From the NCBI GenBank assembly GCA_002722135.1, contig PBKJ01000008.1:27807-91806 (forward strand): 64,000 nt of DNA, in the 5' to 3' direction. Below the pieces are notes generated by a model, which saw only the letters and a list, made by a program, of their open reading frames with translations, did not search any database and was not told the origin of the DNA. Made by a program: the position numbers and the translations under genes. Each line of letters begins with the position of its first letter. Position 1 is the stretch's first letter. The stretch comes from Methanobacteriota archaeon (GTDB taxonomy: Archaea; Thermoplasmatota; Poseidoniia; Poseidoniales; Poseidoniaceae). Positions 1 through 64,000 of the stretch are shown here, one piece after another.

Positions 1-339
1 TACGAGCACCTGAAACATGACGGCACCCTGCCGATCATCGGCGTCAACACCTTCCAGAACCCCAACGCCGAGGCCTTCGACGAATCTTCTGCAGACGCCT
101 TTGACATGGAATTGGCGCGCGCGACGCCCGAGGAGAAGGCGGCGTGCCTTGAGCGCACTACGGCCCTGCAACAGCGCGATATGGACGCGACCAACGAAGC
201 GCTGACCCGCCTGCAAGGCGTGGCGCGCTCCGGCGGGAACGTGTTTGAGGAATTGATGGAGACCGTCAAAGTCGCGAGCCTCGGTCAGATCTCCAACGCC
301 CTGTTCGAGGTCGGCGGTCAGTACCGTCGCAACATGTGA
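1..339 (+). CDS. icmF: IcmF-type acyl-CoA mutase, C-terminal fragment (partial)
   Basis: The reading frame is open from base 1 to the TGA at 337-339, and the N-terminal bulk lies outside the window. The visible 112 residues begin YEHLKHDGTLPIIGVNTF and end GGQYRRNM. That ending is characteristic of the C-terminus of IcmF, the adenosylcobalamin-dependent isobutyryl/methylmalonyl-CoA mutase fused to its G-protein chaperone. Such enzymes isomerise branched and linear acyl-CoAs in the cytoplasm, typically in branched amino-acid or propionate metabolism. Only the end is visible, so a plain methylmalonyl-CoA mutase large subunit cannot be excluded, though the YRRNM end favours IcmF. Confidence 0.8.
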   Translation, partial: YEHLKHDGTLPIIGVNTFQNPNAEAFDESSADAFDMELARATPEEKAACLERTTALQQRDMDATNEALTRLQGVARSGGNVFEELMETVKVASLGQISNALFEVGGQYRRNM

Positions 340-351
340 CGACGTCTGACC

Positions 352-360
352 TTCATATGC
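352..360 (+). promoter_or_regulatory. TATA-like box for the AAA ATPase gene
   Basis: The A/T-rich stretch TTCATATGC is centred about 26 bases before the ATG at 382. That is the spacing expected when transcription begins at the start codon (leaderless). It is one of several such boxes in this window. Confidence 0.45.
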
Positions 361-381
361 TCTCAAGCAAATCTGGTCCGC

Positions 382-1791
382 ATGGACGGATTTACGGAGG
401 AGCAGGCGCAGGACGATGAACAACAGATGGACCTTGAGACGGAGGATTTCATCGCGATGCTTGAACTCGGTGAGACGCCCATCGCCGTCGATTTGTTCGA
501 CTTCCACCGCATCAACAAGGGAGCGTTGTCCGCCCTCCGTCGCGCCACCGTCACGCCTCGAGACCGAGCGCGGAAAGAGATTCTCAACGGCGAGGAGTTG
601 CACAACCACTCGCGGTATTTCCCTGGTCACCTCGGCAACCTCATGCTGGTCATGTTGCAACAGCGCTGCAAGGACGAAGATCACCCTTGGTCGATGATTC
701 GTGAGTTCCACAAAGACGACTCGAGCATGGAGGTTCCACCGGACTACTGCCGCGTTGACCTCGGTCCACGCGGGGTCTTCGAAGTCGGCGTGGACGCAGA
801 AGTTCATCTCAACCTTGGGACGCATGGTGCCGTGCTCTACATGACCCACGACCACGATGGCGACCGACGCTTCCACGTCGGCGTCCCCAAGACCCAGCGT
901 GCCGAAGCCGACCGCTTCCTCGAAGAGTTGGAAGAGGCCGTGTTCACGACCCTGCTCAAGGGCCTGGTGATGACGAGCACCTACCGGGTCCTCGACCGTG
1001 ACGCCTACCACGACGAGCGCCTGACCCTCTCGAAGGACATCGAGGAGGCCATCGACCGCGAGGTGATTCAGTACGTGCCGCTGATGGGCGAACTCGAAGG
1101 CCTCGGCGTTCCCTCGTCTCGTGGCGTGCTGCTCGTCGGTGAACCGGGCACGGGCAAGACGATGATCGTCAAGCACATCGTTCGCAGCCTGGCCGACCTG
1201 AGCATCATCATCGTCACCCCTGACGAGCTGGGTCGAGGCTCCATCCGCCGAATTTTCGAGCACGCGCGCCGCATGTCGCCCTGCGTGGTGGTCTTGGAGG
1301 ACCTCGACAACGTCGGGGCCATCTCCCGCGACATCGCGCAGCACCCCATCCTTGGCGAACTGCTTGTCGCCATGGACGGCACAGACGGGAACTCTGGCGT
1401 CCTCGCCGTGGCGACGACCAACAACCTGAACCTTCTCGACGGGGCCATTCGAGCCCGCCCTGGACGCTTCGACCGCGTGATTGCGGTGGAAGCCCCGGCT
1501 TCGGACGTGCGCCGAGCCATGCTGACGCGACAGATGGACATCTTCGGTGGCCGTCCTGAAGGCCTCGACCTGCGATGGCTGGTCCGCGAAACCGAAGGCC
1601 TCACCGGTGCTTACCTCAACGAAGTGGTGAAATCGGCCTTCATCCGTGCCCGCCAGCGAGGCCAGACCTCCATCGATGTCGTGGACATGGAAGCGGCCGT
1701 CTCGGACGTCGTGGGTTCGCGCAAGGTGGCCACCGAAGGGCGTCGCAACGCTTCCACCCACGGTTCGCCGCCGTCGCAATTGTTCGCATGA
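382..1791 (+). CDS. AAA-family ATPase
   Basis: A 469-residue protein with a single AAA module in the C-terminal half. Walker A is GEPGTGKT near residues 253-260. Walker B is VVVLED at 302-307, with the acidic pair in the order Glu-Asp as in the Bcs1-like subgroup instead of the usual Asp-Glu. A segment ARPGRFDRVI follows, matching the second-region-of-homology arginines. The N-terminal ~200 residues form an unrecognised acidic substrate or adaptor domain. It probably forms a ring that remodels or unfolds proteins; the target is unknown. It follows the mutase gene by 42 bases, with its own TATA-like box upstream of the ATG. Confidence 0.85.
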   Translation: MDGFTEEQAQDDEQQMDLETEDFIAMLELGETPIAVDLFDFHRINKGALSALRRATVTPRDRARKEILNGEELHNHSRYFPGHLGNLMLVMLQQRCKDEDHPWSMIREFHKDDSSMEVPPDYCRVDLGPRGVFEVGVDAEVHLNLGTHGAVLYMTHDHDGDRRFHVGVPKTQRAEADRFLEELEEAVFTTLLKGLVMTSTYRVLDRDAYHDERLTLSKDIEEAIDREVIQYVPLMGELEGLGVPSSRGVLLVGEPGTGKTMIVKHIVRSLADLSIIIVTPDELGRGSIRRIFEHARRMSPCVVVLEDLDNVGAISRDIAQHPILGELLVAMDGTDGNSGVLAVATTNNLNLLDGAIRARPGRFDRVIAVEAPASDVRRAMLTRQMDIFGGRPEGLDLRWLVRETEGLTGAYLNEVVKSAFIRARQRGQTSIDVVDMEAAVSDVVGSRKVATEGRRNASTHGSPPSQLFA

Positions 1792-1890
1792 AGCGAGCAA
1801 GGTCGCAAAATCGGCCTGTATCGGGTCATCTCATGAGGAAGCCACTATAACCTCAGGAAGAAGCATGGGTCAGGGAGAATCTTCGCCCTG

Positions 1891-3126
1891 GTGAATGAAG
1901 CCTTGTCGTGCAAAAAAGAGCTCCCTTCGTACCTCGGTCGAAGGGATCATGCGCTGGAAGCCGACCTCCAAGGTCGCCTTGATGCTGGCCACCGTGTCTT
2001 TGCCGTCGGTGACGTACACGGCCACTTCGCAACCCTCAGAGCGCTGGTGCATCGGCTCCGTTTGGGGCACGAAGATCGGCTTGTCCTCCTCGGCGACGCG
2101 ATTGACCGCGGTCCGGATGCGGCCGGGGTTGTGGCCTACATTCGCGATGACCCACGGCTGTTGACGCTGCTCGGAAATCATGAGCGCATGGCGACGAAGT
2201 GCTTGCAGGACGACGGGAACATCGAGCTCTGGCCGCCATGGATGCAGCGTGGGGGGGCCGCCACGTGGGGTTCGTACGTCGTTCGAGCGGAGGGCGACCT
2301 GCACGTGGCCAAGCAGACCTTCGCCGATGACCTTCTGTGGATGGACGCCTTGCCGACTGAAATCGTCCTCGACGACGTTCGTTTGGTGCACGCGGGCTAC
2401 GATCCAAGAAAACCGCTCGACGCACAAACGGAACACGAACTGCTCTGGATCCGTCGTCGCTTTTACCGCCATGACGCACCGCTTGACGCACGTCGCACGG
2501 TCATCTTCGGTCACTCGACCACCACCAAATTCGGTTCAAGACCGGGCGATGTGGCCTTCAGCGACGTCCGCCTTCCTGACGGTCGGCCATCGTGGTTGGC
2601 CATGGACATCGGCGCCTACAACCACGTCGACCCAGGACTCGCTGCCGTTGACCTGAGATCGATGCGTATCCAGCGTCAGCAAACCCTCCGCTCCGAGCGT
2701 TGGTTCGATGCGCCGGACCGAAAGGAGGCTCCAGTCAGTGACTTCTTCGGCCTGCGCGCGCTTGAATCCCGACGTGACCGCCGGGTGCGGCCACGCTCCA
2801 GCGGCTACGCCAGAACTGCTGGCGTGGTGCTACCAAGGGACGGTTCATGCCGTTCGTGGGCGGAATCCCAGGCCGCCATCGCCGCCAACGAACTGACGCC
2901 CACGACGTGGCGACGGCTTCGGGCGGCAGCATCTCCACCGCCACCGCAACCAGCCCTCAGCCAACGTCAGGCGGCGCAACGTCATCGCATCCTCCTGGGA
3001 CCAGGCAGGCCTCCAGAGCGAACGCATCCGGTGCTTCCGCCGCCTGAGCGCTATCGCATTATTCGCCGAAAAGAGGCGATAAAATCCGCTTCTAAGTCGA
3101 ATTTGAAGCAATTGATGCGCGCATGA
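1891..3126 (+). CDS. Calcineurin-like metallophosphatase (PPP family) with an unusual C-terminal tail
   Basis: The PPP-family metal-binding motifs occur in order: GDVHGH, GDAIDRGP, GNHE, then VHAGYD and FGHSTT. All fall in the first ~240 residues, which is about the normal size for PrpE/ApaH-like protein or diadenosine-polyphosphate phosphatases. The remaining ~170 residues are rich in Arg, Pro and Ala, look disordered, and do not resemble the family. They may be a real tail or the result of a frameshift after about base 2740. The first in-frame start is GTG at 1891. A TATA-like CTATAA at about 1845 lies too far upstream for a leaderless start, so a short leader is likely. Confidence 0.75.
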   Translation: MNEALSCKKELPSYLGRRDHALEADLQGRLDAGHRVFAVGDVHGHFATLRALVHRLRLGHEDRLVLLGDAIDRGPDAAGVVAYIRDDPRLLTLLGNHERMATKCLQDDGNIELWPPWMQRGGAATWGSYVVRAEGDLHVAKQTFADDLLWMDALPTEIVLDDVRLVHAGYDPRKPLDAQTEHELLWIRRRFYRHDAPLDARRTVIFGHSTTTKFGSRPGDVAFSDVRLPDGRPSWLAMDIGAYNHVDPGLAAVDLRSMRIQRQQTLRSERWFDAPDRKEAPVSDFFGLRALESRRDRRVRPRSSGYARTAGVVLPRDGSCRSWAESQAAIAANELTPTTWRRLRAAASPPPPQPALSQRQAAQRHRILLGPGRPPERTHPVLPPPERYRIIRRKEAIKSASKSNLKQLMRA

Positions 3127-3172
3127 TGCAGGATGACGAACATTCAAGAGGGAATACGGCGTTCTCCTGTTC

Positions 3173-3322
3173 ATGACGCAACGTGACCCACAGACGGCGC
3201 TGCTGATGCATCTCCTGGAAGGAGCGACCACCCCGCTGGCCAAAGCGATGGCTGCAGCGGTGGCCGATCGGCCGCGCGTGCTTCGAGCTCAGCAAGCATG
3301 GGACCGTTTGTACGCCGAATGA
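3173..3322 (+). CDS. Small hypothetical protein
   Basis: An ATG-initiated frame of 49 residues, below the cutoff of the ORF track, fills the gap between the phosphatase and the LysE gene. The peptide begins MTQRDPQTALLMHLLEGATT and continues Ala/Arg-rich with apparently amphipathic helical character. It has no recognisable domain, signal or membrane segment. Position and composition are compatible with a real small gene, but there is no independent support. Confidence 0.3.
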   Translation: MTQRDPQTALLMHLLEGATTPLAKAMAAAVADRPRVLRAQQAWDRLYAE

Positions 3323-3359
3323 TGCGACAGCGTGAAGCCGCACACGTTCAACCAAGCGC

Positions 3360-3992
3360 GTGGACGGCGCAATCTTTCCAGCGCTTTTGGGCGCAGGCAC
3401 GGTCTTTGTCTTGGGCGCCATGAGCCCAGGACCGAGCCTTGCTGTCGTGCTGCGCAACACGTTGACGGGGGGGCGGCGCGGTGGCGTGGCCTGCGCCTTG
3501 GGCCACGGCCTCGGCTTTGGCGTGTACGCCCTTGTGGCGGTGTTCAGCCTCATCGCACTCTTGGAGGCGGCCGAGCAGGCCCTTCCGGTGTTGCGTGTCC
3601 TTGGTGCGTTGGTCCTGTTGATGTTCGCTCGATGGACGTGGACCTCGGCCGATTCACCTCCGGCTGTGCAGCATGAGCAACAGCGCGCATCGGGCCGAAC
3701 CGGCTTTGCCGAGGGCGCTGCCATCGCCTTCCTGAACCCCAAAATCGCGGTCTTCATGGTCGCCGTGCTTTCGCAGGTCCTCGAACCCGGCATGTCGCTG
3801 TGGACCAAGGCCGCCATCGGTGGGCTCGGGATGGTGATCGACACGACATGGTACCTCATCGTCGCCCTCTTCCTGTCGAGCAAGCGGCTCGAGGATGTGC
3901 TTGAGCGCAGAAGCGGCGCCCTGAACCGAGGCTTAGCGGTGGCCTTGGCTGGATTGGCCGTGTGGACGATGGCGCAAGTCATCCTTCGCTAA
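3360..3992 (+). CDS. LysE/RhtB-family transporter
   Basis: A 210-residue, strongly hydrophobic protein with about six membrane segments. The N-terminal signature ...FVLGAMSPGPSLAVVLRNTL.GGRRGG is typical of the LysE/RhtB superfamily, which exports amino acids or similar small solutes across the cytoplasmic membrane. The first in-frame start is GTG at 3360; a later ATG at 3420 would cut into the first helix, so GTG is preferred. Length is normal for the family. The substrate cannot be read from the sequence. Confidence 0.85.
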   Translation: MDGAIFPALLGAGTVFVLGAMSPGPSLAVVLRNTLTGGRRGGVACALGHGLGFGVYALVAVFSLIALLEAAEQALPVLRVLGALVLLMFARWTWTSADSPPAVQHEQQRASGRTGFAEGAAIAFLNPKIAVFMVAVLSQVLEPGMSLWTKAAIGGLGMVIDTTWYLIVALFLSSKRLEDVLERRSGALNRGLAVALAGLAVWTMAQVILR

Positions 3993-4021
3993 ACAAGGGC
4001 AACTCTGCGTTAATAGAATCT

Positions 4022-4030
4022 CTTAAATTC
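4022..4030 (+). promoter_or_regulatory. TATA-like box for the flavoprotein gene
   Basis: CTTAAATTC is centred about 25 bases before the ATG at 4051 in an otherwise GC-rich sequence, consistent with a leaderless archaeal promoter. Confidence 0.5.
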
Positions 4031-4050
4031 TTATTAGCGGGCGGCCGGTC

Positions 4051-5223
4051 ATGGTGATGGCCAACGAGTCCACGGAAGTCATTGAGGAAATCATCCCCCT
4101 CGATCCCTCTCAAGAATACGACACCATCGTCATTGGAGCCGGTGCGGCAGGCATTGGGGCTGCCATCGCCCTCATGCACGCTGGCGTTGAGAAATTCTTC
4201 GTCGTCGATCGCGAAACCGTTGGTGCTTCCTTCGCCAAATGGCCCGCTGAGACCCGTTTCATCACGCCCTCTTTCCCAAGCAACTCCATCGGCATGCTGG
4301 ATTTGAATTCGATTGCCGTGGGCGTTTCACCGGCGTTTAGCATGAAGGTGGAACACCCCACTGGCCAACAATATGCTCAACACCTGAACAACTTGGCCAC
4401 GTTCTTCGAGATTCCCATCTTGGAACACACGAACGTCAACGCCATCGAGAAGCACGACGGTCTGTACCACCTCCACTTCGATGAAGGGAGTTTCATGACC
4501 AAGAACGTCATTTGGGCCGCAGGTGAATTCCAATATCCGAAGACGGATGCGTTCGAGGGTGCTGAACTGTGCCGCCACACTGCGACCGTTCCCTCCTACG
4601 CTGAACTTGACGGCGACGATTTCCTGGTCATCGGCGGATACGAAAGCGGCGTGGATGCAGCATACCACCTCGCTGACAACGGGAAAAAGGTACACGTCTT
4701 TGACCGTGCAGACCCGTGGGGCGAGGGCAGCTCAAACCCCAGCATCGCCCTCGCAACCTTCACCATTGAACGAACACGCCATGCATGTTTCTCCGAACAC
4801 GTCACGCTGCACGCCAACAACGGCGTTGAGCGTGTGACCTTCTCCGACGGCATGTACGAACTCACGACCAGCAACGGAGACACCTTCCAAACGGCCACTC
4901 AACCCCTCTTCGCCGGCGGATTCGAAGGCAGCCACACCTTTGTGTCACACCTGTTCGAATCGCGGGACGATGGATTTCCCGAATTGACCGACCGAGATGA
5001 ATCGACCACGCACCCGGGCATGTTCCTCTGCGGTCCAGCCATCCGTCATGGAAACGAGAACTTCTGTTTCATCTACAAATACCGCCAGCGCTTTGCTGTG
5101 GTGGCCCAAGCCATCGCCTCCTCGCTTGGCCATGAGACCGACGACTTCGTGGAAGCCTACCGCGGGTGGGGCATGTACCTCGACGACCTCTCGTGCTGCG
5201 GACAGGAGTGCTTGACGTGCTAA
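4051..5223 (+). CDS. FAD-dependent pyridine nucleotide oxidoreductase (YpdA/CzcO-like)
   Basis: A 390-residue flavoprotein. The N-terminal dinucleotide fold VIGAGAAGIGAAIAL binds FAD. A second nucleotide-binding turn, FLVIGGYESGVDAAYHLADN, around residues 190-210 should bind NAD(P)H. A C-terminal segment LFAGGF...GMFLCGPAIRH completes the FAD site. The order matches small single-component reductases such as YpdA and the flavin monooxygenase/CzcO group. The last eight or so residues carry four cysteines (CCGQECLTC), which could act as a redox shuttle or metal site. The substrate is unknown. The start is supported by the TATA-like box 25 bases upstream. Confidence 0.75.
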   Translation: MVMANESTEVIEEIIPLDPSQEYDTIVIGAGAAGIGAAIALMHAGVEKFFVVDRETVGASFAKWPAETRFITPSFPSNSIGMLDLNSIAVGVSPAFSMKVEHPTGQQYAQHLNNLATFFEIPILEHTNVNAIEKHDGLYHLHFDEGSFMTKNVIWAAGEFQYPKTDAFEGAELCRHTATVPSYAELDGDDFLVIGGYESGVDAAYHLADNGKKVHVFDRADPWGEGSSNPSIALATFTIERTRHACFSEHVTLHANNGVERVTFSDGMYELTTSNGDTFQTATQPLFAGGFEGSHTFVSHLFESRDDGFPELTDRDESTTHPGMFLCGPAIRHGNENFCFIYKYRQRFAVVAQAIASSLGHETDDFVEAYRGWGMYLDDLSCCGQECLTC

Positions 5224-5276
5224 ACGAACAAGGAAGCCCGCTCACTGGTCCGACCAAGTCACGAAAATCTGTGGCG

Positions 5277-5435
5277 ATGAGTTTCGAATGGTTGGGGCAA
5301 ACCATGGCCAGTGCATGCTGGATCGTCAGCGTGTTTGTGTACGGCATCTCCTCGACGGGCGACTGGTTGCAATTGGGGGCCGCATCATGTTGGATGGTGG
5401 CCAACCTCGCGACGCTGGCTGGCGCAGAAGCCTGA
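5277..5435 (+). CDS. Small hydrophobic protein
   Basis: A 52-residue frame follows the flavoprotein by about 50 bases. The peptide is hydrophobic through most of its length, with a probable membrane segment around SACWIVSVFVYGISS and a second at its end. An in-frame GTG at 5271 is an alternative start. Small membrane proteins of this sort are common next to transport or redox genes, but no family is recognised. Confidence 0.4.
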   Translation: MSFEWLGQTMASACWIVSVFVYGISSTGDWLQLGAASCWMVANLATLAGAEA

Positions 5436-5451
5436 GCCAAGGTGCGCTGGC

Positions 5452-6381
5452 TCAGCGCTGACAGGCGGAGCAAAAGAAGGTCGAACGACCGGACTGAACG
5501 ATCCGCTGAATCGTCTGGCCACAGAACCGTCCACCTTGCCCTGCACACGGTTGTCCTTCGCGATCGTACACCCGAAACTGGTGCGGGAAGTAGCCGAGAT
5601 CACCCTCAACACCACGGAAATCGGAGAGCGTTGACCCCCCAGCTTGAATCGCTTCCGTCAACACCTCGCAGCAGGCCTCCCACAAGGCTTCGAGGCGCTC
5701 CGTGGGTTGGTCGGCACCACGCACCAGGGTGTCGCTCCGGCGACGCGGTGAAAGGCCCGCCCGATGAAGGGCTTCGCAGACGTAGATGTTGCCCAAACCC
5801 GCAACGATGCGTTGATCGAGCAAGGCCGACTTCAGTGGCGTTCGGCGCCCGGCGAGCGCTTTCGCCAGCACCTGAGGGCTCCACAGGGGAGCGCCGTCCA
5901 TCACACCCTCGAGCGCCAAAGGCTCAGGGCCAATGTGCTCCATGCCTGCAAGCACCTCGTCCATCGTGGCATGAAGTTCAATCCAACCAAACCGGCGCGG
6001 GTCGGTGTACACCGCCACGTGGCCGTCGTCAAAACCGAGCACGAGGTGGTCGTGCCTCCCGAGCGCATCGTGCGCCTCGGGCGCCTTGACGCTTCGATGG
6101 TAGACACCGAGGGTTTGACCCTCGGTCGCCCGATGAAGGGTCCACCGCCCGGACATACCAAGATGCGACAGCAGCACTTGGCCGTCCTCCATCTGCACCA
6201 CAAGGTGCTTGGCACGACGTTGAACGGCACGCACCGTCGAACCGACAAGCCGGGACTCGAGGCCTTCAGGGAAAGGAAAACGGAGGTCAGGTCGACGCTG
6301 ATCGACGGTGACCACACGACGACCGGTCCATGCCTCCGCGAGGCCACGACGAACGGTCTCGACCTCAGGCAACTCAGGCAC
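5452..6381 (-). CDS. mutM: Formamidopyrimidine-DNA glycosylase
   Basis: This base-excision repair enzyme removes oxidised purines and cleaves abasic DNA. The start is GTG at 6381, because it places the catalytic Pro-Glu directly after the initiator (PELPEVETV); the longer ORF is a read-through. Other landmarks are the lysine in RRAKHLVVQ, the DPRRFGW segment, the helix-two-turn-helix (LGNIYVCEALHRAGLSP) and a C-terminal zinc finger ending FFCSACQR. The first cysteine pair of that finger is spaced C-x7-C, not the usual C-x2-C, so a short insertion has occurred. It is the last gene of nop5-flpA-mutM and overlaps the end of flpA. Fpg is typically bacterial, which suggests old transfer. Confidence 0.93.
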   Translation of the reverse strand: MPELPEVETVRRGLAEAWTGRRVVTVDQRRPDLRFPFPEGLESRLVGSTVRAVQRRAKHLVVQMEDGQVLLSHLGMSGRWTLHRATEGQTLGVYHRSVKAPEAHDALGRHDHLVLGFDDGHVAVYTDPRRFGWIELHATMDEVLAGMEHIGPEPLALEGVMDGAPLWSPQVLAKALAGRRTPLKSALLDQRIVAGLGNIYVCEALHRAGLSPRRRSDTLVRGADQPTERLEALWEACCEVLTEAIQAGGSTLSDFRGVEGDLGYFPHQFRVYDREGQPCAGQGGRFCGQTIQRIVQSGRSTFFCSACQR

Positions 6382-7087
6382 GTGGCGGCCTCCCCACAAC
6401 GAAGAGCAGATGCTTGTCTTCGAACCCCTCGAGGTCGATGACCTCTTCGAGGATGAGCCCTGCATCAGCAAGTTCGTGCTCGACCTTCACGCGCAAGCCA
6501 TCAGCATCCGTGCCACGGTCACTTTCGACCTTCAGCGAGAGCAAACCGCGCCCTCCCGGTACCAAAAAGCGCTCACAGGCCGAGGTGAAAATCGAGGCTT
6601 GGTGGGCTTGTGCCACGTCCTGAAACACCCACGACGCACGTCGGGGCAACCACGCGCGCCATGCTTCAGGCCGCCGCGCATCCCCCAAGACCGGCACCAA
6701 GCCGGGTCGTGCATGCGACAAGCGCGTCAAGTCACGCAAACACCGTGGCGAAAGGTCCACGGCGACCACACGACCCGGTGCTCCTCCGTGGCAGACCACG
6801 TCGTGGATGTGGCTCACAGTGGTGCCGTGACCGGCCCCCAGGTAGAGCACATGATCGCCGGGCGCGGGGAGGAGACGCTCCGCAGCGCCGGAGGTGCGGA
6901 GCAGTCCGGAGGCGACCTTGGAGCGACGAGGGTCCCACCGCCGCCACTCGCCCTGCTTGGCCTTCCGCAGCGTCTCTCCGTAGACTGTAGCCCCGGGATT
7001 GGCGGACCACGTCCACGGCGCATGGACGTCCATCCGCACGGCATCGCTGAGTGGGCGCCCGGGTGGCTTTCCCGAGGCACGACCCAT
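6374..7087 (-). CDS. flpA: Fibrillarin-like rRNA/tRNA 2'-O-methyltransferase
   Basis: The catalytic subunit of the archaeal C/D box ribonucleoprotein, which transfers methyl groups from S-adenosylmethionine to ribose 2'-hydroxyls chosen by guide RNA. The 237-residue sequence shows the fibrillarin N-terminal region (RRWDPRRSKVASGLL), the SAM-binding loop VLYLGAGHGTTVSHIHDVV, and the later acidic motif and FQDVAQ strand expected for the fold. Nop5, its partner, is encoded two bases upstream. The stop overlaps the GTG of mutM. Function is secure from sequence and context. Confidence 0.95.
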   Translation of the reverse strand: MGRASGKPPGRPLSDAVRMDVHAPWTWSANPGATVYGETLRKAKQGEWRRWDPRRSKVASGLLRTSGAAERLLPAPGDHVLYLGAGHGTTVSHIHDVVCHGGAPGRVVAVDLSPRCLRDLTRLSHARPGLVPVLGDARRPEAWRAWLPRRASWVFQDVAQAHQASIFTSACERFLVPGGRGLLSLKVESDRGTDADGLRVKVEHELADAGLILEEVIDLEGFEDKHLLFVVGRPPRA

Positions 7088-7089
7088 GG

Positions 7090-8169
7090 TCAGCGCCCCC
7101 CCTTGCGAGAGGGAGGGCGTGGGTGGGCAGCACGGATGGCGAGCACCTTGGCCTCGACCTCAGCCACGTCTTCAGCGGTCATCGGCGTGCCCTCGTAGGC
7201 GTCAAGCCGCGCGGCGATGCTGCACCGACCGGCGAGGGTGCGCGCGACTTTCCCCCGCACCCACAGAGGGGAACGCATCACCCACGGGTGGGCGAAGAGG
7301 AAGCCGTGCTTCGGTGGTGGGGAGCCGGTTTTGAGATGGGCAAAGAAGGCCTTCTCCGCCCCAAGCACTTGGACGGTGGAGGAGGGCAATTTGGCCAAGC
7401 GAGCGCGCCCTCCTGCGCCCACGCACAGCCGGGCAGCCAACATGGGACCAACCAAAGCGCTGAGGCTCGGAAGGTGCGCTTCAGCGAGGGTGCGCAAGGC
7501 GGCCTCCAGCCGATCCAACCTCGCTTGAACGTCAACGGCCGCAGCCCCATGATCGCGGAGGCTCCTCCACTCCGAACGAGCGGGCAGGTGCAGCGGGGTT
7601 TGAAGCCCCAGGTGCCGAGCCAAGCCCCCCAAATCGTCGGCTTCGCCAAGGGCTCGAGCGGTGCCCAAACGATCCTTGTCCAGGTCCAGGTCTGGCAAGA
7701 AGAGGCCGAGCCATTCCACAAGACGGGAGAGGCGCACGTTGCTCGCTTGACGCACTTCCTCCATCGCTCGATGCAGGTGTTCGAGGCGCCGATCGAGGTC
7801 GCCTGCAGCGTCGGCGACGCCCCGCTCTGCAAGTCTGAGGGCAGCCTGATCCAAGAAGGCGAGGTCCTCGGCCGTGACCTCGGGCAGCTCGCCCTCACCC
7901 ACGGGTTCAACGTTGGCTTCTGGGAATCGCTCAAGCAGTTGCGCTGCTTCGGGGGTCAGGCGTGCTTGCGCGACGCGCTCGAGGCGCTCAACGGCCCCTT
8001 GCACGCCGCCACCACCGGTCCACCTGAGGCGGTCCACCTGCACGCCGTCCTCGTTGACGAGGACCGCGACGTACCAGTCATGGAAGAGGCGCACATCGTG
8101 ACGAACGGGCCATGGGCCAAGACCCTTCGCTCTGAAGGACGAGCGTCCGAAGCGTCTAAGTGACGTCAC
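7090..8169 (-). CDS. nop5: Nop5/Nop56/58-family C/D box RNP scaffold protein
   Basis: Nop5 bridges L7Ae-bound C/D guide RNA and fibrillarin. The protein has an N-terminal fibrillarin-binding region, a long central coiled coil, and the conserved NOP core with a GPMLAARLCVGAGGRARLAKLPSS-type stretch (cited only in part: PSSTVQVLGAEKAFFAHLKT) near residues 250-300. The GTG at 8169 is chosen because longer forms would run into the divergent TFS gene; it gives 359 residues. The fibrillarin gene follows after two bases, which confirms the pairing. The usual lysine-rich tail is reduced to a short basic end. Confidence 0.9.
   Translation of the reverse strand: MTSLRRFGRSSFRAKGLGPWPVRHDVRLFHDWYVAVLVNEDGVQVDRLRWTGGGGVQGAVERLERVAQARLTPEAAQLLERFPEANVEPVGEGELPEVTAEDLAFLDQAALRLAERGVADAAGDLDRRLEHLHRAMEEVRQASNVRLSRLVEWLGLFLPDLDLDKDRLGTARALGEADDLGGLARHLGLQTPLHLPARSEWRSLRDHGAAAVDVQARLDRLEAALRTLAEAHLPSLSALVGPMLAARLCVGAGGRARLAKLPSSTVQVLGAEKAFFAHLKTGSPPPKHGFLFAHPWVMRSPLWVRGKVARTLAGRCSIAARLDAYEGTPMTAEDVAEVEAKVLAIRAAHPRPPSRKGGR
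8160..8169. promoter_or_regulatory. 10-bp palindrome between nop5 and TFS
   Basis: GTGACGTCAC is a perfect palindrome. Its minus-strand reading provides the GTG proposed as the nop5 start, and it lies 14 bases before the TFS ATG. It could serve as an operator for the divergent pair or be coincidental. Confidence 0.25.
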
Positions 8170-8183
8170 GACGGGCAAGACCC

Positions 8184-8537
8184 ATGTTCTGCCCGAAGTG
8201 TGGGACCTTGTCCTTCCCTTCTCCGTCCGGTGACATTGCTTGCACGAACTACAAGTGCGGCTACACCGGACCTGCAAAGTTGGTCGTGAAAGGCGCGGAC
8301 GGGAAGAAGGTCGACCTGTCCAAGGCGAAATCGAAAACCGAGGCGGTCGACCGAGAATACGAGGTCATCAAGGACTCCGACAAGGCACGGGGCGTGCTGA
8401 CCAGCGGAAGCTACCTGTGCCCCAAGTGCGATTGTGACCAGGTGTATTCCTACCTTGAGCAAACGCGTTCGTCTGATGAGCCCGAAACGCGAATGCTCAC
8501 CTGCAAGGAATGCGACCACGGCTGGCGTGAGTACTGA
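8184..8537 (+). CDS. tfs: Transcription factor S (TFIIS/RPB9-like transcript cleavage factor)
   Basis: A 117-residue protein with two zinc ribbons. The N-terminal ribbon starts MFCPKCGTL with a second pair around CTNYKCG. The C-terminal ribbon is CPKC...CKEC and carries QTRSSDEPETR; the Asp-Glu pair in this loop is what TFIIS and TFS insert into the RNA polymerase funnel to stimulate cleavage of backtracked RNA. Length and layout match archaeal TFS. The ATG at 8184 is used, since the earlier GTG at 8160 would add residues before the first zinc ligand. It is divergent from nop5. Confidence 0.95.
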   Translation: MFCPKCGTLSFPSPSGDIACTNYKCGYTGPAKLVVKGADGKKVDLSKAKSKTEAVDREYEVIKDSDKARGVLTSGSYLCPKCDCDQVYSYLEQTRSSDEPETRMLTCKECDHGWREY

Positions 8538-9425
8538 TCACGCCTCGCTCCTTCCAGAGCGGTAGGCCTCAAGCACAGCGCGGGCGATGGCTTCTGGATC
8601 GTTCACGATTTGGCGATCGATGACCGTGGAGCCCACGAAAGCATCGCCGGCCACAACGGAGTCTTGCATGGAGAGGCCCTTTCCATCCTCCCTGGAAGCC
8701 TGCCGCTCCATATCGCCCTCGAAGCGCGACTGTGCGGCCTCAAGCAGCACGATTTCAGCACGCCGTTCCACAAGATCGTGCTCCAATCGCGTCACGTGCC
8801 GGCGTGTTTCGGACAACTCCTCCTCCAGAGCAGCAGCCCGTGCGTTGGCTTCGGCAACTTGCCGATGGACGGCGTCCAGAACCTGCTGGAAGGAGGCGGG
8901 GGCAGAGCCGGCCTGAACAGGGGGCAACGGGTCGAGCCCGGCATTCAACCCGCGACCCTCAACCACCGCAGAGGAGGAGGGAGGGGCGACAGCACCTTGC
9001 GTGAAGACCGCAGGATAGGCGAGGATGTATTGCGTCATCTGAGCAGGCCGCCACTGCTGTCCGCGTCTCAATCGACGCCATCGAGACCCGAGAGCGACCG
9101 ACTGAAGCCAGCGCGCCAAGAGATGAAACTCGACCACGCTAAGCACCACGGCCAAGGTCAGGAGTTGCGGATCATCACCGTAGTACACGATGAGATCGAT
9201 CAAGACAGCCAGAAAAACGCCGAACAAGGCCACCAGCACACCGATGCCGATGGTTTGAGCCCACAACGACGTGCGCCGCACGTTGCGGAAGGCCTCGTCC
9301 GACATACGTGTGTGGACCCGAACGCGGGTGTAGTACGGCATGGTGATGAGCAAGATACCAACCAACACCGCGACAGGACGCGTCAACCAATGGCCGGCAT
9401 CAATGAGAAAGAAGCCCTCACTCAC
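8538..9425 (-). CDS. Membrane protein with cytoplasmic coiled coil
   Basis: A 295-residue protein of unknown function. Three hydrophobic segments occupy roughly residues 13-30, 55-85 and 90-110. A Pro/Ser-rich linker follows, then a long charged coiled coil (about residues 180-235). The C-terminal part contains SVVAGDAFVGSTVIDRQIVNDPEAIA, here split as VVAGDAFVGSTVID and NDPEAIARAVLEAY, and looks like a compact conserved element. The stop directly abuts the TFS stop, so the two genes converge. It may be a membrane-tethered scaffold. Confidence 0.7.
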   Translation of the reverse strand: MSEGFFLIDAGHWLTRPVAVLVGILLITMPYYTRVRVHTRMSDEAFRNVRRTSLWAQTIGIGVLVALFGVFLAVLIDLIVYYGDDPQLLTLAVVLSVVEFHLLARWLQSVALGSRWRRLRRGQQWRPAQMTQYILAYPAVFTQGAVAPPSSSAVVEGRGLNAGLDPLPPVQAGSAPASFQQVLDAVHRQVAEANARAAALEEELSETRRHVTRLEHDLVERRAEIVLLEAAQSRFEGDMERQASREDGKGLSMQDSVVAGDAFVGSTVIDRQIVNDPEAIARAVLEAYRSGRSEA

Positions 9426-9485
9426 AGGGGACCCTTCCTTTCACAGTGGAAAGTTCTCCCGGGTCGGGGAAGAAGGTTTCGTGCT

Positions 9486-10226
9486 TCAGTATCCTTCTTG
9501 CTCGACACGTGGTGCAAGGAAGTACTTGACTGAGCCGCTGCCGTCGCTGAAGGTGAAGTCCATCGCCAGAGGGAAGTTCTCACCAAAGGCGATGGTCACG
9601 CTCTCGATGCTGCTGAACACCTTTCCGAGAGGGACGAGGTAGGTCAGGCTGTATTGGGACTTCGCGGGACTGTCGCAGGTGATGCCCTGAAGTTCGTCGT
9701 GGCCGTAGACCACGGTCACCGAGTCGTTCGGTCCGGACACGTGGATGGTGAACTTCTCCGGGTCAATCGAGAGGGTCACCAAGTCGCCCACCTGGCGGGC
9801 AGCGCGGAACGCTTGTGCCAGTTCCGAACCGCGGATCGTCACGCTGCACGGCAGGTCCAGGTTGGGGAGGTTGGGGGGGTTCAGGGTGTTGTTGTCGAGG
9901 GGACGCGAACTCCGGTCAATCTTGCCGAGGTTCATCAGCACGTCGCCCTTTCCATCGTAGGTCATCGAGATGATGTCGTCCGCGCCACCGAGGCTGATGA
10001 GCTCCTTGAGTTTCTTCATCTCGAGGCCCACCATCGCTTCCTCAACCTCCCAGGTTTCGAAGGCCACAGCGTCGACGTCGAGCTTGACCATCGCCACGTG
10101 GGATGGGTCGACAACACGGACGTTGAGCCCGTTCTCGCTGAAGTCGAAGCGCGCTTCTTCCACGACGATGCTGATGGTATCGGCAATGCGAGAGAGAAGC
10201 TCCTGTCGAGCGGTGACGTTCAGCAT
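9486..10226 (-). CDS. pcn: DNA polymerase sliding clamp (PCNA)
   Basis: The 246-residue length and two-fold repeat fit archaeal PCNA, the trimeric ring that tethers replicative polymerase, FEN1 and ligase to DNA. Recognisable pieces are FDFSENGLNVRVVDPSHVAMV near residue 28, the interdomain connecting region with acidic/hydrophobic character, and LTYLVPLGKVFSSIESVTIAFGENFPL, seen here as SLTYLVPLGK and PLAMDFTF near the end. The C-terminal YFLAPRVEQ is also typical. It is transcribed away from the following glycosyltransferase. Confidence 0.95.
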   Translation of the reverse strand: MLNVTARQELLSRIADTISIVVEEARFDFSENGLNVRVVDPSHVAMVKLDVDAVAFETWEVEEAMVGLEMKKLKELISLGGADDIISMTYDGKGDVLMNLGKIDRSSRPLDNNTLNPPNLPNLDLPCSVTIRGSELAQAFRAARQVGDLVTLSIDPEKFTIHVSGPNDSVTVVYGHDELQGITCDSPAKSQYSLTYLVPLGKVFSSIESVTIAFGENFPLAMDFTFSDGSGSVKYFLAPRVEQEGY

Positions 10227-10307
10227 ATGAGGACCCGATTTGTCTGCCCCTTCGACGGCTTATGAACATCACCGGACGGAGCGGCGGAGTGCTGCGAAGC
10301 GAGCCGC

Positions 10308-10316
10308 AATTCTAAG
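10308..10316 (+). promoter_or_regulatory. TATA-like box for the first glycosyltransferase
   Basis: AATTCTAAG is centred 26 bases before the GTG at 10339. This spacing supports GTG as the true start over the TTG at 10240. Confidence 0.4.
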
Positions 10317-10338
10317 AGGAGAGCCGCCACGGAGAAGC

Positions 10339-11487
10339 GTGGACGAGAGCGATGAGCGCGTCGGCACCGCGGAGCCGGTGCTCGGGCCTGACGGTCAACC
10401 CTACCGCGTGGCCGTGCTGGTGCCGACCATCAACAACGCCGATGAATTGGACGGTGTGTTGGCGCGCCTCATGCGCCAAACTTACCCGTCCTACGAGGTC
10501 ATCGTGTCCGATTCGAAGTCCAAGGACCACACGCGTGCGGTCTGCGAAAAGCACGGTGTAACGTGGTTTGACGACGATTCAACCAACCGAGCCGACGCGT
10601 GCACCAACGTCCTGCAGACCATGGACCACGACCTCGTCCTGTTCACCGACGACGACACCGTCCCGCCCATCGACTGGGTCGAGAACCTCGTGCGCTGGTT
10701 TGCCGACCCTGAGGTCGGTGGCGTCGGAGGCCCCAACTTTGCTCCCGATCACGATCCCTTTGGCGCAAAGTGCGCAGACGTGGCCTTCTGTACTCGCTTC
10801 ATGACCGCCGGCACGCGCTACGGGGCACGCCCGAAAGGAGAGCTCGTGCCCATCAGCCACAATCCGGGCGTGAATTGTGCCCACCGGATGGCCAACCTCC
10901 GAGAAGTCGGTTTCTTTGAATCGGGTTGCATCGGTGCAGAAGACGTCGTTTTGGACGCAAAAATTCAGCGCGCTGGACACAAGTTGTTCATGGATCCGTC
11001 CAACGTCATGCCCCACCGACGACGACGCCCGTTCAAGCCGTACATGAAGCAAATGCGGAACTACGGCTACACCCGCATGGTGGCCAACAAGCGCTGGCCG
11101 GAAATCGCAGCGTGGTCGCACACCGCCGTCGGCCTCTTCCCATGGCTTGTGATCGCGGCCACATTGGCCATGCTGGCCGGTGCCAGCACGGGTGGCGCAG
11201 CGCCTGATCTGTGGTTCACCCTTGAGGGCGAGTGGGACCTGTCCCGCGTCGCCTTCCATGGCACGCTGGGCCTTGCTTCACTCTACGTGGCCATCGCCTG
11301 GCTCGGAGCGGCCACGGGCACCAGTCCGCACCGCTCCATCGGCACCGTGGCCTTGGCACCGCTGTTCGTCTTCCTCGCGCACTGGGCGTACGGTCAGGGC
11401 GTCAACAAAGCATGGCGGGAAATCCGTAGAACCGGCGGGGCCGCTGGCGTTGGCCGGCAAATCGACGACCGCACACGGACCATCTGA
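10339..11487 (+). CDS. Family 2 glycosyltransferase, membrane-bound
   Basis: A GT-A fold transferase of about 382 residues. It opens with VAVLVPTINNADELDGVLAR, has the metal-binding LFTDDDTVPP, and a later GAEDVVLDAKIQRAG acceptor-side motif. Two or three hydrophobic helices at the C-terminal end anchor it in the membrane. Enzymes of this kind add sugars from nucleotide donors to lipids or surface glycans. The start is placed at GTG 10339 because the TTG-initiated extension is low-complexity and a TATA-like box lies 26 bases upstream. A small two-helix membrane protein follows. Confidence 0.85.
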   Translation: MDESDERVGTAEPVLGPDGQPYRVAVLVPTINNADELDGVLARLMRQTYPSYEVIVSDSKSKDHTRAVCEKHGVTWFDDDSTNRADACTNVLQTMDHDLVLFTDDDTVPPIDWVENLVRWFADPEVGGVGGPNFAPDHDPFGAKCADVAFCTRFMTAGTRYGARPKGELVPISHNPGVNCAHRMANLREVGFFESGCIGAEDVVLDAKIQRAGHKLFMDPSNVMPHRRRRPFKPYMKQMRNYGYTRMVANKRWPEIAAWSHTAVGLFPWLVIAATLAMLAGASTGGAAPDLWFTLEGEWDLSRVAFHGTLGLASLYVAIAWLGAATGTSPHRSIGTVALAPLFVFLAHWAYGQGVNKAWREIRRTGGAAGVGRQIDDRTRTI

Positions 11488-11525
11488 CGCAATCCTGTTG
11501 GTCTGCAGGCACCCCAACACCATCA

Positions 11526-11777
11526 ATGCCCGAGGACGACCGCCCCTTGTTGACCGACGAGGAGGAAATCTGGAGCGCCCTTCGAACGGCCATCGGCGGC
11601 CTTGCTGTGCTCGATCTGGTGACGATGATCATCGTCTCAGAAGCCATGGAAGAACGCACGTGGCAGGGCATGAGCGTCTCGGTATGGGCCATCGTCATCG
11701 GCGTGCCTATCTTCGCTCTTTTGAGCGCGCTGACGCTCTTTGGCGACCGAATCATCCTTCGGAATCATCGCCAATGA
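11526..11777 (+). CDS. Small two-helix membrane protein
   Basis: An 83-residue protein with an acidic N-terminus (MPEDDRPLLTDEEE) and two hydrophobic segments, LAVLDLVTMIIV and WAIVIGVPIFALLSALTLF. It follows the glycosyltransferase by 38 bases on the same strand and its 3' end overlaps the end of the convergent ABC exporter gene by 26 bases. Function is unknown; it may assist the glycosyltransferase. Confidence 0.65.
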   Translation: MPEDDRPLLTDEEEIWSALRTAIGGLAVLDLVTMIIVSEAMEERTWQGMSVSVWAIVIGVPIFALLSALTLFGDRIILRNHRQ

Positions 11778-13587
11778 CCGCGCCCATGTCACCGGTCTGG
11801 ATCGTCCACTGGCTGGCGTACACGCCATTGATGTCCAAGAGGGCATCGTGCTGGCCACGCTCGACGATGGCGCCGTCCACCATCGCCAGAATTTCGTCGG
11901 CGTTGCGGATGGTCGACAGGCGATGAGCGACGGCGATGGTCGCACGCTGGGCGTTGGTCGCCAGCAGGTTTTCCTGAATGCGTCGCTCGGTTTCTGCGTC
12001 CAAAGCGCTGCTGGCCTCGTCGAGAATGAGCAAGCTTGGGGCCTTCAGCACCGCGCGAGCGAGGCTGACGCGTGCACGCTGTCCACCGGACAACTTGCTG
12101 CCTCGGTCCCCGACCATGGTGTTGAGGCCTTCTTCGAGGTCCTGAACGAAATCCCACGCTCCGGCCGTCTTGAGGGCAGCCTCAATCCCCGCTGCATCGG
12201 TGTCGATGTTGTAGCGGACGTTGTCCTCCACGGTCCCGTGGAAGAGGAACGGCTCTTGCGAGACGAAGCCAATGGCATCACGAACGGAATCCAAGGTGAA
12301 GGCCGAAACCGGTTGGCCGTTGATGAGCACCTCGCCCTCGTCTGGCGTGTAGTACCGCATGAGGAGCTTCAGGATGGTGGTTTTGCCGGCCCCCGTGTGG
12401 CCCATGACACCGAGGAAATCTCCGGCTTCAACCTTGAACGAAATCCGGGACAAGACGGGTTGGGTGGTCGAGGGGTAGGCGAAGGTGACGTTGCGGAATT
12501 CAACGGACGTGATGCCGCCCTCAAGGGGCACGGCTCCCGGCTCGTCAACGATGGTCGGCTCGAGGTCCACCGCAGCAAAGACCCGCCGAGCCGCGGCTTC
12601 GCCGCGCTGAAGTTGGTTCACAAGGATTCCAAAGATGAACAGCGGCATGGTCATCCGCGTGGAGATGAGCAGGAAGGTCACCAGTTCACCAGTGGTGATT
12701 TCACCGGCTTGGGCCAAGCGACCGCCGGCCACGGTCAGCAAACCGAAGGCGACACCGGCAATGGCGTATATGCCAGGGAGGAAGCGGTTGCGGTCTTGGC
12801 TTGCACCAATGGCCTGATCGCGGTATTCACCGGACTCACGCTGAACGCGGTCCGCCTCCCACGTCTGGGCGTTGTAGGCCTGCACCACCGCAATGCCCGA
12901 AATGAGGTTCTCGAGCACCGACGTGATGCCTCCCGTGGATTCGCGCTGCTTCCTGTACCGGCGCTGGACGCGCGTGGAAAACCAATACACGAGCGGGATG
13001 ATGAAGGTCAGCGGCCCGAAAATGACGGCCGCCAATTTCCACGACATGGAGAGGAGAATGAGGAAGGCGAAGCCGAAGGTCACCACAATACGGATGATGG
13101 AGGTGGATGAGTCCGCGACCACGTCTTCCAATTGGTTGACGTCAGAGGACAAGACCGACATGATTTGACCGGTTTGCCGCAAATCGTAGTAGGACGCTTC
13201 CATCGCGATGAGTGACTTGGTGGCGTCCATGCGAAGGTCGTGCTGAATTTTGTAGCCCAAGGTTTGCCACGAGTATTCGGAAATGCCTTGGAAGACCGCG
13301 AGCATGACGAAGGAGACGAAAATGATGAGGCCGTAACCAACAGCGGGCTGATTGAACGCCGTGACAAAGTCAACCACAGGGCCGAATCCTGCGATAGCCC
13401 CTGAGGTGAAGTGATCGACCGCCCAACCGATGGCGATGAAGGGCAGAAGGTCGGCGGCTCGTGCACAAGCGTTCGCAAGCATACCGGTGACCAAGCGACG
13501 CGGATATGCGGTCGCATAGGGCACAACGCGCCACAACTGACGGCCCATGACAGCGACGCGGTCATTGATGTCCTCGGGAGCCATCAT
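11752..13587 (-). CDS. ABC exporter, fused permease and ATPase (MsbA/LmrA type)
   Basis: A half-transporter of about 611 residues. The N-terminal ~330 residues contain six predicted membrane helices of the exporter type. The ATPase domain has Walker A GHTGAGKTT, signature LSGGQRARVSLARA, Walker B LLILDEASSALD and the switch AHRLST. Such proteins dimerise and export lipids, peptides or drugs. The start is set at the ATG of the MMAPEDIND segment (13587); an earlier ATG at 13611 is possible. It is divergent from the giant subtilisin gene, so it could serve secretion, but the substrate is unknown. Confidence 0.93.
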   Translation of the reverse strand: MMAPEDINDRVAVMGRQLWRVVPYATAYPRRLVTGMLANACARAADLLPFIAIGWAVDHFTSGAIAGFGPVVDFVTAFNQPAVGYGLIIFVSFVMLAVFQGISEYSWQTLGYKIQHDLRMDATKSLIAMEASYYDLRQTGQIMSVLSSDVNQLEDVVADSSTSIIRIVVTFGFAFLILLSMSWKLAAVIFGPLTFIIPLVYWFSTRVQRRYRKQRESTGGITSVLENLISGIAVVQAYNAQTWEADRVQRESGEYRDQAIGASQDRNRFLPGIYAIAGVAFGLLTVAGGRLAQAGEITTGELVTFLLISTRMTMPLFIFGILVNQLQRGEAAARRVFAAVDLEPTIVDEPGAVPLEGGITSVEFRNVTFAYPSTTQPVLSRISFKVEAGDFLGVMGHTGAGKTTILKLLMRYYTPDEGEVLINGQPVSAFTLDSVRDAIGFVSQEPFLFHGTVEDNVRYNIDTDAAGIEAALKTAGAWDFVQDLEEGLNTMVGDRGSKLSGGQRARVSLARAVLKAPSLLILDEASSALDAETERRIQENLLATNAQRATIAVAHRLSTIRNADEILAMVDGAIVERGQHDALLDINGVYASQWTIQTGDMGAVIGDDSEG

Positions 13588-13702
13588 GTCTCCACTCGTC
13601 CCGCGACGCATGGTTTGCGCTCGTCAAGTGGCCTTTGAACGCTCGTGTTCACCCGGCCTGAATCAACCAATGCTTGATGAGGGTTCAGCAGAACCAGACC
13701 AC

Positions 13703-16700
13703 ATGACCCGACGTGCTGCGCATGCCTTGTTCTTCAGCGCGCTGATGCTCATCCAAATCACGGCTCCGTTGGCTGCCGGAACGCCAACGAACGGGCCAGA
13801 ACGCGTGCTCGACACGGACGTCGACCTGACGTTGCTTGACGCCTTCGGCATGCAACCAAGCGGCGACCTCGCCGAAGGATGGTTCGCTCCAACCGAGGCT
13901 GGCCATGTCAACCTCGTTCACCGCACGTCCGCGCTTGTGGCCCCATCGGATTGGGCGTCATGGACCGGTGAGCAGGGCCTGCTTGACGGCTGGTTCGTCC
14001 TTGGAACCACGTGGCCGGTGCCAACGCCTTGGGAAGGCGAACTTGCAGAGGCCGGCATCGCGTGTGGATCCTTCCTTCCACCGGCTGCCTTCCATTGCGA
14101 GGTGAACGGGCTCCTGCCGAACGACCTCGAAGCCTTGGGCGTCACCGGCATGCAGCGACTCGCGCCTTCGGACCGTGTCCGAGAAGGGCTGCTTGAATCG
14201 CTGTATGGACAGGACGAACCCGTCTTGGCCAGCGCGATGCTCGCTGGTGAGAGGCTCCCTGAGACCCTGCCTCATGGCGTTGAGGTCCTCAGCCACAGCG
14301 GACGGTTCGCAGATTTCCTGCTCAGCAGTGAAGGGCTGAGCACGCTCGCACACGAGCCTGCCCTTGAGTGGGTGGAGCCTCGTCCGTGGTTCGTGAACTT
14401 CAACGACGAAGCCCGCCACATCATGAACGTCACCGGCGTCTCCTCCACCAGCTCCATGGGAGCGACGTCGACGGGTTGGACCGGACTTGACGGATCGGGC
14501 GTCATCGTGACCGTGGCCGACACCGGCCTCGACAACGGGGTCAACAACTCGAACATGCACCCTGATTTTGCCGATCACATCGTCGATGTGGTGTCCTTCG
14601 GCGTCCCCTCTGGCACATGTTCGTACTACAGCCTCCCGACCTGCAACGACGGTGCGGCCGACGAGTGGTCGGGCCACGGAACGCACGTGGCAGGCTCCGT
14701 GCTTGGTGACGGTACCCACAGCAACGGCGCCATCCAAGGCGCAGCGCCGGAAGCCCGGCTGTATTTCCAAGCCATCGAGACGGAGGCGACCATCTCAGGA
14801 ACCACAGACGGCTACCTCCTTGGCATCCCAAACAACCTCTACGATTTGTTTGAGCCCGCATACGACAACGGTTCTCGTGTGCACACCAACTCGTGGGGTT
14901 CAGCGGTCAACGGTCAGTACACCACGTCCTCTGCACAAGCCGACGCCAGCGCACAGATTCTCTGGGACATGGCGATTTTGTTCGCTGCCGGGAACGAAGG
15001 CACGGACGGCAACAGCGACGGTGAAGTGGATTTGGACAGCATGTCCTCACCGGGCACCGCAAAGAACGTCATCACGGTCGGCGCGACAGAGAACGATCGT
15101 TCCTCGGTCACCTCCACGTGGGGGGGATGGTGGCCTGGTGATTACCCGACCAACCCCGTCAAGGACGACCGCCATGCGGACAACATCGACGGCATGGCGG
15201 CGTTTTCCAGTCGGGGCCCTACCGACGACTCACGTCTCAAACCGGACGTCTCTGCACCGGGCGCGTGGATCCTGAGCACAAAGTCCCGGGACACCACGAG
15301 CGTCGGTTGGGGCGCCTACAACACCTCGTACACCTACATGGGCGGCACGAGCATGGCCACGCCTCTCACGGCCGGCGCCACGGCCTTGCTCATTCAGCAC
15401 CTCGACGATAACCTCGGCCACAGCCAACCCTCCTCCGCGCTGGTGAAAGCCATCCTTGCCGCCTCGTCCACCGACATGGCAGGCCAATACAGCTCCTCGA
15501 CCAACGGCGCCGGTGAAACAGCCCCCAACGACCACGAAGGCTGGGGTCGTGTGGACATGTGGACGGCGGTGAATGCCTCCTTTGTCGACAACGAGAGCGT
15601 CAGCACCAACGACGAGCGTGGTTGGAGTTTCAACGTCCCCAACGGAGCCGACGACTTCCGCGTGATGCTCGCTTGGACCGACCCCGCCTCGACACCTGCC
15701 GCTTCGACGAATCTGGTCAACGACCTGGACCTGGCCGTGAAAGACCCAAGTGGGACGTGGACAAACCTGTCCAACGACGAAGACAACCTTCGCGGTCTGA
15801 CCTTCACATCCCCCGCGCAAGGGACGTGGGAGGTCCACGTCATCGGCACGAGCGTCCCGCAGGGTGGGCCGCAGATGTTTGCGATGACGCTGAGCGAAAA
15901 TTGGACCCTGACCAACCTCACACAGGATGCTGATTTGGACGGTGTTGAGGACGACGACGACGATTGTCCCAACGACTACGGCCGATCGACCGTCGATCGT
16001 GTCGGTTGTCCTGACACGGACAACGACGGCTATTCCAATCAGGACGCCAACTGGACGCTGGCCAACGGCGCTGACGCCTTCCCCGCTGAACCCACGCAAT
16101 GGGCGGACAGCGATTATGACGGCTACGGCGACAACGCCGTGGGCTTCCAGCCGGACGCATGTACGTCCGTGGCGGGCAACTCCACTCAAGACCGGTTTGG
16201 CTGCATCGACAGCGACGGCGACGGATGGTCGGACCCCGTCGGAGGATACACCGTCGAAAGCGGCGGCGACGCCTGTGATGACGTCCTCGGCACGTCTTGG
16301 CGTGACCGCAACGGTTGCACCGATGAGGACGGCGACGGAGCCTCCGACCCAGACCCCACCGGCGCCTCGTCGTCCAACGGTAGCGCTTGGGGCGTCACGG
16401 AGGGTGCAGACGCCTTCCTCGGCGACGACACGCAGTGGGTGGACACCGACGGGGACGGATACGGCGACAATCCTGCGCCAGCCACGGACCCGGACGGCTG
16501 CCCAACGCAGTTCGGAGACTCGACGGCCGACCGGCTGGGTTGCCCGGACACCGACGGTGACACCTACTCAGACCCTGATTCAGGGTTTACCGCCGCTCAC
16601 GGCGCGGATGCCTTCCCCAACGAAGCCTCACAGTGGGCCGATCAAGACGGCGATGGCTACGGCGACAACGCCACGGGCACGCAGCCGGATGCATGCCCCA

Positions 16701-19288
16701 CCGTGCCCGGCACGTCCACGGAAGCCAACCGTCTGGGTTGCCCAGACGGTGACGGTGACGGTTGGGCCGACGTGGACGACGCTTTCCCCTTCGAATCCAC
16801 GCAGTGGAACGACACGGACATGGACGGCTACGGGGACAACGCGATGGGGGCGAATCCCGACGCTTGTCCCTCCACGGCAGGCACCTCAACCAACGACCGC
16901 CTTGGGTGCGCGGACAGCGACGGAGACGGCTATTCGGACCCAGACGCCGGATGGACCACCGCGCAAGGGGCGGACGAATGGCCCTCCGACGCCACCCAAT
17001 GGGTGGACGCTGACGCCGACGGTTACGGGGACAATCCGGCCGGAACGATGGGTGACGCCTGTCCAGGCGTGACGGGCGGCTCGTCGGTGGATCGTTACGG
17101 TTGCCCAGACGCAGACGGCGACGGGTACTCGGACGCCGACGGCAGTTGGACCGTCCTCAACGGTGCCGACGCCTTCCCAAGCGACGCTTCTCGCTGGGCG
17201 GACAGCGATGGCGACGGCTACGACGACACCATCGATGACGCCTGTCCCAACGCTGCGGGCACGTCTTCACTGGACCGCCAAGGGTGCCCCGACCGAGACA
17301 GCGACGGCTGGTCGGACCCGGACGGGGTGTGGACCGTCGCTGATGGCGCGGATGCCTTTGTGATGGACGGCACCCAGTGGGCCGACCAGGACGGTGACGG
17401 ATACGGCGACAACAGCACCGGCACCTTGGCCGATGCCTGCCCGACACAGGCCGGCTCCTCGTGGCAAAACGGCACCCTTGGTTGCCCAGACTCGGACGGT
17501 GACGGTTGGGCCGACGCCGAAGATCAGGCTCCCAACGACGGCACGCAGTGGGTGGACACCGACGGAGACGGATACTTCGACAACTCCGGGGGAACCATGC
17601 CAGATGCATGCCCGAACGTTCAGGGCAATTCCACGGCGGCCAACCGATACGGATGTCCGGACACCGACGGTGACGGCTGGGACGACGCCATCGACGTGCT
17701 TCCGAACCTGCCCTCGCAGTGGGCTGATCAAGACGGTGACGGATACGGCGACAACGCCACGGGTCCGCAACATGATGCGTGTCCCGGAGAAGCCGGCACC
17801 TCTACCGTTGACCGCTTTGGCTGCCCCGACGCGGACAACGACGGTGTCTCAGACCTCGGTGACGCCTTCCCTGACGACCCGAGCCGCACTGCGGACGCTG
17901 ACGGCGACGGCATCGACGACCCAAGCGATGGGTGCCCTGCCTTGGCGGGCACGTCAACCAGCCCCGTGACCGGATGCCCGGACACGGACGGAGACGGCGT
18001 GGCCGATGCTCAGCCCGGTGTCGACGGCATCGGTGAAGTGCGCATCGACCAAGGTGCCGATCCTTTCCCCAACGACCCGACACAATCGGCCGATTCGGAC
18101 GGCGACGGCTACGGCAACAACGCCTCGGGCACCGAAGGCGACGCCTGTCCAAGCGTGGCAGGGAATTCGACCTTCGACCGATTCGGCTGTCCTGATTCAG
18201 ACGGTGACGGCGCCTCGGACGAAGGAGATGAATTCCCGAACGACCCCTCCCAGATCGGTGACACCGACAACGACGGCTACGGCGATCTCGCGTCGGGTGA
18301 ACAACCCGATGCTTGTCCGGGCACAGCAGGAACGTCCACGCTCGACCGCTTCGGTTGTCCGGACAGCGACGGCGACGGCCAAAGCGACCTCAACGACCCT
18401 TGGCCAAGCGATGGAGCCGTGTGGTCGGATGGGGACGGTGACGGCTACGCTGACCAAGGTGGAACGTCGGTTTCAGACGATTGCCCGTCGGTGGCAGGAA
18501 CCTCCACGCACTCGAGTGCACGGGGTTGTGAAGACCGGGATGAAGACGGCTGGTCGGATGACGAAGACGCCTTCCCAGACCTTTCCACACAACAGGTGGA
18601 CAGCGACGGTGACGGATACGGTGACAACAACAGCATCGGTGCCGAGTCGCCGGACCATTGGCCGCAGGATGCCTCACGTAACGTGGCGGAAGCGACCCTC
18701 GAATGCCAGCTGGTCGATCCAGAGGTCGATTTGGCGGTGGGGCCAAAGTTCGCCTTCACGTGCACCGTCACCCACAGCATGGACGTCCCCGTTACGGCCC
18801 GTGTCACGTGGGACGGCGGCTCGGACTTGTTCGGTGGCGCTCGCTCACAAACCGTCGTCATCGCACCCGAGGCGGACAACGCCACGCTGTGGTTCCAAAC
18901 CGAGGTGGCACGCATGGTGCCCATCGATTTGGTCATCACCGTGCTCGAACCAGGCGGCAGCGTCGCCATGGACGAAGTCACGCTGAAGGTGAACGTGGTC
19001 GACAGTCGCTTGTTCGAGGTGGACGAACCGACGCGAATGGAATGGACCGACATGTCATGGTGGGTGGACGACGAACGTGGACAGGTGGCCCTCGGCCAGG
19101 TGCTCTTGATCGTCCTCCTGCTCGGCTTGTTGGTGCAAGGCCGTCGGCGACGAACGCGGTGGGAAGAGGAACGAGAGGCCCTCGCCATGGCGCTGGTGGA
19201 ACGTCGACGAACGGCACCACCGATGTCCTCGACACCGCCCCCACCGCAGGGCATCCCGAGCCTGCAGCAGCGACCGCCAAACCCCTGA
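13703..19288 (+). CDS. Giant membrane-anchored subtilisin-like protease with calcium-binding repeats
   Basis: A 1861-residue S8 serine protease. A signal peptide (MTRRAAHALFFSALMLIQ...) supports the ATG at 13703. The catalytic Asp is about residue 273 (VTVADTGLDNG), His about 325 (SGHGTHVAG), oxyanion Asn about 431 (AAGNEGT) and Ser about 550 (GGTSMATP). A short beta domain follows (P-domain-like, around 640-740). Residues ~740-1650 are more than a dozen blocks of the DxDxDGYGDN type, resembling thrombospondin type 3 calcium-binding repeats. A hydrophobic helix (VLLIVLLLGLLVQG) then a basic tail anchors it near residue 1800. It is likely an extracellular protein-degrading enzyme held out on a calcium-stiffened stalk. 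Confidence 0.92.
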   Translation: MTRRAAHALFFSALMLIQITAPLAAGTPTNGPERVLDTDVDLTLLDAFGMQPSGDLAEGWFAPTEAGHVNLVHRTSALVAPSDWASWTGEQGLLDGWFVLGTTWPVPTPWEGELAEAGIACGSFLPPAAFHCEVNGLLPNDLEALGVTGMQRLAPSDRVREGLLESLYGQDEPVLASAMLAGERLPETLPHGVEVLSHSGRFADFLLSSEGLSTLAHEPALEWVEPRPWFVNFNDEARHIMNVTGVSSTSSMGATSTGWTGLDGSGVIVTVADTGLDNGVNNSNMHPDFADHIVDVVSFGVPSGTCSYYSLPTCNDGAADEWSGHGTHVAGSVLGDGTHSNGAIQGAAPEARLYFQAIETEATISGTTDGYLLGIPNNLYDLFEPAYDNGSRVHTNSWGSAVNGQYTTSSAQADASAQILWDMAILFAAGNEGTDGNSDGEVDLDSMSSPGTAKNVITVGATENDRSSVTSTWGGWWPGDYPTNPVKDDRHADNIDGMAAFSSRGPTDDSRLKPDVSAPGAWILSTKSRDTTSVGWGAYNTSYTYMGGTSMATPLTAGATALLIQHLDDNLGHSQPSSALVKAILAASSTDMAGQYSSSTNGAGETAPNDHEGWGRVDMWTAVNASFVDNESVSTNDERGWSFNVPNGADDFRVMLAWTDPASTPAASTNLVNDLDLAVKDPSGTWTNLSNDEDNLRGLTFTSPAQGTWEVHVIGTSVPQGGPQMFAMTLSENWTLTNLTQDADLDGVEDDDDDCPNDYGRSTVDRVGCPDTDNDGYSNQDANWTLANGADAFPAEPTQWADSDYDGYGDNAVGFQPDACTSVAGNSTQDRFGCIDSDGDGWSDPVGGYTVESGGDACDDVLGTSWRDRNGCTDEDGDGASDPDPTGASSSNGSAWGVTEGADAFLGDDTQWVDTDGDGYGDNPAPATDPDGCPTQFGDSTADRLGCPDTDGDTYSDPDSGFTAAHGADAFPNEASQWADQDGDGYGDNATGTQPDACPTVPGTSTEANRLGCPDGDGDGWADVDDAFPFESTQWNDTDMDGYGDNAMGANPDACPSTAGTSTNDRLGCADSDGDGYSDPDAGWTTAQGADEWPSDATQWVDADADGYGDNPAGTMGDACPGVTGGSSVDRYGCPDADGDGYSDADGSWTVLNGADAFPSDASRWADSDGDGYDDTIDDACPNAAGTSSLDRQGCPDRDSDGWSDPDGVWTVADGADAFVMDGTQWADQDGDGYGDNSTGTLADACPTQAGSSWQNGTLGCPDSDGDGWADAEDQAPNDGTQWVDTDGDGYFDNSGGTMPDACPNVQGNSTAANRYGCPDTDGDGWDDAIDVLPNLPSQWADQDGDGYGDNATGPQHDACPGEAGTSTVDRFGCPDADNDGVSDLGDAFPDDPSRTADADGDGIDDPSDGCPALAGTSTSPVTGCPDTDGDGVADAQPGVDGIGEVRIDQGADPFPNDPTQSADSDGDGYGNNASGTEGDACPSVAGNSTFDRFGCPDSDGDGASDEGDEFPNDPSQIGDTDNDGYGDLASGEQPDACPGTAGTSTLDRFGCPDSDGDGQSDLNDPWPSDGAVWSDGDGDGYADQGGTSVSDDCPSVAGTSTHSSARGCEDRDEDGWSDDEDAFPDLSTQQVDSDGDGYGDNNSIGAESPDHWPQDASRNVAEATLECQLVDPEVDLAVGPKFAFTCTVTHSMDVPVTARVTWDGGSDLFGGARSQTVVIAPEADNATLWFQTEVARMVPIDLVITVLEPGGSVAMDEVTLKVNVVDSRLFEVDEPTRMEWTDMSWWVDDERGQVALGQVLLIVLLLGLLVQGRRRRTRWEEEREALAMALVERRRTAPPMSSTPPPPQGIPSLQQRPPNP
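15925..18660 (+). repeat. Coding repeats, thrombospondin type 3-like calcium-binding blocks
   Basis: The DNA shows many degenerate copies of GACGGNGACGGNTACGGNGACAA-like sequence, each coding for DGDGYGDN followed by DACP...GTSTxDRxGCPD. Copies differ at synonymous positions and vary in spacing. This indicates old protein-level repetition and argues against a recent satellite or a CRISPR array. Confidence 0.85.
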
Positions 19289-19335
19289 AGCTGCGACGCG
19301 TCCGCCACCGCCTGAAGGTGAACACCACGCCGAGG

Positions 19336-19407
19336 TGCGGATAGCGGGAGTCGAACCCACGACATAAGGTTGGAAACCTCAGATGATAACCACTTCACCA
19401 TATCCGC
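19336..19407 (-). tRNA. tRNA-Gly (anticodon UCC)
   Basis: Read on the minus strand, a 7-bp acceptor stem GCGGATA/TATCCGC encloses a D arm, an anticodon stem TGAGG/CCTTA with loop TTTCCAA, and a T arm GTGGG-TTCGACT-CCCGC. Positions 34-36 are TCC, which reads GGA codons. The discriminator base is A and the CCA end is not encoded. No intron is visible. It sits between the subtilisin and the M28 peptidase gene. Confidence 0.93.
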
Positions 19408-19504
19408 TGGCGTGTTGACTCGGCGTGTGGCCATCCTGTCTTGAGGTCATCGGCCGGCCAGACGACATGGCGAAGTCCTTAGGAACCGGGCATTCGACCA
19501 ACCC

Positions 19505-20929
19505 ATGATGCTGGCGAAGATGCGCACCGCATTGCTGCTCATGGTGCTCATGATGCTGGCTCCAATGTCGGGCTGCATCGGTGGCACCCCTGAGGAAGAG
19601 GTCATCGACGCCGATGCGACCCTGACCATCGATGGGCTCCCCGCCACCGAAGCCACCGTCCGCCTTGGCGAGTGGCATGACCTGCTGCTCATCGGCGAGG
19701 GACTCCGCCTTTCTGCTCCCGCCCACGACGTGTTCCTGTTCGTGAACGGGTCGATGGATTTGGACAGTTCCGTGCCGGTCGACGGTGACCGCTTGTCCTT
19801 CCGCTTGCTGACCACGCCCTACACTGAGGTGGTCGAACTGACGATCTACGATCAAAATGGCCGGAAGACCATGTTCTCCCTGCCCATCGAAAACGGGACA
19901 CCAATCATCAACGGCCAGGAATGGTTCGAGAAGATGGATTACATCACCTGCGATCCGGTGATTGACGGACGTCCCTCCGCCGAATGCGGGGGCTACAACG
20001 ATCGGTGGATGGGTGCGGCAAACCCCGCCTATGAGCGAGCTGCGGCCTATTTCCAAGGACACTTTGAGAGCCTCGGTTACCGCACCTACATGCTCCGCGT
20101 CACCGACCACCTCAACCCCACGCAACCTGAATCACTGAACGTCATCGCCTGGAAAGAGGGGCGCGACGACTCCTGCGTTCAGGGCATGGGCGGCCACATG
20201 GACATCATGCCCCCGGCCGGACCCCCCGGCGGCGGTACCCACGAAGGCGCGTACGACAACACCGCTGGCACGGTCACGATGATGCTCTACGCCAAGGTGC
20301 TGGCCGATTTGGAGGTGGAATGCGACACCTTCCTTGCGCTTTGGTCCTCCGAAGAAGAGGGGCTGCGCGGCTCCAACGCGTTCGCCAACAACGATTGCGG
20401 CTACTGCCTCCCCCAAGACAAGGAACTCCGGTTTTACATCAACATGGACATGATGGGCATCTCATGGCCGGCCATCAAGCCCACCGGTGAACCGTACCCC
20501 TACCACGCATGGTCTGGCCCCGACATCGACCCCGATGAGCAAGACGTTGCCATCACCAGCATCCTTGACCACGTGCATCGGAACGTCCTGAAGGCCCCGA
20601 TGGACCTCCGCATCGACGGGACCTACGGCGCAGGGTGCGACCAGCATTGGGAAGACCACGCCGATCTTGTGATGGACGTCCACGAGGACACCTTCGGTCG
20701 ATCCGACCACGTTACCTTCCGCGACCTTGGCGCACAGACCATCTTCCACCTTGGTGCATACGACGACGACTACGATGCGTACCACTCGCCCTCGGATACG
20801 TTGGAGAACATGATGGACGTGGTGGGTGGCCAAGACAAGCTGGAAGAAAGCATCGAGTTCGTGATGTGGGCCGCTTTGCTCGAATTCCTGTTTGCCGATC
20901 AAACTCCGGAAATCCGCAACGTCGGTTGA
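19505..20929 (+). CDS. M28-family zinc peptidase, lipoprotein
   Basis: A 474-residue secreted aminopeptidase. The N-terminus is a lipoprotein signal (MRTALLLMVLMMLAPMSGC) with a lipobox cysteine, so the enzyme should be tethered to the outer face of the membrane. The zinc-site pieces of family M28 occur in order: GGHMDI, AYDNTAG, SSEEEGLRGS, NMDMMG and a late AYHSPSDT histidine. The region before the catalytic domain is a small beta domain. It probably trims peptides released by extracellular proteases such as the subtilisin encoded upstream. Confidence 0.9.
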   Translation: MMLAKMRTALLLMVLMMLAPMSGCIGGTPEEEVIDADATLTIDGLPATEATVRLGEWHDLLLIGEGLRLSAPAHDVFLFVNGSMDLDSSVPVDGDRLSFRLLTTPYTEVVELTIYDQNGRKTMFSLPIENGTPIINGQEWFEKMDYITCDPVIDGRPSAECGGYNDRWMGAANPAYERAAAYFQGHFESLGYRTYMLRVTDHLNPTQPESLNVIAWKEGRDDSCVQGMGGHMDIMPPAGPPGGGTHEGAYDNTAGTVTMMLYAKVLADLEVECDTFLALWSSEEEGLRGSNAFANNDCGYCLPQDKELRFYINMDMMGISWPAIKPTGEPYPYHAWSGPDIDPDEQDVAITSILDHVHRNVLKAPMDLRIDGTYGAGCDQHWEDHADLVMDVHEDTFGRSDHVTFRDLGAQTIFHLGAYDDDYDAYHSPSDTLENMMDVVGGQDKLEESIEFVMWAALLEFLFADQTPEIRNVG

Positions 20930-21715
20930 TCACGACATGTTGCGGGTGGTTTTGCACCCCACGCCCCAGTCTGGGTTGAGCTGCATGGCCGCTCGCGTCG
21001 CATCGAGCACGGTGTCCTCTGGCGTCTGAGGAGGAGCGCGGCCTGGGGCTAAGGCGACGCACATCAGCATCCCGTCCACCTCCATCCAACTCAGGTGCAC
21101 GACAGCGCCGTTGTGGACGTAGCGATCACCCTCCGCCACGATGTGACGTGGGTTCAGATGCATCCCCAAACCCAGCGCCTTCTGCACGGCTTCTTTCGTC
21201 ACCCATGCACGGAGGGCTGACGCTGGCTTGCCCTGGAAGGAGGCACGCTCTTCGGCGGAGGCAAACATGTCCCATGCACCCTCGGCGATGGCTCGGTCAA
21301 GCGGTTCTGCATCGACCCCAATGCTCCATCCTGTATCGACCAAACCGACGACGGCTTGCCCAGCGCTGTGGCCAATGGACACACCCGGCAAGGGAGCTTG
21401 CCGCCAGAGGCCAGGCCGCCAGCGGAGGTAGGGGGCACGGTGCTCATCGCGCACCACGTCCAGTTCGTCCGTGCGGCCAAGTGAGGCGCGCTCCTTCCAC
21501 CACGCTTCGACGGCGTTGGCCAGCAAAAGGCGCCCACCAAGATGCTCCCTTCGACGCTTGTCGGTTTTGAACGTCAGCCACTCGGTCGAGTCCACCAAAG
21601 GCGGTAACGGGTCATCGACCCCTGGAAGGCGCTCGGGGAGCGAGGAGAGGTGGACCATGTGCTCTGGGGCATCGAAGCCGGACCACTCCGGCACGACCCT
21701 TCGCATCTGCATCAC
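20930..21715 (-). CDS. 4'-phosphopantetheinyl transferase (Sfp type)
   Basis: A 261-residue PPTase. The two family motifs are WSIGVDAEPLDR (metal-binding Asp-x-Glu) and FASAEERASF...RAWVTKEAVQKALG. Sfp-type enzymes move the phosphopantetheine arm from CoA to carrier-protein domains. The ATG overlaps the stop of the giant synthase gene by four bases (ATGA), so the two are translationally coupled, and the synthase's tandem acyl carrier domains are the obvious substrate. This is the last gene of fabI-synthase-PPTase. Confidence 0.88.
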   Translation of the reverse strand: MMQMRRVVPEWSGFDAPEHMVHLSSLPERLPGVDDPLPPLVDSTEWLTFKTDKRRREHLGGRLLLANAVEAWWKERASLGRTDELDVVRDEHRAPYLRWRPGLWRQAPLPGVSIGHSAGQAVVGLVDTGWSIGVDAEPLDRAIAEGAWDMFASAEERASFQGKPASALRAWVTKEAVQKALGLGMHLNPRHIVAEGDRYVHNGAVVHLSWMEVDGMLMCVALAPGRAPPQTPEDTVLDATRAAMQLNPDWGVGCKTTRNMS

Positions 21716-24700
21716 CGGTCGATGGACACCGCGAGGTCCTCTGGAACCGGAGCCATGCCCTTCAAGCGCAGCCCTCGGAGGGCCAACACCGGGTCGTCCT
21801 CCTCACCGAAGATGACCACATCGTGCACGGTGATGCCACCGTCTTCCTTTCCAGTGCACAGCGAGCGCATGCGGAGGGATTCACCCTCATCGGGCACCCG
21901 AAGCACCGTGGACCATTCAATCCCGACCGGCAGGCTGCTGAGCCCTTCAGACTCCATCGCAACCAAGCCGGCGTTCTGGAAGCCGGCTTCGATGAGCATC
22001 GGCAAGGCCTCAAGCAGCACAGCCTCGCCTTCAGCCTCGATGGCGAACTGATCCTTCGCAGGCAGTTGGTGGCGCATCAGCGCCAATCCATCCACGCCGA
22101 GGTGTTCGTCTTGCTGTACACCTCGGAGCACGCCACCGTGGCTCTGGAAACGCGGACCGTGGAAGTATCGCAGGTAGATGAAGGACGGGTGATGCAGGAG
22201 ATCGCCGGGCGCTGGGGCCAGACCCGTGTCGGGCATGTCCGCAAGTTCGTTGGCGAAAAAGGCACTCAGGTCCTCGGCTTGTTCGACAAGGCGCACAACG
22301 GCCGTGTGGTGTTCGCGTTCACCGAACACCTCGCCGCTCGATGACACAAGGTCGGACACGAGCCGACACTGGACGTCATGGGCCCCATCGCTTGCATCGC
22401 TCAGCGAGGCTTCAACACGCACCGTCATGCTCTCCCGCATGATCTTCACGGGCAAGCCAAAGGTCACGTCCCTGAATCCGGCCAAGGCCGTCCCGGGCTT
22501 GAGGAGGAGCGCGTTTTGCGCAAACATCTCGAGCGCCATCACTCCGGGGTGGTACGGCACGCCGTCGATGGCGTGATCCACAAGGAAGGGATGCATTTCA
22601 GTTGAAAGCGTAGTCTGCGTGATGATGCGGGCGTCCTCATCGAAGGCGACGACCTTGTCGATGAAGGGGAAGCGCTGAGGATCGGCGATCAGTCCCGCCA
22701 TGCCCGGAGGCAGCTTGAGCGGCGCTTCGCGGAAGGCGCTGAAGGTGTCCATCGCACCGAGGCTGCCGCAACCGAGCACGCGGCGCTTTCCACCGGCCAG
22801 AGCCTCGTCCACAAACAGGTCCACGCCGACGTCGACCGGCAGCGTCTCGATGCCAGCAGCCTCAAACACCGCTTCAATGGAGCCTCGGGTCGCCATGCCG
22901 ACATCGCGCCAACCGGTCCACCCGATGGCCACGGCGCGGCATGCACCGCTTGCCGTCAGGCGAGCCATTTCGGCATCCAGGACTGAATTGGCCGCGGCGT
23001 AATCCGTTTGACCACCGTTTCCGAAGCGCCCGGCGACCGAGGTGAAGCAGGCTGCAAAGGCTGGATGACGCACACCAGAAGCCTCCACGGCGCCCATCAG
23101 CGCGGACCATCCGTCGACCTTGACCCGCACCACGCGATCGAAGGCTTCGTGGGTCTTGTCGCCCACAAGTTTGCTCTCCTCGAGCCCGGCACCATGGACG
23201 ACGCCGGTGATGGCGTGGCCAAGGTTCGCGCCAAGTTTGGTCAGCGCTTTCCCGTCCATGACGTCCACGGCATGGTATTGGGCCAGATTGCCCGTGGCCT
23301 GAATGCTGGCGAGGGTCTGTTGTACGTCACGTGAACGCATCATGCGGTCCCAAGCACGGTTCCACTCCACCATGGTGACCTTACCCGAAGAGGACGCCTC
23401 AATCATGCGCTCGCGGAGCGCCATCTTCTCAGATTCGAGGGTCGCATCGTCATGGTCGAGCCAAGCCTCGGTGACCTCCATCAGCGGGGTTCGACCCAGG
23501 AGATGGAAGGAAGCACCGGCATCCTTCGATGCAGCAGCCACGCCAATGACGGCGGCCGCCGTGACGCCAGATCCACCGCCAGAGACCAGCCACACGTCGG
23601 TTTCTTCCAGCGGAGTTCGCTCCTCAACCAAATCCTCGGCGAAACAGACCAGCGTCCAGCGCTCGCCAGCACGGTCGAGGCCAATTTCGACTTCGCCTCC
23701 AACGTTGAGCAAGTCGTCCACGAGGCGCTCTGCCGTGGCCTCGGCATCCATCAACATGTCCGGATGCACGTCATAGGCACGGCAGCGCAAGGCAGGCCGC
23801 TCATGGGCGTAGGATTTGGTCACGCCCGCAGCCGCGGCTTGAAGCGCGTTGAAGCGGTCCCCGCGGTTGCCGTGGCGCCCGTCCATGGCGCTCACCGAAG
23901 CCACGATGCCAGACTCGAGGGCTCCGAGTTTCGAATCGAGGGATTTCAAGAGTCCGAACCACGCTTGACCGGACAACACCACCTGCTGGCTTGGTCCGGA
24001 TTCTTCAGACCACGCCATGCTGGCCAGCCGCAACGGAGCCAAGTGAATCATGCCCGCCAGTGGGCCTTCTCCGATGGCGTCCACAAAGGCGTCCATTTGC
24101 TCGGAGGAGGCTGGATCGACCCGGTGGACGATGCGTTCACCCTCCTCTTGGATGCGATGTGATTTCGCTCCGGGCTCGAGCCCAATGTGCACGACATCGA
24201 AGCCCTTCTCGGAAAGGACGTGGGCGACCGCGGCGGAAACGCCCCAATCGTCCTCCGTGACGAGAATACGGCCGGTGAGGCTCAGAGGAGCCTCTTGACC
24301 TGAGCAGGGTTCAACCTCGACCTGCCAGCGCCTGTTGCCAACCGCCACCATCGAGGAAGGAGCATCGACGGCTGATGGCGCCTCGGCGGGTGCCGTCGAC
24401 GTTGGGGCAGTCGTGCTTGCTTCGCCCCCACCGGAGGAATACTTGGCGACGTAGGCCACGAAATGATTGAGCGTTGGGTGGTCGGACAGCAGGAAATCTT
24501 CGTCCACTGGGAGGTCGAAGATGGCGCGAACGTCGGCCATGATCTCGGCCTGCTTGACCGTGTCAATGCCCAATTCGCCTTCGAGGTCCTGGTCGAGTTC
24601 GATGAAATCCTCTGGGTACCCGGTGTGCTTGACCACGACCTCGACCAAACGTGCTGCAATGCTCCCGTCGTCGCCGGATGGGGGTGCAGGAGTTGGGGCA

Positions 24701-27700
24701 GGGGCAGCCGCAGGAGCGGTTTCTGGCGCAGGTGCTGCAGCCGGCGCAGGGCCAGGTGCCGGCGCTGGAGGTGCAGACCCGCTTTCTCCGCCCGTCATCC
24801 GCTGGATGTAACCCACCATGTGGTTGAGCGTCGGGCGGTCTGAGAGCAGGAAGTCCTCGTCAACGGGCAGCGAGAAGCGCGCTCGGATGTCGGCCATGAT
24901 CTCGGCCTGCTTGACCGTGTCAATGCCCAATTCGCCTTCGAGGTCCTGGTCCATTTCGATGAAGTCGGCCGGGTAGCCGGTGTGCTCCACCACGACCGCC
25001 ACCACGGTGTCCACGAGGTCACCTGCATCGGCCGTGGGAACGGCAGCGGCTGGTGCTGGGGTTGGGGAAGGTGCCGAAGTCGCCGCAGGTGCAGCCTCGA
25101 CCGTTGCCGCAGGAGCGGGCTCTGGAGCCGGAGCAGGACGGTCCACAGCCGCTTCGGCTGCTGGGGCCGGAGCGCCGCCTTGCATGCGCGTCAGGTACGC
25201 CAGCATGTGGTTGAGCGTCGGATGGTCGGAGAGCACGAAGTCCTCATCAACGGGCAGCGAGAACCGGTCCCGAAGCGCCGCCATGATTTCGGCTTGCTTG
25301 ACCGTGTCAATGCCAAGTTCACCCTCGAGGTCCTGGTCCATTTCGATGAACTCTGCAGGGTAGCCTGTGTGTTCGACGACCACTTCAATCATGGCAGCAG
25401 CGACCTCTTCGTCGCTTGCGTTCATGGTAACCTGGGCTGTCGGGGCGGCGGTGGCTGCAGGCTCGGGGGCGGCTTGCGGTGCAGGCTCAGGAGCAGGTGG
25501 GGCTTCCGGTTCCTCGACCACGCCTTCGAAGGGAGCGCTTGGACCCCATGCCTCGCCTTGCACCCCGCCATGGAGGTTGCTTTCCCCGTCGACATACGCG
25601 ACCAAGGTGTTGTTCTTGATGCGCAGCACGACGTCGTTCGTGCCTGCAAGACGCCGGTTCCATGCCAGCACGGCCCGACCGTTCACGCGCTCACCTTCGA
25701 CCGGCCAGCGTCGCACCAGCGAGAGGGCAATTTGTGAACCAAATCCAGCACCGAAGCGGATGCCGTACTCGATGCCGTCAACGTCTCCACCCTTGCTGAG
25801 GTTGAGGTTGCCCAGCTCTGGATCCACTTCTTTGTGGTTGGCAATGGGTGGGAAGCGGCGGTGATGGAGGCCATGAATCATGCTCGCATCTTCAATGCCG
25901 ACGCCCATCGGATGCCCCGTGAAGCCCTTGGTGTTGGCAATCAGGATCTTGTCCGTGCTTTCGCCAAAGGTCGTTCTGAGCGCTTTGACCTCCGACTGAG
26001 CCGAACCACCGCGTGCGGGTGTGTAGGTTTCATGCGAGAAGAAGACCGTGTTCGGTGCCATCGTATGCCGATCAAGACCCCACGTGCGCTCCATCTGACC
26101 GACGAATCCATCGACGGTTTGCGCCACGTGTTCAACGTCGAGACGGGTCCCGTGGAAGGCGGAATTCGCCATTCGGGTCCCGAGCAATTCAGCATAGGGC
26201 TGAACGCCACGCTCCGCCGCTTCGGCGTTTCGCTCCACCACGAAGGCGGCGGCTCCCATGCCGAGGATCAAGCCGTTGCGTCGCCGGTCGAACGGCAGGG
26301 CTGCTTCTTCGATGACGTTGCTTGAGGATGCGGCCCCAGAGGCGGCAAAACCAGCTCCGATCCACGACCAGAGTTCTGGACTGGTCACGTTGTCTGAAGA
26401 GATGATGACCACGCGGTCCGCGCGGTCGTTGGCCAACCAATCCTCTGCGATGCTGAACGCCGCCGTTGCGGAGGCACAGGCGACGTTGATGGTGGAGTTG
26501 GGCCCTCGGATACCGGTATGCTGGGCGAACTGGGCATGGCCCATGTTGAGCACTTGGAAGAGGAAACGACGGTCGAAGCGACCGTCGGCATCTGCACCGT
26601 TGTTTCGTGCATGTCCGAACGAGGCCGTGGTGCCTGGGAAACATGAGGCAAACACCACACCGGTCCGCTCACGCTGGTGTTGTGGAACTTGCCAGCCACG
26701 GATGAGCCGAAGACCACCTTTGCCCACCTGCTCCTCGGGCGTGAGCGGGATGGCGGCGTCCCGCAAAGCGAGCAAGCCGGACGCCACGGCCAGTTGCGTG
26801 GTGATGTCCCATGCCAGCACGGCCTTCGGATCCACGCCGAATTCCTCAGCGAGATCGAAGGCGTGAGCCACACCGGCCAGTTGAGGGATGTCGCCGAAGG
26901 TTTCTGCGGGAGACATGTCCACTGAACCGTCACGGCCCTTGACGAGCCGCACGATGTTCCGATCGAGCAGCGCCTGCTTGTAGGCGTCCGACACTTCTTC
27001 GATGCAGGTCTCGCCTCGCACCAAGCGCTCAAACACGTCCTCATCGAAGACGCGTTCTCCGCCGGGGAGGCCGAGGGACACACCGGTGATCACGTAGGGG
27101 TTGGCTCTCCGGTCGGCCATCGCATCGTGCACGACGGTTGCACCCGTGACCGCCTCCACTGGGCGACGGGTTGCGGGCGCAGCGGGGCTCCAGCTCGACG
27201 GCGGAGCGCGGACCGCTCGGACCAATTCGGCCGGCGTCCGTGCGGACGCGATGTCCACTTCGCCGTCCAGCGGGGCCTCTGCCCGAAGGCGTTGCACGAC
27301 GGAAGCCACCTTGGCATCGTCCAGACCGAGTCCTGTCCGTAGGTCCACGGCTCCGCGGCAGAAGCGGGCAGGGTAGCCGCACACCGCAGCAAGACGATCA
27401 CCGACGTAGGCGGCAATGGCCTCAGCAGGGTCGGAAGGCGTCGCGGCGGGAGCAACGACGGCCTGCGCGGCGACGGGCGTACCGCCGCTGGAAGGCAACG
27501 GACGAGCGCGGGTGCGCAGGTCCTCGTGTTCCTGTGACGAGCGAGCGGGTTGCAAGGGCGACGAGGACCACGCTTCCAACGGTCCGGCGCGGAAGGCTTC
27601 GGTGAGCGCCGGGCTTGCGCCGTCAGGCATCGTGGCGACACGCCCGGCCAGAGCCAACATGCCCAATGCGGAAAGGAAGCTGGCGATGCCGCCTTGCTTC

Positions 27701-30537
27701 GGATGGTTGGTCATCACCGCAACGTGCGGCTTGCCTTCGAGGATTTGCGTGGCGAACACCGTCAGCGCTCGCTTTGGACCGACCTCGACGAAGGCACCCG
27801 CACCGGCAGCCGCCATGGTCTCGATTTGAGCGGTCCACTCGACCGATGAGGCCATTTGTGGTGCGAGCTTTTCCAGCACGGCCGCCTTGGCGTTGTCGCC
27901 TTCCATCGCGTAGAAGGTCCCGTCAACGTTGGCCGTGATGGGGATGGTGGGCCACTGGAGATCGAGTTCCTCGAGGAAGGCGCGGAGCGGTGCGTTCGCA
28001 GGTGCGACGATTTTGGAATGGAACGCGTGGGAGGTTTGCAGAACGGTGCACGGCATGCTTTCTGCTTCAAACGCGGCCATAGCGGCCTTCACCGGCTCGG
28101 TTTCGCCGGCGATGACGGTCATCTTCGGCGAGTTCTTGTTGGCGGAGATGACGTAACCGTCCGTGGCCTCAAGGATGCGCTCAACGTCAGCGAGCGGTGC
28201 GCTGACCGAAGCCATCAGGCCCTGATCGTCAATTTCAACCGAGCCCATTTCCGTTCCACGGGCAGCGGCCGCGCGAAGGGCGCTGTCCATGTCCATGATG
28301 CCGGCCGACATCAGGGCCGCGTATTCGCCAAGCGAATGGCCTGCGACCATGTCGGGTTTGAGGCCGTGATCGTTGAGGGCACGCTCGATGGCCAGATCGG
28401 CCGTCAACATGGCAGGTTGGGTGTATTCGGTCCGCTTGAGCTTCGCTTCAGCGTCCTGGATTTCTTCCTTGGACAAGTTGCTTCGCAGCACAAAGGAAGA
28501 GAGCGTCTCGCCGTCCAGCACATCAACCATGGTCTCGTCAGCCAAACGCCAGACGTCCTGAACCGCCGTGAAGCGCTGCCAGAGGTCGTGGGTCATCCCA
28601 ACGTATTGGCTGCCTTGACCGGGGTACATGTGGGCGACTTTGGCTTGGGGGGGCATGGCGGGTTGGTCGGTGATCATCACGCCTTGGGCCCCAAGGAAGC
28701 CCCAACGGGCGGGATCGGACAGGGATGAAGCGGCGAGGCCCTTTCGCTTTTCGAATTCGGCCCACGACGTGGCCACGACCGCGAGCCGAACGGCCGCGTT
28801 CACGTCGAAACCTGTGGACCACGTCGGGAAGACGGCGGACAGCCGATGCCCCCGAGGGTCCTCGTCGAAGGTCGGACCGTCGACGCTGAGTGCCGCGAGG
28901 CGAGCCGCGACGGCTTCGACGCTGTCGCCAGAGAGCAGCAGGACGCCACCTTCGACGGACTTGAGGGCCGCGTGGCCCAGCGAAGGGGTGGCGGTGGCGT
29001 CGAGGATGGACGCCGCTTCGGGCGCCGAAGGCGCGCCAGCGTAGGCGTCCCAACGGGACGACCACGTCTCGCCCATGGCCGCGTGAACCTCGGGGTCGTA
29101 GGCCTCGAGGGCGACGTGGAAGTTGGTGCCGCCAAAACCGAAGGCGCTGACGCCAGCACGGCGCGGATGGCCCGCAGGTTGAGGCCAAGCCATGGGCTCC
29201 GTGGGCACAAAGAAGGGATTGGTCGACCAGTCCACCGTTGGGTTCGGTGTTTCAAAGCCCGCACTCGGCGGAATGGTCGCATGGTGCAGGGCCATCGTGA
29301 CTTTGAGCAGCCCCGCCATGCCGGCGGCTGCTTTGAGGTGGCCAATTTGGCTCTTGATGGAGCCCACAGCAACGTTGTCGCCGGCCTCGATGTCCGTCCA
29401 CAAGGTGCCGAGGGTGGACAATTCAGTGGCGTCGCCGACCTTGGTGGACGTCCCGTGGGCCTCGACCAATTCCACAGAGGACGGGGCATAACCCGCCTGG
29501 TTGTAGGCACGAGCAATCGCCTGAATCTGGCCGCGCTGCGACGGGGCAGTGATGCCCTTGCCACGGCCATCGGATGAACCGCCGATGCCACGGATGACCG
29601 CGAAGACTTCGTCGCCGTCTCGGACCGCATCGCTCAGGCGCTTGAGCACCATGGCTCCTGCACCCTCGCCCATGACGAAGCCGTTGGCACGCGCATCGAA
29701 CGGCGTGGAGTGGCTCGGAGACAGCGCCCCAATGGCGCTGAACTTGGCGTAGGTGGCAGGGTCCATCGTCCGGTCCGAAGCACCGCAGATCATCGCGTCG
29801 ACTTGGCGCGCGTGCAGCAAACGGCAGGCGTCGAGCAAGGCCGCAAGCGAGGACGCACATGCGGCGTCCATGGCATGGTTGGGCCCCTGCAGATCGAGCA
29901 GGTTGGCGACGCGGCCTGACACGACGTTGGCAAGCTCACCCGGCATGGTGTCCTCGGTGATTTTCGGAGCGCCTTCGACCATGGCGTCCACGAAAGCGTC
30001 GCTCGCGGAGGCGGCAAGGCCTGCTTCGATGGCCAAGGCTCGGTTGTGTTCTGCCCAGACCCGCTGGTTGGATTCGTTGCGGTTTTCACCGCCGAGGGCG
30101 TTGGCAAAGACCACGCCAACTCGGCTGCGGTCGAGCGGGCGGCCTTCGTCGCCGTAACCTGCGTGCTCCAAGGCTGACGCAGCCACTTCGACCGCCCACA
30201 GCTGACAAGGATCGATCTGAGCCAGGGTTCCCGGCGGTTGCCGCCATCGGCGCCAATCGAATTCGAAGCCTTCGACGAAGGCGCCGATTTTCGCATAGGT
30301 GCGGTTTTGCTCAACGTTTCCAGGTGAACCCTCGGCCCAGAAGTGTTCGATTGGGCCCGGCCATCGGCCCTCGGGCAGGTCACGGATGCTGACGTGTGCG
30401 TCGATGATGTTCTGCCAAAACGTCGCGGCATCCGCTGCATCGGGCATCAGGGCCGAGCAACCGATGATGGCGATGGGTTCGAAGGGGCCCTGGTCGGTCC
30501 CGCCGACCTCTTTTCCGTCCGCTGTGGTGATCGTCAT
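21712..30537 (-). CDS. Multidomain iterative fatty-acid/polyketide synthase (PUFA-synthase-like)
   Basis: A 2941-residue type I synthase. Order: ketosynthase KS1 (Cys ~227 in DAACASS, His ~361 in EAHGTST, His ~400 in IGHLKAAAG); acyltransferase (GQGSQYVGM; GHSLGEYAAL, Ser ~735); a degenerate carrier-like segment (~1035-1110) with Asp where the serine should be; a second, divergent KS (Cys ~1354 in VACASATA); three tandem carrier domains (~1745, 1874, 1993), each with GIDTVKQAE; a ketoreductase (VSGGGSGVTAAA near 2312, Tyr ~2513); and a double hot-dog dehydratase (His ~2655 in DHAIDG). Enoyl reduction is supplied by FabI, encoded just upstream. The layout recalls PfaA-type omega-3 synthases fused with reductive domains. 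The product is unknown. Confidence 0.88.
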   Translation of the reverse strand: MTITTADGKEVGGTDQGPFEPIAIIGCSALMPDAADAATFWQNIIDAHVSIRDLPEGRWPGPIEHFWAEGSPGNVEQNRTYAKIGAFVEGFEFDWRRWRQPPGTLAQIDPCQLWAVEVAASALEHAGYGDEGRPLDRSRVGVVFANALGGENRNESNQRVWAEHNRALAIEAGLAASASDAFVDAMVEGAPKITEDTMPGELANVVSGRVANLLDLQGPNHAMDAACASSLAALLDACRLLHARQVDAMICGASDRTMDPATYAKFSAIGALSPSHSTPFDARANGFVMGEGAGAMVLKRLSDAVRDGDEVFAVIRGIGGSSDGRGKGITAPSQRGQIQAIARAYNQAGYAPSSVELVEAHGTSTKVGDATELSTLGTLWTDIEAGDNVAVGSIKSQIGHLKAAAGMAGLLKVTMALHHATIPPSAGFETPNPTVDWSTNPFFVPTEPMAWPQPAGHPRRAGVSAFGFGGTNFHVALEAYDPEVHAAMGETWSSRWDAYAGAPSAPEAASILDATATPSLGHAALKSVEGGVLLLSGDSVEAVAARLAALSVDGPTFDEDPRGHRLSAVFPTWSTGFDVNAAVRLAVVATSWAEFEKRKGLAASSLSDPARWGFLGAQGVMITDQPAMPPQAKVAHMYPGQGSQYVGMTHDLWQRFTAVQDVWRLADETMVDVLDGETLSSFVLRSNLSKEEIQDAEAKLKRTEYTQPAMLTADLAIERALNDHGLKPDMVAGHSLGEYAALMSAGIMDMDSALRAAAARGTEMGSVEIDDQGLMASVSAPLADVERILEATDGYVISANKNSPKMTVIAGETEPVKAAMAAFEAESMPCTVLQTSHAFHSKIVAPANAPLRAFLEELDLQWPTIPITANVDGTFYAMEGDNAKAAVLEKLAPQMASSVEWTAQIETMAAAGAGAFVEVGPKRALTVFATQILEGKPHVAVMTNHPKQGGIASFLSALGMLALAGRVATMPDGASPALTEAFRAGPLEAWSSSPLQPARSSQEHEDLRTRARPLPSSGGTPVAAQAVVAPAATPSDPAEAIAAYVGDRLAAVCGYPARFCRGAVDLRTGLGLDDAKVASVVQRLRAEAPLDGEVDIASARTPAELVRAVRAPPSSWSPAAPATRRPVEAVTGATVVHDAMADRRANPYVITGVSLGLPGGERVFDEDVFERLVRGETCIEEVSDAYKQALLDRNIVRLVKGRDGSVDMSPAETFGDIPQLAGVAHAFDLAEEFGVDPKAVLAWDITTQLAVASGLLALRDAAIPLTPEEQVGKGGLRLIRGWQVPQHQRERTGVVFASCFPGTTASFGHARNNGADADGRFDRRFLFQVLNMGHAQFAQHTGIRGPNSTINVACASATAAFSIAEDWLANDRADRVVIISSDNVTSPELWSWIGAGFAASGAASSSNVIEEAALPFDRRRNGLILGMGAAAFVVERNAEAAERGVQPYAELLGTRMANSAFHGTRLDVEHVAQTVDGFVGQMERTWGLDRHTMAPNTVFFSHETYTPARGGSAQSEVKALRTTFGESTDKILIANTKGFTGHPMGVGIEDASMIHGLHHRRFPPIANHKEVDPELGNLNLSKGGDVDGIEYGIRFGAGFGSQIALSLVRRWPVEGERVNGRAVLAWNRRLAGTNDVVLRIKNNTLVAYVDGESNLHGGVQGEAWGPSAPFEGVVEEPEAPPAPEPAPQAAPEPAATAAPTAQVTMNASDEEVAAAMIEVVVEHTGYPAEFIEMDQDLEGELGIDTVKQAEIMAALRDRFSLPVDEDFVLSDHPTLNHMLAYLTRMQGGAPAPAAEAAVDRPAPAPEPAPAATVEAAPAATSAPSPTPAPAAAVPTADAGDLVDTVVAVVVEHTGYPADFIEMDQDLEGELGIDTVKQAEIMADIRARFSLPVDEDFLLSDRPTLNHMVGYIQRMTGGESGSAPPAPAPGPAPAAAPAPETAPAAAPAPTPAPPSGDDGSIAARLVEVVVKHTGYPEDFIELDQDLEGELGIDTVKQAEIMADVRAIFDLPVDEDFLLSDHPTLNHFVAYVAKYSSGGGEASTTAPTSTAPAEAPSAVDAPSSMVAVGNRRWQVEVEPCSGQEAPLSLTGRILVTEDDWGVSAAVAHVLSEKGFDVVHIGLEPGAKSHRIQEEGERIVHRVDPASSEQMDAFVDAIGEGPLAGMIHLAPLRLASMAWSEESGPSQQVVLSGQAWFGLLKSLDSKLGALESGIVASVSAMDGRHGNRGDRFNALQAAAAGVTKSYAHERPALRCRAYDVHPDMLMDAEATAERLVDDLLNVGGEVEIGLDRAGERWTLVCFAEDLVEERTPLEETDVWLVSGGGSGVTAAAVIGVAAASKDAGASFHLLGRTPLMEVTEAWLDHDDATLESEKMALRERMIEASSSGKVTMVEWNRAWDRMMRSRDVQQTLASIQATGNLAQYHAVDVMDGKALTKLGANLGHAITGVVHGAGLEESKLVGDKTHEAFDRVVRVKVDGWSALMGAVEASGVRHPAFAACFTSVAGRFGNGGQTDYAAANSVLDAEMARLTASGACRAVAIGWTGWRDVGMATRGSIEAVFEAAGIETLPVDVGVDLFVDEALAGGKRRVLGCGSLGAMDTFSAFREAPLKLPPGMAGLIADPQRFPFIDKVVAFDEDARIITQTTLSTEMHPFLVDHAIDGVPYHPGVMALEMFAQNALLLKPGTALAGFRDVTFGLPVKIMRESMTVRVEASLSDASDGAHDVQCRLVSDLVSSSGEVFGEREHHTAVVRLVEQAEDLSAFFANELADMPDTGLAPAPGDLLHHPSFIYLRYFHGPRFQSHGGVLRGVQQDEHLGVDGLALMRHQLPAKDQFAIEAEGEAVLLEALPMLIEAGFQNAGLVAMESEGLSSLPVGIEWSTVLRVPDEGESLRMRSLCTGKEDGGITVHDVVIFGEEDDPVLALRGLRLKGMAPVPEDLAVSIDR
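24532..24594 (-). repeat. 63-bp direct repeat, copy in the third carrier domain
   Basis: This 63-base stretch is identical to 24889-24951, 357 bases away (119 codons, one carrier-domain period). It covers the phosphopantetheine-site helix. The first carrier domain is similar but not identical. Confidence 0.9.
24889..24951 (-). repeat. 63-bp direct repeat, copy in the second carrier domain
   Basis: Perfect partner of 24532-24594. Identity at synonymous positions points to a recent tandem duplication or ongoing gene conversion between carrier domains. Confidence 0.9.
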
Positions 30538-30546
30538 GCCCTCACC

Positions 30547-31338
30547 TCACTCCATGATGGTCTCCGGCACCATCGTGATCGAATAGCCTGCATCAACGTG
30601 AATCACCTGCCCGGTGACCCCTGCCGAAAGCGGACTTGCCAACCACAAGGTGGTCCCTGCCACGTCCGATTGCGTGACGTTTCTTCGAAGCGGCGCGTTG
30701 GACGCCACGTGATTCAGGATGTTGTCGAACCCGGGGATGCCCGAGGCAGCGATCGTTCGGATTGGACCTGAGGAAATCGCGTTCACGCGGTGGCCCTCCG
30801 GCCCAAGGTGACAGGCCAATTCCCGCGTCCAGCACTCAAGGGCGGCCTTGGCCATGCTCATGATGCCGTAGGACGGCACATATCGGGTGGAGGCAGCATA
30901 GGTCAGGGTGATCGTCGATGAACCCTCGGACAGGTATGGGAGTGCGTGCTTGAGGCACCGCTGCAGGCTGTTGGCGGAGATGGTCATCGCGGTGTTGATG
31001 TCGGCATCCTCGACGAAGAGGATCGGGCGATCGAAGCAGGTTCGCGGCGCGAAGCCGATGGCGTGGACCAAGATGTCGGCCTTCTTGCCCGGGTGTTCTG
31101 CGGCGAAGGCGTCGAAGAATTCCTTGGTGGAGGCATCTTCAGCGACATCCAAGGGGTAGAAGCCACCGATGGAAGGAAGTTGGTCCTTCAGTTTGAAGAT
31201 CCGGCTCATGAAGCGCTTCTGATAGCCGAGGTACAGCGTGCAGCCTGCCGCGGCCAGTTGTTGGCAAATGGCCCACGCGATGGAATCCTCGCTGGCCACA
31301 CCGAAGACGAAGGCTGTCTTTCCCTTGAGGTCCAGCAT
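30547..31338 (-). CDS. fabI: Enoyl-ACP reductase, FabI type
   Basis: A short-chain dehydrogenase of about 263 residues that reduces the enoyl-carrier intermediate in fatty-acid synthesis. The N-terminal cofactor loop is the FabI form (FVFGVASEDSIAWAI) and not the common TGxxxGIG. The catalytic pattern is Tyr-x6-Lys (YGIMSMAK), and ISSGPIRTIAASGIPGF, quoted partly as ISSGPIRT, is the FabI post-catalytic segment. The ATG at 31338 begins MLDLKGKT, the normal FabI start; an upstream ATG at 31353 is possible. It lies nine bases before the synthase and shares its strand, so it probably acts in trans as the missing enoyl reductase. Confidence 0.92.
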   Translation of the reverse strand: MLDLKGKTAFVFGVASEDSIAWAICQQLAAAGCTLYLGYQKRFMSRIFKLKDQLPSIGGFYPLDVAEDASTKEFFDAFAAEHPGKKADILVHAIGFAPRTCFDRPILFVEDADINTAMTISANSLQRCLKHALPYLSEGSSTITLTYAASTRYVPSYGIMSMAKAALECWTRELACHLGPEGHRVNAISSGPIRTIAASGIPGFDNILNHVASNAPLRRNVTQSDVAGTTLWLASPLSAGVTGQVIHVDAGYSITMVPETIME

Positions 31339-31439
31339 ACGCACACCCTCCATCGGTGTAGCCGGGCACACCGGCCTTTGACCATTCCCCCTGAAGAGGC
31401 CCGGAAAATGCGGGGACGTGACCCGAACAGGACCTTCCG

Positions 31440-32537
31440 TCACAGTCCGTCAAAATCAAACTCGTCAGGGCCGTCAAGATCGTCAAACATGCCGTCAAAC
31501 TCGTCGACTGGGGCGGCGGCGGCAACGGGAGCAGCAGCAACGGGCACGTCCGGCTCGTCGAGTTCGGTCACTTCCTCGAGTTCAGGGCCACTGGAACGGC
31601 GCACCAAACGGCCGACCACGAAGATGAGCAGGAAGAACACGACCACGCCCCCGCCAATGGCGGCATAGAGCTGAATCTGGTCTTGACTGAGTTCCTCAAG
31701 GCCACCTCCCACCAACGCGGCGTTGGTGGTGGCGGGCTGAACGACCACGGTGACGGTGGATTGCATCGGCTCGGCCGTGGCATCGTTGGTGCTCGTCGCT
31801 TCAAAGACCACTTGGACGCGGACCTCTTCGGTCACCTCAGACGGCGTGCGCAGCACAATGGTGCGCTCGGCTGAGGTCCCCTCGACCATGACGGTCTCGG
31901 CAACAAAACTGCCCTCGGGGAAGCTGAAACCGGCGCCTTCCAGTTCGGCAAGGTTGGCGATGTTCACCTCGATTTTGTCTTCGGCGTTGCCGTCGTTGCC
32001 CATGGTGAAGCCGATGCTGACCTCCTCGCTGACTTCGAGGTTCCGGGTGGAACGGTCGGTGAGGGTCAAGTCAACCTGGCCGAACGTTGCAATCGTCAAC
32101 TCACCGGAGTAGGTCGCAGATTGGTTCAGCTGGTCCACTGGGAGCACCATCACCGAGGTAATGGAAGCGGTGATGTCGAAGTCAAGGGAGAGGTCGGCCT
32201 CGATCCTCGGCGAGCCAGAGAAGGTCGCCTCAAACTCCTCTTCTGCACCTGCGGCGAGGGTGAATTCGTCCTCCGAAAGCGACATGTCCACACGAGGGTC
32301 ATCGTCCTGCCACTCGTAATCCACCGAGATGGTGGATTCCAGTTGGCCTGAATTTGACACGGTGCACGTGATGACCACATCCTCGTTTTCTGAGGGCGCG
32401 ACGTTGAGCTCTGGGTCGCCGTCACAGTCGATTTGGACGCCGATGCCGATTTGGGCCTGGGCGCTCGGGGCCGCTACGAGCAGCAGGGAAGCCAGCAGCA
32501 ACCCAACGGTCCACACAGCTCGTGAGGGGCGGCTCAT
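31440..32537 (-). CDS. Secreted surface protein with C-terminal membrane anchor
   Basis: A protein of about 365 residues. The signal peptide runs SRAVWTVGLLLASLLLVAA and ends at AQA. Two or three beta-sandwich-like units follow (NSGQ/GNDGNAED signatures typical of CARDB/NEW-type domains), then a single membrane helix (GGGVVVFFLLIFVVGRLV) and a very acidic cytoplasmic tail. It is probably part of the cell envelope; the ligand is unknown. The ATG at 32537 gives the cleanest signal peptide, with 32564 as alternative. Confidence 0.7.
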   Translation of the reverse strand: MSRPSRAVWTVGLLLASLLLVAAPSAQAQIGIGVQIDCDGDPELNVAPSENEDVVITCTVSNSGQLESTISVDYEWQDDDPRVDMSLSEDEFTLAAGAEEEFEATFSGSPRIEADLSLDFDITASITSVMVLPVDQLNQSATYSGELTIATFGQVDLTLTDRSTRNLEVSEEVSIGFTMGNDGNAEDKIEVNIANLAELEGAGFSFPEGSFVAETVMVEGTSAERTIVLRTPSEVTEEVRVQVVFEATSTNDATAEPMQSTVTVVVQPATTNAALVGGGLEELSQDQIQLYAAIGGGVVVFFLLIFVVGRLVRRSSGPELEEVTELDEPDVPVAAAPVAAAAPVDEFDGMFDDLDGPDEFDFDGL

Positions 32538-32591
32538 TGGTTGCGGGTGATGCGACTCCGCCATGAAGATGACGCCCTGTAGAGCACAGAA

Positions 32592-33470
32592 TCAGGCCCT
32601 GATGGAGGGCCCGTACAGGCGCTCAGGAAGGTCCACGTGTGCGCGATAGAGCACCTCGTCGTCCACACCGGCTTCGCTGAGTTGTCGGGTCCGCTTTGGA
32701 ACCGTCTTTGGTCCAAGCACCGCTCCGGGACGAGCCGGGTCGTCCATGTGGTCCGTCTCGAGCATGAACCCTTGACGGGCATCGTCCATCGTCTCCAACA
32801 GCACCGGCAGGGCCCCCTTTCCGCACAAAACGCTGGGGATGAGACCATGCGTGGACGATGCGCTGACGTCTGGAGGAGCGTAGTGACGAACGATGCGATC
32901 ACGAGGACAACCTTCCCGGTCGGCCATGTCAGCGAGTTCAGGATAGGTGGAGGCTTGCTCACCTTCGACGTGCAGCTGAAGCGCAAAGCCCTCGCGGCCG
33001 GCTCGACGCATGGTCCACGCCAACAACTCGTTCGAGAGGTCCCAAATGTCCTCGCTGACCGGCCAATGAGGGCGACCCACCTCGCCCACAGCGTGGGCCT
33101 TCCCTTCGTCAATGAAGGCCACGGCAGCATCGATGCTCGCGGTGTAGGCTTCGACGGCGCGAGCACGGCCGGCCTCGCCGTCGACCGACCACGCCTCGAA
33201 TTGATGGGCGAAGGCGGCCGGGTGTGGCCCGAGGACCACACGCACGCCAAGGCCCACCGAAGCTCGCACCTCTTCTGCCATGGCAATCGTGTCAGCGTAC
33301 GCCGCGCGATGTCCGGCCTCGTCCGTGGGCGGGGCAGCAAAATCGGGGCAATGAACGAGGACCAGATCGGTGCCACCTGCACGAGCAAAGTCCTCAGCTG
33401 CAGCGATGCAGCGGCCGTCGCGACGCAGGTGGAAGTGGTCGTCGGTCACCGGCCCTTGGTACGACGACAT
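32592..33470 (-). CDS. TatD-like metal-dependent hydrolase
   Basis: A 292-residue TIM-barrel amidohydrolase. Metal-ligand pieces are the N-terminal DDHFHLRRDG, a mid-protein GEVGRPHWP, LQLHVEG, then RHYAPP and the late ETDHMDD aspartate. The arrangement matches the archaeal branch of the TatD superfamily, which includes deoxyribonucleases and uncharacterised hydrolases. The stop of this gene is followed by the surface protein and its start is two bases beyond the stop of the TBP-like gene upstream. Confidence 0.78.
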   Translation of the reverse strand: MSSYQGPVTDDHFHLRRDGRCIAAAEDFARAGGTDLVLVHCPDFAAPPTDEAGHRAAYADTIAMAEEVRASVGLGVRVVLGPHPAAFAHQFEAWSVDGEAGRARAVEAYTASIDAAVAFIDEGKAHAVGEVGRPHWPVSEDIWDLSNELLAWTMRRAGREGFALQLHVEGEQASTYPELADMADREGCPRDRIVRHYAPPDVSASSTHGLIPSVLCGKGALPVLLETMDDARQGFMLETDHMDDPARPGAVLGPKTVPKRTRQLSEAGVDDEVLYRAHVDLPERLYGPSIRA

Positions 33471-33472
33471 CC

Positions 33473-34012
33473 TCAGGCCTCGCTCACGAAGGCTTGACGG
33501 CTCTCGATTTGCGTTCGCCAGTGGACGGCGGCCATCGCCACCATGTTCGGATGACGAGCTTCGGTGGCCACGGCCTTACCGTTGCTCCACAGGTGAATGG
33601 TCAGGCCGTGTCGCTCGTCGTTGATGCACACGCAGCCAAGCCGTTCGTCCACTTCGCCTTGCCCTGCCCCGAGATCGCCAGCAAGGCGCTCGATGTGCAC
33701 GGCTCGACGGTATTGGAAGGAGGCGATGATTGGGCCAAATTCCATGCTCAGTGAGGCGTCACTTGCACCAAGCCGAATCAGGATTTCTTTGGCCGCCGCT
33801 TGAGCCGCTTCCACACGGTGCGTGCCGTGAACGATGAGACGTCCCTCCGCATCAACGATGACCGTCGCCGACGGGCGGGTCAGGGCCACGACCACAAGCT
33901 CGCCTGCTCGGACACCGCCGAGGTCAGCCTCGACTCGGGCCTGGTCAACAGGCGTCGCAGGAATGAACCGAATGAGGCGGTTTTCCACACGAACGTCGAT
34001 TCCTTCGCTCAT
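33473..34012 (-). CDS. Divergent protein with TATA-binding-protein-like repeats
   Basis: A 179-residue protein, which is the size of archaeal TBP. Each half contains a strand-turn-strand-helix pattern like the TBP half-repeat: ATVIVDAEGRLIVHGTHRVE then an Ala-rich helix, and GLTIHLWSNGKAVATEARHP then another helix. In real TBP the corresponding words are of the type ATLIFxSGKxVxTGAKS. The TBP aromatic residues that kink DNA are not obvious, so it may be a TBP paralogue with altered DNA contact, or only share the fold. The ATG at 34012 follows the upstream stop by one base, so the gene is in an operon with the TatD-like hydrolase. Confidence 0.5.
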   Translation of the reverse strand: MSEGIDVRVENRLIRFIPATPVDQARVEADLGGVRAGELVVVALTRPSATVIVDAEGRLIVHGTHRVEAAQAAAKEILIRLGASDASLSMEFGPIIASFQYRRAVHIERLAGDLGAGQGEVDERLGCVCINDERHGLTIHLWSNGKAVATEARHPNMVAMAAVHWRTQIESRQAFVSEA

Positions 34013-34013
34013 G

Positions 34014-34802
34014 TTAGGCCTCCTCAAACGACGCGACGAGGTCGTCATATGAAACGATGACCTCGGCCGGAGGGCCCTCATTGAGCGCCTTCACCAGGGC
34101 GTCCACCCTCGGTTCGACCAGCACGAGAAGGAGCGTGGAACCCCCCGCCTTCCGCACCTCGGCCAAGGCACCTCGGGCCCGAGCGGCAAAGCGACGGTCG
34201 CGAGAAAGACGGGTGGTCACCGTCAGGTCTGCGTCCCACATCTGCCACCACGCGCGCGTGGAGACCATGACTTCGGCCATGCCGTCCTCTGGACCGGACG
34301 TGACCCCTGATGCAGCGTCCGACAGTGCCTTTCGCCACGCACGACGGCTGCGCACCCTTCGAATGAGCCGGCGCCAATCCGTCCGTTCCTTCGCCTCAAG
34401 CGAGAGGTGATCGGACCACGCCTCGTCGTCCAGGTTCGGCTCGAGGAAATACACTGATCGGTCAGAACGCTGTGCCTCGCGGAACAAGCGAAGCGGCTCA
34501 GGGTCAGGAAACCGACCGGTCAGGGGACCGTCGATGCTGGTGAGGGCATCGAGAAGATGCGCTTCATGCCCGATGCCAAATCGAGCCGCTTCGAGGTTGA
34601 CGCCGGGAGAGGCTCGCTCGTCCTCCTCCTCTTGCAACCACGCCTCCGGCGCTCCAGCATCGTCGAGCAGCGCAAGACCGTCCCACGCCTTCGGGTTTGG
34701 CCAGAGGCTGCGCGGCAGGACCACCGTGGGGAAGGTCCCGTGCAGGAGGATCGTCCCTCCGTCAGGATCTTCCCACGAAGCCGTGGACCAGCCACGGGTC
34801 AT
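34014..34802 (-). CDS. Hypothetical protein
   Basis: About 262 residues, rich in Trp, Arg and acidic residues, with no signal peptide or membrane helix. The central part (WRRLIRRVRSRRAWRKALSD) is strongly basic; the C-terminal half alternates hydrophobic strands and helices (TLLLVLVEPRVDALVKAL) like an alpha/beta domain. I do not recognise a family. The ATG at 34802 lies eight bases after the stop of the giant surface protein; the ATG at 34832 would overlap that gene. It is co-directional with the TBP-like and TatD-like genes. Confidence 0.7.
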   Translation of the reverse strand: MTRGWSTASWEDPDGGTILLHGTFPTVVLPRSLWPNPKAWDGLALLDDAGAPEAWLQEEEDERASPGVNLEAARFGIGHEAHLLDALTSIDGPLTGRFPDPEPLRLFREAQRSDRSVYFLEPNLDDEAWSDHLSLEAKERTDWRRLIRRVRSRRAWRKALSDAASGVTSGPEDGMAEVMVSTRAWWQMWDADLTVTTRLSRDRRFAARARGALAEVRKAGGSTLLLVLVEPRVDALVKALNEGPPAEVIVSYDDLVASFEEA

Positions 34803-34810
34803 GGTCAGGC

Positions 34811-37800
34811 TCACTCCTGGCTGTTGACCCACTCAAGCAGGGAGGGAATGTCCCAACCTTGGTCGAAGTACCCCTGGATTTGCTCTTGCGTCCATTGTGG
34901 GAAGGTCTTCATCGCTTCCGCCATTTGCGGACTGACGTCAGCAGCAGGCGCGCTGGCCGGGATGTTCACGACTTGCTTGGTGTCTTGTTCCTCGTAATCG
35001 TCGTATTCGTCATCGTCGTCCACGACCGAGCCGCCACCGCCTCGGCGGAGGAGCACCATCACAAGGGTGGCCAACACGGCGACCACACCGACCAAACCGA
35101 CGAGCAAGAGGGCCATGGCCCCGCCTTGGCCTTCGTCGCTCTGGACCTTGACGTTGATGAGGCCGCCCGCGGTTTCGCTTCCGTTGTAGAGCAGTTCACC
35201 GCTGACCTCGTCATAGATGAGGTAATACAGACCGGTTGTTGGGGTCAGGTAGGCTTCGAGGGTGATGGATTCCCAAGCGGTAGCACCGATGCCCAACTCT
35301 TGCGAGGTGTGCACGGTTTCACGGGAAGCGATGCCGTCGTAGACGCCCATCACGCGCAGGTCAACGGTTCCAGCAAGGCTGCCGGTGTTTTGCAAGTAGA
35401 CCTCGAGGGTCATTTGCTGTCCGACCTCGGGCTGCGCAGGGTCAAAGCGCACCGTGCCGACGGTGAAGACCGCTTCTTCGTTGATCAGGTTGTACTGCGA
35501 CGTGGCCTCATCGGAATTGCCGTTGATTGGAACCACGTTGCCGTCAGAGGTGGGGCCACCACCGAGGATTGAGGATCCTGCGGAATCGGTGCCGTACACC
35601 CAGAAGATGACGCGGACACCGGCCATTTGAGCGGCCGAGGGCTCAACGGGGTCAGGCCAAAGGTCGATGCAATCCGCCGAAGCGTAGTATTCACCGACAC
35701 CTTTCACGAGGCTCACCGGGGTCGAGAGGGGGCCGGCTCCGAAGGCCTGACCGTAGACGGGCCAGGTAAGCCCCGTGCTTGGGTCGGCGTAGAACTGCCA
35801 GCGGATCTCCACTTCGTCCTCGAGCAACTTCTCAGGCTCTTCGATGGTCACGACCGCGTCAACGCAGTGGAGCACCGAGGAGGGCAGGTCTTCGCCAAGG
35901 GCGTCTTCGGTTCCGCCCTTGGTCAACTCCCAGCTGTTGCTGGCCACCTTGGGGGCGTTGAAGTCCACCTTGAGCGTGAACTCAGCGCAACCGTAGCCGT
36001 CGAAGTCACCACAATACGCGTCCGTCGCGTCCGTCGCTCCCGTGGGCATGTCAATGAGGCGGAAGGTGTACACGAATTCGTTGGTCACGGGCGGTGCGGT
36101 GATGTTGAAATCGAACACGCCGCCGGTGAAGGTCTCGGTCCACACCTCACCTTGGTATGGGATGTAATCCTTCCCGGGTTCACTGACCTTGGCCGCAGCC
36201 TGGCGGGTGATTTCCATCGTGAGGGGGATCTCAGGCTGAATCGAGACGCCGTTTGCCAAACCGGCCACGTAAGCGTAGCGGCCTTCGAAGCGGATGGTGT
36301 CGCCAGGGCCCACAAAGCCGACCTGGACGTCGTTGGTCACGGGTTCGGTCTGGTCAGAGATGTAGGGAATTTCCATGATGCCAGCGTTGAGGTCTGCGCG
36401 GAAGTCAAGCCTCACGCCGTCGGCATACATCCAGTCTTGGAGGTGTCCAGAGAGACCGAGGTAATTCTGGATGACGTTGTCGAAGTCCTGGATGCTCACC
36501 TTTGGCGTGCTGGCACCGACGTGGCCAGGAATGCCCCATGCCAGGCGAACTGGGAGGTCGAGGTAGAAGGTGCTCTCGAACGGATCGATCAGCGCACCAC
36601 CGTCCATGCGGCGCAGGCTCGGCGAGAGCTCGTCGTCGTCGACGATGGTCAGGTAGGGCGACGTGGTCCACGCCGTGCCGTTTCGCGGGTGGAAGTTGAT
36701 GACCATGTCTTCCGAGGAGGCTCCGTCGAGGTTCACGCGGATGGTGTCGAGGTCACGCCAGCCGTTGCCGTCCTGGGCCTCGACGATCACGTGGTAGGTG
36801 TTGCCTGCATAGACCGTCTTGTTCTCAAGGCCCTGATAACCGGGGTCGGTCGAACGCATGAAGCGCAGCCCATTGGCGTCCTCGATGTAGACGTTGTTGA
36901 TGACCGGCGTGGCCGAACTCATGGAGACGTAGGTCACGTAGTCGTTCTCGAAGCCAGCTGAGCCCCCATCGATGGAGTTGCCTGCGAGGTCAAAGCCCTC
37001 AATCCAAACGCTCACCTTGCCCACGGGATCGCGCCCGAGGTTGGCTTCGTCGTTGAATTGGGCGATGTAAGAGGCGTTTGGAGCACCACCGTCGCTGTTC
37101 AGGGTCACCATCGTGTATTCTTGGGGATCGGCTTCGCCGTCACCGTCGGTGTCGTGTTCGTACTCCACCCAAAGGTGCATCGTCATGGTCTCCGGCGGCG
37201 AGGGCAGGTCCTGCGCGATAAGGCGCATCTGCTGGGTTGCAGAAGGAATCACCCAAGTGTCGTCGTACACGCGACGCCAGTTCTCTGGCAGGTCGGCTCC
37301 GCCAAGGAAGACCGACATGGAAAGGAGGTTGGGCTCGTAGGTGTCGATGGAGAGGTTGAACGGCACCGCGCAATCGTCGTCCGGTCGCAATTCAGCACCG
37401 GGACAAAGCGTGTCGCCACCCTCGTAGCCGGCCATGCGAACACGGAGGATTTCGTCCCCAGCAGCGCCCTGGCCAAGGTCGATGGGCCACGAAATGTCCC
37501 CACCGATGGGGCCACTGATGTTGTCGATCTCGGTCCATCCGATGGTGATGTTCCCGTCGATGTTGTCCACGGTCTGCTGTTCCAGCACGAGGTTGTAGGC
37601 GGAGGGATCGGGTGCGACGTCAAGGTCCTGCAAGCGGACGCTCATGTCGATGGTCATGTAGCGGGTGGAAACCGCGTCGTCGAGGTCCTGAACCTCGGCG
37701 TTGGCGTTGAGCACCTGCAAACTGGTGATGCTGGCGTCGTTCTCGATGGCGTTGCCTTCGCTGGGGTCAAAGAGGACCGCAGCGGGGAGGCCATCGACGC

Positions 37801-40657
37801 CGTTCGCACCGACGCTGAAGGCGTAGAGGCGCAGGGTGTCCGCGTCTTCCCAAGCGGGGTTCACGCGGAAGCGCCAGGTGATGTCCTTGCCCGCAGGGCT
37901 CGTGGTGTCCACCACGGTGGAGGTTTCCAACGTCAGGTAGTTGCCCGGGTCAGCGCGCTTCTCGAACCCGGTCACTTCGGACCACGCCACTTCGACGGTT
38001 CCGGTCGAGGATTCGAAGAGCAACACGGCCTCAGCGAGCGTGGTGCCCGTGGCGCCGTCGACCGCGTGGGTGCTGGTCACCTCGTAGATCTCGCCCGAGG
38101 GGTAGAGACCAACAGGACTGCCGGTGACGGTCATCGTGCTGTCGTATCCCGACGCGGTGCTGACGCTGAGGTCGGCAAAGCGCACCGCACCACCGTTGCT
38201 GGTGTACACCGCGAAGGGGATGTCCGCCGTACCCGTGCCTTGGGCCAGCGCCACGCCCTGATTCAGTTCGCGGTCGAAGCCGTCGGACTCGTCGAAGGTG
38301 CGCTCCCAGTCGTACAGGATGTCGAGGTCACGGACCACAAGCGAACTGCCCGTCGAGGCGTTGAGGCTCTCAAGTTCGAAGCGGAAGGACACCCACTGGT
38401 TGCCGTAGTCGTCCTCGAAGGCGAAGGGCACTTGCGGGTCGTTCAGGAGGTTGTTGATGGCGTCGGCCAAGCCGATCGGCGTCCCTCCGATGGTGGGCAT
38501 GATGCGCGTCGCGTTCGGCATGGCGCCGAGGTCTTCGCTCAAACCACCGACGGCGAGCATCAGGTCGAAGCCCTCACCTGCGTCGGTCGTGGAGTAAATG
38601 GTGTTCTGATCGAAGACGATGTCCGCGGCCGTGACGGTCGCACCGTAGGGCAGCACGAAGCCGCCGCCGACCGCTTGCGCAGCAAGGTTCAGCGTCATCG
38701 TTTTGCTGTCCACACCGGTGTGCACATCGCCAATCTTGGCGTTGTAGAACATGGTCTGACGACCAAGCGCACCGAAGGCGGGCTGGTCAAAGGCCCAGTC
38801 GATGTCACCGTCGTTGGCCAGGTCCACGCGAACGTCGTTGGCGTGGTGTCCAAAGCGGAGGTCGAACCAAATTTCTGAGACCCTACAATCAAAGAAATTG
38901 TTCGCGGGGTCGAAGTTGAAACTGATCAAGGCCTCGAAACCGAACATTGGGCTGCTGAGTTGATTCCACTGGTCCACAACAATGTCCTCAGGAAGATCTT
39001 GCTCGATGGTGGACAACTGGATGTCTGGGGCTTCCGAACACTCTCGGTTGACGGTGGGCTTGATGGCCACGATGGGATGATCGAAGTTGATGCGCTCGAT
39101 GGAAGGTGAGAATCCGGTGTCCACCAAGGTCGGCTGGTAAGCGTAGGGGCCGGCCATCGCGTTCCACGCGCCTCCGTAGATTTCCGGATTGGCCAAATCG
39201 GTTTGGTTGAATCCGGTTCCGATACGCGTTCCAATGTTGAACCCGTGCAGCACGGCCGTGGAAAGTCGATCCGGGCCTGAGTCGAAATTGAACATGAAGT
39301 CCAGTGACTTGTGGACGTTGGCGTCGATGTTCCATAGCTCGATGATGTCCCCGGTCAAGCCCGACATCGGGTTGCCGTCAAGGTCGTTGACCAACAGCCC
39401 GGTCTGGGTGTTGTAGACGTCCACGTTGAGGGTCCCCGTCTGGGTGGTCTCGAGCTCCATGTTGAGCAGCCCGTAGCCGTTGGGTTGTGGGTCTCCTCCG
39501 TTCACAGAAGGAAGGAAGCCGCGGACCTTCATCCAGCCGTTTGCAGGCAGGAGTTGGCCCAAGCGAACGTTGTCGATGTACCAGCCAGGCATGGTGTAGT
39601 TCGTCGGCGTGTTGCCGTTGCCGCCCACGTTGTTGTGCTCCATGACGAAGCGGAGTTGCACCCACTGACCCACGTAATCGGTCAAATCGATGGCGATGTC
39701 TGCCCACCCGCTGGGGTTGTTGGTGCTCACGGACGTGCCACCAAGGGCGGATTGGGTCGAACCAACGCCCTGGCAGCCGCTCTGGATTTGACCCTGGTTG
39801 TTGCCCTTCGTGTACAGCCCGTTTCCAAAGCCAATGTTGGAGGAGTTGGCTTGGTCGACAGGGATGTAGTTGAACGCGTTTGGACCGCTGGTGTCGGGAG
39901 GGAAGAACTCGTCGTTGCGCTCTCGAATTTCGATGTACGCACAGTCGCGGTAGTACTTCTGAACGCCGCCCGTTCCGGACTCGAGGTAGTTCAAGGCGTG
40001 GAAGGAGGAAAAGCGGAAGGTGGTCCCCCCCATCGCGGGGTCAACGAAAATCGCAGGCGACAACAAACTGCTGTCGAACGCGTTTCCGTTGTTGTCGTCA
40101 CGGTAATCGTCGTCGAAGGGGTTGGTGCCCCAGCACATCTCACCAGACTTGCAGCCGGTTGGGAGGATGCCGAGCGAGGAGGAAATGCTGCCGTGACCCC
40201 ACGACATGGGGCTCATGGGCGGCTGCGTGCCGTCGGTGAAGTTCTTCGTGGTGCCCTCAAAATCGCTAAGGAAACCGTTCGACGTCAGGCGAACAGGCGT
40301 GGCATCTGACCCGTCTTCGAACTGGAAAGAGGACTTGGCCGAGAAGGAGGTCAGCTGCCCGTTGGCGTCGGGGCTCCACGTCTTCGGGAGGGTCTCGGTG
40401 TCGATCCTCACGAAAGCATCGTGCTCGGCCATGGCCGTGCCCACGGTCATCGAGGCCGACGTCACGGTCTCACCGGCAGGGAGCGTCACGGACGCATCAT
40501 CGAGGTCCAACCACGTCGCAGGGTCGCGAACATCGACCACGGCCTCGGCATCTCCACCGCTAAACGTGGTGACGTTGATGGAGGACGCGAGAGGGACGAG
40601 GAGAAGCATGGCCATCATCAAGAGGGCGGGCAAGCGGCGGGGGGCATTTGCGTTCAT
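34811..40657 (-). CDS. Giant cell-surface protein with C-terminal anchor
   Basis: A 1948-residue secreted protein. It starts with a signal peptide (LPALLMMAMLLLVPLASS) and continues as a long series of beta-rich domains. An early region (about residues 200-370, with SGWADIAIDLTDYVGQWVQL and PGWYIDNVRLG) resembles MAM/jelly-roll adhesion modules. No protease motif was found. Near the end a single helix (MALLLVGLVGVVAVLATLVMVLL) precedes an acidic stretch (DDDDEYDDYEEQD) and a short cytoplasmic end with WTQEQIQGYFDQGWD. It is likely a surface-layer, adhesion or substrate-binding protein. A CTAAAAG box lies 38 bases upstream of the ATG. Confidence 0.82.
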   Translation of the reverse strand: MNANAPRRLPALLMMAMLLLVPLASSINVTTFSGGDAEAVVDVRDPATWLDLDDASVTLPAGETVTSASMTVGTAMAEHDAFVRIDTETLPKTWSPDANGQLTSFSAKSSFQFEDGSDATPVRLTSNGFLSDFEGTTKNFTDGTQPPMSPMSWGHGSISSSLGILPTGCKSGEMCWGTNPFDDDYRDDNNGNAFDSSLLSPAIFVDPAMGGTTFRFSSFHALNYLESGTGGVQKYYRDCAYIEIRERNDEFFPPDTSGPNAFNYIPVDQANSSNIGFGNGLYTKGNNQGQIQSGCQGVGSTQSALGGTSVSTNNPSGWADIAIDLTDYVGQWVQLRFVMEHNNVGGNGNTPTNYTMPGWYIDNVRLGQLLPANGWMKVRGFLPSVNGGDPQPNGYGLLNMELETTQTGTLNVDVYNTQTGLLVNDLDGNPMSGLTGDIIELWNIDANVHKSLDFMFNFDSGPDRLSTAVLHGFNIGTRIGTGFNQTDLANPEIYGGAWNAMAGPYAYQPTLVDTGFSPSIERINFDHPIVAIKPTVNRECSEAPDIQLSTIEQDLPEDIVVDQWNQLSSPMFGFEALISFNFDPANNFFDCRVSEIWFDLRFGHHANDVRVDLANDGDIDWAFDQPAFGALGRQTMFYNAKIGDVHTGVDSKTMTLNLAAQAVGGGFVLPYGATVTAADIVFDQNTIYSTTDAGEGFDLMLAVGGLSEDLGAMPNATRIMPTIGGTPIGLADAINNLLNDPQVPFAFEDDYGNQWVSFRFELESLNASTGSSLVVRDLDILYDWERTFDESDGFDRELNQGVALAQGTGTADIPFAVYTSNGGAVRFADLSVSTASGYDSTMTVTGSPVGLYPSGEIYEVTSTHAVDGATGTTLAEAVLLFESSTGTVEVAWSEVTGFEKRADPGNYLTLETSTVVDTTSPAGKDITWRFRVNPAWEDADTLRLYAFSVGANGVDGLPAAVLFDPSEGNAIENDASITSLQVLNANAEVQDLDDAVSTRYMTIDMSVRLQDLDVAPDPSAYNLVLEQQTVDNIDGNITIGWTEIDNISGPIGGDISWPIDLGQGAAGDEILRVRMAGYEGGDTLCPGAELRPDDDCAVPFNLSIDTYEPNLLSMSVFLGGADLPENWRRVYDDTWVIPSATQQMRLIAQDLPSPPETMTMHLWVEYEHDTDGDGEADPQEYTMVTLNSDGGAPNASYIAQFNDEANLGRDPVGKVSVWIEGFDLAGNSIDGGSAGFENDYVTYVSMSSATPVINNVYIEDANGLRFMRSTDPGYQGLENKTVYAGNTYHVIVEAQDGNGWRDLDTIRVNLDGASSEDMVINFHPRNGTAWTTSPYLTIVDDDELSPSLRRMDGGALIDPFESTFYLDLPVRLAWGIPGHVGASTPKVSIQDFDNVIQNYLGLSGHLQDWMYADGVRLDFRADLNAGIMEIPYISDQTEPVTNDVQVGFVGPGDTIRFEGRYAYVAGLANGVSIQPEIPLTMEITRQAAAKVSEPGKDYIPYQGEVWTETFTGGVFDFNITAPPVTNEFVYTFRLIDMPTGATDATDAYCGDFDGYGCAEFTLKVDFNAPKVASNSWELTKGGTEDALGEDLPSSVLHCVDAVVTIEEPEKLLEDEVEIRWQFYADPSTGLTWPVYGQAFGAGPLSTPVSLVKGVGEYYASADCIDLWPDPVEPSAAQMAGVRVIFWVYGTDSAGSSILGGGPTSDGNVVPINGNSDEATSQYNLINEEAVFTVGTVRFDPAQPEVGQQMTLEVYLQNTGSLAGTVDLRVMGVYDGIASRETVHTSQELGIGATAWESITLEAYLTPTTGLYYLIYDEVSGELLYNGSETAGGLINVKVQSDEGQGGAMALLLVGLVGVVAVLATLVMVLLRRGGGGSVVDDDDEYDDYEEQDTKQVVNIPASAPAADVSPQMAEAMKTFPQWTQEQIQGYFDQGWDIPSLLEWVNSQE

Positions 40658-40726
40658 GGCGACACCGGCGTCTGCGCGACAGCAAGCCTGCCTAAAAGAG
40701 TCCCCGTGAGGGTGCTTCGACGTGCC

Positions 40727-41389
40727 TCAGAGGGGCACGCTCACGCGCTGTGACCAAGCGTGCTTCGCGAGGTCCAACAAACCGCCCACGCGAGCCTCGC
40801 TTCGCTCGAGCCATTCCCGGTTGCCAACGGTGGTGGTGTGCTTGGGCCCGAGCGCGTCACAGACCTCAGGTCCAATGCTCAGTTCGTAGGTGCCCAGCGC
40901 ACGGGCCATGTCGGTGATGGCTGATTTGTCGAACCCGAGCAAGGGCCTGAGGATCTCAAGTTTGGTGGCTTCCTCGACAGCACCAAGGTTGCCCAGGGTT
41001 TGACTGGAGACCTGACCGAGGTTTTCTCCGGTCAACACATGGCTTGCACCAACCTCGTTGGCGTGCAGCGTCGCCACGGTGTTGAACACCCGCTTCATGT
41101 GGATGAAGTACTCCGAATGGCACCATGATTCGGTGAACTTGGCCATGACCTCTGCGACAGGGACGACCACGAGCGTTGGATTGAGCCGTGTGCTCACGTC
41201 AACTCCAAGCGCGCCGTCCATCGCACCAAGGTGTTGCAGGCTGGCCATGGTGCGTTCTTGCGCCTCCGGGCCGGTGACGGGCTCCATGCTGAAATGCAGC
41301 GGATGGAGATCCCAACCGGCGCGCATGGCCCGCGCGGCCGCCACGGGAGAATCGATGCCGCCCGACATCAGGCCGACACACACCCCCAT
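40727..41389 (-). CDS. ThiI-like PP-loop domain protein (no THUMP)
   Basis: A 220-residue ATP-pyrophosphatase domain. The PP-loop is LMSGGIDSPVAAARAM. Later come TGENLGQVSSQTL, RPLLGFDKSAI and GTYELSIGPEVCDAL, all as in ThiI, which adenylates U8 of tRNA for 4-thiouridine synthesis. Full ThiI carries N-terminal ferredoxin-like and THUMP tRNA-binding domains; here the protein starts at the PP-loop. The tRNA-binding part must be encoded elsewhere, or the protein serves another sulfur-transfer pathway. The cysteine of GPEVCDAL is kept. The divergent neighbour is a thioesterase. Confidence 0.75.
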   Translation of the reverse strand: MGVCVGLMSGGIDSPVAAARAMRAGWDLHPLHFSMEPVTGPEAQERTMASLQHLGAMDGALGVDVSTRLNPTLVVVPVAEVMAKFTESWCHSEYFIHMKRVFNTVATLHANEVGASHVLTGENLGQVSSQTLGNLGAVEEATKLEILRPLLGFDKSAITDMARALGTYELSIGPEVCDALGPKHTTTVGNREWLERSEARVGGLLDLAKHAWSQRVSVPL

Positions 41390-41429
41390 GACCAACAAGC
41401 CGACGAAGTCACGTCATGAGCCTTCCCCG

Positions 41430-41939
41430 ATGGCGAGGCTTCATGACCGTCGGACGCGAGGGGCAATTGTGCAACCGTTCTCTGTTGAACCCGTGACCCT
41501 CATCGAGGAAGTCTTCCCTCAGGACACCAACGCCTACGACACGCTGTTTGGCGGACGGTTGCTCTCCTTGATGGACAAAGCCGGAGGCATCGCTTGTGCC
41601 AAGTTCGCACATCGCGAATTCGTGACCATCTCGATCGACACCTTGACCTTCATCGCTCCAGCCCGTCAAGGCGACCTTCTCGAAGTGACCGGCCAGGTCG
41701 TGTTCACGTCCACCCACACCGCCTGCGTGAAGGTCACCGCTCAATCGATGAGCAAGTCGGATTGGGAACGCCGCCCCATCTGCGAGGGATACTTCTTCTT
41801 CGTCGCCATCGACTCCATGATGCGTCCCATCCCGATTCCTCAACTGACGCCGGAAGGCGAAGCCGCTGAGCGTGAGTGGGCGCATGCTGAGGAACTCCGA
41901 GCGAACATGCTTCGCAACCGTGCAGCGTCCAAGGCTTGA
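41430..41939 (+). CDS. Acyl-CoA thioesterase, hot-dog fold (YciA/BACH-like)
   Basis: A 169-residue single hot-dog domain. The family signature is DTLFGGRLLSLMDKAGGIAC, with the active-site Asn replaced by Asp in the preceding NAYDT, followed by VTISIDTLTFIAPARQGDLL. Such enzymes hydrolyse acyl-CoA to free acid and CoA. The long ORF upstream of 41430 is antisense to the ThiI-like gene, so ATG 41430 is taken. It could act on products of the acyl-CoA or synthase pathways in this window; that link is inference. Confidence 0.82.
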   Translation: MARLHDRRTRGAIVQPFSVEPVTLIEEVFPQDTNAYDTLFGGRLLSLMDKAGGIACAKFAHREFVTISIDTLTFIAPARQGDLLEVTGQVVFTSTHTACVKVTAQSMSKSDWERRPICEGYFFFVAIDSMMRPIPIPQLTPEGEAAEREWAHAEELRANMLRNRAASKA

Positions 41940-41963
41940 TGTGGAGCATCCCGAGGCCACCCC

Positions 41964-42986
41964 ATGCCGGTCCTCAACATCGCGGCGGTGTGTACCGACG
42001 ACCTTGCGCGGTTGATCGCCAAACCGAGCGACCAGCGTGACGTCCACACCTACGTCCACAAGGAAATGGGCGATTCAGGCGCCCGAATCCTCTCCATCAT
42101 TCGTCCGGCCAAATATCCCGAGCGTCTGCGCCCGCTGCTGAACGCCCTTTCCGCCGCACGGGTGGGGCTCATCGAGGTGCAAGCCGTTGACGCCACACTC
42201 GGAGAAGCCCTCGTGGCCTTCGCCAGCGCAGGCCTCACGCGAGGCCTTGCCGTGATTCGTCCAACGGACGGCGGTTGGATTGACGAAGACCAAGTCAAGG
42301 GGCTTTTCCAACAAGCCGGCCTTGCGGCGTGGTCCTTTGAGCAAGAGGACGGTCCTCACCTCAGGGAACGCCTCTACGCGCTGATGGACGATTTGGCGGA
42401 CGAACTCGCAGAAGCCTCGCAACAGCCCCTGGTCATCCCTGTCGACCAGCACTTCAACGTCCGCGGCATTGGACTCGTCGCCATTGGATACGTGCAGGCG
42501 GGGACCGTTCAACAGCACGACGAACTCCTGCTCCTTCCCGCTGAGGGTGGAGGCACGGCGAAATCCCTGCAGGTGATGGACGATGACGTGCCGACGGCCA
42601 CGGCCGGCGATCGCGTGGGCCTCGCACTGCGCAACGCCCAGGAGGCGCATTTGACCGGTGGAACGCTCATTGTGCATCCGCCAATCGACGATGCACGCAC
42701 GGGCACACACCGACCTCCCGCCATGGTGGCACATGCTCGCTCGACCGTTCACCTGACGCCATCCCCGTTTCAGCGCCGAACCTTGCAAACAGGAGACGTG
42801 ATTCACCTCTCGGTCGATTTGCAATTCATTGTCGGCCGAGTGACCGGCGCCGAAGCGAACGTCCTCACCGTTGAGTGGGACCACCCCGCGCTCATTCGAG
42901 CCCAATCCCCGCCTCAAGCCATCATCGCACAGCTTGATTCCAAACCCCGCATCATCGGCTCTGGACGGCTCGAATTTGAGGCGTGA
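41964..42986 (+). CDS. SelB/EF-Tu-like translation factor homologue lacking the P-loop
   Basis: A 340-residue protein. The C-terminal two thirds resemble domains II and III of EF-Tu/SelB (VIPVDQHFNVRGIGLVAIGYVQAGTV; later DVIHLSVDLQFIVGRVTG). The N-terminal ~120 residues align in outline with a G domain (MPVLNIAAV for the first strand, then ARVGLIEVQAVDATLGEA for the strand after switch II), but GxxxxGK, DxPG and NKxD are absent. It therefore should not hydrolyse GTP. It may bind RNA or a translation factor. The stop overlaps the next gene's GTG by four bases. Confidence 0.65.
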   Translation: MPVLNIAAVCTDDLARLIAKPSDQRDVHTYVHKEMGDSGARILSIIRPAKYPERLRPLLNALSAARVGLIEVQAVDATLGEALVAFASAGLTRGLAVIRPTDGGWIDEDQVKGLFQQAGLAAWSFEQEDGPHLRERLYALMDDLADELAEASQQPLVIPVDQHFNVRGIGLVAIGYVQAGTVQQHDELLLLPAEGGGTAKSLQVMDDDVPTATAGDRVGLALRNAQEAHLTGGTLIVHPPIDDARTGTHRPPAMVAHARSTVHLTPSPFQRRTLQTGDVIHLSVDLQFIVGRVTGAEANVLTVEWDHPALIRAQSPPQAIIAQLDSKPRIIGSGRLEFEA

Positions 42987-44770
42987 TTCGGCGAACGAAG
43001 CCGCCCCCTGCAACCTCATTGCGGAAGAGGAAGGATGAGGGAGCATTCATATTCCTCTCCACCAAGTGCGCGCGGATGGGAGAAATCGTGCCGGCGTCTG
43101 CCGGCCCGATGCAGTTGGACCGTGAGGTCCTCGACGGGCTGCATCTGGCCGGGATGCGTGGAAGGGTGGCCGTTGAGGTCGATCCTTCCGCCCTCCTCAT
43201 CCGCGCAAAGGAGGGGAAAACCACGACCCTTCCCCTGTCGTCCATCAGTTCCTTCAACCACCACCAAACGCACCTGATGCCCCCGTACAGCCACCTGTTT
43301 GGCCTCATCCTGATCGGCATGGCGGGCTGGACCATCGAAATGGTCGCCGTGCGTAACGTGGTCATGACCGTTGGGTGCATCCTTGTGGGTGCATGGGCGC
43401 TCACGCGTCGCCCAACCCTGACGGTCGACTTGCACAACGGCGAATGTCACGTCATCACCGGTGCAGATGGCAAGTTGATGATGCTCGCTTACCTGATGGG
43501 GCGGCTCATGGCGGGCCAGCCGCTGGCTGAAGCACGCGTGGGGCTGAACGACCTCATGCAACCCCGCTCGACACCTGAAGCACTGGTGGTCCCGACGCCA
43601 ATCACCGGCCTTCTCGAGGGGGAAATTGTACCGCGGGCGGCTCCAGATGAGGCCATCATGGCCGACTTCTTTGACGAGCCGTCAACGCCGGCGCCAAGCA
43701 TTGCTTCTCCCGCTCCTGCGGTCAACATCACCATCGAGGACCGGCGGGCGCCCATGCAATCCGACGCTTACCTCGCACCGGTCCATGTGCCGGTGCCGGT
43801 GACCCCTCCACGAGACGGCCTGCACGCGCGAGCTCAACAGATGATGATCGAACAGCGTGAAACGCTCCCGAGTCCTTCACACGATGCCCTCAACCCTCGC
43901 ACGCCCGTTGATCGGGAGGAGGCGCAACAAGCCCGCGAGGAGGCAAGCTCTCCTTTCGCAGTGAGCGGAACAGGCTGGCAAGCCGTGCATCAGGAGCAGC
44001 GTGCTCTGCCTGCGCCACGGGTTGAGCCTCCGCTTCCTGCCTTCGATCCCGGTGCAGAGCCGTACCTGCCCAGCTTCGTCGGCCCAACGGGCCATTCACG
44101 GCCAGCCCTTGCGCCTGAGCCTGCGCCCATGTTCCCCGTCATGGGATTGCAAGAGCCCATGCCAGACACGGCATCCGTCGAGACGGCCCCTGAACCTCCT
44201 GCTCCGCCGCTACGCGGCATTGTGGGCACCTCGCGCCGTTCTGAAAATGAGCGAGCCGTCGCTCCTGCGGGACAACCGGTCAACCTGCAACCGAAGACGG
44301 GGACCGTCGCGCCTCGTCACCTCATTCCACGGCCCGCAAGCGGAGTTCGCCCCCGGCGTCGAGCCCTCGGTGGGCTGTTCGATGCCGCCCTCCGACCACC
44401 TGCGCCCTCGCCGCAGGAGCAGGACTACGCCGCCATGTATGGCGACGAGGACGGACAGGCCGTCGCTGCGGAGGACGTTGCACCGATGAGCACCTGGCAG
44501 CACACACGTCTACGAACCGACGCCTCATCGCAAGCGATTGTTGACGAACACAACCGCATTCATGCCGGCTCCAGCGGTGGAGAACGGGCCGATGATCGAC
44601 TCCGCAACTTGCTTGACGACATCTCTGTTGCTCCGCTTCCAGCTTCTGAAGAGACCTTGACCGGTGAGCGTCAAGGACAGATTGCTTCATCGTTCAGCGA
44701 CATGATCGAGGTCCACACAGAACCTGCGGCAGGACGGCCGTTCATCGACCTGGACCGGCTTGACGGTTGA
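42983..44770 (+). CDS. Membrane protein with long disordered tail
   Basis: 595 residues if the GTG overlapping the previous stop is used; an ATG at 43076 (MGEIVPASAGPMQL) would remove the first 31. A small folded part (about 40-100) with a PH-like strand pattern precedes two hydrophobic helices (HLFGLILIGMAGWTI and VVMTVGCILVGAWAL). The remaining ~400 residues are Pro/Ala/Glu-rich and appear disordered, with no catalytic motif. It may be a membrane scaffold. Translational coupling with the SelB-like gene suggests they are co-expressed. Confidence 0.65.
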   Translation: MIRRTKPPPATSLRKRKDEGAFIFLSTKCARMGEIVPASAGPMQLDREVLDGLHLAGMRGRVAVEVDPSALLIRAKEGKTTTLPLSSISSFNHHQTHLMPPYSHLFGLILIGMAGWTIEMVAVRNVVMTVGCILVGAWALTRRPTLTVDLHNGECHVITGADGKLMMLAYLMGRLMAGQPLAEARVGLNDLMQPRSTPEALVVPTPITGLLEGEIVPRAAPDEAIMADFFDEPSTPAPSIASPAPAVNITIEDRRAPMQSDAYLAPVHVPVPVTPPRDGLHARAQQMMIEQRETLPSPSHDALNPRTPVDREEAQQAREEASSPFAVSGTGWQAVHQEQRALPAPRVEPPLPAFDPGAEPYLPSFVGPTGHSRPALAPEPAPMFPVMGLQEPMPDTASVETAPEPPAPPLRGIVGTSRRSENERAVAPAGQPVNLQPKTGTVAPRHLIPRPASGVRPRRRALGGLFDAALRPPAPSPQEQDYAAMYGDEDGQAVAAEDVAPMSTWQHTRLRTDASSQAIVDEHNRIHAGSSGGERADDRLRNLLDDISVAPLPASEETLTGERQGQIASSFSDMIEVHTEPAAGRPFIDLDRLDG

Positions 44771-45718
44771 TCAACGCGTCAAGGCACGGAGCGCCGCCAG
44801 CCGTTCATCCCGGTCACTTTGCTCCATGGCCACGAGGCCGCTCACGCCAAGGCCTTGCAGGGTGAAACTCGCCACCACGGCCGCGTGCTCGAGCCCAATC
44901 CGCAACTCCTCTCGCCCCACAGGGCCCTCTCCCTTGGAGAGGTGAGCGGCGAGCGTGCCTGCAAAACTGTCCCCGCATCCTGTGGGGTCCACAAGACCGG
45001 GCGAAGGCACGGATGGGACGTGGAGCAATCCACTGGAATGGATGGCAAGCACGCCGTGCTCGCCTCGCTTGACCACCAGAATGGCGTCCGGCTGCAGTTC
45101 ACCGTGAAGCCATTGTGCGGCGCGAACCAAGTTGGCATCGTCGGCGAGCATCCGCACCTCACCGTCGTTGAGCACCACGAGGTCGACACGGCGCAGCACG
45201 TCAACCAGGAGGGGGCGCGCAATGTCGATCCAGAGGTTCATCGAATCCAGCATGCGCAGCCGAGTGGGTGTGCACTGATTCAGAACCTTGCTCTGAAGCG
45301 CGGGATGGAGGTTGGCGCAGAACAACACGGTCGGTGCGGTCCATGCTGCGGGAACTTCAGGATCAAATGCTTCGAACACGTTGAGTTCCGTGTTCAGGGT
45401 TGACGCTTCGCCCATCGCGCCGGAATACTCGCCTTCCCAGTGGAAGGTGCGCCCTTCTGCGGTCACGACGCCGTCCAAGTGAAGGCCCGCGCTGGCGAGC
45501 AAAGCACGGTCTTCGTCGCGGAAGTCCTCACCAACCACACCCACGAGACCACAGGAGGCATCGTTTGCTGCGGAGGCCAGTCCGGCATAGGTGGCCGAGC
45601 CACCCAAGAGCCGCTCGCCTTGTGCAGCAGGAGTTTGAATCGAATCGTAGGCGAGGCTACCGACCACCATCACGTCCATGACACGCCGCGGGCCTTCCGA
45701 ATGAAGAACCCTTGTCAT
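44771..45718 (-). CDS. PfkB-family sugar/nucleoside kinase
   Basis: About 315 residues. The N-terminal VVGSLAYDSIQTP...LLGGSATYAGLA and the C-terminal PGLVDPTGCGDSFAGTLAAHL are the two PfkB signatures, the second containing the catalytic Asp and anion hole. The family phosphorylates sugars or nucleosides with ATP (ribokinase, adenosine kinase and relatives). The ATG at 45718 overlaps the glpX stop as ATGA; a later ATG at 45679 (MDVMVVGS) matches the family start better. It sits at the end of moaE-moaC-glpX-pfkB, hinting at a sugar-phosphate role. Confidence 0.85.
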   Translation of the reverse strand: MTRVLHSEGPRRVMDVMVVGSLAYDSIQTPAAQGERLLGGSATYAGLASAANDASCGLVGVVGEDFRDEDRALLASAGLHLDGVVTAEGRTFHWEGEYSGAMGEASTLNTELNVFEAFDPEVPAAWTAPTVLFCANLHPALQSKVLNQCTPTRLRMLDSMNLWIDIARPLLVDVLRRVDLVVLNDGEVRMLADDANLVRAAQWLHGELQPDAILVVKRGEHGVLAIHSSGLLHVPSVPSPGLVDPTGCGDSFAGTLAAHLSKGEGPVGREELRIGLEHAAVVASFTLQGLGVSGLVAMEQSDRDERLAALRALTR

Positions 45719-46665
45719 CGACGACGCTCGGTCACCATCGTGCGTCGCGTGCCGGAAGCGACGTCGATGATTTCGCTGGTGGTGACCGTGCGGTGGTCGT
45801 CCATGACCACACCGGGAAGGTAACCGTCGCACACTCCAGCAGCGATGAACACCGCATCTTTGGACGCACAGAGGTCCTCTGCTTCCCATCGACGGTCGAG
45901 GTCATCCCCCACCATCGTGGCTGCACGGGCAGCTTCCTCGTCGTTGCGGAGCACGAGACGGCCTTGGAACACGCCACCAAGTCCGCGAATGGCCGCTGCG
46001 GTGATGACGCCCTCCGGCGCCGCACCGATGCCCAACAACAGGTCGAACGGGCCGTCATCTCGGGCGGCCCAGATGGCCGCACTGACGTCACCGTCGGACA
46101 TCAATTCGAGCTGTGCGCCCGCATCCTTCACCTCGCGGATGAGGTCGGCGTGCCGGTCGCGGTCAAGGGCGACGACGCGAACGTCGGAGACCTCCCGGTC
46201 AAGGGCATGTGCAGCCTGCTCAAGGTTCCAGGCCACCTCACCGTCGAGATCGACATGACCGGCGAGGGCTGGGCCGGCGGCAATCTTGTCCATGTAGCAA
46301 TCCGGAGCGTGCAGCAGCGCGCCACGGGGTGCAGCAGCGAGGACGGCAATTGAGTTCGGAAGATTGTCGGCGCAGTTGTTGGTGCACTCCAACGGATCCA
46401 CGGCGATGTCGAGTTGGAGGGCCCCTTCGCGACCGACCTCGGCGCCAATCGGCTCACCGATGTAGAGCATGGGGGCATCGTCGCGCTCGCCTTCGCCGAT
46501 GGCCACGCGGCCGTCGAAGGGGGCGTGGTCAAAGGAGCGACGCATCGCTTCCACGGCGGCGCCGTCGGCTGCATCCTTGTCGCCAAGGCCACGCCATTCA
46601 GCGCTGGCCAGCGCCGCCATATCGACGGCTTCGAGCAGGTGGGGCCAGACGTCGCCGACGCGCAT
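45715..46665 (-). CDS. glpX: Class II fructose-1,6-bisphosphatase (GlpX)
   Basis: A ~316-residue Li-sensitive type FBPase that dephosphorylates fructose-1,6-bisphosphate in gluconeogenesis. Conserved metal-binding parts include VAIGEGERDDAPMLYIGE and DIAVDPLE. Later LLLGIGAAPEGVITAAAIRGLGG, quoted partly as GIGAAPEGV, is the GlpX hallmark. After DPLE the usual Gly-Thr is Cys-Thr, giving DPLECTNNCAD, an unusual change beside the active site. The ATG at 46665 (MRVGDVWPH) is preferred over 46698. With class I aldolase at 50 kb the window encodes two steps of gluconeogenesis. Confidence 0.88.
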   Translation of the reverse strand: MRVGDVWPHLLEAVDMAALASAEWRGLGDKDAADGAAVEAMRRSFDHAPFDGRVAIGEGERDDAPMLYIGEPIGAEVGREGALQLDIAVDPLECTNNCADNLPNSIAVLAAAPRGALLHAPDCYMDKIAAGPALAGHVDLDGEVAWNLEQAAHALDREVSDVRVVALDRDRHADLIREVKDAGAQLELMSDGDVSAAIWAARDDGPFDLLLGIGAAPEGVITAAAIRGLGGVFQGRLVLRNDEEAARAATMVGDDLDRRWEAEDLCASKDAVFIAAGVCDGYLPGVVMDDHRTVTTSEIIDVASGTRRTMVTERRR

Positions 46666-46709
46666 GGTCCGCGAACGAAAGAGGGGTGATGAACACACCG
46701 GAACAGAAC

Positions 46710-47183
46710 TCAGGCCGTGCCCTTGTGCTTCTCGAGGACCCGCACACCGTCGATCTGCGCGACGGGATACTGGCCTGACGCGTCTTTTTCCAGCGATTTG
46801 ACCATGTCAAACGCGCAGAGCAAACCCGCGGTGACGCCGGCCAAAGCTTCCATTTCGATTCCAGTCCGGTAATGCGCACCGACCTCAACCTCGCAACCAA
46901 GGCGCGTGTCTTCCACGTGCCAACGCACCTTGCACGACTCGATGGGCACAGGATGGCAATGAGGAATCATGCGCGGCGTGTCCTTCACCGCCTGAATGGC
47001 GGCGATGGTCGACGCTTCCCTGACGTCGCCCTTGGCGACGCGGCCCTCGACGATGGCCGCGAGGGTCTCGGGCCGCAGCGTCACCCAGCCTTCGGCCACC
47101 GCTCGACGGTCCACGGCCGGTTTCCGACCGATGTCGACGATGCCCTCAATTTCAACCGAGTCCTGCTTTCCACGTGGCTCCAT
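46710..47183 (-). CDS. moaC: Cyclic pyranopterin monophosphate synthase (MoaC)
   Basis: A 157-residue enzyme of molybdenum-cofactor synthesis that, after MoaA, forms cyclic pyranopterin monophosphate. The hallmark segments are KDTPRMIPHCHPVPI, GIEMEALAGVTAG and FDMVKSLEKD. Length is normal for the family. Its start overlaps the end of moaE by 32 bases, showing tight coupling. No MoaA or MoaD gene is visible nearby. Confidence 0.93.
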   Translation of the reverse strand: MEPRGKQDSVEIEGIVDIGRKPAVDRRAVAEGWVTLRPETLAAIVEGRVAKGDVREASTIAAIQAVKDTPRMIPHCHPVPIESCKVRWHVEDTRLGCEVEVGAHYRTGIEMEALAGVTAGLLCAFDMVKSLEKDASGQYPVAQIDGVRVLEKHKGTA

Positions 47184-47583
47184 GATCGGTCACCTCCTTT
47201 TTCCACAGGGGGGCCTGCTGCTTGAGTTCATCGATGAGCCAACGGCAGGCCTCGAAAGCGGCACCACGGTGGGCAGAACCCACGTGGATGGCGACGATGG
47301 GTTCCTCGGGCTCCACGCTGCCGATGCGGTGCGCGATGGCCACGGCTCGAAGGCCGTGGGTTTCGCCGGCTTGCACCGCAAGGTCGTGAAGCACCTTTGG
47401 CAACTGTTCTTGCCACGCGTCGAACTCCAATCGGAGCACCTTTGCGTCACCTTCAGTCCCTCGCGTCAGGCCAACAAAACTGACCACAGCCCCAACGCCG
47501 TCCACGGGCAGGCGTTGAAGCAGCGCATCAGGCTCGAGACGGGCCGAGGGGGTGTCCACGATCACCTCGAAGGGGGTGGACAT
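47152..47583 (-). CDS. moaE: Molybdopterin synthase catalytic subunit (MoaE)
   Basis: A 143-residue subunit that inserts sulfur into the pterin with MoaD. Typical segments are GAVVSFVGLTRG, RIGSVEPEEPIVAIHVGSAHRGAAF (here cited as HRIGSVEPEEP and SAHRGAAFEAC) and APLWKKEV with the active-site lysines. The ATG at 47583 begins MSTPFEVIV. The gene is divergent from the geranylgeranyl-reductase-like gene and runs into moaC. Confidence 0.93.
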   Translation of the reverse strand: MSTPFEVIVDTPSARLEPDALLQRLPVDGVGAVVSFVGLTRGTEGDAKVLRLEFDAWQEQLPKVLHDLAVQAGETHGLRAVAIAHRIGSVEPEEPIVAIHVGSAHRGAAFEACRWLIDELKQQAPLWKKEVTDHGATWKAGLG

Positions 47584-47635
47584 GGACGATGCTCGGGCAG
47601 CGCATCCTTCAAACCCTCCGCGCCGATGTCCTGTC

Positions 47636-48898
47636 ATGGAAGGCGAGGGCCCCGTCACCGTGATGGGAGCCGGGCTCTCGGGCTTGGCCGCCGCCACGCT
47701 GCTCGCCCGGGCGGGCCGCGAAGTCCACGTCCACGACATCCGGGCCGATTCCGGTGCGCGATTTGACGGAGACTTTCAGGCGCTCGAAAATTGGAGCATG
47801 GATGCCGATTTCTTCGACCAACTCGAAACGTGGGGCTTTGATTCCACTTCGTTCAAATCCACCTCCTTTTCCGTGGTGGACCTCATTCATCCAGACGACG
47901 AGGTCACCCAAGCAAAAACCGACGGCGTGGCGTACCGCATCGTCGAGCGCGGCATGTCTGACCACACCATCGACCAGGCGTTCAAGCGGATGGCCATCGA
48001 AGCCGGAGCAACGCTGCATTACAAGTCGCGCATTGACGAGAAGGACGCCGACATCGTGGCCTGCGGTCCAAAGGACACATCCGCGCTTGCCCTCGGCGAG
48101 ATTTTCCGGACCAGTCACCCAAACCACATCGCGTTCCAATTGAACGACAAACTCGCGCCCGGCGCATACAGCTACCTCATCATCATCGACGGCGTTGGCC
48201 TCATTTGCACCTGCCTCTGGCGCAAGCAGAAGAAGAGCGAGCGCTTCCTCAACGAATGCATCGCCACCTACCAGCGGCTCTATCCAGACATCGACATGGA
48301 ACCGATCAAGCGCGTCGGTGGGAAGGGCGATTTCACGCTCAACGGCTTCTACACCGTTCCTGAAACGGGCCAGCACTTTGTCGGGGAGTCGGGCGGCCTT
48401 CAGGACTTCATGTGGGGGTTCGGAATGCGAATGGCCGTATGGTCGGGCGTGTTGGCGGCTCAAGAGATGCTTGGTGGTCCATCGTACGACAAGGAAGTCC
48501 GACGGCAACTCCTGCCCTACGTGCAGACCAGTGTGGCGAACCGCTGGCTGATGAACAGGGTGGGCGACCGCATGTTCAAGCGCATGTGCGTGCGCTGGAT
48601 GAAGGACCAAAATCGGTCTGGTGACGGCCTGCGATGGATCGGTCGCCTCTTCCGTCCAAGCCTGCTGAAGCGGCTCGTGTATGCAACGACCTCCCCGTTC
48701 ATGCTTGAACGCGGCAGCGGGCCAACGAAACCGAAGCGCCTGCCCTTCCGCGCGGCCAAGCCGCGGGACACATGGGAACAGAGCGAGGCTGCGCTAGCCG
48801 TGAAGGCCCGGTGGGAAGCCGCGCGGCGCAGCGGCGGCCACACCTCCTTTGAAAGTCGAGACGGAGAAGCCCACGAAACCGAAGCGACGCTCGCCTGA
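47636..48898 (+). CDS. FAD-dependent oxidoreductase of the geranylgeranyl reductase type
   Basis: A 420-residue flavoprotein. VTVMGAGLSGLAAATLLARAG is the FAD-binding turn; FVGESGGLQDFMWGFGMRMA near residue 245 is the second FAD-contacting motif of the GGR/p-hydroxybenzoate hydroxylase fold. Geranylgeranyl reductases saturate the isoprenoid chains of archaeal lipids. The C-terminal 150 residues are basic and may associate with the membrane. The ATG at 47636 is preferred over 47582, which would overlap the moaE start. Substrate assignment is tentative. Confidence 0.65.
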   Translation: MEGEGPVTVMGAGLSGLAAATLLARAGREVHVHDIRADSGARFDGDFQALENWSMDADFFDQLETWGFDSTSFKSTSFSVVDLIHPDDEVTQAKTDGVAYRIVERGMSDHTIDQAFKRMAIEAGATLHYKSRIDEKDADIVACGPKDTSALALGEIFRTSHPNHIAFQLNDKLAPGAYSYLIIIDGVGLICTCLWRKQKKSERFLNECIATYQRLYPDIDMEPIKRVGGKGDFTLNGFYTVPETGQHFVGESGGLQDFMWGFGMRMAVWSGVLAAQEMLGGPSYDKEVRRQLLPYVQTSVANRWLMNRVGDRMFKRMCVRWMKDQNRSGDGLRWIGRLFRPSLLKRLVYATTSPFMLERGSGPTKPKRLPFRAAKPRDTWEQSEAALAVKARWEAARRSGGHTSFESRDGEAHETEATLA

Positions 48899-48912
48899 GC
48901 CGCTGCGGTTGC

Positions 48913-48920
48913 TTCATTAG
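48913..48920 (+). promoter_or_regulatory. TATA-like box for the crotonase gene
   Basis: TTCATTAG is centred about 26 bases before the ATG at 48942. Between box and start lies a small inverted repeat, CGCCC-ttccatt-GGGCG. Confidence 0.45.
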
Positions 48921-48941
48921 CGCCCTTCCATTGGGCGGGTC

Positions 48942-49808
48942 ATGTCCGACCTCTACGGCCTGACCTTCGAAGCGATGCCCAACAACCTCGTGAACTACGG
49001 CACCACCGACAACGGCATCGCCGTCATCGAACTCGCCTCCGACTCCGGCGGCGAACCCCTTCAAGGCGACGAGACCGCGGTGAACACCTACACGCACGGC
49101 ATGTTCCGTGACTTCGACGAGGCCATCATCCGCGCCCGCTTCGACGACAAGGTCACGGCCATCGTCATCACCGGCGCCGGTGAGAAGTTCTTCTCCGCCG
49201 GTGCGTCCATCAAGATGCTCAACAGCGTCTCGCCCGGCTTCAAGTACAACTTCTGCCTTCACGCCAACGAAACCCTCTCTCGCCTGGAGCAAACGCCGAA
49301 GATCGTCATCGCGGCCATCAACGGCCACGCTGTCGGCGGCGGTCTCGAGATCGCCATGGCCGCGGACATCCGCATCGCCCGCAAGAACAGCGGCAAGGTC
49401 GGTTTGCCTGAGATCAACCTCGGTGTGCTCGCCGGAACCGGCGGCACCGCTCGCCTGACCCGCCTCATCGGCAAGGCCAAGGCCCTCGAGATGATGGTGA
49501 CCGGCGAACTCATGTCCTTTGAAGACGCCAAGAACCACACCCTGATCAACCAGATTTGGGAAGGGAACGCGACCGAATTCCGCGAGATGATGCTCGACTG
49601 GGTCAGCGCTCAATTCACCCTGCCCAACAAGGCCGCGAAGGCCGTGGGCAACATCAAGCGCTCCTGCCAGACCGGCCCGGAGATTCCCTTCGAGTACCAC
49701 CTTGCGCTCGAGCGTGAACTCCAGGCGGCCCTCTTCTTCAGCGACGACGCCAAGGAAGGCATCGCGGCTTACGTCGAGAAGCGCATTCCTTCCTTCACCG
49801 GTCAGTGA
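48942..49808 (+). CDS. Enoyl-CoA hydratase/isomerase (crotonase family)
   Basis: A 288-residue crotonase-fold enzyme. The oxyanion-hole segments are SAGASIKML and GHAVGGGLEIAMAADIRIA, and both acidic residues of hydratases are present (GGGLEIA and LPEINLGVLAGTGG). It would hydrate enoyl-CoA in fatty-acid beta-oxidation or amino-acid breakdown. It has its own TATA-like box. The acyl-CoA mutase at the window start and the thioesterase at 41 kb indicate active acyl-CoA metabolism. Confidence 0.9.
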   Translation: MSDLYGLTFEAMPNNLVNYGTTDNGIAVIELASDSGGEPLQGDETAVNTYTHGMFRDFDEAIIRARFDDKVTAIVITGAGEKFFSAGASIKMLNSVSPGFKYNFCLHANETLSRLEQTPKIVIAAINGHAVGGGLEIAMAADIRIARKNSGKVGLPEINLGVLAGTGGTARLTRLIGKAKALEMMVTGELMSFEDAKNHTLINQIWEGNATEFREMMLDWVSAQFTLPNKAAKAVGNIKRSCQTGPEIPFEYHLALERELQAALFFSDDAKEGIAAYVEKRIPSFTGQ

Positions 49809-49948
49809 AGGAGAAGGACGCAACGATTTGCCGCCGCCGCGGCAGGGCGTCGCTTGTACCGGCTGAGGTACCAACACGGGTCACTGCGCTCGATTCGCCC
49901 AGAAGCGCCCAACGGAGCGTTGAAGTCCCGTCACGGCGGGCCACCACC

Positions 49949-50872
49949 ATGGACCCCAGCGATGTCATGGTGCCCGCCGACGTGCCCGACGAACTCATCG
50001 ACACCTACGTCGAGAATTACCTCAACGCCACCGCGGGCACGGGTTCGATGAACCTCTTCGCGTGCGACCAAAAGATCGAGCACCTCAACGACGATTTCTA
50101 CGGCGAAGGCATCCCGCTCAGCTCCAACGACCCTGCTCACTTGTTCGAAATCGGTGACCTCTCCTTCGCTGAAGGCACGCTCGGCGTGCTCGCCGGTCAA
50201 CTCGGCCTCATCGCACAGTACGCTCGAGACGCCCCAGACCTGCCTTACCTGGTCAAACTCAACTCAAAGACGAACCTTGTCAAGACGGCCCAGCGTGACC
50301 CCGTGAGCATGGCGATGTGGGACATGGACGACGTGATGTCCTTGGTCCACAACGGCATCAACGTCGTGGGCATCGGCTACACGGTCTACCTCGGCAGCGA
50401 GCACGAACATGAGATGCTTACTGAAGCGGCCACCTTCATCCGCCAAGCGCACGAACTTGGCATGCTCGCTGTGGTCTGGATGTACCCCCGTGGCCAGGCC
50501 GTCGCGGACGAGAAGGACCCACAACTGATCGCCGGTGCAGCCGGTGTCGCCGCCTGCATTGGTGCGGACTTTGCGAAGGTGAACTACCCGCGCGCCTTCG
50601 AGGGCATGACCGCTCCGGAGAGCCTCGGCATCGCCGTCGAAGCGGCCGGTCGCACCGGCATCATCTGCTCCGGTGGAGGCTCCATGCCGCCCAAGGAGTT
50701 CCTCCAGCGCTTGCATGACCAAATTCACGTGTCCGGATGCCGCGGCGCGGCCACAGGTCGAAACATCCACCAGAAGGGCACCGAGGAAGCCGTGCGCATG
50801 GCGGCGGCCTGCCACGCCATCATCTGCGAAGGCGCGTCGGTCGACGAAGCGCTGGCCCTGTACCAAGGCTGA
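49949..50872 (+). CDS. fba: Fructose-bisphosphate aldolase, archaeal class I (DhnA family)
   Basis: A 307-residue TIM-barrel aldolase. The Schiff-base lysine is in DFAKVNYP, and the phosphate-binding end contains ICSGGGSMP and SGCRGAATGRNIHQ. It cleaves or forms fructose-1,6-bisphosphate and, with GlpX, serves gluconeogenesis. The ATG at 49949 is chosen; the ORF extension back to 49805 lacks family resemblance. The 140 bases before it hold no other gene, and no clear TATA box at -26. Confidence 0.88.
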   Translation: MDPSDVMVPADVPDELIDTYVENYLNATAGTGSMNLFACDQKIEHLNDDFYGEGIPLSSNDPAHLFEIGDLSFAEGTLGVLAGQLGLIAQYARDAPDLPYLVKLNSKTNLVKTAQRDPVSMAMWDMDDVMSLVHNGINVVGIGYTVYLGSEHEHEMLTEAATFIRQAHELGMLAVVWMYPRGQAVADEKDPQLIAGAAGVAACIGADFAKVNYPRAFEGMTAPESLGIAVEAAGRTGIICSGGGSMPPKEFLQRLHDQIHVSGCRGAATGRNIHQKGTEEAVRMAAACHAIICEGASVDEALALYQG

Positions 50873-50891
50873 GGCTCGGATCGGTCCGATT

Positions 50892-52397
50892 TCATCGCTC
50901 ATTTGAGAGGATGAGGTCCACGGTGGCCTTTGCAGAGTTCAACACACCGGGCAAGCCTGCTCCAGGATGCGTGCCGGCGCCAACGAGGTACAAGCCTGGA
51001 ATGCCTGAGTCCTTGTTGGAGGGTCGGAAGTATGCACTCTGCGTCAATTTTGGAGCCACCGAGAAGGCCGAGCCCTTGAACGCCGCGAGATCGGTTTCAA
51101 ACGTCTTAGGGGTGATGTGGCGACGCGTCACGATGTGCTTGCTCAGATCGGGCATCTCCACTTCCAAGGCCTCGATGATGCGATCGCCGTATGCTTCGGC
51201 GATGGCGTCCCAGTCGACGTCTGCACGTCCAAGGTGAGGGACCGGCGCAAGAACGTAGGCTGCGCTGCAACCTTCAGGAGCGAGGCTCTTGTCGGTCACC
51301 GTTGGTACGTGCAGATAGAGGCTGAAATCGTCAGGAAGTTCACTCCCCTTGAAGATGTCATCGAGGAGGCCTTTGTAGCGAGGCCCGAACAAAATCGTGT
51401 GGTGGGCCACGTCGTCGTACGCGATGTCCGTACCAAAGTACAGCACGAACAGGGACATCGACCAGTCGGCCTTCTCCAGCTTCCGCGTTCGACGCTGAGC
51501 GACCGGCGATGACGCATACAACCGGCTGTACGTGTGGTGAACGTCCGCATTGGACACCACCATGTCGAAGGTTTCCTGCACACCGTTTCCGTCGGTGATG
51601 CAGTGCTTGGTGCGCCCTCCCTCCTCGATGAGATCAACGACCTTCACGGGCGTCGAGAGCCGAAGTTCGCCTCCCAATTCTTCGTACAGTTGAACCAAGG
51701 TCCGGACCAGAGCGTGCGTTCCACCCTCGGGGAAATAGACGCCCCATTCTCGTTCAAGGAAGTGAATCAGGGTGTAGATGGATGAGGTCTGGAAGGGGTT
51801 CCCGCCCACCAACAAGGAGTGGAAACTCAACGCCTGCCTCAAATGGTCGTCCTTGACGTACTTCGCCACGGTGTTGTAGACGGAGCGATCTGCCCGCAAA
51901 CGCATCAGTGAAGGAGACACTGCAAGCATGTCCGAGAAACGAAGGAAGGGACGGTCTGCGAGGCCTGTGTACCCCTTATCGAAGACCTTCTTGGCGTATT
52001 GGAAGAACTTCTGGTACCCTTCGGCATCGCGTGGACTCCGTGCCCGGATTTGTTCCACCATGGTGGCTTCATCCCGCACGTAATCGAAGCGGTCCCCATC
52101 GCTCCAGATCAGACGGTACATCGGTGTGACTTCGATGAGTCGGATGTAATCCTCCAAGCGTCGGTCCGTCAGTTCGAACAAATCTGTGAGCGTGTGTGGA
52201 GCGGTGATGACCGTCGGCCCCGCGTCAAAGGTGAAACCGTCATCGTGGTAGACGTATGCCCTCCCTCCCGGAAGATCCCTCGCTTCGTAGAGGACCGTTT
52301 GGATGCCCGCGCTTTGGAGCCTGATGGCCGCACCCAGGCCTCCAAAGCCGCTCCCGATGACCGCCGCCTTGCGGTCGCTTGACTGACCGGTGGCCAT
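50892..52397 (-). CDS. crtI: Phytoene desaturase
   Basis: A ~501-residue CrtI-type flavoenzyme converting phytoene to lycopene. The FAD site is AAVIGSGFGGLGAAIRLQSAG followed by LPGGRAYVY; the C-terminal GLYLVGAGTHPGAGLPGVL completes the family signature. The ATG at 52397 begins MATGQSSDRK; the longer ORF runs into the regulatory gap. It is transcribed divergently from crtB-crtY-blh. Confidence 0.94.
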   Translation of the reverse strand: MATGQSSDRKAAVIGSGFGGLGAAIRLQSAGIQTVLYEARDLPGGRAYVYHDDGFTFDAGPTVITAPHTLTDLFELTDRRLEDYIRLIEVTPMYRLIWSDGDRFDYVRDEATMVEQIRARSPRDAEGYQKFFQYAKKVFDKGYTGLADRPFLRFSDMLAVSPSLMRLRADRSVYNTVAKYVKDDHLRQALSFHSLLVGGNPFQTSSIYTLIHFLEREWGVYFPEGGTHALVRTLVQLYEELGGELRLSTPVKVVDLIEEGGRTKHCITDGNGVQETFDMVVSNADVHHTYSRLYASSPVAQRRTRKLEKADWSMSLFVLYFGTDIAYDDVAHHTILFGPRYKGLLDDIFKGSELPDDFSLYLHVPTVTDKSLAPEGCSAAYVLAPVPHLGRADVDWDAIAEAYGDRIIEALEVEMPDLSKHIVTRRHITPKTFETDLAAFKGSAFSVAPKLTQSAYFRPSNKDSGIPGLYLVGAGTHPGAGLPGVLNSAKATVDLILSNER

Positions 52398-52419
52398 GCG
52401 TGCTGTCCAATTTCTCGGT

Positions 52420-52485
52420 ATGAGAATATTCGCTTTTTTGCCTCGAGAAATATCTCGCAAAAAGACAACCAGTTATATTCTCTCA
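52420..52485. promoter_or_regulatory. Shared control region of the divergent carotenoid genes with repeated GAGAAWAT elements
   Basis: In an A/T-rich stretch, GAGAATATT (52422-52430), the hairpin CGAGAAATATCTCG (52444-52457) and TATATTCTCTC (52474-52484) share the word GAGAAWAT in both orientations. The outer two contain the TATA-like boxes of crtI (centred ~30 bases from its ATG) and crtB (TTATATT, centred ~26 bases from its ATG). A regulator bound here could control both directions at once. Confidence 0.55.
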
Positions 52486-52501
52486 AACGTCATTTCCGCG
52501 C

Positions 52502-53437
52502 ATGAAGGACGCCGAATTGAGGCTCGGCGACCCAGAGCAGGTGTTGGCCACCAGCGGCGAGAGTTTCTTTTGGGCGCGCCGATTCCTCGGGCCGACCATC
52601 GGTCACAACGCCGCCCGCCTGTACTCCTTCTGTCGGGTCCTTGACGACATGGCAGACGGGGACATCCCGAACGGACCTGCACACCTTGAGGTCATCCAAT
52701 CCGATCTTGAACGAGGCGTGTGGAACGACCATCCTGTCCTCAACCAATTCCGGGATTTGGTTGAAGATCACGCCTTGCCGACCGAAGTGATTTGCTCGCT
52801 GGTGGAAGGCCTGATGGACGATCAACGCCCTGAGGTTCTGATTCGTGATGAACAGGAACTCATCCAGTACGCCTACAAGGTCGCGGGCACGGTTGGCCTT
52901 CTCATGTGCAGGGTGCTGAACGTTCGGAACCCACTCGCCGAAGCACATGCCATCGACCTTGGCATCGCCATGCAACTGACCAACATCGCTCGGGACGTGG
53001 TTGAAGACGCCAAGATGGGGCGGCGCTACCTGCCCGCCTCGTGGACATGGGGCATGGCGCCTGAGGACATCCTTCGTGCTGCGGAAAACCCCTCATGTGA
53101 CGACGCCGCCATCGTTACAGCAGCGGTGCGTCGGCTCCTGGCCTTGGCTGAGGAATATTATGCAAGCGGACGGGCGGGGCTTGCGTACCTGCCGTTCAGA
53201 GCGCATTTCTCCATTGGCGTGGCCGCCAAAATTTACCGACAAATTGGCGTCCAACTCCTCCAATCTGAGCATCTTTGGTTTGGCCCAAAGCACGTCACAA
53301 GCAAGCCCACCAAGGCCTTCTGCACCCTCAAGGCCTCCTTCGGGCTTGTTCGAAGGCTCCCCCACCCGCGTCCGGGCCATGATGCGACCCTGCACGCATT
53401 GCTGTCGCCGACCATGTTGCCAGGGGGCAGCCGATGA
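52502..53437 (+). CDS. crtB: Phytoene synthase
   Basis: A 311-residue squalene/phytoene synthase condensing two geranylgeranyl diphosphates. The two Asp-rich metal sites are RVLDDMADG near residue 48 and NIARDVVEDAKMGRRYLP near 165-180. Length is normal. The TATA-like box 26 bases upstream of the ATG suggests a leaderless message. The end overlaps crtY by four bases (ATGA), so synthesis of the next enzymes is coupled. Confidence 0.95.
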   Translation: MKDAELRLGDPEQVLATSGESFFWARRFLGPTIGHNAARLYSFCRVLDDMADGDIPNGPAHLEVIQSDLERGVWNDHPVLNQFRDLVEDHALPTEVICSLVEGLMDDQRPEVLIRDEQELIQYAYKVAGTVGLLMCRVLNVRNPLAEAHAIDLGIAMQLTNIARDVVEDAKMGRRYLPASWTWGMAPEDILRAAENPSCDDAAIVTAAVRRLLALAEEYYASGRAGLAYLPFRAHFSIGVAAKIYRQIGVQLLQSEHLWFGPKHVTSKPTKAFCTLKASFGLVRRLPHPRPGHDATLHALLSPTMLPGGSR

Positions 53438-54519
53438 TGACCGTCGAGACCGTGCTGCTTGGCGATGGCGTCGCCGCGATGAGCTTGGCGTCTGTGGCTG
53501 ACCAACTTCCGACTCATTCCTTCACGGTGATGCAACCCGAAGGGGCGCCTGAGCCCCATGATCACATGCTCGGGTTCTGGAACACGGAAGGCCTGAATTT
53601 CGCTGCATCTGGCGCCCGCGCATCGTGGTCAAAATGGTCCATCGTCACCCACGAAGACACAGCGGTGCTTTCCTCGACCGAGCACGCCTATCACGTGATG
53701 CACAAGTTGGCCTACCTCGACCGCTGCAAAACCGTTGCAGCAACCCACAACGTCGCGTTCGAAACCGAAACAGACCGTACTGATGCAGACCTCGTGTTTG
53801 ATTCCCGTCCACCACGCTCCAGCCAAAACGCGATGTTGCAACATTTCCATGGATTGGAAGTGGAAATTGACCGACCTGCGTTCGACGACAGCACGGCGAT
53901 TTTGATGGATTTCCGAGTGGATCAAAGTCAAGGCATGCATTTCATCTATCTGCTCCCCTTTTCCAAAACCCGAGCGCTCGTTGAATCAACCATCTTCAGC
54001 CCTCAACCCATGCCAGAGGCATACTACGTCGACGCCATCCATGCTTACCTGATGGAACAGCACCACACAAGGGTGGTGAAGGTGCACCACGAAGAGAAGG
54101 GCATCATCCCCATGGGCACCCTTGCCCCTCACGACCCATCCATCCCCGGCCTCGGGGCCAACGCTGGGGCCATTCGTCCGGCCAGCGGCTACACCTTCGT
54201 GTTCATTCAAGAGCAGATCAAGCGCGCCATCGAGGACGTGAATTCCGGCAAGCCACTTCGGTTCAAGCGACCGCACAAGGGCATTGACGTGTGGATGGAC
54301 ACCGTTTTGCTGGTGGTGCTCAAACACTGGCCTCAACATGGCCCTTCGATGTTCTCAAGGATGGCCTCAGGGCTTACCGGAGAGGAGTTCATCCGTTTCA
54401 TGAGCGGCCAAGCATCATGGCGACTCCGACTCAAAGTGATGATGACGATGCCAAAATGGCCGTTCATCCGGGGCGTTTCGAAGCTGATGTTTCAACGGCC
54501 TCGTAAGGTGGTGGCATGA
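53434..54519 (+). CDS. crtY: Lycopene beta-cyclase (CrtY-type)
   Basis: A 361-residue cyclase that closes the ends of lycopene to beta-carotene. The N-terminal dinucleotide-like turn (VLLGDGVAAMSLA), the middle LLPFSKTRALVESTIF and GIIPMG, and GAIRPASGYTFVFIQEQI later are those of the CrtY family. It lies between crtB and blh with ATGA overlaps on both sides, which is the expected order for a retinal pathway. Confidence 0.9.
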   Translation: MMTVETVLLGDGVAAMSLASVADQLPTHSFTVMQPEGAPEPHDHMLGFWNTEGLNFAASGARASWSKWSIVTHEDTAVLSSTEHAYHVMHKLAYLDRCKTVAATHNVAFETETDRTDADLVFDSRPPRSSQNAMLQHFHGLEVEIDRPAFDDSTAILMDFRVDQSQGMHFIYLLPFSKTRALVESTIFSPQPMPEAYYVDAIHAYLMEQHHTRVVKVHHEEKGIIPMGTLAPHDPSIPGLGANAGAIRPASGYTFVFIQEQIKRAIEDVNSGKPLRFKRPHKGIDVWMDTVLLVVLKHWPQHGPSMFSRMASGLTGEEFIRFMSGQASWRLRLKVMMTMPKWPFIRGVSKLMFQRPRKVVA

Positions 54520-55364
54520 CCCCACTCGATCTTGCAACGTCGCTTGGCGGATTGAACCTGCTCGCGTTGGCGTGCATTGTGTTCATCGGATTGCCCCACG
54601 GCGCGATGGACGGTGCACTGGCCCTTCACCTCGGATGGATGCGGCAACGCACCAAGGCAGCGGTGTTCTTGTTGGCGTACGTTGGCCTCGCTGCGGCGGT
54701 GGTGTTGGCCTGGTTCTTGGCCCCTGTCCTCACTTTCACCCTCTTTTTGGCGATCAGCCTGCTGCACTTTGGACGGGGAGACGTGGACGACGAAGATGCC
54801 AGCATGTGGCTGCTCGAAAGTTTCGCCCGAGGCGGTTTGGTGATCGCGGGCATCAGTCAGTTCCATCGTCTGGAGACCGACCTTGTCTTCCAGACCCTCG
54901 TAGGTTCGGACACCGAATTCGTATGGCTCTGTTTGGACGCCGCCTCCGTTGTTGTGGCTGCATGCATCCTGCTCGTTGTTGTCAGGACAACGGGCGACGC
55001 CCGTCGGTCCTACGTCCTCGAAACCATCGGTTTGGCCACCCTGTTTGCCGTCACGCCGCCTTTGGTCGGCTTCGCGGTGTACTTCTGCCTGGTTCATTCC
55101 GCACGGCATTTCCTGAGCATGCGGCGTATCTTCGGGGAGGCTTTGGCAGCCCTTGACATCGCCAAGCCAACGGTTGTGCTCACGCTCATTACGTGGGGGT
55201 CTGGAATCGTCGCGCTCGCCGCGCGTTCAAGCGACCTTGCACTCAGTGAGGCTGTTCTGCAGGTGGTCTTCATCGGCCTCGCGGCCTTGACCGTCCCGCA
55301 CATGATCCTGGTGGATGGCGTGGCGCCTCACATGAGCAAGAGTGAGCGCCTGCACGCCATCTGA
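54516..55364 (+). CDS. blh: Beta-carotene 15,15'-dioxygenase (Brp/Blh family)
   Basis: A 282-residue membrane enzyme cleaving beta-carotene to two retinals. The iron-binding histidines lie in FIGLPHGAMDG, SLLHFGRGD and FCLVHSARHF, with about seven hydrophobic helices. The ATG overlaps the crtY stop as ATGA. Its presence implies that the cell makes retinal for a rhodopsin; none is encoded in this window. Confidence 0.93.
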   Translation: MTPLDLATSLGGLNLLALACIVFIGLPHGAMDGALALHLGWMRQRTKAAVFLLAYVGLAAAVVLAWFLAPVLTFTLFLAISLLHFGRGDVDDEDASMWLLESFARGGLVIAGISQFHRLETDLVFQTLVGSDTEFVWLCLDAASVVVAACILLVVVRTTGDARRSYVLETIGLATLFAVTPPLVGFAVYFCLVHSARHFLSMRRIFGEALAALDIAKPTVVLTLITWGSGIVALAARSSDLALSEAVLQVVFIGLAALTVPHMILVDGVAPHMSKSERLHAI

Positions 55365-55397
55365 ACGCTTCGTAGGACCAGCCTCGTTCTCGAGGTT

Positions 55398-57119
55398 CTA
55401 GGAAAACGTCGGTTCCTCTCCATCCCAGCGAACGATGTGTTTTGCGCCGGTTTTCGTTTCAATTTCAAACACAGCATCCGATGTGTGAGCCACGCGCTCA
55501 ACAAACCCTGCTGGACCCCACCATGACAAACTCAGCACCCGATCAACCTCAAACTCATGCACCACAACAGGAGCGGGGGTGCGTTGACGGTGTCCTTTGG
55601 TCACCCACCCTTGCGGTGAAGGCTCAAGCATCCCTGAAACAATTCTTGTCTGACACGGTTCTGAGTGCCTCCAACCCATGGACACCTGATGACCATCCGA
55701 GGAGAGCAACAGCTCTGCATGGTCACTGGCGTCCGTCAGCAGAACCCCATTTGTACCATAATTGAGGTCTAGGGCATTGGTCGGACGGATGCCGATGTCA
55801 TCCGCAAGGTGCCAGGGGATGTGCACGCTTGCTTTTTCCGGAAGAGAAATACGATCAAAAACGAAGAAGCATTCGTCCTCCAGCATCCACACTGCACGGC
55901 GTACATCGCCATCCTCTCGAGCGATACGAGCCGAAACAAGGCCGCTGGTGCGTGAGTTCTCCTCGTGTCCCTCTGCCATTTGTTTCGAATTTTTGCCGAA
56001 AAGTAGCGGGACGTTGTGCGCAGATTGGCTTACGATGTAGGAAAAACGGAATGGCTCGCCGTAGGCATACGAACCGCCTGAATCGACGACGATCTTCCGA
56101 CCCCCGTGGATGAGTGTTGCATGCAGTGGGCTGAAATGCCCGTGAGAGGCACGGCTCGTCGGGTAAGAGAACGTGGCCACGTGTTCTCCGCGCTCCTCGC
56201 CACCTCGAAGGACTGCGAGGCCTGTCTGAGGGAAGTTGTAGGTCCCGTTTGGACGCACCGCCGTAGGTCGATGCATCGGTTTGATTTCAAAACCGTACGT
56301 GGTATCACCCAACGCAGGCACGCATCCTGCTGCTGTCGAAATCAAATGGATGAAGGATGTCATGCGATCCATCATTTCATTCAGCGGCCCACCATCGATT
56401 CCTTCGTCATGGGAAAGGACCTGTTGCAGAGGGACCAGTTCATCCAAAACAAATTGATGGTAAAAGAGGGACTGCTCGACTGAAAATCCAGAATCCGTAT
56501 GGAGCATCGATTCCATCGAGGCCTGGAGGTACCGTTGCGTCAGATCCTCGTGTGGCGTACCGGCCATCACATCAGGGCACGCAATGCGTACGTTCACGAG
56601 CGATGCGATGTGAAAAATTGCATGATTTGTAGGGATCCAGTGTCCGTTTTCGAAAAATCCGTTCACGACGTCCACATGGTGCGCAATGATTGGTTTCAAC
56701 CAAGAACCATCCAGTCCGTGTTCCTCCGACAGCGTGAGCCAAAAACACAGGTTGGCCAAGCGGTTTGATGTCGCGTGATCATCCCAAGCCATCGTCTCTG
56801 GCTGCGTTCGAGCCTCATTGAAGCCCCACCAATCACGAATGATGTCCAATCCCCGGTGAAGGTCGTCCATGCATCCATTCATCTGTGCAGAATAGCGTAT
56901 GGCATGCAACCAATCCAGACTATGAAGGTACAAACGCCATGACTTGGAAGAAATTGGGTCCATGGTCCAATCGATGCTAGACACGTCAAATCCAGTTGGC
57001 TTGAAGGCCTTGGTGATCTGAATCTTCCCGCTCTCGAGCAGATCAAGGGCGCCCTGTCGGTAATGGAATGACGTGGCATGGTTGGACATCCACAACCTGT
57101 TGGTAAGGCTCAGAGCCAT
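55398..57119 (-). CDS. Heparinase II/III-like polysaccharide lyase
   Basis: A 573-residue protein. The N-terminal alpha-helical toroid domain shows WDDHATSNRLANLCFWLTL, and the C-terminal beta-sandwich has RASHGHFSPLHATLIHGGRK and VDSGGSYAYGEPFRFSYIVSQSAHN, seen partly as VDSGGSYAYG, which together define the heparinase II/III family. These enzymes cleave uronic-acid polysaccharides. No signal peptide is visible, so it may be intracellular, acting on imported or stored glycan. By eye its DNA is more A/T-rich than its neighbours, suggesting transfer. It lies 29 bases after the winged-helix gene on the same strand. Confidence 0.8.
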   Translation of the reverse strand: MALSLTNRLWMSNHATSFHYRQGALDLLESGKIQITKAFKPTGFDVSSIDWTMDPISSKSWRLYLHSLDWLHAIRYSAQMNGCMDDLHRGLDIIRDWWGFNEARTQPETMAWDDHATSNRLANLCFWLTLSEEHGLDGSWLKPIIAHHVDVVNGFFENGHWIPTNHAIFHIASLVNVRIACPDVMAGTPHEDLTQRYLQASMESMLHTDSGFSVEQSLFYHQFVLDELVPLQQVLSHDEGIDGGPLNEMMDRMTSFIHLISTAAGCVPALGDTTYGFEIKPMHRPTAVRPNGTYNFPQTGLAVLRGGEERGEHVATFSYPTSRASHGHFSPLHATLIHGGRKIVVDSGGSYAYGEPFRFSYIVSQSAHNVPLLFGKNSKQMAEGHEENSRTSGLVSARIAREDGDVRRAVWMLEDECFFVFDRISLPEKASVHIPWHLADDIGIRPTNALDLNYGTNGVLLTDASDHAELLLSSDGHQVSMGWRHSEPCQTRIVSGMLEPSPQGWVTKGHRQRTPAPVVVHEFEVDRVLSLSWWGPAGFVERVAHTSDAVFEIETKTGAKHIVRWDGEEPTFS

Positions 57120-57148
57120 GCCCCATCACCAAAGCGGCGCGAGTGGTA

Positions 57149-57469
57149 TCACTCGGGGAGAGGTCCGAGGGTGAAGTCACCCTCTTCATTGAGGATGATG
57201 GGCTGCCCTTCCGTCCATTCGGGGCAGTGTTCAGCGACCCAGTTGCGGGTGGCCCATTCGCAAATGTCGTAGCCGCCAGAGAGGATTCCCGAGCGCTTGA
57301 TGTAACCGACCTTGACGATGTCTTTGTCCTTCGAGAGCACGTTGCCAAGCTGTTGGCTGGTGGTGCCGTGACGCATGGTGCTGTTGATGTGTTCCAGGAT
57401 TTCCGCGGTGTTGCGTGGGCGGTCGCCTAGGAACTTCTTGATCTTCTCTCGGATGCGGACGGTCTTCAT
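57149..57469 (-). CDS. Small winged-helix DNA-binding protein
   Basis: About 106 residues from the ATG at 57469 (MKTVRIREKIKKFL); 57496 is an alternative start. The first 60 residues look like a winged helix (DRPRNTAEILEHINSTMRHGTTSQQLGNVLS for the recognition region, followed by a basic wing KVGYIKRSG). The C-terminal part is acidic. It is probably a transcription regulator. The divergent large winged-helix gene and the heptamer repeats between them may be its targets. Confidence 0.65.
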   Translation of the reverse strand: MKTVRIREKIKKFLGDRPRNTAEILEHINSTMRHGTTSQQLGNVLSKDKDIVKVGYIKRSGILSGGYDICEWATRNWVAEHCPEWTEGQPIILNEEGDFTLGPLPE

Positions 57470-57528
57470 GCTCTCAGTCTCCACGGCCCCGGTCATCCGA
57501 GGCCTTGGCTCACAGGGACGCGGACGCC

Positions 57529-57540
57529 TATATCATATTA
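57529..57540 (-). promoter_or_regulatory. A/T-rich promoter element for the small winged-helix gene
   Basis: TATATCATATTA stands out in the gap. It lies 33-44 bases before the alternative start 57496 on the minus strand, giving a short leader there. Confidence 0.35.
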
Positions 57541-57559
57541 GCGACTGAAGTGGTTCCAT

Positions 57560-57663
57560 TGTTACACGGAACTACGCATTCTGATGGACGAAAGGGAGGT
57601 CTCTCCGTTCAAAAATGCACGACCCGATGGTTCTCCATTGGAAATATGTAACATCTTGTAACA
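57560..57663. promoter_or_regulatory. TGTWACA heptamer repeats upstream of the 792-residue winged-helix protein
   Basis: TGTTACA occurs at 57560-57566 and TGTAACA at 57647-57653 and 57657-57663. The last two are direct repeats exactly ten bases apart, one helical turn; the first is the reverse complement. Such spacing is typical of a multimeric regulator site. Nothing else is seen in the 230-base gap between the two divergent genes, apart from TTCATTAAT at about 57690, a possible TATA box. Confidence 0.4.
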
Positions 57664-57726
57664 AAATCAGGAGTTAGAGGTTGTCTTCATTAATCACCCC
57701 CTAGTCTCAGGGATTGGAGCAGACAC

Positions 57727-60105
57727 ATGGCAACTTCACGCATCCGCAGCGGGTATCAACGCAGGATCCTCGACGAACTGCTCGATGGGCCTGCAACCGT
57801 GACGGCGCTCGCGGCACGGTTGAGCCTCGCAACGTCGCACACGTCCTCCACCCTCCGCACCTTGCGGCAGCAAGGACTCGTCACGCGCGATGAGCGTGAG
57901 GGTGTACGTGGAGCACCCCACCACCTCAGCCCCCAGGGGCTGATTCGCCTGCAAGAGGACGCCCTTGAGCGCCTGCGGGACGCCACGAGGGCATCGCGAC
58001 CAGAAGGGACCAACGTCCTCTTGACGCGCGATGGGCCTCTGGTGGTGCTTGCTTACGGAGAACGCATCCCTTCAGACCTGATTTGGTTGCCTCCACGCCG
58101 CTTGAGCGTCGAGGGGGCGCCACTGCTGTCTTCCAGTGGAAACGCACGGGGGGGCGCGTGGTGTGCGGTGCGTAGCGCACCGCAGTGGTTCGACCTGGAC
58201 ACCTTGGAGCCATGTGACCCGCCACCCCCAGAAATGCCCCTCAGCGACATTCGCACATGGACACAAGATGGGCGGAAGTTGGCTTTGGTTCGAGCCCGGG
58301 TGATGAGCGGGCAAGACCGATGGACGATGCCGCCGGGGACATGGTTCGAGACCGAAGGAGCAGACGAGAGCCCACCTGCGGCCCTGAACCGAAGTGGAGT
58401 GGACCTTGGCACGGTCCAAGGCACGGAGGTGCCTTGCAGGCCTTCAACACCCATCCTTGGGCAGGTTGGCGAGGCCTGGCGGCGTGAATCGTTGCTGGGT
58501 GGACAAAAAGGCCTGATCGTTCTACGGTCCTCCCGCCCAGACGCAATTGCAGAGCGTCCAGTGTCCCTGCTCCATCTTTGGATGCGCCACAGGCACCCGC
58601 GTTTGCGAGGCGCCGAATTGGACCGCCGGACACAGAGGTTGCTCGAACGCCTGCGGGGCGACCGTCGCGGACGTCCGAGTGCTGTGGCTCACGCTGCGCT
58701 GGCGGCTTTTGGACCGAGCACGTGGGTCGAACACGAGACCACCTTCCACGAACTGGCCCGATCCAACGAGGAAGGGGCACGCGCGATCTGGGAATGGGCG
58801 CTTGAACATGCGAAGGGGGCCGTCCAGGGCGAATGGACCCTTGGCGCCACCCACAAGAAACTCCTCAAACGGGTTATCGCGGACGGGCGATGCCAGCTTC
58901 TGCTCGCCGGTGATGCGCGCTTGCGTGAGCACAAACAAGGCACGTGGCTGGTGGACATCAAGGGCGAACGCTGGGTTCACCTGAACGAAGTCACGCGGCT
59001 CCGACTGACCAGAGATCATCAGCAGTCTCCAAGTCAAGCAATGTGGCAACAGCCCATACCGGCCTCGGCTGCCTCGTTGTTGGCACATGAACGCGCAGCA
59101 GTCGACGAGACTACTGCACGAAACACGACGGCCATGGAGCGAGAACTGAGACGCGCGCTTTCGGCGTGGCCTGATGGAGACGACAATCTCGCAGACACGC
59201 TTGAGCACGAACACCCGCTTGCAGCATGGATTGCGTCAAGCGAGAAGGAACGCGGACGCCGGTGGCGCCGCATCGGTGATCGTGTCCCGGACGCATGGGT
59301 GGGCTTACACGCCCCACAGAACGCCTCGGATGAATGGCTGAGCGAGGCTGCGAATCGAGCAGCGTTTGAGGAACGGGAAGCGTACGCGCTGGAACTCGCC
59401 CGTCGCTACGAACAGCAACCACGCCCTCGTCCCACAGCGCCTCTTCTTCAGCCTGTTGCGAGCACAGCGCGGTTGTTGACCTTGCGTGAAGGGCAGGTCC
59501 CTGACGCCTCCGACGTGACCACATGGACCGCCGACCCCTTGCATTTTTCAGCCGTGCTTCCAAGGGTATGGGATGCCCTCGAACCTACGCCAACGGACCT
59601 CCCCAACGCACCACTGCTGACGTGGCATACATGGATCACTGCACCAAACGCACCCCCAAGCATCGACGCCATCATCAGGAGGTGTGAGGACCTCCCGTGC
59701 GAATGGTGGGCGCCTTGGTTACCGGAGTGGCTCCCCTACCTGCTTGCTTCGGCACGCGGGCGACGATGGTTGTCGGACTGCAACATCGTGTGGCCCGTGG
59801 TGGTCGCCGCCATGGACAGCGATGGCCCTCCGGGCCTCGCTCCGCCAACACCAGCCTTGAGTTTCGAAGGGCGTGACCTTTCAGACGTGCATCTGGTCGA
59901 AGAAAGACAGAGCACAGCGGCCCTCTTTGATGTGGCTGAGGGCGTCATGGCCGCACAAGAAGGGCGACCAACGCCGGTTGGCCGAACCCACCCAGAGGCA
60001 TGTTGGCTGGTCTCGCCCCCACACACATGGCCGACGTTCGTCGGTTTAGGCCTTCCAGACGGGCCTGTAGGGATGGCGTTGAGCAAGCGACGTCTTGATA
60101 GGTGA
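57727..60105 (+). CDS. Large protein with N-terminal MarR-like winged helix
   Basis: 792 residues. Residues 1-85 form a winged helix (RRILDELLDGPATVTALAARLSL...SSTLRTLRQQGLVTRDE) like MarR/ArsR regulators. The remaining ~700 residues are soluble, rich in Trp, Arg and acidic residues, and match no family I know; segments such as LERLRGDRRGRPS, WEWALEHAKGAVQGEW and HPLAAWIASSEKERGRRWRR suggest helical repeats. No nucleotide-binding motif is visible. It may be a DNA-bound regulator or a defence-type protein; the first is more likely given the operator-like repeats upstream. Confidence 0.6.
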   Translation: MATSRIRSGYQRRILDELLDGPATVTALAARLSLATSHTSSTLRTLRQQGLVTRDEREGVRGAPHHLSPQGLIRLQEDALERLRDATRASRPEGTNVLLTRDGPLVVLAYGERIPSDLIWLPPRRLSVEGAPLLSSSGNARGGAWCAVRSAPQWFDLDTLEPCDPPPPEMPLSDIRTWTQDGRKLALVRARVMSGQDRWTMPPGTWFETEGADESPPAALNRSGVDLGTVQGTEVPCRPSTPILGQVGEAWRRESLLGGQKGLIVLRSSRPDAIAERPVSLLHLWMRHRHPRLRGAELDRRTQRLLERLRGDRRGRPSAVAHAALAAFGPSTWVEHETTFHELARSNEEGARAIWEWALEHAKGAVQGEWTLGATHKKLLKRVIADGRCQLLLAGDARLREHKQGTWLVDIKGERWVHLNEVTRLRLTRDHQQSPSQAMWQQPIPASAASLLAHERAAVDETTARNTTAMERELRRALSAWPDGDDNLADTLEHEHPLAAWIASSEKERGRRWRRIGDRVPDAWVGLHAPQNASDEWLSEAANRAAFEEREAYALELARRYEQQPRPRPTAPLLQPVASTARLLTLREGQVPDASDVTTWTADPLHFSAVLPRVWDALEPTPTDLPNAPLLTWHTWITAPNAPPSIDAIIRRCEDLPCEWWAPWLPEWLPYLLASARGRRWLSDCNIVWPVVVAAMDSDGPPGLAPPTPALSFEGRDLSDVHLVEERQSTAALFDVAEGVMAAQEGRPTPVGRTHPEACWLVSPPHTWPTFVGLGLPDGPVGMALSKRRLDR

Positions 60106-60445
60106 ACCGTCAGAGGACAAATCGCCACACCTGCAACATCGGGCCGAGCCACTGTGCAAACAGGCGATGACGTTCGATACCAAGGCCGTGGCCCGCTTCG
60201 AAGACCGCTGTGACCCTCGGGGATGATCAGCGGAGCAACAGCGGTACCGTGATCGGACATGGGTCCTCGGACGACGAACGGATGACTCCGAGCCAACCAA
60301 CCGATTGCACAGACAACCCCTGCACATGGGTCAGGCCCCGGAGCTGTGAGGTGATGATGCGGGCCGTTCGTGCGGGGGGACAGACCCCCCCTTTCTCACC
60401 GGGTGCCGCCGATGCCCTGAAGGGCTCTGCGGCGCGCCTCGATGC
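60106..60445. other. 340-base gap with weak coding signal and a G/C hairpin
   Basis: Contains a 79-codon frame (60210-60449, GTG start, or ATG 60282 for 55 codons) whose stop overlaps the coaD start as ATGA, a junction common in this window. The peptide (MTPSQPTDCTDNP...) resembles nothing known and is of biased composition. A perfect hairpin GGGGGG-ACAGA-CCCCCC at 60374-60390, followed by CTTT, lies inside it. I could not recognise SRP RNA or RNase P RNA landmarks. The stretch may be a structured leader of the CoA gene or a small coding gene. Confidence 0.4.
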
Positions 60446-61465
60446 ATGACCTCCAACGGAGGGCACACCCGATGCCTCCTTGGTGGAACCTTTGACCGAT
60501 TGCACCACGGCCACGAAGACCTCTTGCGTGCGGGATTGGAAGCTGCTTCCCATCTGGAGGTGCACGTGACCACAGACAGCATGGCCTTCGCCAAGGACCA
60601 CCGCATCCAATCGATGGAGGACCGCATGGCCGCCGTTGAGGCAGCACTGCGGAGCGTACGGGAAACGGGGTGGAGCTTGCACATGCTGGAGGACGCCTTC
60701 GGGCCCGCGCCGACGCACACCACCGCCGATGCGTTGGTGGTCAGTCCCGAAACCCGAACAGGGGGGGAGGCCATCAATCGAAAGCGCAGTGAATCAGGAC
60801 TTGCGCCCCTCGTGCTCATCGAAGTTCCCCATCGACGAAACGCCGCGGGAACCATTCTTTCCTCGACCGCCATTCGAAACGGGAGCATGGACGTCACCGG
60901 TGAAGCGTGGATCAACCCGTCGTGGCGCACCCATGTCATGGCGATGAGCCCGGATGCAGAAGCGCATCTGAAAACCCCATCTGGAACGCCATACAAGGGG
61001 CCGGAGGCAACACCTGAAGTGGCCATGGCCGCTGTCTTGGACGACCTGACCTCGCTGGATGGCCCCCTCATCGCCGTAGGGGACGTGACCGCTCGGGTCA
61101 TGCTCGAACTTGACATGGTGCCGGACCTGGCCCTTATTGACGGCCAAACGAAACGGATGGCCCTGAACGAGGACGAAACCGTCGACACGTCTCACTTCCC
61201 GGTACGAATGACGGCGTCCTCACCAGCGGGTGTCCTGACCCCGAACTTGCTCGAGCAACTTGAACGGGCCCTCCATGCGGAGGAAGCGTGCGTGATGACG
61301 GTGGACGGAGAGGAGGACATGGCGCCGTTGTACCTGCACTTGCTTGCCCCGTTGGGGACCGTTATCGTGTTTGGCATGCCGGGCTGGGGCCTGATGGTGC
61401 AGCGCACCACCCTTGCGATGAAGGCGCGGTGCAGAACCATTCTCAACGCCTTTGAGGTGAAGTGA
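60446..61465 (+). CDS. coaD: Phosphopantetheine adenylyltransferase fused to GTP-dependent dephospho-CoA kinase
   Basis: A 339-residue fusion. The first ~155 residues are the archaeal PPAT (CLLGGTFDRLHHGHEDLL nucleotidyltransferase motif; SSTAIRNG near 152). From about 190 the sequence matches the DUF359 dephospho-CoA kinase of archaea: AVGDVTARVMLELDMVPDLA, IDGQTKR, then VDGEEDMAPLYLHLLAPLG and VFGMPGWGLMVQ. Together they carry out the last two steps of CoA synthesis. The fusion removes any need to release dephospho-CoA. The next gene begins one base before the stop ends (TGATG). Confidence 0.88.
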   Translation: MTSNGGHTRCLLGGTFDRLHHGHEDLLRAGLEAASHLEVHVTTDSMAFAKDHRIQSMEDRMAAVEAALRSVRETGWSLHMLEDAFGPAPTHTTADALVVSPETRTGGEAINRKRSESGLAPLVLIEVPHRRNAAGTILSSTAIRNGSMDVTGEAWINPSWRTHVMAMSPDAEAHLKTPSGTPYKGPEATPEVAMAAVLDDLTSLDGPLIAVGDVTARVMLELDMVPDLALIDGQTKRMALNEDETVDTSHFPVRMTASSPAGVLTPNLLEQLERALHAEEACVMTVDGEEDMAPLYLHLLAPLGTVIVFGMPGWGLMVQRTTLAMKARCRTILNAFEVK

Positions 61466-62616
61466 TGGGCGAGGATGCACCGCTTGTCACGATCACCGTT
61501 TGCGTACGCAACGGTGCGGATTGGGTCGAAGGGTGCATGCAATCCCTGCTGGAGCAAACGTGGCGGCCTTTGGAAATCGTCGCCGTCGACGACGGTTCGT
61601 CCGACGGTTCTGACGAACGCCTTCAGGCCTTTCATGACCCTGACGGAGAGGTCCCCGTGCGCGTTCTTCGACGCCCAGCCGAAGGCTTAGCGGCCGCCCG
61701 AAACGCTGCTGCTCGAGCAGCAAGAGGAACCTGGATCGCCATCACAGACATCGACGTTCGGCCCATGCCGGACTGGATTGAGGCACTGATGGCCGCGAGA
61801 AATGGTCTCGAAAACGAAGACGTCATGGCCGTCACAGGCCGCACCATATTCGAAGAGGGGGACGATCTTGTCTCTCGATTGCGCTCCATCGAAATTGAAC
61901 GGAAGTACCGAAGCCGTCCGCGGCGAACGAGCCTCGCCAACGGACCATGTTCCATGTTCAGGGCGGACGCCCTGCTCGAGGTAGGTGGTTTCGAACCCGC
62001 CTGGTACCACGCCGAAGACATGGAGGTCAGCCTCAACATGGTCGCCGCAGGAGGTACCATCGTTTACACACCTGAAGCCATGGTGCGCCACGTCCCCGAG
62101 GAAGGGCGTCAGCGCTTTGCCGCCAAGCGGCGCAGGGATGCCCGCGCCCATGTTCGTATCGCGCGTCGATGGCCACGACGGGCCAGGAAGGGCATGCGGT
62201 TCGATTTTCTTGGCACACCGCTTCTGGTCTTGGCCATGATGCCGCTCCGATTGGCGACGTGGGCGTGTTTCATTGCTGCAATTGGCCCGGCCGTGTTGTG
62301 GTGGACGCAGAACGGCACAGGCGGCACTGACGGCATTCTACCGCCTGACCCTGCGGCATCATTCGCCATCGCCTCCACCTTCTGGGTGGGCGCAGTGCTC
62401 CTTGCGGAAGCGACCATGTGGTTCAGCGCCCTTGGTGCCGTCACGCGGGAAGTCCTGTCGGACGTGCGACGCCGGAAGCGGCTCACATGGTTGATCTCGC
62501 GCGAGTCCTTCGCGCTCAGGATGCTGCTGTTGAGTTGGTCTTGGGCGCTGTGGCGTGGGCTGGTGCTCGGAGGGTGGGATGCGGTCACCGGCCGGAACGG
62601 CCACCGGCGTCGCTGA
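61465..62616 (+). CDS. Family 2 glycosyltransferase, membrane-bound
   Basis: 383 residues. The N-terminal half is a GT-A domain: ITVCVRNGADWVEGCMQSLL, VDDGSSDGSDE and ITDIDVRPMPDW carry the nucleotide-sugar and metal sites, with an acceptor motif YHAEDMEVSLNMV. The C-terminal half has three to four hydrophobic helices. It probably builds envelope glycans or glycolipids. The ATG at 61465 overlaps the coaD stop; GTG 61462 would add one residue. Confidence 0.85.
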   Translation: MGEDAPLVTITVCVRNGADWVEGCMQSLLEQTWRPLEIVAVDDGSSDGSDERLQAFHDPDGEVPVRVLRRPAEGLAAARNAAARAARGTWIAITDIDVRPMPDWIEALMAARNGLENEDVMAVTGRTIFEEGDDLVSRLRSIEIERKYRSRPRRTSLANGPCSMFRADALLEVGGFEPAWYHAEDMEVSLNMVAAGGTIVYTPEAMVRHVPEEGRQRFAAKRRRDARAHVRIARRWPRRARKGMRFDFLGTPLLVLAMMPLRLATWACFIAAIGPAVLWWTQNGTGGTDGILPPDPAASFAIASTFWVGAVLLAEATMWFSALGAVTREVLSDVRRRKRLTWLISRESFALRMLLLSWSWALWRGLVLGGWDAVTGRNGHRRR

Positions 62617-63165
62617 TCACGCTTCGGATTCGCTCATCGCGAGGGCACGCAAGGCAAATCCGAAGGCCACGAGCACCGCGCTGACCGCGTACACGCCGGG
62701 GTCAAACCAGTTGGTGTGCATGATGCCACGAACCACGTAGAAGACGAGCCCAATCAAAAGGCACCAAGCCCCCACGGTGTGGCTCAAGCCATCGGAGGCC
62801 GAACCAAGGGCGCGCCAGGTGGAGTTGTCCACGAGGCTGCGGAAGAACCCAGCAACGCTCCCGTCTTCGTTGGCGATGGACCGGAAGCCGAGGGCGACAA
62901 GGCCGCCGCAGAGGGCGATGAACACAGCATCGCTGGCGACGAAGGCAGGCGCGGTGGCGTGGGCTTCGAAGGCTTCGTTCAGTCGACCCATGCTGAGCAC
63001 GCCAGCCCACGAGATGCGTTGGGTGGGATGTGCCATGCCGAGGAGGTTGAGCAGAGCAAGGAGGAGGCCCCAAGCTCCGAGGCCGACGAACCAACGGGCG
63101 GTCGAGGAGGAAGGTTCGATGACCATCTGGACCAGGCCGCGGCCTTCGCTGGACGTCTCGGTCAT
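62617..63165 (-). CDS. Integral membrane protein, four to five helices
   Basis: 182 residues from the ATG at 63165. Hydrophobic segments include WFVGLGAWGLLLALLNLLG, DAVFIALCGGLVALGF, VGAWCLLIGLVFYVV and VYAVSAVLVAFGFALRAL. No family is recognised. The GTG at 63222 overlaps the cdc6 stop, but the ATG is favoured since a palindromic TATA-like box lies 26 bases before it. Confidence 0.65.
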   Translation of the reverse strand: MTETSSEGRGLVQMVIEPSSSTARWFVGLGAWGLLLALLNLLGMAHPTQRISWAGVLSMGRLNEAFEAHATAPAFVASDAVFIALCGGLVALGFRSIANEDGSVAGFFRSLVDNSTWRALGSASDGLSHTVGAWCLLIGLVFYVVRGIMHTNWFDPGVYAVSAVLVAFGFALRALAMSESEA

Positions 63166-63187
63166 GTCGCTCGCCACCTGCCCTCTT

Positions 63188-63195
63188 GTTATAAC
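63188..63195 (-). promoter_or_regulatory. TATA-like palindrome for the membrane protein gene
   Basis: GTTATAAC is a perfect 8-bp palindrome centred 26 bases upstream of the ATG at 63165 on the minus strand, as expected of a leaderless promoter independent of cdc6. Confidence 0.5.
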
Positions 63196-63218
63196 GGCGT
63201 CGCAGTCAACGACGTGGC

Positions 63219-64000
63219 TCACAGCCTGCTCTGATGACGGTACTTCGAAGAGAAGATGGGTTCCAAATCGGGCTCAGAAGCTTGGATGATGGCCGCGGCA
63301 TCGACGTTGGGAGGGAGGCTCGAGTGAATCTCCTTCGTTCGCCCGTAGCGACCGCGGCTGACGGTTCGGGCGGTGATCAGTCCAAGCATGTCGAGGTTTG
63401 AGATGAGCATGGACACCCGGCGGGCGGTGAGGGGTGTTTTGCCCACGTGGTGGCACGCTTGGTCGTAGACGTCGTACACTTCACCGGTCTGCACACCTCG
63501 TGCCCCCGTGCGCTCGGTGAGGAGTACAGCGGAGAGGACGAGTTTCTGTTGCGTCGGCAGCGAGTGAACAACAGGCGTGATCTGGTCGGCTTCAATCTGA
63601 GATTGTGCCGTGCGGACGTGGCGGATGGCCACCGTGTTGGTGCCTTCGTGCTCCGCCTTTTCCGCCGAGACGCGAAGCAGGTCCAAAGCGCACCGGGCAT
63701 CGCCGTGCTCTTGCGCAGCGAGGGCGGCGCAGAGGCCAATCACGCCGTCTTCCAAGGCCTCCGGGTGGAGGGCGCTCGAGGAGCGCTGAACGAGGATGTC
63801 ACGCAGTTGGTCCGCATCATAGGGGTTGAACACAACGTCCTGCTGACCAAGACGAGACCGGACACGCGGGTCAAGGAAGTCGGTGAACTTCAGGTCGTTC
63901 GAGATGCCGATGACACAGCATCGGGCCGAATTTAGGGAACTGTTGAGGTTCGTGAGGTTGTAGAGGAGGTCGTCGCCTGCTTTGCGAACGAGGTGGTCGA
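63219..64000 (-). CDS. cdc6: Orc1/Cdc6 replication initiator, C-terminal part (partial)
   Basis: The frame is open to the right edge, so the N-terminal Walker region is missing. The visible 260 residues begin within the AAA module (DHLVRKAGDDLLYNLTNLN; then VIGISNDLKFTDFLDPRVRSRL, the sensor 1 and arginine-finger region) and continue through the lid (GDARCALDLLRVSAEKAE, sensor 2) and the C-terminal winged helix that binds the origin (LPTQQKLVLSAVLL to the end). Orc1/Cdc6 marks archaeal replication origins and loads MCM. An origin may lie to the right, outside the window. Confidence 0.92.
   Translation of the reverse strand, partial: DHLVRKAGDDLLYNLTNLNSSLNSARCCVIGISNDLKFTDFLDPRVRSRLGQQDVVFNPYDADQLRDILVQRSSSALHPEALEDGVIGLCAALAAQEHGDARCALDLLRVSAEKAEHEGTNTVAIRHVRTAQSQIEADQITPVVHSLPTQQKLVLSAVLLTERTGARGVQTGEVYDVYDQACHHVGKTPLTARRVSMLISNLDMLGLITARTVSRGRYGRTKEIHSSLPPNVDAAAIIQASEPDLEPIFSSKYRHQSRL

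What the first reader, a model, noticed from the sequence alone, without database searches (positions are those of the whole stretch)
33473..34012. TATA-binding-protein-like paralogue in an operon with a TatD-like nuclease
Both halves show the TBP half-repeat pattern, strand-turn-GRLIV/GKAVAT-helix, and the length fits, but the DNA-kinking aromatics are not apparent. It may be an alternative basal factor with changed specificity, or a non-DNA-binding relative.
Basis: inference. Interest (0 to 1): 0.6.

Follow-up and report, generated by a model that had tools for sequence, protein, structure and literature searches.

The report
Archaeal TBP relative with rebuilt DNA face
An order of abundant ocean archaea carries, besides its normal TATA-binding protein, a second member of that fold whose DNA-gripping surface has been rebuilt and which always sits in a three-gene operon with a DNA-repair-type nuclease, suggesting a transcription-factor fold reused for another nucleic-acid task.

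Summary
Window 33473-34012(-) encodes a 179-aa two-repeat TBP homologue ("TBPL"): Pfam TBP matches at E=8.7e-7 and in 29/29 relatives; the AlphaFold2 model (pLDDT 89) has TBP as its 44 best PDB matches. The genome has a separate canonical TBP. TBPL is in 95 of 97 sampled Poseidoniales genomes, one copy each, forming one clade on a very long stem. In 63/63 loci it lies between an undescribed ~270-aa protein and a TatD nuclease (the only TatD in this genome), abutting or overlapping. In 37 diverse members the first-repeat stirrup with its kinking Phe is deleted (37/37), the second kinking Phe is Asp/Glu (36/37), the third Leu/Ile/Val (37/37), the fourth Phe/Trp (37/37), and a DNA-contact Thr is invariant His; dN/dS is about 0.03-0.19. 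So the DNA face was rebuilt under selection, not merely lost, and ordinary TATA bending is unlikely. The upstream partner has a tentatively TraB-like fold. Best explanation (inferred, not shown): an accessory recognition or scaffold subunit of a TatD module, as the TBP-like domain is in RNase H3. Main rival: an alternative initiation factor working with the second TFB.

The parts
33473..34012 (-). TBPL: two-repeat TBP-fold paralogue, 179 aa
   Evidence: PF00352 E=8.7e-7; AF2 pLDDT 89; Foldseek: TBPs only at ranks 1-44
34014..34832 (-). Protein A, ~270 aa, first gene of the operon; no known family; tentative TraB-like fold without the TraB GTAH/GAGH motifs. GTG at 34832 is the longest reading; the conserved start may be ATG near 34802
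   Evidence: Conserved immediately upstream in 63/63 loci; no Pfam/PDB sequence hit; best two Foldseek hits are a TraB family protein, E 2.7e-3 and 2.9e-3
32592..33470 (-). TatD-family nuclease (HxH class), the only TatD of this genome
   Evidence: PF01026 E=1.7e-18; only copy in the genome; metal ligands HxH, E, H, H, D kept in 63 loci (one unreadable residue)
33896..33907 (-). Residues A36-L39, site of the shortened first stirrup: four residues (canonical E/Q-F-P-G) including the first kinking Phe are absent here
   Evidence: Deleted in 37/37 diverse members
33968..33970 (-). R15 codon, near-invariant, predicted on the concave face of repeat 1
   Evidence: face assignment is inference from strand alternation
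33851..33853 (-). D54 codon, at the second kinking Phe position (F116 yeast / F210 human)
   Evidence: D25, E11, N1 of 37
33827..33829 (-). H62 codon, at DNA-contact Thr124 (yeast numbering)
   Evidence: His in 37/37, entropy 0
33638..33640 (-). L125 codon, at the third kinking Phe (F190 yeast / F284 human)
   Evidence: L27, I7, V3 of 37
33587..33589 (-). W142 codon, at the fourth kinking Phe (F207 yeast / F301 human): the one aromatic kept
   Evidence: F22, W15 of 37

Best explanation
Shown: TBPL is a TBP-fold paralogue separate from the canonical TBP, conserved through the order Poseidoniales and encoded in a fixed operon A-TBPL-TatD. Shown: the residues by which TBP kinks TATA DNA are replaced by a different, conserved set (first stirrup deleted, one Phe to Asp/Glu, contact Thr to invariant His, another Phe to Leu/Ile/Val, the last Phe kept as Phe/Trp). 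Inferred: it does not bend TATA boxes or nucleate ordinary initiation. Inferred: it acts with protein A as a non-catalytic recognition or scaffold subunit of the TatD nuclease, using the rebuilt concave face of repeat 1 (R15, T50, D/E54, H62) and the remaining aromatic to hold a nucleic-acid end, lesion, RNA/DNA hybrid or a partner protein.
For: Operon in 63/63 loci covering two families and all 21 sampled genera, genes mostly overlapping by 4 bp or a few bp apart. TatD active site intact and the only TatD in the genome. Protein A not found outside Poseidoniales in the class-wide search. Rebuilt, constrained face. Canonical TBP present in 97/97 genomes, so TBPL is not needed as the TBP. Precedents: the TBP-like domain of RNase H3 binds RNA/DNA hybrid with Glu27, His28, Tyr43 and Gly52 on its sheet and aids that nuclease (PMC4132731); TBP-like domains fused to RNase LS toxins (PMC3710099); TatD enzymes are 3'-5' exonucleases and AP endonucleases (PMC10085689).
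Against: No complex, binding or activity has been measured; operon linkage is indirect evidence. TatD orthologues in related lineages stand without TBPL or A, so TatD chemistry does not need them. TBPL is neutral to acidic (pI about 6 in the window), not obviously a nucleic-acid binder. RNase H3 resemblance is functional analogy; no residue-level homology was tested.
Confidence: 0.4

Rival explanations
1. TBPL is an alternative initiation factor with changed promoter specificity that works with the second, divergent TFB of Poseidoniales, comparable to metazoan TRF2/TBPL1 or the poxviral TBP-like factors.
For: Most Poseidoniales genomes have two TFBs, one divergent. Poxviral VITF-3l intercalates Ile instead of Phe and still recognises promoters (PMC12917281), so L125 and W142 could act likewise. 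Multiple TBP/TFB sets exist in haloarchaea (PMC2121645, abstract).
Against: Repeat-1 stirrup deleted and an acidic residue at a kinking-Phe site. The repeat-2 stirrup, which carries TFB contacts in known complexes (established knowledge), has a deletion and lost its PG. In genus g13 TBPL is present where only one TFB or none was detected (G005, G042, G013), though missed divergent copies or incomplete genomes could explain that. The operon partner is a nuclease, not a transcription gene.
Confidence: 0.2
2. TBPL regulates the canonical TBP or TFB by direct contact, for example as a saddle-to-saddle heterodimer or decoy that blocks DNA binding.
For: TBPs can dimerise through the concave face (PDB entry 1vok is a TBP dimer). 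An acidic concave face is what inhibitors of TBP use (established knowledge of TAF1 TAND and similar DNA mimics).
Against: No interaction data; no reason for the fixed TatD linkage; canonical TBP barely changes (branches 0.02-0.05) while TBPL diverges 0.2-1.2 per column, giving no sign of co-evolution.
Confidence: 0.15
3. The operon is only a transcriptional unit: TBPL has an unrelated role (for example binding a small ligand or protein) and is co-transcribed with TatD by history.
For: Genomes are compact, and further neighbours are conserved in many loci. TatD stands alone in sister lineages.
Against: Outer neighbours were recovered in fewer loci (47 or fewer of 63, some loci being too short to show them), whereas the three-gene core was complete in all 63, from both families.
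Confidence: 0.2

Closest known systems
Archaeal TATA-binding protein (PF00352; 1pcz, 1ais, 2z8u, 1mp9)
   Same: Two-repeat saddle fold, length, sequence homology over the whole protein
   Different: First stirrup shortened, three of four kinking Phe lost, contact Thr to His, Asn159 lost; NCBIfam TBP models score 21 bits or less against cut-offs of 181-316
Metazoan TRF2/TBPL1 (TBP-related factor)
   Same: A TBP paralogue beside the canonical TBP, with a conserved TATA-contacting Phe changed to Trp (PMC7221094)
   Different: TBPL1 keeps most TBP signature residues and works in initiation; TBPL here lost most DNA-contact residues and sits with a nuclease
RNase H3 (HIII) N-terminal TBP-like domain
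   Same: TBP-fold module next to a nuclease; His, acidic and aromatic residues on the sheet (PMC4132731)
   Different: Single-repeat domain fused to an RNase H in bacteria; TBPL is a separate two-repeat protein, nearest to true TBP, beside TatD
Divergent upstream TBPs of tandem TBP pairs in other Thermoplasmatota (L158-L162, L165-L167)
   Same: Divergent archaeal TBP paralogues; best-scoring non-Poseidoniales matches to the TBPL profile
   Different: Keep stirrups and most kinking Phe, adjacent to canonical TBP, no TatD or protein A next to them was found; orthology to TBPL unresolved (p-AU 0.051)
TatD nuclease, HxH class (TATDN3/YcfH/YjjV type)
   Same: The operon's third gene has the family fold match and all metal ligands
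   Different: Linked to TBPL and A only in Poseidoniales among the lineages looked at

Membership tests
TBP superfamily (descent and fold) | Significant match to the TBP profile | tested here: met
   PF00352 above cut-off in the window protein, matched by 29/29 relatives
TBP superfamily (descent and fold) | Bipartite saddle fold | tested here: met
   AF2 pLDDT 89, Foldseek ranks 1-44 all TBP
Functional TATA-binding protein | Two pairs of DNA-kinking Phe | tested here: not met
   One deleted (37/37), one D/E/N, one L/I/V, one F/W
Functional TATA-binding protein | Symmetric minor-groove Asn and Thr contacts | tested here: not met
   Asn69 kept in 22/37, Asn159 never; Thr124 is His in 37/37, Thr215 kept in 9/37
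Functional TATA-binding protein | Passes the curated TBP equivalog cut-off | tested here: not met
   20.8 bits against 270
Functional TATA-binding protein | Binds and bends TATA DNA, recruits TFB | not testable with these tools
   Needs EMSA, FRET or in vitro transcription
RNase H3 N-domain type hybrid-binding module | Single TBP repeat fused to an RNase H catalytic domain | tested here: not met
   Two repeats, separate ORF, neighbour is TatD
RNase H3 N-domain type hybrid-binding module | Binds RNA/DNA hybrid | not testable with these tools
   Needs binding assays
TatD nuclease (third gene) | Family profile and metal ligands HxH, E, H, H, D | tested here: met
TraB/PrgY/GumN (protein A) | TraB fold | tested here: inconclusive
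   Top two Foldseek hits are a TraB family protein but E 2.7e-3, TMq 0.41, rmsd 17 A; profile comparison not significant
TraB/PrgY/GumN (protein A) | Profile match to PF01963 | tested here: not met
   No match in any of 28 members; window genome has none

The most novel reading that the evidence does not exclude
A TBP duplicate left transcription and became the substrate-recognition subunit of a three-protein nuclease module (A-TBPL-TatD) fixed in the ancestor of all Poseidoniales: an independent, two-repeat counterpart of the RNase H3 TBP-like domain, derived from TBP itself.
Probability: 0.3. Interest if true: 0.75.

Novelty: new variant of a known kind. Interest (0 to 1): 0.55.

Why it matters
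TBP is among the most conserved transcription proteins, and archaeal paralogues are normally read as alternative initiation factors. Here a whole order of abundant marine archaea keeps, beside an almost unchanging TBP, a faster-diverging but selected TBP-fold protein in which the DNA-bending residues are replaced in a consistent way, tied to a TatD nuclease. It makes testable whether the TBP fold can move from initiation to repair or RNA/DNA processing after duplication. I found no report of this protein or operon in nine searches of the open-licence library available; that is a limited search.

Tried and rejected
Chance resemblance: rejected. This being the canonical TBP: rejected, that lies at G000:C17. 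Decaying pseudogene: rejected by dN/dS and invariant residues. Defence system: no PADLOC match for the three proteins. Phage gene: no match in phage records; a viral-contig scan with alignment A2 could not run because no stretch was conserved enough. Known family for protein A: none by Pfam, PDB sequence or NCBIfam; TraB by profile comparison not significant; viral fold library gave nothing. TBPL as clear orthologue of the divergent TBPs in tandem pairs of other Thermoplasmatota: unresolved; the free tree does not join them, and forcing them together is borderline (p-AU 0.051). TBPL outside Poseidoniales: nothing of comparable score (97 bits or more inside, 43.5 or less outside). TatD-TBPL-A operon in sister lineages: not found.

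Full report
Observation. The ORF at 33473-34012(-) encodes 179 aa. Pfam's TBP model matches at 8.7e-7, above its curated cut-off, with two stretches, and all 29 diverse relatives match it too. A profile of the family aligns over positions 3-174 with the P. woesei TBP 1pcz. The AlphaFold2 model has mean pLDDT 89, and Foldseek against the PDB gives TBP chains for ranks 1-44, with TM-scores on the query of 0.69-0.80.

Genome context. Relatives' contig titles place the window in Poseidoniales, Marine Group II archaea. A canonical TBP lies elsewhere in the genome (G000:C17), and 97/97 sampled Poseidoniales genomes have a strong TBP match. TBPL is in 95 of 97 genomes, one match each, in 21 of 21 genera. 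In a phylum-wide search Poseidoniales score 97 bits or more and all others 43.5 bits or less. In a tree of 43 TBPs, TBPL is one fully supported clade on a very long stem. Its parent among TBPs is unresolved: the divergent upstream members of tandem TBP pairs in other Thermoplasmatota are not joined to it in the free tree, and forcing them together is borderline (p-AU 0.051).

Operon. In all 63 loci long enough to examine (62 plus the window; at least one pair, L033 and L091, is probably the same contig from two collections) the order is protein A - TBPL - TatD on one strand, mostly overlapping by 4 bp or a few bp apart. In the window the gaps are 1 and 2 bp. Protein A (about 270 aa) has no Pfam family and no PDB sequence relative. 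In the class-wide search it appeared only in Poseidoniales and not in the listed genomes of family f3, another order of the class. Its model (pLDDT 86) has as its two best PDB matches a Tetrahymena respiratory-complex subunit that the PDB names 'TraB family protein'. The match is weak and profile comparison with archaeal TraB is not significant, so TraB-like is tentative; the TraB GTAH and GAGH motifs are not seen. The TatD gene is the only TatD of the genome. Its metal ligands HxH, E, H, H and D are kept in the 63 loci apart from one unreadable residue; this is the HxH class described in PMC10085689. TatD orthologues in f3 and in f16/f34 genomes stand without TBPL or A, so I infer that the other two genes joined an existing TatD gene in the Poseidoniales ancestor.

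The DNA-binding face. Against canonical TBPs, 37 diverse TBPLs show the following. The repeat-1 stirrup lacks four residues including the kinking Phe in 37/37. The second kinking Phe is D25/E11/N1. The repeat-2 kinking Phe positions are L27/I7/V3 and F22/W15. The contact Thr124 is His in 37/37. Asn159 is never kept; Asn69 is kept in 22/37. The repeat-2 stirrup is one residue shorter and has lost its Pro-Gly. The most constrained positions include H62, P47, G93, G145, T50 and R15. By strand alternation R15, T50, D/E54 and H62 should lie on the concave face of repeat 1; that is inference, since I had no coordinates to measure. TBPL dN/dS is about 0.03-0.19 where synonymous divergence could be estimated. 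The surface is therefore maintained by selection rather than decaying. Meanwhile the canonical TBP of the order hardly changes.

Mechanism. TatD enzymes are 3'-5' exonucleases and AP endonucleases linked to DNA repair (PMC10085689). The TBP-like N-domain of RNase H3 binds RNA/DNA hybrid through Glu27, His28, Tyr43 and Gly52 on its sheet and enhances substrate binding by that nuclease (PMC4132731). TBP-like domains are also fused to some RNase LS-family proteins, where the authors read them as hybrid binders (PMC3710099). I therefore think TBPL most likely serves as a recognition or scaffold subunit in a TatD module; this step is inference (confidence 0.4). The main counter-argument is that poxviral TBP-like factors keep promoter function with Ile in place of Phe (PMC12917281), and that most Poseidoniales have a second, divergent TFB, so an alternative initiation pair remains possible (0.2). 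A regulator of TBP/TFB (0.15) and a merely historical linkage (0.2) are also open.

Membership and novelty. By descent and fold it belongs to the TBP superfamily. It is not a functional TATA-binding protein by the DNA-contact features tested, and NCBIfam TBP models score it far under cut-off. There is no PADLOC match, and no paper holding both 'Poseidoniales' and 'TATA-binding' is in the library searched. I rate it a new variant of a known kind.

Noticed in passing
L158, L159, L160, L161, L162, L165, L166, L167: Other Thermoplasmatota (families f16 and f34) carry TBP as a tandem pair: a divergent TBP directly upstream of, or overlapping, the canonical one.
   Followed up: partly
L096:10298-10912 and L168-L197: The canonical TBP of Poseidoniales has a variable, often acidic insert in the second repeat between the first strand and helix, absent from P. 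woesei TBP.
   Followed up: no
L201:730-1800 (G000:C13): A second, divergent TFB (zinc-ribbon and two cyclin repeats) is present in most Poseidoniales genomes beside the canonical TFB.
   Followed up: partly
window 34811-40657 (-): A 1948-aa putative secreted or surface protein with a C-terminal hydrophobic segment; its end overlaps the longest reading of protein A, so the operon could be co-transcribed with it here.
   Followed up: no
window 21712-31443 (-): A 2941-aa polyketide/PUFA-synthase-like megasynthase preceded by an enoyl-ACP-reductase-type SDR (PF13561 E=2.9e-70); domain reading of the large protein is by eye only.
   Followed up: no
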